From IMG/VR virus record IMGVR_UViG_3300030102_001226, positions 1-20,225 of that record: a DNA stretch of 20,225 nucleotides. The stretch is one strand, 5' to 3'. Made by a program: the position numbers and the translations under genes. Positions within the stretch are counted from its first letter, which is position 1. Every line of letters begins with the position of its first letter. This DNA comes from a virus. Below, one piece after another: positions 1 through 20,225 of the stretch. The notes beneath the pieces were generated by a model. The model was not told where the DNA came from. It made no database searches and saw only the letters and a program-made list of their open reading frames with translations.

Positions 1-1205
1 GTGATAGTAGGGCTTTGCACAGCAAATCTGTTGGGAGAGGTTCTTGCCCTCGCTGCCCTGATGGTCCTTTGGGCAGACTCATCCAGCTTGTTTATCGGGT
101 AAGCGACCTCTCCAGAGGTTATTTTTTCAAGCTCTTGCTGTCTCTTCTGCTCTTGCTGCTCAAGGGTCATGCCCTCGTTTGCTATCTTGTCCAGATCAGC
201 CTGAGCTTCCTCGCCCTCTTCCAGCCTTCTCTGGCCTAGAGCCGCGTTCCGATGAACCTCTGAGCGTAGATCTGACAGGTCTTTTTCAAGTTGTTCTTTT
301 TTCTTCGCTTCTTGTTTCTTGTCAAAATTGTCAAGCGCCTGTGTTGTACCCCTTACCGTGCCGCCAACAAGGCCAGCGGCAACAGCAACCTCTTTGTATT
401 GCTTTATCGCTTCTTCGCTGGTGATGTCTTGGCCAGCTTGCAGGCGCTCCAAGACTTGTTGCCCGACCTCTGTCGGCACCTCTACCATAGCACCTACGCC
501 AACGCCCTTTACGCCCCTAGTGAAAAGGCCCCCGCCCTTCACAATGGCGGGTGTAAGCAAAGAGCCAACAACAATTCTATCTGCTATGAAATCAAGAGAT
601 GCTTGCGGTATCGCAGTAAGGGCGGCTATTGCCTCACTTTGAACAACACCACTTTCGTCCTTCTGGGCCTCACGGTTCATGCCGTAGAAGAAGGGTAGGT
701 TTGCAGCTAGACCGCCAGCTATGCCGCCAACTACAACGCCTATCGGGCCACCAGCAGCACCTATTTTTGCACCGACAACGCTGCCCCCGATGGTGGAGCC
801 AAGCTGTGGGGCCTGTTCTGCTAGTGTCTGTCCGAAAAAGTCTAGGCCGCTGCCGATGTCTTTGACATCATCAAGCCTTGTCGCGTACTGCTCTGACTCG
901 GCAAGTTGTTTCTTGTTTGTTTCGACAACGTCTTCGCCGAACTCTTCCAAGAACTCAAGGCCGGTTGTCTTGCCAAGGCCCTCAAGAGCAGAGCCAAAGC
1001 CAAGTTGCAAGGTGTCTATACCCCTGCCGAATGCCTGACCTATTGCGCTCTTGTCGCCCTCGCCACCAATGAGAGCCTCATCAGGATCGCCCAGACCCTG
1101 AAGATACTCTCCTATTCTTGATCGCTCTGTGTCGGATATCTCCGCTCCTTTGATTCGGAACGGATATATTTTGCCGGAAGCTCCCTGTGCATAATATACA
1201 CCCAT
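1..1205 (-). CDS. Large internal virion (ejection) protein, N-terminal part; runs off the window
   Basis: An open minus-strand frame runs from ATG at 1205 to the window edge, 401 codons without a stop. The start follows the previous stop by 9 bp, with a purine-rich GGGG site just upstream. Residues 1-40 are a short soluble head (MGVYYAQGASGK). Around residues 53-80 comes an IGQAFGRGID-type helical segment. Residues 133-172 form a Gly/Ala-rich hydrophobic stretch with glycine-zipper spacing that could insert in a membrane. Residues 292-365 are highly charged (K/E/Q) and probably a coiled coil. Its place as the last and probably largest gene of an internal-protein block resembles T7 gp16 and the giant polyvalent proteins of marine podophages, which are ejected to form a trans-envelope channel. 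That role is inferred from position and composition; no catalytic domain lies in the visible part. Confidence 0.8.
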   Translation of the reverse strand, partial: MGVYYAQGASGKIYPFRIKGAEISDTERSRIGEYLQGLGDPDEALIGGEGDKSAIGQAFGRGIDTLQLGFGSALEGLGKTTGLEFLEEFGEDVVETNKKQLAESEQYATRLDDVKDIGSGLDFFGQTLAEQAPQLGSTIGGSVVGAKIGAAGGPIGVVVGGIAGGLAANLPFFYGMNREAQKDESGVVQSEAIAALTAIPQASLDFIADRIVVGSLLTPAIVKGGGLFTRGVKGVGVGAMVEVPTEVGQQVLERLQAGQDITSEEAIKQYKEVAVAAGLVGGTVRGTTQALDNFDKKQEAKKKEQLEKDLSDLRSEVHRNAALGQRRLEEGEEAQADLDKIANEGMTLEQQEQKRQQELEKITSGEVAYPINKLDESAQRTIRAARARTSPNRFAVQSPTI

Positions 1206-1214
1206 AAGAAACCC

Positions 1215-3014
1215 CTATTGATCGGCAAATGATTCGTTGATGCCGCCGCCTTCAATCAGGCCTGCCTGAGAAAGCAATGTATTCGCAGCTATCATAAGCT
1301 CTCTTGCTCTCTGAGTATTGCCGTTTTCGTTCGCTGTGGTTGCCATGTCTTGTAGGTCTTTGGCCCTTTGGATCATTTGATTTTGAGTGAAGGCAGACCC
1401 TGTTTTGCTTTTGAGCTTCGCCCTAGCATTGATCAGATCAATAACGCCCTCTTGATATCTGTCCTGCGCCTCACGGAATGCTGTCAGGCCGCTGATGCCA
1501 GCCTCTCCCACCGCCCCAAGAAGAGTGGGTTCTTTAGAGGACATGAGGGCCAAGCCAGCCTGCGCCAGAGCCAGATACTTGTCTGTCTCTCTGTCCTTAT
1601 CCAGCTTGTCTTGCAGAGACTTTATTTCTGCGGCAAGACCAGAGGCATCATATGTTCCTGACTCGCCACCAACTATGGTGGTGGGAGAGAGAGTCGTCGT
1701 GTCACCCTCCACCGTTGTGGTGTCGCCCTCTACATTTGTAGTTTGCTCTGGGAACGTAATCTTGTCTTCTTTACTGCCTGCCTGAAGAACGCTGGTTCCT
1801 GATTCAGATGCCCTGTTCACATCTGTCGATGCGGGGACAGGATTCACTTCTGAAATTTGATCTGGGAACATGCCAGCAGTGCTGCCGGTGATCGCGCCCA
1901 TTCCTAGTGCGCTAGAATCCATGCCAACATTGCCTAAATCATCAGGGTCTCTGTCTTTGTACATAAACTCGTAGTTACGACCCATGTTGATCATCTCATT
2001 AAGAAGACGCCTTTCGTCTGGAGCCATAGTGTCGTCTATGACTTTTAGTTCATCGCCCTCTTCAAAAACATAGCTGCCGGGGTTTGGATTCTCTCGTAGT
2101 CGCGGCCCTATCGACGTATCGCCTATGACCCTTTTCTCAAAATCTCTGACTTTGGTGTCTTCCTCAACCTCAGTCGTAGCCACCTTGCGAGGAGTGACGC
2201 CAAAAAGAGCATTCCTAACTGCGGCCTCGTCTTCTGTCCCAGCCGCTGTAATAGCGCGACTTATCTGGTCATCAGAGTATCTGTCTCCGTATTCTCTGCC
2301 CTGTTCAAAACCAACAATAGCAGGGATCAGATCGCCCCTCATTGACTTGAGATCAAACTCTTGATCAGGGTCCATACCAAGACGATCACTCAAGTACGAA
2401 ACGTAGTTGTCAAAACTATCTTTGTTGTCTGATCTTGGGGCATATCGTGATGTGAACCCACGCAGAGTATTAATTCCATGCTTATCGCTGTATGTGCCAA
2501 GAAGTCTGGCAAGAGCGCGCAAGCCCTCTTCTTCTGAGCTAAATTCAGCATAACCACCAGCCTGTCCCGTCTCACCTATAAAGCCAGCGCCGGGGCGTAT
2601 GTTGCCGGGGTTGTTCTGGCGCAAGCCAAGGGGCAGGCCGTTAGCGGCTCTGATCACGCCGCCTTCTGCCATTGGGATCGCCTCATCTGTCGCGGCAGGC
2701 ATAGTCTGTGGGCGCATCGATTGTGGCATGATAGAGCCAATACCACCCTCAGCTACCGCTGCTTGCGGTGCCATGGCCTCAGACATGCCCATAATGCCGC
2801 TCTGAGGCACACCAGCGGCTGCTATGGCCTCTTGCGCCACCGTGGGCTGGTTCGCAGCTTCGCGCTTCATGAAGTCGTCACGGACACGCTTGCGGCGCTT
2901 GATTTCGCTGAGAACAAGAAACTGAGGGGCAGTGCCTGTCGGCATCTGCATCTCTGAGATGAGTTGTTGTTCGGAGAAGTTCTTTAGCTGGTCTTGGATA
3001 TCGATAATGTTCAT
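1215..3014 (-). CDS. Virion-associated protein with lysozyme-like domain (internal virion protein)
   Basis: This 599-residue protein starts in a TAATG overlap with the preceding stop. Residues 1-50 are a charged helical head (QLKNFSEQQLISEM, then SEIKRRKRVRDDF) of a type common in marine podophage internal proteins. Residues 130-255 look like the virion peptidoglycan-hydrolase fold: LRQNNPGNIRPG at 131-142, GGYAEFSSEEEGLRA at 153-167, then a helix and YAPRSDN near 191-197, ending in a YxxxLSDRLGMDP helix. Residues 425-447 are a Thr-rich linker with a repeated TTNVEGD/TTTVEGD unit. Residues 458-590 are helical with an ALAQAGLALM segment and a PTLLGAVGEAG motif. It probably degrades peptidoglycan locally during DNA ejection. 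The muramidase activity is inferred from the NNPGNIR-type motif; I cannot assign the catalytic residue with certainty. Confidence 0.8.
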   Translation of the reverse strand: MNIIDIQDQLKNFSEQQLISEMQMPTGTAPQFLVLSEIKRRKRVRDDFMKREAANQPTVAQEAIAAAGVPQSGIMGMSEAMAPQAAVAEGGIGSIMPQSMRPQTMPAATDEAIPMAEGGVIRAANGLPLGLRQNNPGNIRPGAGFIGETGQAGGYAEFSSEEEGLRALARLLGTYSDKHGINTLRGFTSRYAPRSDNKDSFDNYVSYLSDRLGMDPDQEFDLKSMRGDLIPAIVGFEQGREYGDRYSDDQISRAITAAGTEDEAAVRNALFGVTPRKVATTEVEEDTKVRDFEKRVIGDTSIGPRLRENPNPGSYVFEEGDELKVIDDTMAPDERRLLNEMINMGRNYEFMYKDRDPDDLGNVGMDSSALGMGAITGSTAGMFPDQISEVNPVPASTDVNRASESGTSVLQAGSKEDKITFPEQTTNVEGDTTTVEGDTTTLSPTTIVGGESGTYDASGLAAEIKSLQDKLDKDRETDKYLALAQAGLALMSSKEPTLLGAVGEAGISGLTAFREAQDRYQEGVIDLINARAKLKSKTGSAFTQNQMIQRAKDLQDMATTANENGNTQRARELMIAANTLLSQAGLIEGGGINESFADQ

Positions 3015-3943
3015 TAGCCGCCAAGCCCCTTATACAGACCAAGTGCAGATATGCCCGTCCCAAGAAGCTGTTGGATAGGATTGTAGGCTTGCATTGATGT
3101 GGTTTCTGTAGACGGCTGCACAGGAACACCCCTCAGAACAGAAGACATGAACTGCAACTGCTCCCTTGGGAAATCTCTCTGACGAACAAAATCCTGATAG
3201 GCAAGATCTAGACCGGCCTGCTCCCTTGCGGTGATGTCCTTGCCAACTTGCTCCAGCAAACGAGCCGACTCAATGTCGCCCTCTCGTGCAAGACGACCAA
3301 GGTCAGCCAAGCTACGAGCCTGCTGTCCCACAAGCTCACCAGCGCCCAGACCTATTCTTTCTGCGTCCGCTCTTGCGGCCCTGTCTCGCTCAAACTGTTG
3401 CTGTGCCTGCTCAAATGCCTGCTGCTGCCCCGAAGCCTGTATTTCTGCAAGCTGTCTGTTGAGCGCCTCGCCAGCGAGGGCCTCTTGAACTGCTGCTCTG
3501 CTGCCGCCAAACGCGCCTTGTTGTACAGCTTGAGCGGCTCTACCCGCCCCCTGCCTTTGAGCGTCCAGAATCGCTCGTTCTTTTTGGACATCTACCACCT
3601 GTTGCATGTAAGGAGACATGTACTGAGCGGCTGCGCCAGAGTCGAATTGGCCAGCCTCAAATCCCATACCCTGAAGGGCGCGGCCAATACCGGCAGTGGT
3701 CGCTGCCTGTGCAGCGGGCAGACCAGCTATTTCAGACCCAGCAACTTGTCTGGCCCTGTCTCTTGCATCTAGGGTGTCTTGAGAGGACTCAGCCAAGCGT
3801 TGACCCTCAAAAGGCTCGTATTCACGCTTTGACTCAGCCTCTGTGCGCTCAAGAAGGCGCTCAAAGTATGGCTGAACATATTTGGGCAGATTAGACTGAA
3901 CAACAGTCTGTTCTGCTGGTGCTGATTGTCTACCCTTGCCCAT
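3014..3943 (-). CDS. Ala/Gln-rich helical internal virion protein (T7 gp14-like position)
   Basis: This 309-residue protein overlaps the preceding gene by 14 bp. The N terminus has the motif QSNLPKYVQPYFERLLERT (residues 16-34) and then EYEPFEGQRLAE, a pattern I associate with conserved internal proteins of marine podoviruses. Residues 60-250 are almost wholly predicted helix, rich in Ala, Gln, Arg and Glu, with a QGAFGGSRAA break near 142-151. Residues 291-309 end in a Gly-rich hydrophobic tail. Its position between the gp13-like gene and the lysozyme-domain protein matches the slot of T7 gp14, an ejected protein that forms the outer-membrane part of the channel. No sequence similarity to T7 gp14 itself is claimed. 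Structural role likely; exact function inferred from synteny. Confidence 0.7.
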   Translation of the reverse strand: MGKGRQSAPAEQTVVQSNLPKYVQPYFERLLERTEAESKREYEPFEGQRLAESSQDTLDARDRARQVAGSEIAGLPAAQAATTAGIGRALQGMGFEAGQFDSGAAAQYMSPYMQQVVDVQKERAILDAQRQGAGRAAQAVQQGAFGGSRAAVQEALAGEALNRQLAEIQASGQQQAFEQAQQQFERDRAARADAERIGLGAGELVGQQARSLADLGRLAREGDIESARLLEQVGKDITAREQAGLDLAYQDFVRQRDFPREQLQFMSSVLRGVPVQPSTETTSMQAYNPIQQLLGTGISALGLYKGLGG

Positions 3944-4355
3944 TACCCAACTCCATCCTGTAGGCTATGTATTCAGGCTGCCATCCGTACCTCTGTAGGA
4001 TTCTGCCCCATGCTTTTCTCCCATAACCTTCTATATGCTTGCAGCCACAATCTGTGGCGTATTTCTGTAACGTATTTAGTACCAAGGGCAACCACTTCCT
4101 CATGTGTTTTCCCCCTACCCAATCAAGGGCCATGGCTCTCCTGCCGGGGTACTCTATAACCCTGCTAGTCAAGGCGGCGATTACGTCTCTTCCCTCCATG
4201 ACCAGCCAAAGCACTAACACTCCATCTTCTAAATCTTTTTTTAAGTCCTCTACCCTAAACTTACCGGCTGATGTATCTACCGACTTCTTCAGAACCCTTG
4301 TGACATCCTCCCAAACGATGTCCACCCCCTCAACAGGGACTGCCGTGATCATCAT
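3930..4355 (-). CDS. GNAT-fold acetyltransferase-like protein (T7 gp13-like)
   Basis: This 141-residue protein starts MMITAV; the first ATG overlaps the upstream stop as ATGA, and the second ATG, 3 bp on, is an alternative. Residues 45-66 form a strand-turn-strand (VLVLWLVMEG then VIAALTSRV). Residues 74-81 are AMALDWVG, followed by a basic helix GGKHMRKWLPLV, a second helix LNTLQKYATDCGC, and the terminal motif YGRKAWGRILQRYGWQPE (111-128). This order fits a small GNAT fold in which the last segment is the usual 'phage GNAT' end, with a long-residue R-x-x-Y-G-W motif. T7 gp13 and relatives in marine podophages have the same size and neighbourhood and are associated with virion assembly. A true acetyl-CoA-binding P-loop is not obvious, so catalysis is doubtful. 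Confidence 0.75.
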   Translation of the reverse strand: MMITAVPVEGVDIVWEDVTRVLKKSVDTSAGKFRVEDLKKDLEDGVLVLWLVMEGRDVIAALTSRVIEYPGRRAMALDWVGGKHMRKWLPLVLNTLQKYATDCGCKHIEGYGRKAWGRILQRYGWQPEYIAYRMELGNGQG

Positions 4356-5419
4356 GCTGGCAGCATCATATCCTGCGGAACCTGATCAGGCTGCTCTGTC
4401 ATGCCTGTTCTCATCTCTCTGACCCTGTCCATCATCTCATAGAGGGATTCCGCGCCAGCGTCAGTCGATCCGTTGCCCAGCCCACTAACAACGTCAGCCG
4501 GTACGATAAACTCTCCATCAGACAGGACAACATCTTGCTCTCCTTCAAGGGTGGCGGGGATCATATCATCCATGCCGTCGCCAACACCCTCTACCATGCC
4601 CTCTGTAACCTGAGCATTTTGATCAAACTCACCACTGCGGACACGACCAACCAAGTCTCTGAGAGCCTCTTCGCCATACGTCGAGACAAACATGGCCAAA
4701 GCAGTCTCTGGCTGTGGATGTGAGCCTTTGATAGCGTCAACAGCATTGCTGATGATCTCTTTGTCGTTTGGCTTCTGGACCTCACCCCCCTGTGCATAGG
4801 TGAAGTACGGCATTTCTGGGTCAATGCCGGGTCTGTAGCCGGGAAGTATGGGATTTCTCTTGCGCTTTGCAGCCTCTGCCTCTGGAATATCATAGTCATC
4901 TGAGGGCATATCTACGCCCTGTGGCTTCATGGACTCTAGCAAGCCCGTAGTTCCGACAGCGCCCAAGGCGTAGGGGTTGGTCGCCGCCTGCTTGATACCC
5001 TCAAGGCCACTGCCTTTGATGGTAGCGCCCGCAGGAGACTTAAAGAAATCAGCGAATTTGCTTCCAGATGTGGCTGCTGATGTGGCGGCGGGAGTAGCTA
5101 TCGCTTGATTGGCTATCGCAGTGGTGGCAGGTATTACATTGCCGCCCGATATCATGTTTTGACCAAGGCTAGATGTCCCAACATCTGCGGCAGACGAAAT
5201 CAACTCTCCCCCCGCCTTGTCCGCTCCAGCGCCAAACATGCCGCCAAGAGCCTTACCACCGAAATAGGACATGAGACCTGTGCCGACAGCCGTCTCAAAG
5301 TCATCGCCCTGAGCCAGAGAGCCAAGGCCAGAGCCAACAGCCCCATACAAAAGAGCGTTAGCCCCCAAGCTACCGGCTAACGCAGAACCTCCTAGTCCTA
5401 ATAACAGTGGTAAAGCCAT
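4352..5419 (-). CDS. Gly/Ala-rich structural protein with conserved DGEFIVPADV C-terminal motif
   Basis: This 355-residue protein is preceded by a good ribosome site (GAGGG, about 7 bp from the ATG). Residues 1-65 are hydrophobic and Gly/Ala-rich (LLLGLGGSALAGSLGA) and could insert in a membrane or pack as a glycine zipper. The middle is low-complexity Ala/Thr/Ser. Residues 186-212 are basic and Pro/Gly-rich (KRKRNPILPGYRPG). Residues 218-265 are predicted helices. Residues 298-324 hold the motif VLSDGEFIVPADVV followed by a Gly-Asn-Gly-Ser turn and DAGAE, and the protein ends in a helix YEMMDRVREMR. I know this C-terminal module from structural or internal proteins of marine podophages, but no biochemical role has been established that I know of. 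It is the first gene of the internal-protein block, directly after lysozyme. Confidence 0.7.
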   Translation of the reverse strand: MALPLLLGLGGSALAGSLGANALLYGAVGSGLGSLAQGDDFETAVGTGLMSYFGGKALGGMFGAGADKAGGELISSAADVGTSSLGQNMISGGNVIPATTAIANQAIATPAATSAATSGSKFADFFKSPAGATIKGSGLEGIKQAATNPYALGAVGTTGLLESMKPQGVDMPSDDYDIPEAEAAKRKRNPILPGYRPGIDPEMPYFTYAQGGEVQKPNDKEIISNAVDAIKGSHPQPETALAMFVSTYGEEALRDLVGRVRSGEFDQNAQVTEGMVEGVGDGMDDMIPATLEGEQDVVLSDGEFIVPADVVSGLGNGSTDAGAESLYEMMDRVREMRTGMTEQPDQVPQDMMLPA

Positions 5420-5421
5420 AA

Positions 5422-5877
5422 TTATCCCTCTACTTCAGACAAGGCCCGCATTCTGTCTACTAATCTTCTAGCACGATTTGGGACTTGCGTATACCACCGC
5501 GAGTCCACCATCTCGTCCGCTGCCTTGTTCCAATCCCTCGCATCTACACCAGCCTTCATGCCCTTGAATTTGGAAAGACGCGGCCTACCCATATTAAACA
5601 TCATATTTGCGATTATGTGCTGGCACTCCTCGGGCAGATCATCAAAGTCTGGATACAGCACTTTGCACTCATCTATAGTCACAGTCATATCAAGGGCAAA
5701 AACTCTCTGTACCCTCTCTTGTTCGATCACTGTGCCTACAGGCTTGCCATACTCTTCATCATCTTTGGTAATGAGGTGGCCGATTCCGAAGGTGGGTAGG
5801 TGAAGATGATCTAAATAGATTTCGTACTTGCACCCCTCATCCTCTGCAATCTCTGTTCGTAGCTTGTCTATGTTCAT
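5422..5877 (-). CDS. T4-type lysozyme (endolysin, glycoside hydrolase 24)
   Basis: This 151-residue endolysin should cut the MurNAc-GlcNAc bond of peptidoglycan. The T4 lysozyme catalytic set is present with exact spacing: Glu14, Asp23 and Thr29 (T4 Glu11, Asp20, Thr26), in the context DEGCKYEIYLDH and PTFGIGHL. The C-terminal lobe also matches: NMMFNMG at 91-97, and SRWYTQVPNRARRLVDRMRA at 126-145, which parallels the T4 SRWY-x-Q-x-PNRA segment. Length is close to that of T4 lysozyme. There is no signal peptide or SAR anchor, so it is expected to stay in the cytoplasm until the holin opens the membrane. It overlaps the preceding gene as ATGA, suggesting translational coupling. Confidence 0.95.
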   Translation of the reverse strand: MNIDKLRTEIAEDEGCKYEIYLDHLHLPTFGIGHLITKDDEEYGKPVGTVIEQERVQRVFALDMTVTIDECKVLYPDFDDLPEECQHIIANMMFNMGRPRLSKFKGMKAGVDARDWNKAADEMVDSRWYTQVPNRARRLVDRMRALSEVEG

Positions 5878-6548
5878 TTAGGCGCTCCTGAAATTGCGGC
5901 TTTTATGTTGTCAAGGAAACTGCCCGTTCTCTTGCTCGCTTCGTACTCTGCCCTGCCATCAGCGGCTGTAGGTATACCACCGGGCAAGCTGCCAGCCTCA
6001 ATCATCTTTCTCTTTTCTTGAGGCAACATTCTGATTAGAAGCCCCAGACCAGCCGGTGCCATTTCTGCAAGGCTCCTAGATGGGCTTTTAGGCACAGGAA
6101 CACTTACAACATCCCCCAAGAATGTTGTTGGAGAGCTTCCTAACGAGGCCAAGCCATATCTAACCTCGCCAGTTTCGGTGTTTCCGCCCACCCTGTCGCC
6201 GAATATGTTGTATTCTGCAAATGGATTACGATACCTGTCATAGGCCAAATCCATGATATCCCGTCTCTGCTGCTCAGAGAGGTTGCCGGAATAGTCAACA
6301 TTAGCCGGGTCTGCGCCAAATGGCGAAGCGCCGTATGGATTTGTAAGGGTTATGTTGTTCTGATCGAAAAACTCTTGCTTGGTCAATATGTCAGCGATAG
6401 TGCCGTCGGCACCCTCCTGACCTATGGTAGATGCAACCGCCCTGAGAGGCTGGCTCTGCGCCACCTGAGAGCTTACGCTAACAGGATCGTTAGCGGCAGC
6501 GCCTAGGCCATCGCTACTAAACCCGCCATCGTAATCTTCTCTAGCCAT
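5874..6548 (-). CDS. Hypothetical protein between holin and lysozyme
   Basis: I do not recognise this 224-residue protein. It is coupled to its neighbours at both ends (TAATG with the holin, ATGA with the lysozyme). Residues 1-35 are acidic and polar (MAREDYDGGFSSDG) and look disordered. Residues 46-110 contain GADGTIADILTKQEFFDQNN and a helix SEQQRRDIMDLAYDRYR. Residues 112-150 are strand-like (YNIFGDRVGG). Residues 158-186 are an amphipathic helix region, SRSLAEMAPAGLGLLIRMLP then QEKRKMIEAG, followed by a flexible basic tail. No signal peptide or clear membrane span is visible. Candidates are a lysis accessory protein or a virion protein that happens to sit in the lysis region. The location alone cannot decide. 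Confidence 0.7.
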   Translation of the reverse strand: MAREDYDGGFSSDGLGAAANDPVSVSSQVAQSQPLRAVASTIGQEGADGTIADILTKQEFFDQNNITLTNPYGASPFGADPANVDYSGNLSEQQRRDIMDLAYDRYRNPFAEYNIFGDRVGGNTETGEVRYGLASLGSSPTTFLGDVVSVPVPKSPSRSLAEMAPAGLGLLIRMLPQEKRKMIEAGSLPGGIPTAADGRAEYEASKRTGSFLDNIKAAISGAPK

Positions 6549-6943
6549 TACTTTGTAATCCCCTTTACCTTCTCTACGGTCCTGAGACCGCCAAGCCCCA
6601 ACATGCCCAACAATACAGTCATTAAAGAGTCCATATCAAAAGTTGGCAATTCTGGTATCTCTATCCCCGCGTATGAACATATGAACATTGTGACAGGAGC
6701 GAGAACAAAATGCCATGCCATGGCGAAAGAAAGGCACCAACCAAGGAATGGACGCCATCCAGCAACAAATATGGACCTATGTTGCGCCTCTGCTTTGTTG
6801 ATCTCTATCTGACCCATATTGGCTTCGTGCATCTGCTTTTCGGCCATGGTCGCGATTTCGTGTGCCAGCTTCGCTTTCTGGTCCTTGTCCTCTATGAACT
6901 TGTCCAAAAGGCCCGTAACCGGCCCGATCAACGCCTGCAACAT
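6548..6943 (-). CDS. Holin of the three-TM, GTA type
   Basis: This 131-residue protein matches what I know of the 'holin of 3TMs' family (Pfam PF11351) found in gene transfer agents and alphaproteobacterial phages. Residues 1-55 are a soluble helix rich in Lys and Glu (LDKFIEDKDQKAKLAHEIAT). Residues 59-69 contain the family signature VAGWRPFLGW. Membrane segments follow at about 66-92 (broad, hydrophobic, with Pro83) and 105-121 (SLMTVLLGMLGLGGLRTV), with a short basic tail. It would form lesions in the inner membrane to release the lysozyme at 5422-5877. The start is fixed by an AGGAGG site 7 bp upstream, and translation follows an 80-bp non-coding leader, unlike any neighbour. Confidence 0.9.
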   Translation of the reverse strand: MLQALIGPVTGLLDKFIEDKDQKAKLAHEIATMAEKQMHEANMGQIEINKAEAQHRSIFVAGWRPFLGWCLSFAMAWHFVLAPVTMFICSYAGIEIPELPTFDMDSLMTVLLGMLGLGGLRTVEKVKGITK

Positions 6944-6950
6944 TGCTTCT

Positions 6951-6956
6951 CCTCCT
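6951..6956 (-). promoter_or_regulatory. Strong Shine-Dalgarno site of the holin gene
   Basis: On the minus strand the sequence is AGGAGG, 7 bases before the ATG at 6943. It is a near-perfect anti-16S match. Most neighbours have weak sites or rely on overlapping stops, so independent strong translation of the holin is likely. Confidence 0.85.
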
Positions 6957-6968
6957 ATTTATTTGCGC

Positions 6969-7012
6969 CTGTAGGGCTGTAGTTCTTCCGTGCATTCCCC
7001 ACATCCCTACAG
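6969..7012. repeat. Perfect 8-bp inverted repeat in the holin leader
   Basis: CTGTAGGG at 6969-6976 is exactly complementary to CCCTACAG at 7005-7012, with a 28-bp loop. It lies inside the 80-bp gap (6944-7023) between the EF-hand gene and the holin, and in RNA it would form a stem ending about 12 bases before the AGGAGG site. There is no following U-run, so it does not look like an intrinsic terminator. It could be a 5' UTR structure or a processing site. An 8-bp stem can occur by chance. Confidence 0.45.
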
Positions 7013-7023
7013 ATCTCCCGTGG

Positions 7024-7344
7024 CTACTTCTTTGCCATCCATGCGGTGGTTCCCATGTAAGCCCCCACAATTCCGGCACCAGAAATATAGAATAAAGACG
7101 ATATTTCAGAAAGGGCCTGTATTCTCTCTACCGAAACCCATGGCGTAAACATCGCGGCTGTGAAAATCCCCATGCCGATCAATGTAAATCTAGCCATCCT
7201 AAGCTGGGCTAGGCTCTTTCTTAGATCCCTCTCGGTCTCTTTTATCTCTCTTGCCTGCTCAAGCTCCTCATCCGTGACTACCCCGTCACCGTCAAGATCA
7301 TACTGATCATATTTGCTTTTGCTCTGTAGCTTCTTACTGCTCAT
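7024..7344 (-). CDS. EF-hand membrane protein, probable lysis accessory
   Basis: This 106-residue protein carries a textbook calcium-binding EF-hand loop near its N terminus: Asp16, Asp18, Asp20, Gly21, Val23 and Glu27 occupy loop positions 1, 3, 5, 6, 8 and 12 (DLDGDGVVTDEE). Residues 28-48 are a charged helix (REIKETERDLRKSL). Two membrane segments follow, about 52-70 (FTLIGMGIFTAAMFTPWV) and 82-102 (SLFYISGAGIVGAYMGTTAW), ending in a short KK tail. Similar EF-hand plus two-TM proteins occur in marine phages next to holins. It sits directly upstream of the three-TM holin. A role as a second holin or antiholin responding to calcium is inference, and calcium binding is a prediction from the loop residues only. 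Confidence 0.8.
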   Translation of the reverse strand: MSSKKLQSKSKYDQYDLDGDGVVTDEELEQAREIKETERDLRKSLAQLRMARFTLIGMGIFTAAMFTPWVSVERIQALSEISSLFYISGAGIVGAYMGTTAWMAKK

Positions 7345-7360
7345 GATCAGCCTATTTGTA

Positions 7361-7591
7361 CTATGGTACGATTTTTACCGTCCCATTGTCGTTAAAAAGA
7401 GAGCCAGTTTCCAAGCCGGTTGCGCTTGTTGGCAGATTGGTCAGCGTAATTTTTGTACCTCGCAACTCTCCGGGATTTCTTTCCTGTTGAATAAAAATTT
7501 CAAGCGCACGAAGTAAATCCTGCATATAGCGTTGAGAGTATTCTGCTGGCGGCTCCGGCAGTCTGGGCGGTGCTATCTGATTAGATGACAT
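7361..7591 (-). CDS. Small conserved phage structural protein (76 aa)
   Basis: This 76-residue protein overlaps the stop of the tail hub gene as TAATG. It begins with a Pro-rich leader (MSSNQIAPPRLPEPP), then a helix SQRYMQDLLRALEIFIQQE (residues 19-37), then a short strand region GTKITLTNLPTSATGLETG and FNDNGTVKIV. Proteins of this size with the ALEIF helix and a TNLPTS-type turn followed by GSLFND occur next to tail genes in marine phages and are often annotated only as structural. Coupling to the hub gene suggests a tail or neck component. No enzymatic motif is present. Confidence 0.75.
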   Translation of the reverse strand: MSSNQIAPPRLPEPPAEYSQRYMQDLLRALEIFIQQERNPGELRGTKITLTNLPTSATGLETGSLFNDNGTVKIVP

Positions 7592-9468
7592 TAGCGCCTA
7601 CCATCCTGCTGCATGTCCACTCGCGGGCTTCCCAGCTTCCATTTAGATCCCAAAGCATCTGACTCTATACGCATAGCAAAAGATCTGCCCCTAGTTCTTG
7701 TGTGCAACTGATTTGTAAATAGCTCCACGGGTGATGACTGCGTCCTTACTGCTGTGCCAGATGCCGTGTTGTCAAAACTACTGCCGGGGAAGTTCCTAGA
7801 CTTCAATGTAAATGTAGCTTGAGGCGTGCTGAGATTTGTTGACCCAGTAAACGTCAGATCGGGTATCACCCTTTTGATGTATGTAAATCTGTCGCCATCA
7901 CCGATGTCCATAACGCCGGATTCGATAAACGAGTTCATAGAAGATCCGTCGTCGTCATATCCAAGCTCATGATTGTATAAATAAGAAGAGCTTGCAGCTA
8001 TTGGGTATGTGCGAACACCACGATCAATCCACGCTGTGCGAGACAATGACCCGAAGTACCAAATTTTTTCACCGTAATTATAGATTACATACTTATCGTT
8101 ATCTGTGCTGCTTGAGGATGGGTAAAACCAAAAAACCTCAGAGAACTCAGAGTTAACCCCAGACACAACTTTGTCAGCTTGCTCTAGATTAAAATCAAGA
8201 AACACCTTGTCCTTGACAGTGCATGGGAGTTGTTCCGTTTGACCGGCATACACATAGAAATTGTCAATTCCCATCCAATACACAACATCCTCTGTAGCCG
8301 CTGCCGCATTCGGACCCATGATTGTAATATTAGAGGCAAGCTGTTGCAGTCCAAATGTAAATGGAGGGCCTATAAATCTCATGGAATTGAGAGCGGTGTC
8401 TGTCCACACAAGTATCTCGCGCTTTGTTTCTACGGCCTGAATAAAGCGAGAGCCAGAGCCAAGCCTTAGATCACCGGCTGTGTTTGTGCTTGTCGGGAAC
8501 CAATCTATTGGATTTTCTTGCGACGAAAACCTAATTAACAGTGGGTCTTGTATGCCATCCCCCTGATTTGCGCTTGAACTAGCGCCAAGGCCATCACACC
8601 CAAATGCGATAACATGTCTGTCTTGATCTGAAACCAAAACCTGTTTGGCGACTTGGGGGACGCTAGTTTTTGTGCCAGATATAGTCGATAGCTCTACGGC
8701 CCTCGTAGACAGGTTGTTTGTTCTGTCCCAATAATAAATGTTTGAATCACGAGGATTGATAATTAAATCCTCGCCGAAATTATCGTGTGACCAAAGCCGG
8801 ATTTGATTTGTGGTTGTGAGGCCGCCAGAAGCCGCATCGCCCCAGCCGTCTCTGCCCCAAGTGCCTGCGCCCCATCCTGTGCCGCCCACAGAAGTGTCCA
8901 GACCGACGTTGATCTGATATGCACCAACCGTGCTGCCGCCACCGTTGCCTGAGTCAGATGAATTAGCGGTAGCGCCCACGACGATTGTATATGTGTTTGC
9001 GTCAGTCACACTTACAACTTGATGTTCCGCGTTCAACACAGCCGCTGTAATGTTGCCGCCAAGAGATGCCGCGCCAGAAAAGGTGACGAAGTCATTTTCA
9101 AACGCGCCATGCGAGGCGTCAGTCACTGTTATAGTGGTGCTGCCGTTTGAAGCGGCGAAAGTTACATCACCGGCACCCGTCGTCAGGCGAATGGGCGTGA
9201 TGTCATTCATCCCGCCGCCCTCTTCGATGTAGTATTTTAGATGTGTCCCAATGCCCAGATAGTTAGAACCGTCAAGTGCAATCCAGTTATGCAACGCACG
9301 GGCGGAACCAAGATAGGTATTCGCGGTGTACTTTTCCCAACCGCCCAACTTTTCTGGATACCCAAAACGAAAGCGAATCTTGTCGCAGTCACGCCAACCA
9401 CCTTCGTTGGAGTACGAGGTGATTTCTTGGTTTACACCGGGTTTAAATTGTAACTTCATTAGGGGCAT
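7591..9468 (-). CDS. Tail hub / packaged-DNA stabilisation protein (P22 gp10-like)
   Basis: This 625-residue virion protein should close the portal channel and connect it to the tail. The start at 9468 is 4 bp after the previous stop; an in-frame ATG at codon 4 has a poorer site. Residues 7-46 carry the N-terminal motif FKPGVNQEITSYSNEGGW and IRFRFGYPEKLGGW. Residues 95-180 are an inserted beta-rich module (ITVTDASHGA; VTDANTYTI). From residue 220 on there is a blade-like pattern as in P22 gp10: LRLGSGSRFIQAVETKREIL, then a phrase about the initial state, ATEDVVYWMGIDNFYVYAG, and a closing RGRSFAMRIE followed by GSPRVDMQQDGRR. The similarity to gp10 is in layout and short motifs, not high identity. 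Clear alternative: a generic stopper/adaptor protein. Confidence 0.8.
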   Translation of the reverse strand: MPLMKLQFKPGVNQEITSYSNEGGWRDCDKIRFRFGYPEKLGGWEKYTANTYLGSARALHNWIALDGSNYLGIGTHLKYYIEEGGGMNDITPIRLTTGAGDVTFAASNGSTTITVTDASHGAFENDFVTFSGAASLGGNITAAVLNAEHQVVSVTDANTYTIVVGATANSSDSGNGGGSTVGAYQINVGLDTSVGGTGWGAGTWGRDGWGDAASGGLTTTNQIRLWSHDNFGEDLIINPRDSNIYYWDRTNNLSTRAVELSTISGTKTSVPQVAKQVLVSDQDRHVIAFGCDGLGASSSANQGDGIQDPLLIRFSSQENPIDWFPTSTNTAGDLRLGSGSRFIQAVETKREILVWTDTALNSMRFIGPPFTFGLQQLASNITIMGPNAAAATEDVVYWMGIDNFYVYAGQTEQLPCTVKDKVFLDFNLEQADKVVSGVNSEFSEVFWFYPSSSSTDNDKYVIYNYGEKIWYFGSLSRTAWIDRGVRTYPIAASSSYLYNHELGYDDDGSSMNSFIESGVMDIGDGDRFTYIKRVIPDLTFTGSTNLSTPQATFTLKSRNFPGSSFDNTASGTAVRTQSSPVELFTNQLHTRTRGRSFAMRIESDALGSKWKLGSPRVDMQQDGRR

Positions 9469-9472
9469 GTGA

Positions 9473-10915
9473 TTAGCCTACAGGAGTGCCGGGTGCGTTA
9501 AAAATGTTAAAGTTTGCAGCGTTACCAGAGCCAATCGACGTAGGCACGTTGGTGTTACAGTTGCCACTAGAGGTATCAAAGTACACGGCCCATGAAGGAT
9601 TGGTAGATGTTGAGGTCGTATTTACATCTCGCGTGGCTCCCGCAGCCATAACTGCCGCACCGCCTGTGGTGCTGCTGCCTAGCGTGTAAGACTTGCTGCC
9701 ACTACTGTTGGTAAACCGCGTTGTGTACTGTGCGGATCGTCTCGTGCTAAATATACCTCCGCCTTCTTCCCCACTGTTGGATAAGAGGTTAATCACCGCG
9801 CCAGCAGAAAGTGAACCGTTGTTGGTCCCACCTCCCGACGCCCCGTTTGCAGCCGGGCCGGTGTAATAACTTATGTTGACAGCAGCACCATTCCCCGAGA
9901 TATCGACGCCTGTCTGCGATATAGTGCTGCCGCCATTGACGTTGTGGGTGATAGTCACATAGCCGGTGCCGCCGTTAGCATCAAAAGTGTCACCGATTAT
10001 TTGTATAACCGCATCATCGGCTGTCACAGTGTATGCTTTTGGCAACACCGGGTTAGCCCCGGTCTGTCTGGCGGTGTTGCTGCCCAAAGCACCTGTGTAA
10101 TTTGGCCCAATAATTGTGACGTTGATGTCGCCAGCGGACCCCGCCCCTGCTCCGGTCACGTTGTCATACGCAAGAACCCAAGAATTGGAAGAGCCGCTGC
10201 TGGTGACGGTCTGACTCTCGCCCGGACTGTAAACTGTTTCTGATCCGGTTGAACCAGAGGTAAGAGTGTAGGTGTCACCAGTGGTGGTGTTGTTTGCAAA
10301 AACGACGTTATAGGCAGAAATTGAGCCTGAAGTCCCGCCATTAGTGTTGGCCGTGTACTGAATAGATGGCGAACCAGACCAAGCCCAGCTTTGTGATCGG
10401 TTGATCGTGCCACCACCACCGATTCCAGCAGAACATGTCCACACCAAAACATCGCCCGGAGCGCAGGATACAGACCAACTACCACCGCTGTTACCAAGGC
10501 TGACTACACCTGTACCATTCTTTGTTACAGTCAGCGCCTTGCCATCACAGTTACCAGAAAGCGTGGTCGAAGCGTTGAGGACACGCGCTGTCCATGTGCC
10601 TGTGCCAGAGCCAGCATTCTCACGGATTACGTTCCAGTTGCCGTTAGACTGCCCTCCAGAAAACCCTGAGTTGCCTTGCGTAATCGTTGTACTGAAGCTG
10701 GTGTAGCCGGTTGCAATGGTGCTTACCGTCACTCCAAAGTCGTCTACCGTCTGGCTGCTTGTGCCGGTGGTTGCAGTAGCAGAGCCAGCAAAAGAAGACG
10801 GCACGAGAGACCCGCCACGGTTGTATTCCGACAGGCTGGTAGGGGCGCTGCCGCCATAGAAGGCTTGTATTTCTCCGAGGGAGATTGCGTTTCCTGAACC
10901 GCCGTTAACAGCCAT
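9473..10915 (-). CDS. Gly/Ser/Thr-rich fibre protein with phage ISLGEI / SLSEY head
   Basis: This 480-residue protein starts with the widespread phage motif ISLGEIQAFYGG and SLSEYNRGG (residues 11-35), seen at the start of many marine phage tail or fibre proteins and thought to be an attachment head. The rest is beta-rich with abundant Gly, Ser, Thr and Asn and almost no Lys or hydrophobic core helices. Two tandemly related segments stand out: about 200-273 (TYTLTSGSTGSETVYSPGE, SWVLAYD) and about 397-477 (SYTLGSSTTGGAAVMAAGA, SWAVYFD). Cysteines at 123, 151, 161 and 453 are noteworthy in a fibre. A strong AGGAGG site lies 5 bp before the ATG. It is followed directly by the hub gene, so a tail-tip or fibre role is likely. 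Confidence 0.75.
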   Translation of the reverse strand: MAVNGGSGNAISLGEIQAFYGGSAPTSLSEYNRGGSLVPSSFAGSATATTGTSSQTVDDFGVTVSTIATGYTSFSTTITQGNSGFSGGQSNGNWNVIRENAGSGTGTWTARVLNASTTLSGNCDGKALTVTKNGTGVVSLGNSGGSWSVSCAPGDVLVWTCSAGIGGGGTINRSQSWAWSGSPSIQYTANTNGGTSGSISAYNVVFANNTTTGDTYTLTSGSTGSETVYSPGESQTVTSSGSSNSWVLAYDNVTGAGAGSAGDINVTIIGPNYTGALGSNTARQTGANPVLPKAYTVTADDAVIQIIGDTFDANGGTGYVTITHNVNGGSTISQTGVDISGNGAAVNISYYTGPAANGASGGGTNNGSLSAGAVINLLSNSGEEGGGIFSTRRSAQYTTRFTNSSGSKSYTLGSSTTGGAAVMAAGATRDVNTTSTSTNPSWAVYFDTSSGNCNTNVPTSIGSGNAANFNIFNAPGTPVG

Positions 10916-10920
10916 CTGTG

Positions 10921-10926
10921 CCTCCT
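10921..10926 (-). promoter_or_regulatory. Strong Shine-Dalgarno site of the 480-residue fibre gene
   Basis: AGGAGG on the minus strand, 5 bases before the ATG at 10915. It sets the start, and is one of the few strong ribosome sites in the array. Confidence 0.85.
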
Positions 10927-10927
10927 G

Positions 10928-11689
10928 TTAAATGGTGCCAAACGCAGTTACATCGCCCGTGACTTTAAGATTACCGCCAGTATCAAGCTCCATCTTGGCA
11001 GTGCCAGAATAACTGATGATTAACTTGTTGGAGGATACGGTAAACGTCCAATCGTTGGACGAATTGTCCAGAGTAAACTGACCACCCTGCACTGTGCCGG
11101 TGCTGGTGATGTTGTTTGCACCAGTGCTTACAGCGCCAGAAGCAGTGATAGCTCCTGATGAAATAGCCCCAGTGATTGTGAGGCTGCCGGTGGTGTTGAT
11201 GTCTCCGGTGCCTGTAATGTCATTAGAATTAAGATCTAAGTTCCCGCCCAACTGAGGGGATGTATCTCCTACAACATCTGATGGAAGCTGACGCACCTGT
11301 GCGCCAGCACCTGCACCATCGGCGTAGATCCAAGCTGCCGCTCCCGCTGCAATAGTGATGTTGCCGCCGGAGCCTTGTGTAAAGATCACGCTCTGGCTAG
11401 TGGTGTTATTAACAAGATACAGCTTGTCCTGATCATTCGGGCTGATCGTAACGGTATTTGTGCCAGACGGAGAACCCGCGAGGATGAGAACTTTGTAGTG
11501 GCCGTCGGACAGGGAGCCATCACTGGTGGACAGCGTGTGCGTTGTGCCAGACAGCGTAATCGTACCAACGCCATTCAGGACGCGGTCGATAATATCAAAG
11601 TTCGTGTTTGTGGTCGTGCCCCAAGTACCTGACTGTTCGCCAGAACCGGGCTTTTCTATCCCACTATTTGCTGTGTAAGTAGATGCCAT
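10928..11689 (-). CDS. Phage tail fibre protein with beta-repeat shaft
   Basis: This 253-residue protein begins MASTYTANSGIEKPGSGEQS, then GTWGTTTNTNFDIID, a common marine-phage fibre head. Residues 45-135 form a beta domain (VTISPNDQDKLYLVNNTTSQ) seen in many marine-phage fibres. Residues 145-205 contain the shaft GGNLDLNSNDITGTGDINTT then alternating ITG/ASG repeats. The C terminus (207-253) is a small beta cap. The GGNLDLNS block recurs in the 313-residue protein at 12762-13703. The start lies immediately after the TAA of the preceding gene. Role: fibre or fibre-base protein. Which part of the virion it joins cannot be seen. Confidence 0.8.
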   Translation of the reverse strand: MASTYTANSGIEKPGSGEQSGTWGTTTNTNFDIIDRVLNGVGTITLSGTTHTLSTSDGSLSDGHYKVLILAGSPSGTNTVTISPNDQDKLYLVNNTTSQSVIFTQGSGGNITIAAGAAAWIYADGAGAGAQVRQLPSDVVGDTSPQLGGNLDLNSNDITGTGDINTTGSLTITGAISSGAITASGAVSTGANNITSTGTVQGGQFTLDNSSNDWTFTVSSNKLIISYSGTAKMELDTGGNLKVTGDVTAFGTI

Positions 11690-12406
11690 TTACTTCACCA
11701 TTTCTGTCCATGTCTCAACTGTACCACTTGTTGACACTTCTGACCATGTGTCTCCCGTGTGTGTTATTTCTGACCAAGACTCCTGATTTGTACCCGCGTC
11801 TAAATTCTCCCATAGCAACGCGCCAAGAGTTGATTGATCGAAGCTGAAGACGATATCTGCATCGCCGGACAAGATAGCGATGGGTGCTGTGGTTTGCAGG
11901 AACGTGCTGTCTACAGACAAAGCCGTTTCACGCACACGATTAGCCAGCGTGGTTTGTATTGTATCGCCGATCTGTGTGGATAGACCTTTAGCGATTAAGT
12001 TTCCTGTGCTGGTTTGCGTGAAGTTGCCAGACTGCTCGGACACACCAGATGCCGTAAAGTTCTGTGTCGTTGTCTGCGTAAAGTTAGCCGACTGCTCCGA
12101 TACGCCAGATGCTACCAACAGCGCCGTCGAAGTCTGGTCAAACTGTGCGATCATGTCAGCGTCAGTCTGACGTATGCGGTTAGCAGCAGAAGACTGCAAA
12201 AAGTTGGCATCCATAGTTAGGATGCCAGCCGCCGTGCCAGCCGCAAATGCAGAGAACTCCGAGTTGCCGATGATGTCGAGAGATGCCGGTGAGATAAAGT
12301 TCTGTTCTGTTGTCTGCGTGAAGTTTGCGCTCACGGATTCAGTGCCGAACAACAGGATACCCTGATCAGCTATCGCTCTTTCTGATATGCCGTGAACGCC
12401 GAACAT
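11690..12406 (-). CDS. 20-residue-repeat protein, probable fibre or shaft
   Basis: This 238-residue protein overlaps the preceding stop as TAATG. It starts MFGVHGISERAIADQ, a start seen in phage tail-associated proteins. From residue 28 to about 196 it is built of strict 20-residue units with the pattern N-F-T-Q-T-T: Gln is at residues 31, 71, 91, 111, 131, 151, 171 and 191, with the unit at 48-67 degenerate. The two central units, both with ASGVSEQS and NFTQT, are nearly identical. The C terminus repeats a short Trp motif three times: SWSEI, TWSEV, TWTEM (residues 210-236). A regular spacing like this suggests a solenoid or triple-stranded fibrous shaft. No enzymatic motif. Function is inferred from the fibre neighbourhood. 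Confidence 0.75.
   Translation of the reverse strand: MFGVHGISERAIADQGILLFGTESVSANFTQTTEQNFISPASLDIIGNSEFSAFAAGTAAGILTMDANFLQSSAANRIRQTDADMIAQFDQTSTALLVASGVSEQSANFTQTTTQNFTASGVSEQSGNFTQTSTGNLIAKGLSTQIGDTIQTTLANRVRETALSVDSTFLQTTAPIAILSGDADIVFSFDQSTLGALLWENLDAGTNQESWSEITHTGDTWSEVSTSGTVETWTEMVK
11881..12180. repeat. 60-bp tandem repeat array
   Basis: DNA units of 60 bp follow one another in register; for example 12001-12060 and 12061-12120 share ACTGCTC, CCAGATG and TCTGCGT/TTTGCGT blocks at the same offsets. The repeat encodes the 20-residue units of the gene at 11690-12406, and weaker copies extend to about 11830 and 12340. Period conservation at DNA level with much base divergence suggests an old expansion. 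Confidence 0.75.
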
Positions 12407-12759
12407 TAGGGCTTACTCGGCCATACAACATCATCTAATGATGTGTAGGTATTTGTGATATCGCGCAGTGCTTGACGGTAGGGAAACCATGCATCTTTAA
12501 TCGACTGTGGCACATCTTCACCAGAGACCCAGTCAGACTCTTTTAGTTTTTTGTCCCTTTCATGCCGCAAGGCTTTCATGGGCATTTCGGCTTCAAGTTT
12601 TAACTTCTCCGCCTCAATCTCCTCTTCTGTAGGCACTGGCTCTGTGTTCACTTTATCCCACTGGATAGAGCCATCCTCAAAAAGTGTGTATTGAGAATTG
12701 GGGCGTAGCCGCTTTAGGGTTAACACTCTCTTATGAAAATTTTCAACTCGGTTAGACAT
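12406..12759 (-). CDS. Tail-assembly-chaperone-like protein, copy 2
   Basis: This 117-residue protein starts MSNRVENFHKRV; an in-frame ATG four codons upstream lies inside the preceding gene, so 12759 is chosen, 2 bp after its stop. Residues 9-36 have strand-forming sequence (NSQYTLFEDGS). A Glu/Lys-rich helix follows (EEEIEAEKLKLEAEMPMKAL, residues 45-64), then RHERDKKLKESDW. The C terminus holds YRQALRDITNTYTSLDD and VVWPSKP. That ending is the hallmark of Phage_tail_APC (PF16778)-type tail/fibre assembly chaperones. The same ending is in the gene at 13707-14096. It probably assists folding or attachment of a neighbouring fibre, most likely one of those on either side. Confidence 0.85.
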   Translation of the reverse strand: MSNRVENFHKRVLTLKRLRPNSQYTLFEDGSIQWDKVNTEPVPTEEEIEAEKLKLEAEMPMKALRHERDKKLKESDWVSGEDVPQSIKDAWFPYRQALRDITNTYTSLDDVVWPSKP

Positions 12760-12761
12760 TG

Positions 12762-13703
12762 TTAATCCCAAGCTATCTCTTGTATTACGAGTGTAGATTT
12801 AGCTGTCGTGTTGTTATACGAACTTGCAGTGTCACGCGACTGACCAATGTTAAGGCTAAATCCGTTTATGTTTTCTGCGGAACAGATAACCCTTATCCTA
12901 ACCTCTGATGTAGTGTTTGGATGCCAAATAACTGAAGTACCCGCGCCAACCTGCTGGTCTGGTTCGCTAATAGCGCGCACAATACTAAAATCACCCATAG
13001 CCATACCGCTGTTGTACTGACCATTTAAGTTGGTATTTCTGGTCCAACTGCCCGAGCCTATTTTGTATTCAAGCCATGCATGTGCGTCGTCGCCAGCGGC
13101 ACCATACACGTTAGAAATGACCAACATACGACTATTACTTCGTGTCGGCGTAAGTGCTGCTTCTAAGGCAGTAAACCCTGATTGAGAGGTCGTTTGAGTG
13201 ATGGCGTCAGTGGTATCAAAGGCAGTTTGCACTACAGCGCCTTTAGAGACACTGGTGAGTACCCGCCCCCAGTCGTGCCAACCGGAAGTACCCTGCTTAA
13301 CGCGGTAATGCATACCGCCAGCGCCGGGGCTGTTAGTGTCCCCAAAATACAACTGTGCCGCGCGTTCATCTGTGGCGTTGTCGGCTCCACCGTCCAAAAA
13401 CCTAGTGGACAAATACATGTAAACGCCGTTATTTGAAAAGCCGCCATTGTTGCTCGTTGCGCCGCCCCCTGCATAATATCCAAAAGCATTTGGCGTGGTG
13501 CTATTCCAGTCGCCCGTCGTAGATAACTCGGTTCCTTTTGCTAAAGGCACAACATTACGGCCATCGGCAGAAAGATTTCCAGTGATGGTCGCGTTACCTG
13601 TAGTGTTTATATTGCCCGTGCCGGTAATGTCCTGAGAGTTCAAATCAAGATTACCACCCAATGTCGGAGTGGTATAATTGGCTATGTCTCTTGCTCTACT
13701 CAT
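12762..13703 (-). CDS. Modular tail fibre, 313 aa
   Basis: Residues 1-45 are an anchor with GGNLDLNSQDITGTGNINTT, shared with the gene at 10928-11689. Residues 46-60 are a linker. Residues 63-150 form a typical receptor-binding-like module with GYYAGGG, GGMHYRVKQGTSGWHDWG: the aromatic W-H-D-W-G end is common in phage fibre C-terminal segments. Residues 155-313 form a jelly-roll-like head, SRMLVISNVYG, SVIWHPNTTSEVRIRVIC, ending QEIAWD. The ...EIA tail is shared with the genes at 14650-15147 and 14096-14653. It is bracketed by two paralogous chaperone-like genes, 3 bp after one and 2 bp before the other. Receptor binding is inferred. Confidence 0.8.
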   Translation of the reverse strand: MSRARDIANYTTPTLGGNLDLNSQDITGTGNINTTGNATITGNLSADGRNVVPLAKGTELSTTGDWNSTTPNAFGYYAGGGATSNNGGFSNNGVYMYLSTRFLDGGADNATDERAAQLYFGDTNSPGAGGMHYRVKQGTSGWHDWGRVLTSVSKGAVVQTAFDTTDAITQTTSQSGFTALEAALTPTRSNSRMLVISNVYGAAGDDAHAWLEYKIGSGSWTRNTNLNGQYNSGMAMGDFSIVRAISEPDQQVGAGTSVIWHPNTTSEVRIRVICSAENINGFSLNIGQSRDTASSYNNTTAKSTLVIQEIAWD

Positions 13704-13706
13704 CGC

Positions 13707-14096
13707 TTACTCCGGCTTCACAGGCCACACCACATCATCAAGACTGCTGTAGCTTTTGGTTATGTCACGCAGCGCCTGACGGTAGTCCCACTGCGCCTGT
13801 GACATGGTTAGATCCGCTAAGGCCCACCAATCTGTCTCGGCAATACGGCGATTCCGCTCTTCGCGCAACAGCTTCATAGGCTCGGCAGCATCAAGCTCGG
13901 CCTTCTTCGCAGATACCGTGGTCCACGATACACCCCAGTTGTCGGGGTTGTCAGACTCAATAGCGGTGCCATTGTCGTCCGCGCCGATGATCCGGCGGAA
14001 CATGGCATTGAACTCGTCCTCTGTGGTCGGGTCACCGCGCATCACCCACTGTTCGTCAGGGATGAGGGCTGTGATTGCGTCTGCTACTGTTGCCAT
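13707..14096 (-). CDS. Tail-assembly-chaperone-like protein, copy 1
   Basis: This 129-residue protein starts MATVADAITALIPDEQW at 14096, where ATG overlaps the preceding stop as TAATG; a longer frame from 14114 lies inside the previous gene. Residues 1-24 are followed by DPTTEDEFNAMFRRI (25-39), a negative spacer, then WGVSWTTVSAKKAELDAAEP (56-75) and a basic helix MKLLREERNRRIAETDWW. The end is YRQALRDITKSYSSLDD then VVWPVKPE, matching the Phage_tail_APC (PF16778)-type ending. It is paralogous to the gene at 12406-12759 in the C-terminal half, but its N-terminal half differs, so each may serve a different client. The adjacent fibres are the obvious candidates. Confidence 0.85.
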   Translation of the reverse strand: MATVADAITALIPDEQWVMRGDPTTEDEFNAMFRRIIGADDNGTAIESDNPDNWGVSWTTVSAKKAELDAAEPMKLLREERNRRIAETDWWALADLTMSQAQWDYRQALRDITKSYSSLDDVVWPVKPE

Positions 14097-14653
14097 TACT
14101 GTGCAATCTCCCAAACTGTCAGGGTTGTGGTGCCGTCGTGCTGAAACTTAACAACCTTGGTGGCGTTGTATGCTGCTATTTCACACTTCAACGTCATTTG
14201 AGTGGTTTGACCCGCAGTAAAAGAAAATTGACTAGACCACATACCATAAATGTCTGTATCGGAATCGCCCCCCGTAAATACAAATCCCACGGCGTTTCTG
14301 TTGCCTCCGTTAGTTATGAGATTTGTATTATCCTTGGTGAAGAATATATCCGCCCCACCACCAGCGGAGCCGTCAATGTAGAATTGACCAGCCCACTGCA
14401 TGAGTATTTTTGAGTCGCTAAATTTAGGCGTAATATTCACAGTGTTGACTTCGTAAGCATTGCTTAATCCACTAGAACTTACCGTAACCGCCGCAAGGTC
14501 GGCCCCGGACGTTGAGTTGCCCATTGTCTGAGTATGCACCTGACACTGAACTACAGAACCGGGAGAATGCACCTCACCAGACGAATTAATCGTCAACGCA
14601 GTGTTCCCGTTAGTCGGGTCTTGGATTTCGGAGACCTTCAGTATGCTGCTCAT
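14096..14653 (-). CDS. Receptor-head fibre protein, ...EIAQ type, 185 aa
   Basis: This 185-residue protein starts MSSILKVSEIQDPTNGNTAL (1-20), an anchor with an I-x-V-x-x-I and a TINSSGEVHSPG segment as in the other array members. Residues 34-182 form a beta-rich head: VVQCQVHTQT, SKILMQWAGQFYIDG, ADIFFTKDNTNLI, MWSSQFSFTAGQTTQMTLKC, and the end TTLTVWEIAQ. The last stretch matches the ends of the 165-residue neighbour (VVMEIAQ) and the 313-residue fibre. The start overlaps the upstream stop as ATGA, and the stop overlaps the chaperone start as TAATG. A receptor-binding head is inferred from domain layout and location. Confidence 0.8.
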   Translation of the reverse strand: MSSILKVSEIQDPTNGNTALTINSSGEVHSPGSVVQCQVHTQTMGNSTSGADLAAVTVSSSGLSNAYEVNTVNITPKFSDSKILMQWAGQFYIDGSAGGGADIFFTKDNTNLITNGGNRNAVGFVFTGGDSDTDIYGMWSSQFSFTAGQTTQMTLKCEIAAYNATKVVKFQHDGTTTLTVWEIAQ

Positions 14654-15147
14654 TGGGCAATCTCCATAACAACCATTCGAGTGTACGAGGGTGCGCTACC
14701 TGTTGTCCTTCCGAAGTAATGCGTATCGCCCCCTACCGTAGCAACTACCTGTATGACGTAAGTGTATGTCCCGACAGACTTTGCACCGCTAATATACAAG
14801 ACCGGGCTTACCTGCGAGAACTCCATTGATGTATGTGGGCCGGGGTGTTCATATCCAGCAACAATCCCGTCGCCCCCAGATTCATTCAGCCGTATGTAGT
14901 GACTGTTAGTCCAAGCGTTTCCATTTGGGTTATTGGAATAATTTGGAACGCAACCCTGAACCATGATTATGGAGTTTGCGTATTTTGTTGTAATCGCACA
15001 GGACAAGAGGTCTGTGTACGCAGAGGTGCTACTTACAGCGACCTGTGATGAGTTAGTAGCATGAACCACCTGAACAATATGCCCCGGAATCTGGATGCCG
15101 TTGCCGCTGGTCTTCTCGTTGATGGTGTCTACGAATAGTGTACTCAT
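14650..15147 (-). CDS. Receptor-head fibre protein, ...EIAQ type, 165 aa
   Basis: This 165-residue protein begins MSTLFVDTINEKTSGNGIQI, a short anchor with the F-V-D-T-I motif of the array, then PGHIVQVVHATN. The head has a cysteine-containing strand (LLSCAITTKYANSIIMVQG) and charged loops (HYIRLNESGGDGIVAGYEHP), with a conserved end, SYTRMVVMEIAQ. Same head class as the 185-residue and 313-residue neighbours, judged by the terminal EIA and the order of strands. It is 3 bp from the preceding gene and overlaps the next as ATGA. Probably a receptor-binding or fibre-tip protein; the receptor cannot be predicted. Confidence 0.78.
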   Translation of the reverse strand: MSTLFVDTINEKTSGNGIQIPGHIVQVVHATNSSQVAVSSTSAYTDLLSCAITTKYANSIIMVQGCVPNYSNNPNGNAWTNSHYIRLNESGGDGIVAGYEHPGPHTSMEFSQVSPVLYISGAKSVGTYTYVIQVVATVGGDTHYFGRTTGSAPSYTRMVVMEIAQ

Positions 15148-15150
15148 GTC

Positions 15151-15648
15151 TTAACCCATCAAGCATCCCTGAAATTTTATCCACTTGTTGCCATCTGAAA
15201 ACAACGCCTGACCAGAGTGGATACGAACTGTGTCATTCGCATCTAACTGAACCAGTCCGGCATCTGATGCCAAAGGCGCGTAAGCGTCAGCGTTGTTTGC
15301 GCTTGCTGGACGAATAGACACCATCCCCTTACCGACATCTGAACTGTTGTTAATTTGAAGGAACACGTCGAAACCGCCCGTTGATGCCTTGCCGATGGAA
15401 GCAAACTTAAAGAAATAAATTCCATCGACCGGGGCGGTGAACACCCCCGTATTAGCATTGAAATGCCCGCCGATGTCAAAATCCTCGGTAAATCCGTCCA
15501 CTACTCCCGAAGCACTCATGCTAGATGTGCGGTATGCGGAAAACGCCGGACGCGCCGGTGTTGTCACACGCCCTGTAGAGTCTACAGCCAGCGCATCTGT
15601 GGTACTACCCGTCGCCCTAATCTTGTCTACATTCAGAATCGAAGCCAT
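15151..15648 (-). CDS. C1q-like head protein, 165 aa
   Basis: The start carries the array anchor MASILNVDKIRATGSTTDAL, then VDSTGRVTTPARPAFSAY (24-41). From residue 39 it follows the C1q/TNF-like order: AFSAYRTSS, DIGGHFNANTGVFTAPVDGI, YFFKFASIG, then a terminal KFQGCLMG. The FNANTGVFTAPVDGIYFF segment is the usual C1q signature. It has a GAGG ribosome site. C1q-like domains form compact trimers on fibre tips, so a receptor-binding role is likely. Its partners in the same class are at 19073-19594 and 17994-19070, and probably the partial gene at the right edge. Confidence 0.85.
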   Translation of the reverse strand: MASILNVDKIRATGSTTDALAVDSTGRVTTPARPAFSAYRTSSMSASGVVDGFTEDFDIGGHFNANTGVFTAPVDGIYFFKFASIGKASTGGFDVFLQINNSSDVGKGMVSIRPASANNADAYAPLASDAGLVQLDANDTVRIHSGQALFSDGNKWIKFQGCLMG

Positions 15649-15655
15649 ACGCGCC

Positions 15656-16390
15656 TCACAAGATTGTCAGACTGCCACCGCTGGCAATCGTTATTGTTAC
15701 GCCATCAGCAATCGTAAGTGGCCCGATGCCAAGGGCATTCTTCGTGGCGGCAATGGTCGTGTTCTCGCTGACCGTCTTGCCGTTGGTGCGGAACACCGCC
15801 GTGTCCACCGTGGTGTTTGTAGTCTGAAACTGCGGTGCCGTAATCTCACCAACAAACGTGCCGCCGGATGCCTTCGATACTGTATCAGTAACCGTGAACG
15901 CGCGAAACGCCCGGATCACCAACTCATCATTAGTCGCGGCCCCACTACCGAGTGTGATTGTATCGCCGTTGCTTGTTGTGAAGTCTGAACTGTCCAGATG
16001 CACCCCGTTAAGGTAAACATCAACATCGTTACCACTAAAAGCCAGTATCGCACCATTTGCATCCGCCCCCGTAAATGCCGTCTGGTTGTTCGTAGCCACA
16101 TACTTGAATAGCTGCATAGCGTAGCTGGTCGGCTGATCTACAGCGCGACCAAAGAAACGCACAGTGATTACGTCGCCATTTGCAGGGGCGGCAGAAAATG
16201 TCAGTGTATTGCCCTGCGCCGTATATGCCTTTCCGATTCCCGGCTCTTGCACGACGTTACCAATCGTTACAAGCATCGCCTCGCCGGACACGACGCTCTG
16301 CGCCAGCGTAAACGCTGTATCGTTTCCGTTCCCAGTAAATCTCTGGAAGGTGATGTCACCTAGATTTGGGTCTACGCCGATATAGGCCAT
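15656..16390 (-). CDS. Fibre protein with two tandem phage beta-modules, 244 aa
   Basis: This 244-residue protein starts in a TAATG overlap. Residues 1-88 are the anchor module: MAYIGVDPNLGDITF, FTGNGNDTAFTLAQSV, VVQEPGIGKAYTAQGNTLTF, SAAPANGDVITVRFFGRAV. Residues 90-172 are a second, related module: QLFKYVATNNQTAFTGADAN, VDVYLNGVHLDSSDF, ITLGSGAATNDELVI. The C terminus (208-244) is the common phage ending with NALGIGPLTIADGVTITI. The first module recurs in the 358-residue gene at 17994-19070. It looks like a fibre-base/adaptor protein, with short shaft pieces but no obvious receptor head, so it might act as the connector for other array members. That last role is inference. Confidence 0.8.
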   Translation of the reverse strand: MAYIGVDPNLGDITFQRFTGNGNDTAFTLAQSVVSGEAMLVTIGNVVQEPGIGKAYTAQGNTLTFSAAPANGDVITVRFFGRAVDQPTSYAMQLFKYVATNNQTAFTGADANGAILAFSGNDVDVYLNGVHLDSSDFTTSNGDTITLGSGAATNDELVIRAFRAFTVTDTVSKASGGTFVGEITAPQFQTTNTTVDTAVFRTNGKTVSENTTIAATKNALGIGPLTIADGVTITIASGGSLTIL

Positions 16391-16617
16391 TAGTCTGCTT
16401 CCGCTTCTTGAATGGTAATGTCACCGTCTGAAAGCATGGCAGCAATGTCCATGTAGTCAGAGTTTTCCTCGTCGATTGGCACACTCAACATGTCTCCGTT
16501 GGCAAAAGTCACAGTGACACCAATATTAGTGGGGGAGTCTTGCTTATCAGTGTAATACTGATAGCTGGCCCCATCCCAGCGAGACGGCATAGTGATGTAA
16601 GCGATTTCGTCAGTCAT
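16390..16617 (-). CDS. Small acidic phage protein, 75 aa
   Basis: The start MTDEIAYITMPSRWDG at 16617 is preceded by AGAGG, 5 bp upstream, at the end of the previous gene; a longer frame from 16650 would lie inside that gene. The protein is acidic. Residues 33-49 (GVTVTFANGDMLSVPIDEE) and the end, MDIAAMLSDGDITIQEAEAD, resemble small phage proteins with a VPxDxxNxDY...I...W...GN pattern found near tail fibres. It sits between the carbohydrate-binding-type fibre and the 244-residue fibre and is coupled to the latter. Probably a fibre-associated or assembly protein; no firm function. Confidence 0.75.
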   Translation of the reverse strand: MTDEIAYITMPSRWDGASYQYYTDKQDSPTNIGVTVTFANGDMLSVPIDEENSDYMDIAAMLSDGDITIQEAEAD

Positions 16618-16625
16618 GCTTGCCT

Positions 16626-17729
16626 CTAATAATCTGCGTCTGCTGCCCACTGAACAAAGTTCAATCTGCCGTCACCGTTGCCCGTGCCGCCCCCGGTGAT
16701 GCATGTGTTGGAATCCTCATTGATGCCCATCGTATGTGCGCCACCACCGTTATAATCTTGGAATTGTCCAGAAGTTCCATTCTGCGGGTTCCACCATGAC
16801 ATGGTTGGCGTTGCCCGCATGGTGGTTGGAAAGTGAATGTTTGTTTGTTCACCGTTAGAACCATTAGAGTTGATCCAGCCATGTGCGCCAGACCGCGTGG
16901 CCGTTCCGATTGATGTACCGTATTCATAAGACTTACAGAAAAACGTCTGACACCTCGTCAATGTTTCAGTGAAACTCATCTGCTCAAATGCTGTTGGGTC
17001 TGTGTGGTTCAGATCAACCGCTTCAACCTGTGCGCCAGATACCCGTATGCCGCCATTTTGCGCGGTACCTTCAGAGAAGATTTGAGGAATAATGGTTTGA
17101 GTAGTTGTCGGAATCGGGCCAAGTGTGATTGAAAACCGCTGCCACGATGTCGTCAGTTGTGAACCAGTGTGCGCTATATGAAAAGCAGAGTTAGAGTTTG
17201 CGCCCTGTGTGGTCGTGTCTATGGCCCGACCATCAAAGAAAAAGCTCTTAGCGTAAAACCCATCTTCAGTTGAGCCGTTAGCGTTGTTTGCCCAACTGTT
17301 ATAGTTGGCCTGCCTAAACAAGCCAAAGCTAAGGCTTAACTTATGCGCTGCGTCAGTTGTGCCAACAGCCTTGGCGTAGACAGAAAATGTGATGTATTTA
17401 CCACGCAATGCCATCGCTTGGTCGAACTCTAAGTTCTGCTGCGTGGACATCGAGCCATTGGAACTGCCTGACTTCAGCATTTCCAGAGACCATCTTAACG
17501 ATATTGGCGCGTCTTGTTGCCGGGTATAGTTGCCTACGCAGTCATTGTAGTTGGTGCGCCAACGGTCATGCGGACCTTTGCCGCTGTGATTGCTGGATGA
17601 AAAGTATCTTTGCCAGACATGGAACTCGCCGTTGTCGAGAAGGTTTTTTCTTCCCATAGAAAAAGGCGCGTCAAGGTCTGTGACACGAATGCTGTCAATA
17701 GCGGCTGTTTTGATTTTACTCAGTGGCAT
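16626..17729 (-). CDS. Fibre protein with carbohydrate-binding-type domain, 367 aa
   Basis: Starts MPLSKIKTAAIDSIRVTDLD, overlapping the preceding gene by 14 bp. Residues 26-42 contain GRKNLLDNGEFHVWQRY, the common phage pattern RKNLxxNGxxxxWQR, and the next segment has PHDRWRTN. Residues 60-240 are a beta-sandwich of carbohydrate-binding-module type (YITFSVYAKAVGT; WQRFSITLGPIPTTTQTIIP). A short AQVEAVDLN ... FEQMSFTETLTRCQTFFCKS segment follows, as in the usual AQLExG...PFEHRSYxxELxxCQRYY phage pattern. The C terminus is Gly/Asn/Trp-rich. Probable binding to host surface polysaccharide. The glycan is unknown and catalytic residues are not evident. Confidence 0.82.
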   Translation of the reverse strand: MPLSKIKTAAIDSIRVTDLDAPFSMGRKNLLDNGEFHVWQRYFSSSNHSGKGPHDRWRTNYNDCVGNYTRQQDAPISLRWSLEMLKSGSSNGSMSTQQNLEFDQAMALRGKYITFSVYAKAVGTTDAAHKLSLSFGLFRQANYNSWANNANGSTEDGFYAKSFFFDGRAIDTTTQGANSNSAFHIAHTGSQLTTSWQRFSITLGPIPTTTQTIIPQIFSEGTAQNGGIRVSGAQVEAVDLNHTDPTAFEQMSFTETLTRCQTFFCKSYEYGTSIGTATRSGAHGWINSNGSNGEQTNIHFPTTMRATPTMSWWNPQNGTSGQFQDYNGGGAHTMGINEDSNTCITGGGTGNGDGRLNFVQWAADADY

Positions 17730-17976
17730 CCGCGTTCACCTGTGCAGCAGTCCGCACAACGCCCAAGTCATATGCTTGAGTCACCTGTGCGTCCTCGCCG
17801 ACAGCCAGTGCAACATCGTTAGCGTTGCAGTGAGCTACAAGCAAGGCGATGATTTCATCCTTGGCGATACGAGCGCGGTTCGTAAGCGCATTATCCGCCC
17901 AATCCTGTACCGAAACTGTGGCATATTCTAACGCCTTATTCTCGGTGTCTGTAAGAGTTACTGTAATATCCGGCAT
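17716..17976 (-). CDS. Small phage protein, 86 aa
   Basis: The start MPDITVTLTDTENKALEYAT at 17976 is chosen because AGGAG lies 7 bp upstream at 17984-17988; the longer frame from 18018 would run into the preceding gene. The protein is helical after residue 12: NKALEYATVSVQDWADNA, TNRARIAKDEIIALLVAHCN. No enzymatic motif, signal peptide or membrane segment. Small proteins with a DITVTLTDTE start and a VQDWADNALTNRA helix are frequent next to fibre or tail genes in marine phages, so I know the family by appearance but not its function. It overlaps the next gene by 14 bp. Confidence 0.8.
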   Translation of the reverse strand: MPDITVTLTDTENKALEYATVSVQDWADNALTNRARIAKDEIIALLVAHCNANDVALAVGEDAQVTQAYDLGVVRTAAQVNADATE

Positions 17977-17983
17977 TAGATTT

Positions 17984-17988
17984 CTCCT
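17984..17988 (-). promoter_or_regulatory. Shine-Dalgarno site that fixes the start of the 86-residue gene
   Basis: AGGAG on the minus strand, 7 bases before the ATG at 17976. It supports the short start over the in-frame ATG at 18018. Confidence 0.8.
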
Positions 17989-17993
17989 GTAAA

Positions 17994-19070
17994 TTAGCCG
18001 ATGAGGAAACCGGACCACCGGGTGTACTGATTGTTGCCGTGAATAACTTCGCTTTTCTGACCTTGGACAAAAACGTAATCATTTGCGTCCAAGCGGAAAG
18101 TGTCACTCAGAAAGTCGCTATAGTAGCCAGAGTCACCTGTAGTGTTTGAAACATAAAATGCACGTCTTTCACTATAGCTTCTGACGCTTCCGTTTACGTT
18201 GAACCGTAGGCTATCCTGCATTCCTACTCCACTGGAGACGCCCTGCCAGAGGACAATCGCATGGAAGAAATAGACGCCACTAACCGGCGCGGTGAACCTG
18301 TAGTTACCAGACGTTGCTAGATGGTTGCCCTGATTGAAAAACTCACCACTGGCTCCAACGTCATTGAACTGGACGGCATTGCCTGAACCGTGGGTGTAGC
18401 CGCCATTCAAACCGGCTCTGAACGCTGGCTGAGTAGGCATCGTAATTCTGCCGTTACTGTCGATGGTTAGTGGCGTAAGAAATCCACTCGCCCTATCATC
18501 ATTGCAGGTTAAAATGTTGAACGCGCCACCGCTAACCTGTAAACCCCAGAACTGGTCGTTTGCGGTTGCATCAGTATCCTGCAACATGACTTGTGTGTTG
18601 CCGGTAGATTTGAAGACAGAGGCATTTGCGTGGGTTGATGTGGTTACATCTAATGCCTCACTTGAGGTGAGGCCATCAACAGTGGTTGTGCCATCAACAT
18701 CTAAGTTTCCGCTAAAAGTGCCGTTCGTCGCAGAAACCGCGCCGCTAAACGTACCCGTCGTCGCCGCCAGAGCAGCATTAGCGTCATGCTCAAGGCGTGG
18801 GTTGATAGTCGCCTCACCACGGTAGATGACATACACGTTGTTGGTGCCAGACGGCGGTGCCTCGTCAAACGTCAGTGTCGTGCCGGATGCGGTGTAGGAC
18901 TTGCCTGCTCCCGGTTCCTGTTGAACATTCTCGACAAACACCTCTAGGTCTTCGCCTACATTGACGGACCTGTTCAGCGTAAACGCAGTGGTCGAGCCGT
19001 TGCCGCTGAAGCTCTGGCTCGTCGCTTGATTTACTATCGCTGTATTTGGTGGCTTGCCGATATATGCCAT
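17994..19070 (-). CDS. Chimeric fibre: MAYIG anchor, shaft and C1q-like head, 358 aa
   Basis: Residues 1-88 are the same anchor module as in the 244-residue protein: MAYIGKPPNT, FSGNGSTTAFTLNRSV, VQQEPGAGKSYTASGTTLTF. Residues 88-140 are a repeat-rich shaft (GTFSGAVSATNGTFSGNLDV). Residues 160-215 include VMLQDTDATANDQFWGLQVS and the array-type linker LTIDSNGRITMPTQPAFRAG (201-220). Residues 216-358 are a C1q-like head: VQFNDVGAS, YRFTAPVSGVYFFHAIVLWQ, YVFVQGQKS, ending WSGFLIG. It follows the 173-residue C1q gene by 2 bp. It joins two fibre classes in one chain and so should be a complete fibre with anchor, shaft and tip. Receptor is not predictable. Confidence 0.85.
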   Translation of the reverse strand: MAYIGKPPNTAIVNQATSQSFSGNGSTTAFTLNRSVNVGEDLEVFVENVQQEPGAGKSYTASGTTLTFDEAPPSGTNNVYVIYRGEATINPRLEHDANAALAATTGTFSGAVSATNGTFSGNLDVDGTTTVDGLTSSEALDVTTSTHANASVFKSTGNTQVMLQDTDATANDQFWGLQVSGGAFNILTCNDDRASGFLTPLTIDSNGRITMPTQPAFRAGLNGGYTHGSGNAVQFNDVGASGEFFNQGNHLATSGNYRFTAPVSGVYFFHAIVLWQGVSSGVGMQDSLRFNVNGSVRSYSERRAFYVSNTTGDSGYYSDFLSDTFRLDANDYVFVQGQKSEVIHGNNQYTRWSGFLIG

Positions 19071-19072
19071 GT

Positions 19073-19594
19073 TTAACCTACCAAAAATCCGCTAAAGCGG
19101 GTGCCTTGCCGCACTTGTGTAGTCGTATCGTCATTTGCTGAGAAATACGGCGTAACTGTCTGCGAAGCTGTAAGTTGAATTAAGTGCGAAGCTGTGTTGC
19201 TCTGATAAGCTCCACCTTGCGGGTCTTGAATGGTGCGGTAAGTCAAATCGGAATCCGAACCAACTTGTGCGCCATCAATGTAAAAGTATGTGTTGACGAT
19301 ATTAGCAGCGGTGCAATTCCCTAAAAGCAAAGAGAGATTAAATTGATAGATACCTGCAATCGGTGCTGTGAACACAGCATTACTAGACATTGTGACATTG
19401 TTACCGATATCGAAATCTTCTGCATCGAACGGAATTACACCTACAGAGGTATTGTCTGCGGTAGCTGCATTGGAGCTTAGGTAGACACTAAAAGCTGGCC
19501 GTGCAGGTGTCAGGATGCGACCACTGCTATCAATCGTCAGGCCCGTGGTCCCGCCGTTGTTCTGGATGGTGTCTACCTTGATGATTCCGGTCAT
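19073..19594 (-). CDS. C1q-like head protein, 173 aa
   Basis: Residues 1-38 are the array anchor MTGIIKVDTIQNNGGTTGLT, IDSSGRILTPARPAFSVYLS. From residue 36 the C1q-like head follows: IPFDAEDFDIGNNV, AVFTAPIAGIYQFNLSLLLG, YFYIDGAQVGSD, LIQLTASQTVTPYFSA, and the end RFSGFLVG. These are the expected C1q strand motifs with the typical FSGFL ending. It has a GAGGT ribosome site. Probably trimeric and located at a fibre tip. Compare the similar genes at 15151-15648 and 17994-19070. Confidence 0.87.
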   Translation of the reverse strand: MTGIIKVDTIQNNGGTTGLTIDSSGRILTPARPAFSVYLSSNAATADNTSVGVIPFDAEDFDIGNNVTMSSNAVFTAPIAGIYQFNLSLLLGNCTAANIVNTYFYIDGAQVGSDSDLTYRTIQDPQGGAYQSNTASHLIQLTASQTVTPYFSANDDTTTQVRQGTRFSGFLVG

Positions 19595-19598
19595 TGCG

Positions 19599-20147
19599 CT
19601 ACCTCAACCTATGGCCGCAAATATAAGTGCGAAATGTGCTGCCCGACCTGTTAACTGTTGTTGTGCCGCCACTAGAAATATCAGACTTTAAAGTAACATC
19701 CATGTAGTCTCCAGCTGTTGTCAGGTCCATAATTGCGCTGAATGAAAAAAGACCCTCGGTTTGCGACGTACCAGACCCGCCACTCGCTCTTAGTTGACCG
19801 AGGTTCGAGACAACATCTGTGCCGTTTTTGCGAATGTTGACCGTGGTGCTTTCGATGTTGTTGGTGGCATTTATGTAGATGTTCACACTGACCCACCAAT
19901 ATCCTTTGGTGTTTGCATCAACAGTAAGTCGATAGTTCGATGTGTCCCAAAGACTATCAGGGTCTGAGGCAACATCATCAAACTGAATTACTGTCGCCGT
20001 GTTGTCTGGAATGCTGCCTTGGTCAGTATCAAGGTCAACCATAAAGAACGGCAGTTTAGGCTGGGTGATGATACCGCCAGCGCCGATGGTCATCGCGTCG
20101 GTGCCATTCGTATGCTGTATTGTCTGTACGCCGATTTCGGATGCCAT
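19599..20147 (-). CDS. C1q-like or related head protein, 182 aa
   Basis: The anchor MASEIGVQTIQHTNGTDAMT is followed by IGAGGIITQPKLPFFMVDLD, as in the other array members. The head has VIQFDDVASDPDSLWDTSNY, RLTVDANTKGYWWVSVNIYI, YMDVTLKSDISSGGTTTVNR and an ending STFRTYICGHRLR. The order (target residue, D-x-x-x-L-W-D, G-Y-x-W strand) resembles C1q-like phage heads, but the typical FTAPxxGxYxF motif is replaced by VDANTKGYWWVSV, and the end differs from the FSGFLxG class. So it is a C1q-related variant with less certainty. It follows the partial gene at the right edge by 8 bp. Confidence 0.78.
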   Translation of the reverse strand: MASEIGVQTIQHTNGTDAMTIGAGGIITQPKLPFFMVDLDTDQGSIPDNTATVIQFDDVASDPDSLWDTSNYRLTVDANTKGYWWVSVNIYINATNNIESTTVNIRKNGTDVVSNLGQLRASGGSGTSQTEGLFSFSAIMDLTTAGDYMDVTLKSDISSGGTTTVNRSGSTFRTYICGHRLR

Positions 20148-20155
20148 TACTTTAC

Positions 20156-20225
20156 CTATGTCGCATGAACTAACATGCCGAAAAAGTTCGATTTTACGTT
20201 GGCGGTGTCGTGAATTACAGTATTA
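20156..20225 (-). CDS. C-terminal end of an upstream fibre-type gene (partial)
   Basis: At the right edge the minus strand has an open frame ending with TAG at 20156-20158. The visible 22 residues end in VKSNFFGMLVHAT, which resembles the last strand of C1q-like heads (FSGFLVG, WSGFLIG in this window). It is tightly spaced (8 bp) before the next start at 20147. A gene of the same array probably continues beyond the window. With only 22 residues this is an inference from the ending and the spacing. Confidence 0.6.
   Translation of the reverse strand, partial: NTVIHDTANVKSNFFGMLVHAT

Follow-up and report, generated by a model that had tools for sequence, protein, structure and literature searches.

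Gene content of the tail locus

The window, i.e. the whole stretch of 20,225 nucleotides that was analysed, is an IMG/VR fragment of an uncultured marine phage in which the tail genes all lie on the minus strand, are tightly packed and stand next to a P22-gp10-like stabilization gene. The following features were defined:

20156..20224, minus strand: C-terminal end only of a further head gene (...NFFGMLVHAT); relative L037 has a complete gene with the GMLVHAT ending at that place
19599..20147, minus strand: g1, slot 1, anchor MASEIGVQTIQ and C1q-type head (profile A3, E 1.3e-21; phrog_15750)
19073..19594, minus strand: g2, slot 2, anchor MTGIIKVDTIQ and C1q head (PF00386, E 1.1e-7)
17994..19070, minus strand: g3, MAYIG fibre N-terminal domain, stem and C1q head (phrog_18673 tail fibre, PF00386)
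17716..17976, minus strand: g4, tiny protein within the array, not a head (ORF and profile search)
16626..17729, minus strand: g5, fibre with phrog_4492-type C-terminal head (E 1.7e-26, residues 21-366)
16390..16617, minus strand: g6, small protein resembling a small HMO-2011 protein, not a head
15656..16390, minus strand: g7, headless, two tandem beta domains, proposed branching hub (TSP4 XD2 structural match)
15151..15648, minus strand: g8, slot 8, C1q head (PF00386, E 3.8e-10)
15592..15648, minus strand: slot 8 anchor, first 19 codons of g8, MASILNVDKIR start (comparison with relatives)
14650..15147, minus strand: g9, slot 9, head of the EIA class for which a TNF-like lectin fold is predicted (class profile and predicted model)
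15091..15147, minus strand: slot 9 anchor, first 19 codons of g9, MSTLFVDTINE start (comparison with relatives)
14662..14665, minus strand: likely ribosome-binding site of g10, a GGAG in the part of g9 that codes for MEIAQ, 8 nt upstream of the g10 start
14096..14653, minus strand: g10, slot 10, EIA-class head by EIA profile (C1q here in most relatives)
14597..14653, minus strand: slot 10 anchor, first 19 codons of g10, MSSILKVSEIQ start (comparison with relatives)
13707..14096, minus strand: g11, tail-fibre assembly chaperone (PF16778, E 1.2e-12, 47.9 bits)
12762..13703, minus strand: g12, N-terminus unlike the others, C-terminal EIA-class head (E 1.9e-10)
12406..12759, minus strand: g13, second tail-fibre assembly chaperone (PF16778, E 3.2e-16, 59.4 bits)
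10928..11689, minus strand: g15, tail protein, about 130 N-terminal residues conserved and C-terminus variable among relatives
7591..9468, minus strand: g17, P22-gp10-like packaged-DNA stabilization/tail protein adjoining the array (phrog_3287, E 1.5e-66; relatives annotated as stabilization protein)

The initial annotation had described this stretch as a one-strand array of eleven or more small fibre or receptor-head genes with shared anchor-like starts and at least three head classes. The layout and the class count are borne out, the heads being C1q (g1, g2, g3, g8), EIA (g9, g10, g12, with endings of the EIAxx type in g9 and g10) and the phrog_4492 fibre type (g5). The number of genes was set too high, as the named starts occur on seven, namely five with a short I-x-V-type anchor (g1, g2, g8, g9, g10) and two with a MAYIG start (g3, g7). 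Nor are all genes fibres or heads: g11 and g13 are chaperones, both above the PF16778 gathering cut-off of 26.6 bits, g7 is headless, g4 and g6 are tiny, and g14-g16 have none of the anchors. At least eight genes in the window bear heads, and a ninth, truncated at the window edge, had been missed.

No tRNA or long repeat that would explain the array was found in the window, and the window genes scanned, from an incomplete genome, included no reverse transcriptase; the variation affects whole heads, not scattered sites as in diversity-generating retroelements. A Marinimicrobia host, suggested by a single contig match binned in a Marinimicrobia MAG, was rejected as too weak to name.

Slot-specific anchors and head classes

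Using g17 as a backbone marker, we compared 232 viral loci, most of them metagenome assemblies related to one another, so that the tests are not fully independent. Anchor identity over 18 residues has a median of 83% within a slot versus 17% between slots (154 distinct proteins), whereas the heads are 26% identical within and 22% between slots. The gene order g7-slot 8-slot 9-slot 10-chaperone is fixed in the relatives, and gene adjacency is kept in 36/36, 36/36, 46/47 and 26/26 distinct pairs, an adjacency which, like the anchor contrast, we take to exceed chance; the g11 chaperone is 84-91% identical in the closest relatives. Anchor divergence correlates with that of g7 (rho 0.55-0.68), and head divergence does so less (0.14-0.45). 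These sequence comparisons show that each slot has its own anchor, passed on together with the backbone of the phage. A DSSGRV stretch is common to the anchor/head join of slots 1, 2, 8 and 10. Instead of docking, the anchors could have roles in folding, chaperone recognition or homologous recombination.

The C1q domain PF00386 scores above its gathering cut-off (23.7 bits) in g2, g3 and g8 and is matched by 29 of 31 slot relatives; g1 joins this class only through the array's own profile. Among 54 EIA-class members no PF00386 match was found, and in hhalign comparisons of the two classes the anchors align, the heads do not, and no head matches both models. Despite this lack of head alignment, the EIA head is predicted to be a TNF/C1q-type jelly-roll with a TNF-like lectin fold, which speaks against the heads of the proposed array being structurally unrelated: the predicted monomer model of g9 superposes on Pgp3 (Z 14.3), the PLTL lectin (13.7), BC2L-C (13.1) and C1q domains (9-10). 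In named phages a single-sequence search with g9 gave no match, and relatives were reached by the class profile only. In orf22, a tail-complex protein of LME-1, the C-terminus is a homologue of the EIA head (E 5e-21), and the structure has 18 chains of this protein, a multiple of three. The tail-fibre family phrog_6942 is matched by 39 of the 54 members (best E 5.1e-18), but not by g9 as a single sequence.

Folds of the C1q/TNF-like type are also known from surface proteins that are not receptors, e.g. spore exosporium proteins, and the small heads might accordingly be capsid or neck decorations, or fibres binding seawater particles or glycans generally, instead of tail receptors. We regard this as quite improbable given the homology to the LME-1 tail-complex protein, the PHROG tail-fibre families, the tail-fibre chaperones within the array and the adjoining stabilization/tail gene.

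Head exchange at the anchor/head join

Heads behind one anchor change class among the relatives. Slot 8 carries 32 C1q, 4 EIA and 5 other heads, slot 10 carries 45 C1q, 7 EIA and 2 other heads, and slot 1 has C1q or EIA heads; slot 9 heads are EIA in 51 of 51 cases. Since the original EIA model had been seeded with slot 9, it was rebuilt without that slot as a check for circularity, and it recovered 51/51 slot-9 heads and zero C1q heads. In loci L092 and L095 the slot 9 head DNA is identical and the slot 10 head passes from the EIA to the C1q class.

The same head was also found on different slots in different phages, in three pairs at 95.1-98.5% DNA identity and in a fourth at 82%. The identity begins at nucleotides 55-68 (codons 19-23) and includes the stop codon. 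The first of the pairs was seen repeatedly, each of its two sides in several contigs. Assembly chimeras were considered as a source: several loci share the arrangements of L096 and L011, and the slot-10 arrangements of L058 and L145 are each present in one locus. The alignments show that heads are replaced behind one anchor and moved between slots, with the anchor/head join at codons 19-23 as the point of exchange. These class changes and cross-slot heads came from the comparison of related metagenomic loci that the initial annotation had proposed, and they uphold its idea of a combinatorial set, with heads changing independently behind fixed slot-specific anchors. Head variety might alternatively stem from rapid divergence in place, in line with the 20-40% identity of heads of one slot and class. 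This reading, contradicted for the listed examples by the class changes within slots and by near-identical head DNA on unrelated anchors, is very improbable as a general explanation, and divergence in place may account for part of the within-class variety.

Neighbouring array genes have 4-base overlaps with embedded ribosome-binding sites. The E codon of the EIA motif is GAG at 148:40 where the following gene overlaps or adjoins and at 7:22 elsewhere (p 1.5e-8). The conserved C-terminal motif appears to have a second function in DNA, its GAG codon helping to form the ribosome-binding site of the gene that follows, which is an unusual constraint tying a protein motif to gene order. The restriction of slot 9 to EIA heads may be due to this embedded site rather than to a structural slot.

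A proposed multi-head receptor-binding set and related systems

We propose that the array probably encodes a branched, multi-head set of receptor-binding proteins whose anchors are specific to their slots in a short-tailed marine phage, with joint display on the virion as a prediction. Each small gene would encode a two-part adhesin composed of a slot-specific anchor of ~20 residues and a C-terminal C1q or TNF-like (EIA) head of ~130 residues. The heads presumably trimerise and bind surface glycans, with chaperones g11 and g13 likely aiding their folding, and the anchors would hold the trimers at set positions in a branched structure, for which g7 and/or the MAYIG fibres are the most likely organisers. 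All heads would be produced together and displayed on one virion, with the GAG of the EIA motif coupling neighbouring slots, and single heads could therefore be exchanged without disturbing the assembly. Of the two uses named in the initial annotation, heads for alternative hosts or heads together on one virion, joint display is favoured by i) one gene per slot in fixed order, with the overlaps and embedded ribosome-binding sites, and ii) the marked preference of slot 9 for one class and the finding of no inversion or switching element in the window.

The candidate hub g7 is 83-97% identical in 37 relatives, and a PDB sequence search with it gave no significant match. In a weak predicted model (mean pLDDT 63.5, pTM 0.36) residues 12-81 superpose on XD2 of CBA120 TSP4 (Z 9.6, 1.6 A over 64 residues), and residues 5-165 of the same model, aligned over TSP4 XD2-XD3, give an rmsd of 14 A; portal-tail/fibre chains of LME-1, P-SCSP1u and PhiM1 were matched as well. 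The protein thus shows a low-confidence resemblance to the XD2/XD3 branching domains of TSP4 and T4 gp10. In TSP4 these domains bind partner tailspikes (PMC8825819). The hub role is a guess, because the model is weak and XD-like domains also serve plain fibre docking. A more specific version, which we put forward tentatively, is a crown of at least eight different trimeric heads whose slot-specific address peptides of ~20 residues plug into the headless XD2/XD3-like hub, the heads moving as self-contained cassettes whose final codons also carry the ribosome-binding site for the slot that follows.

The anchors might instead serve mainly as recombination handles, with heads competing for one or a few virion sites and only some displayed at once; homologous recombination could then exchange heads by way of the conserved 5' ends and the starts of adjoining genes. 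The onset of head DNA identity at the conserved join, the DSSGRV stretch shared there, and the Ackermannviridae tsp genes, whose identity at the 5' end has been both proposed and exploited as a basis for recombination (PMC11414711), agree with this. We nevertheless hold it rather unlikely, as competing proteins should share one anchor, whereas these differ between slots, each slot has one gene in fixed order, and a C1q head never occurs in slot 9.

Receptor-binding proteins limit the host range of abundant, mostly uncultured ocean phages. If the multi-head set is real, small heads that can be exchanged within fixed slots would account for the strong differences at these genes among closely related marine phages, and would offer an annotation rule for many 'hypothetical' genes in which the anchor gives the position and the C-terminal part the head class. 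As head exchanges are visible in DNA, their rates and partners among wild phages can be measured.

The array had been thought to hold many more receptor modules than a typical podovirus locus, which is fair relative to T7 or P22, but P-SSP7 has five adjoining tail-fibre genes and the SAR116 isolate Puniceispirillum phage HMO-2011 (GU557055) has a similar array. In HMO-2011 small tail-fibre genes, also with anchors of the slot type, stand in a row that comprises five heads of the GDLA class, a single C1q and a single EIA head, two MPYIG proteins and one chaperone; it differs in having a sibling slot set with mostly GDLA-class heads. EIA and GDLA heads align in sequence over the anchors only, and a PDB sequence search with the GDLA class gave no match. 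The HMO-2011 genes are annotated as putative tail fibres, and no description of slots or head exchange was found in the literature searched. In the nearest named phages by g17 (DSL-LC04, HTVC027P, CRP-902) the annotation contains no array of such form.

Ackermannviridae with branched tailspikes (CBA120 TSP1-4; PMC8825819, PMC11414711, PMC8432352) likewise have more than one receptor protein in each phage, with N-terminal parts that serve assembly and are conserved and C-terminal parts that bind receptors and vary; one receptor part can occur on different TSP types, joined at a conserved motif. Their branching domains are of the XD2/XD3 type, to which g7 has the low-confidence resemblance given above. 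Their four tailspikes are large, whereas the array, in a short-tailed marine phage, has at least eight small, mostly TNF/C1q-type heads with anchors of ~20 residues, chaperones as separate proteins and a candidate hub that bears no head. Marine-phage C1q and tail-fibre genes were also reported as hypervariable and thought to be host-binding in metaviromic islands (PMC3909814), the parts of that description consulted containing no slot anchors, cross-slot head transfer or embedded ribosome-binding site. Pam3 gp24 and gp25 (PMC9608196) similarly pair a small fibre, made of an N-terminal docking part and a TNF-like receptor part, with a chaperone of its own, but as a single fibre gene with a helical docking domain and a glycine-rich tip. 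The portal-tail complex protein orf22 of LME-1 (PDB 9efk) has at its N-terminus a domain that resembles the first one of g7 and joins it to the EIA-homologous C-terminal domain in one protein of 658 residues, whereas the array has the two parts as separate genes.

Composition of the head-gene array

In the 20,225-base IMG/VR fragment, all genes discussed are tightly packed on the minus strand and numbered in transcription order, the array (g1-g16) being followed by g17, a holin, a protein with a lysozyme domain, a DNA-ejection protein and further virion proteins. This gene content fits a short-tailed phage.

after g16, minus strand: g17, P22-gp10-like stabilization/tail protein (phrog_3287)
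6548-6943, minus strand: holin, 3' of g17
20156-20224, minus strand: truncated further head gene, cut by the window edge
g11 and g13, minus strand: chaperones

The array of head genes described in the initial annotation is real, and its count of eleven or more genes with shared anchors is too high: seven carry the named starts, comprising short I-x-V anchors on g1, g2, g8, g9 and g10, and MAYIG starts on g3 and g7. Several genes in the stretch have other roles, including the two chaperones. C1q heads were recognized in g2, g3 and g8 by Pfam and in g1 by profile. Three genes have heads of the EIA class, named for a C-terminal motif (MEIAQ in g9): g9, g10 and, in its C-terminal part, g12. The g5 head is of the phrog_4492 fibre type. 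Another anchor-plus-variable-end gene is g15 (10928-11689), with ~130 N-terminal residues kept at about 80% identity and a C-terminus that is replaced, and often longer, in relatives such as L022, L025, L035 and L040. For g16 (9473-10915), conservation is confined to the first ~40 residues in several relatives, and unrelated genes occupy its place in some.

Slot-specific anchors and exchange of heads

Three scans of viral contigs, using g17, g7 and g11 as queries, yielded 232 loci. Slots 1, 2, 8, 9 and 10 denote the fixed positions of the correspondingly numbered genes. Beside g7, which is 83-97% identical to the window copy in 37 aligned relatives, the order g7-slot 8-slot 9-slot 10-chaperone is kept in 36/36, 36/36, 46/47 and 26/26 distinct cases for the successive adjacencies; the sole exception has an additional 497 bases separating slots 9 and 10. 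One g7 relative (L239, PBPT01000031.1; 84% identical) lies on a contig binned in a Marinimicrobia MAG, which may hint at the host or reflect a binning error.

Comparison of sequences establishes the slots, the head classes and the exchange of heads. Among 154 distinct proteins, median identity over the first 18 residues is 83% within a slot versus 17% across slots, and from residue 31 to the end 26% versus 22%. Similarity in g7 correlates with anchor similarity (rho 0.55-0.68) and more weakly with head similarity (rho 0.14-0.45). Slot 9 bears EIA heads in 51/51 cases; slot 8 has 32 C1q, 4 EIA and 5 other heads, slot 10 has 45, 7 and 2, respectively, and both C1q and EIA heads occur in slots 1 and 2. 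Since slot 9 had served as the seed of the first EIA model, the model was rebuilt from the 13 EIA heads of other slots, and in this form matches all 51 slot-9 heads and 0 C1q heads. A C1q model built from slot 10 matches 31 of the 32 slot-8 C1q heads and 0 slot-9 heads. The class-by-slot pattern persists after similar heads are collapsed. Seven heads on standard anchors match neither model (slot 8 of L113, L143, L145, L147 and L194; slot 10 of L153 and L157), so further head classes exist.

In 57 phage pairs with g7 at least 96% identical, heads are less than 50% identical in 48, 48 and 42 pairs for slots 8, 9 and 10, respectively, and single slots are altered while others are kept; for instance, L092 and L095 have identical slot-9 head DNA and slot-10 heads of different classes. 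Heads shared between slots indicate that heads have moved from one slot to another. The slot-8 head of L096 matches the slot-10 head of L011 (97.8% of 418 nt), an arrangement that recurs in several loci on each side, and likewise slot 8 of L124 matches slot 10 of L058 (95.1% of 453 nt) and slot 8 of L058 matches slot 10 of L145 (98.5% of 470 nt). Identity in these three pairs extends through the stop codon. A more distant case joins slot 9 of L096 and slot 10 of L092 (81.8% of 401 nt), and local identity in the cross-slot pairs starts at nt 55-78 (codons 19-26).

Codon bias within the EIA motif

Slot-9 and slot-10 genes share a 4-base overlap in 46/47 distinct cases, and a Shine-Dalgarno-like motif lies within 18 bases of the slot-10 start in 54/54. 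In the window, GGAG at 14662-14665 falls in the MEIAQ codons of g9, placed for the next gene. The E codon of the motif is GAG in every slot-9 copy; over all EIA heads, GAG is used 148:40 if the following gene overlaps or directly adjoins, and 7:22 otherwise (p 1.5e-8; 3e-6 when slot 9 is left out; both values are optimistic because related sequences are counted). This bias points to a ribosome-binding site embedded for the next gene, which could partially explain the class restriction of slot 9.

Head folds, proposed assembly and related systems

C1q heads have profile matches to human C1q, adiponectin and cerebellin. The predicted g9 EIA head is a beta sandwich (pLDDT 83), with best structural matches that are TNF-like: Z is 14.3 for the C-terminus of Pgp3, 13.7 for the PLTL lectin and 13.1 for the BC2L-C lectin, and 9-10 for C1q domains. 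As the EIA model is TNF/C1q-like, the fold type appears common to two of the three classes (EIA and C1q), with undetectable sequence similarity. Its sequence is homologous to the C-terminus of orf22, a protein of the LME-1 portal-tail complex (E 5e-21), and P-SSP7 and other marine phages have domains related to the EIA head. By analogy with the lectin matches and the fold family, the heads would bind glycans and form trimers.

Most likely, the products are separate small trimers, folded with the assistance of chaperones and each sent by its anchor to one site on a branched tail assembly; all heads would be displayed together, and heads are swapped at the anchor/head join. Docking by anchors and joint display are what we infer from these comparisons. 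The gene g7 encodes two beta domains without a head. In its predicted model, residues 12-81 superpose on XD2 of CBA120 TSP4 with Z 9.6 and 1.6 A over 64 residues, and also match the N-terminal regions of LME-1, P-SCSP1u and PhiM1 tail chains. Residues 5-165 span TSP4 XD2-XD3 and T4/KP1 gp10, although the domains are set at different angles. Partner tailspikes are bound at XD2/XD3 in CBA120 (PMC8825819). Because the g7 model has low confidence (pLDDT 63.5), its role as the hub of the branched assembly is put forward as a proposal.

Among known systems, the tailspike complex of Ackermannviridae comes nearest and has been described as following the same logic: N-termini are fixed, receptor parts are common to different TSP types, and the join lies at a conserved motif (PMC8825819, PMC11414711, PMC8432352). 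C1q genes of marine phages have been described as hypervariable (PMC3909814). Phages up to 89% identical to the window in g17 (L004) have a different slot set, whose heads end in GDLA (phrog_11355 tail fibre). This third small head class was seen in L004, L007, L016, L040, L053, L057 and L240, the last being the isolate Puniceispirillum phage HMO-2011. The array itself is already present in HMO-2011, without the slot and exchange interpretation; this phage combines a GDLA-type slot set with an EIA head and a chaperone, and carries one C1q head on an anchor type that elsewhere bears GDLA heads.
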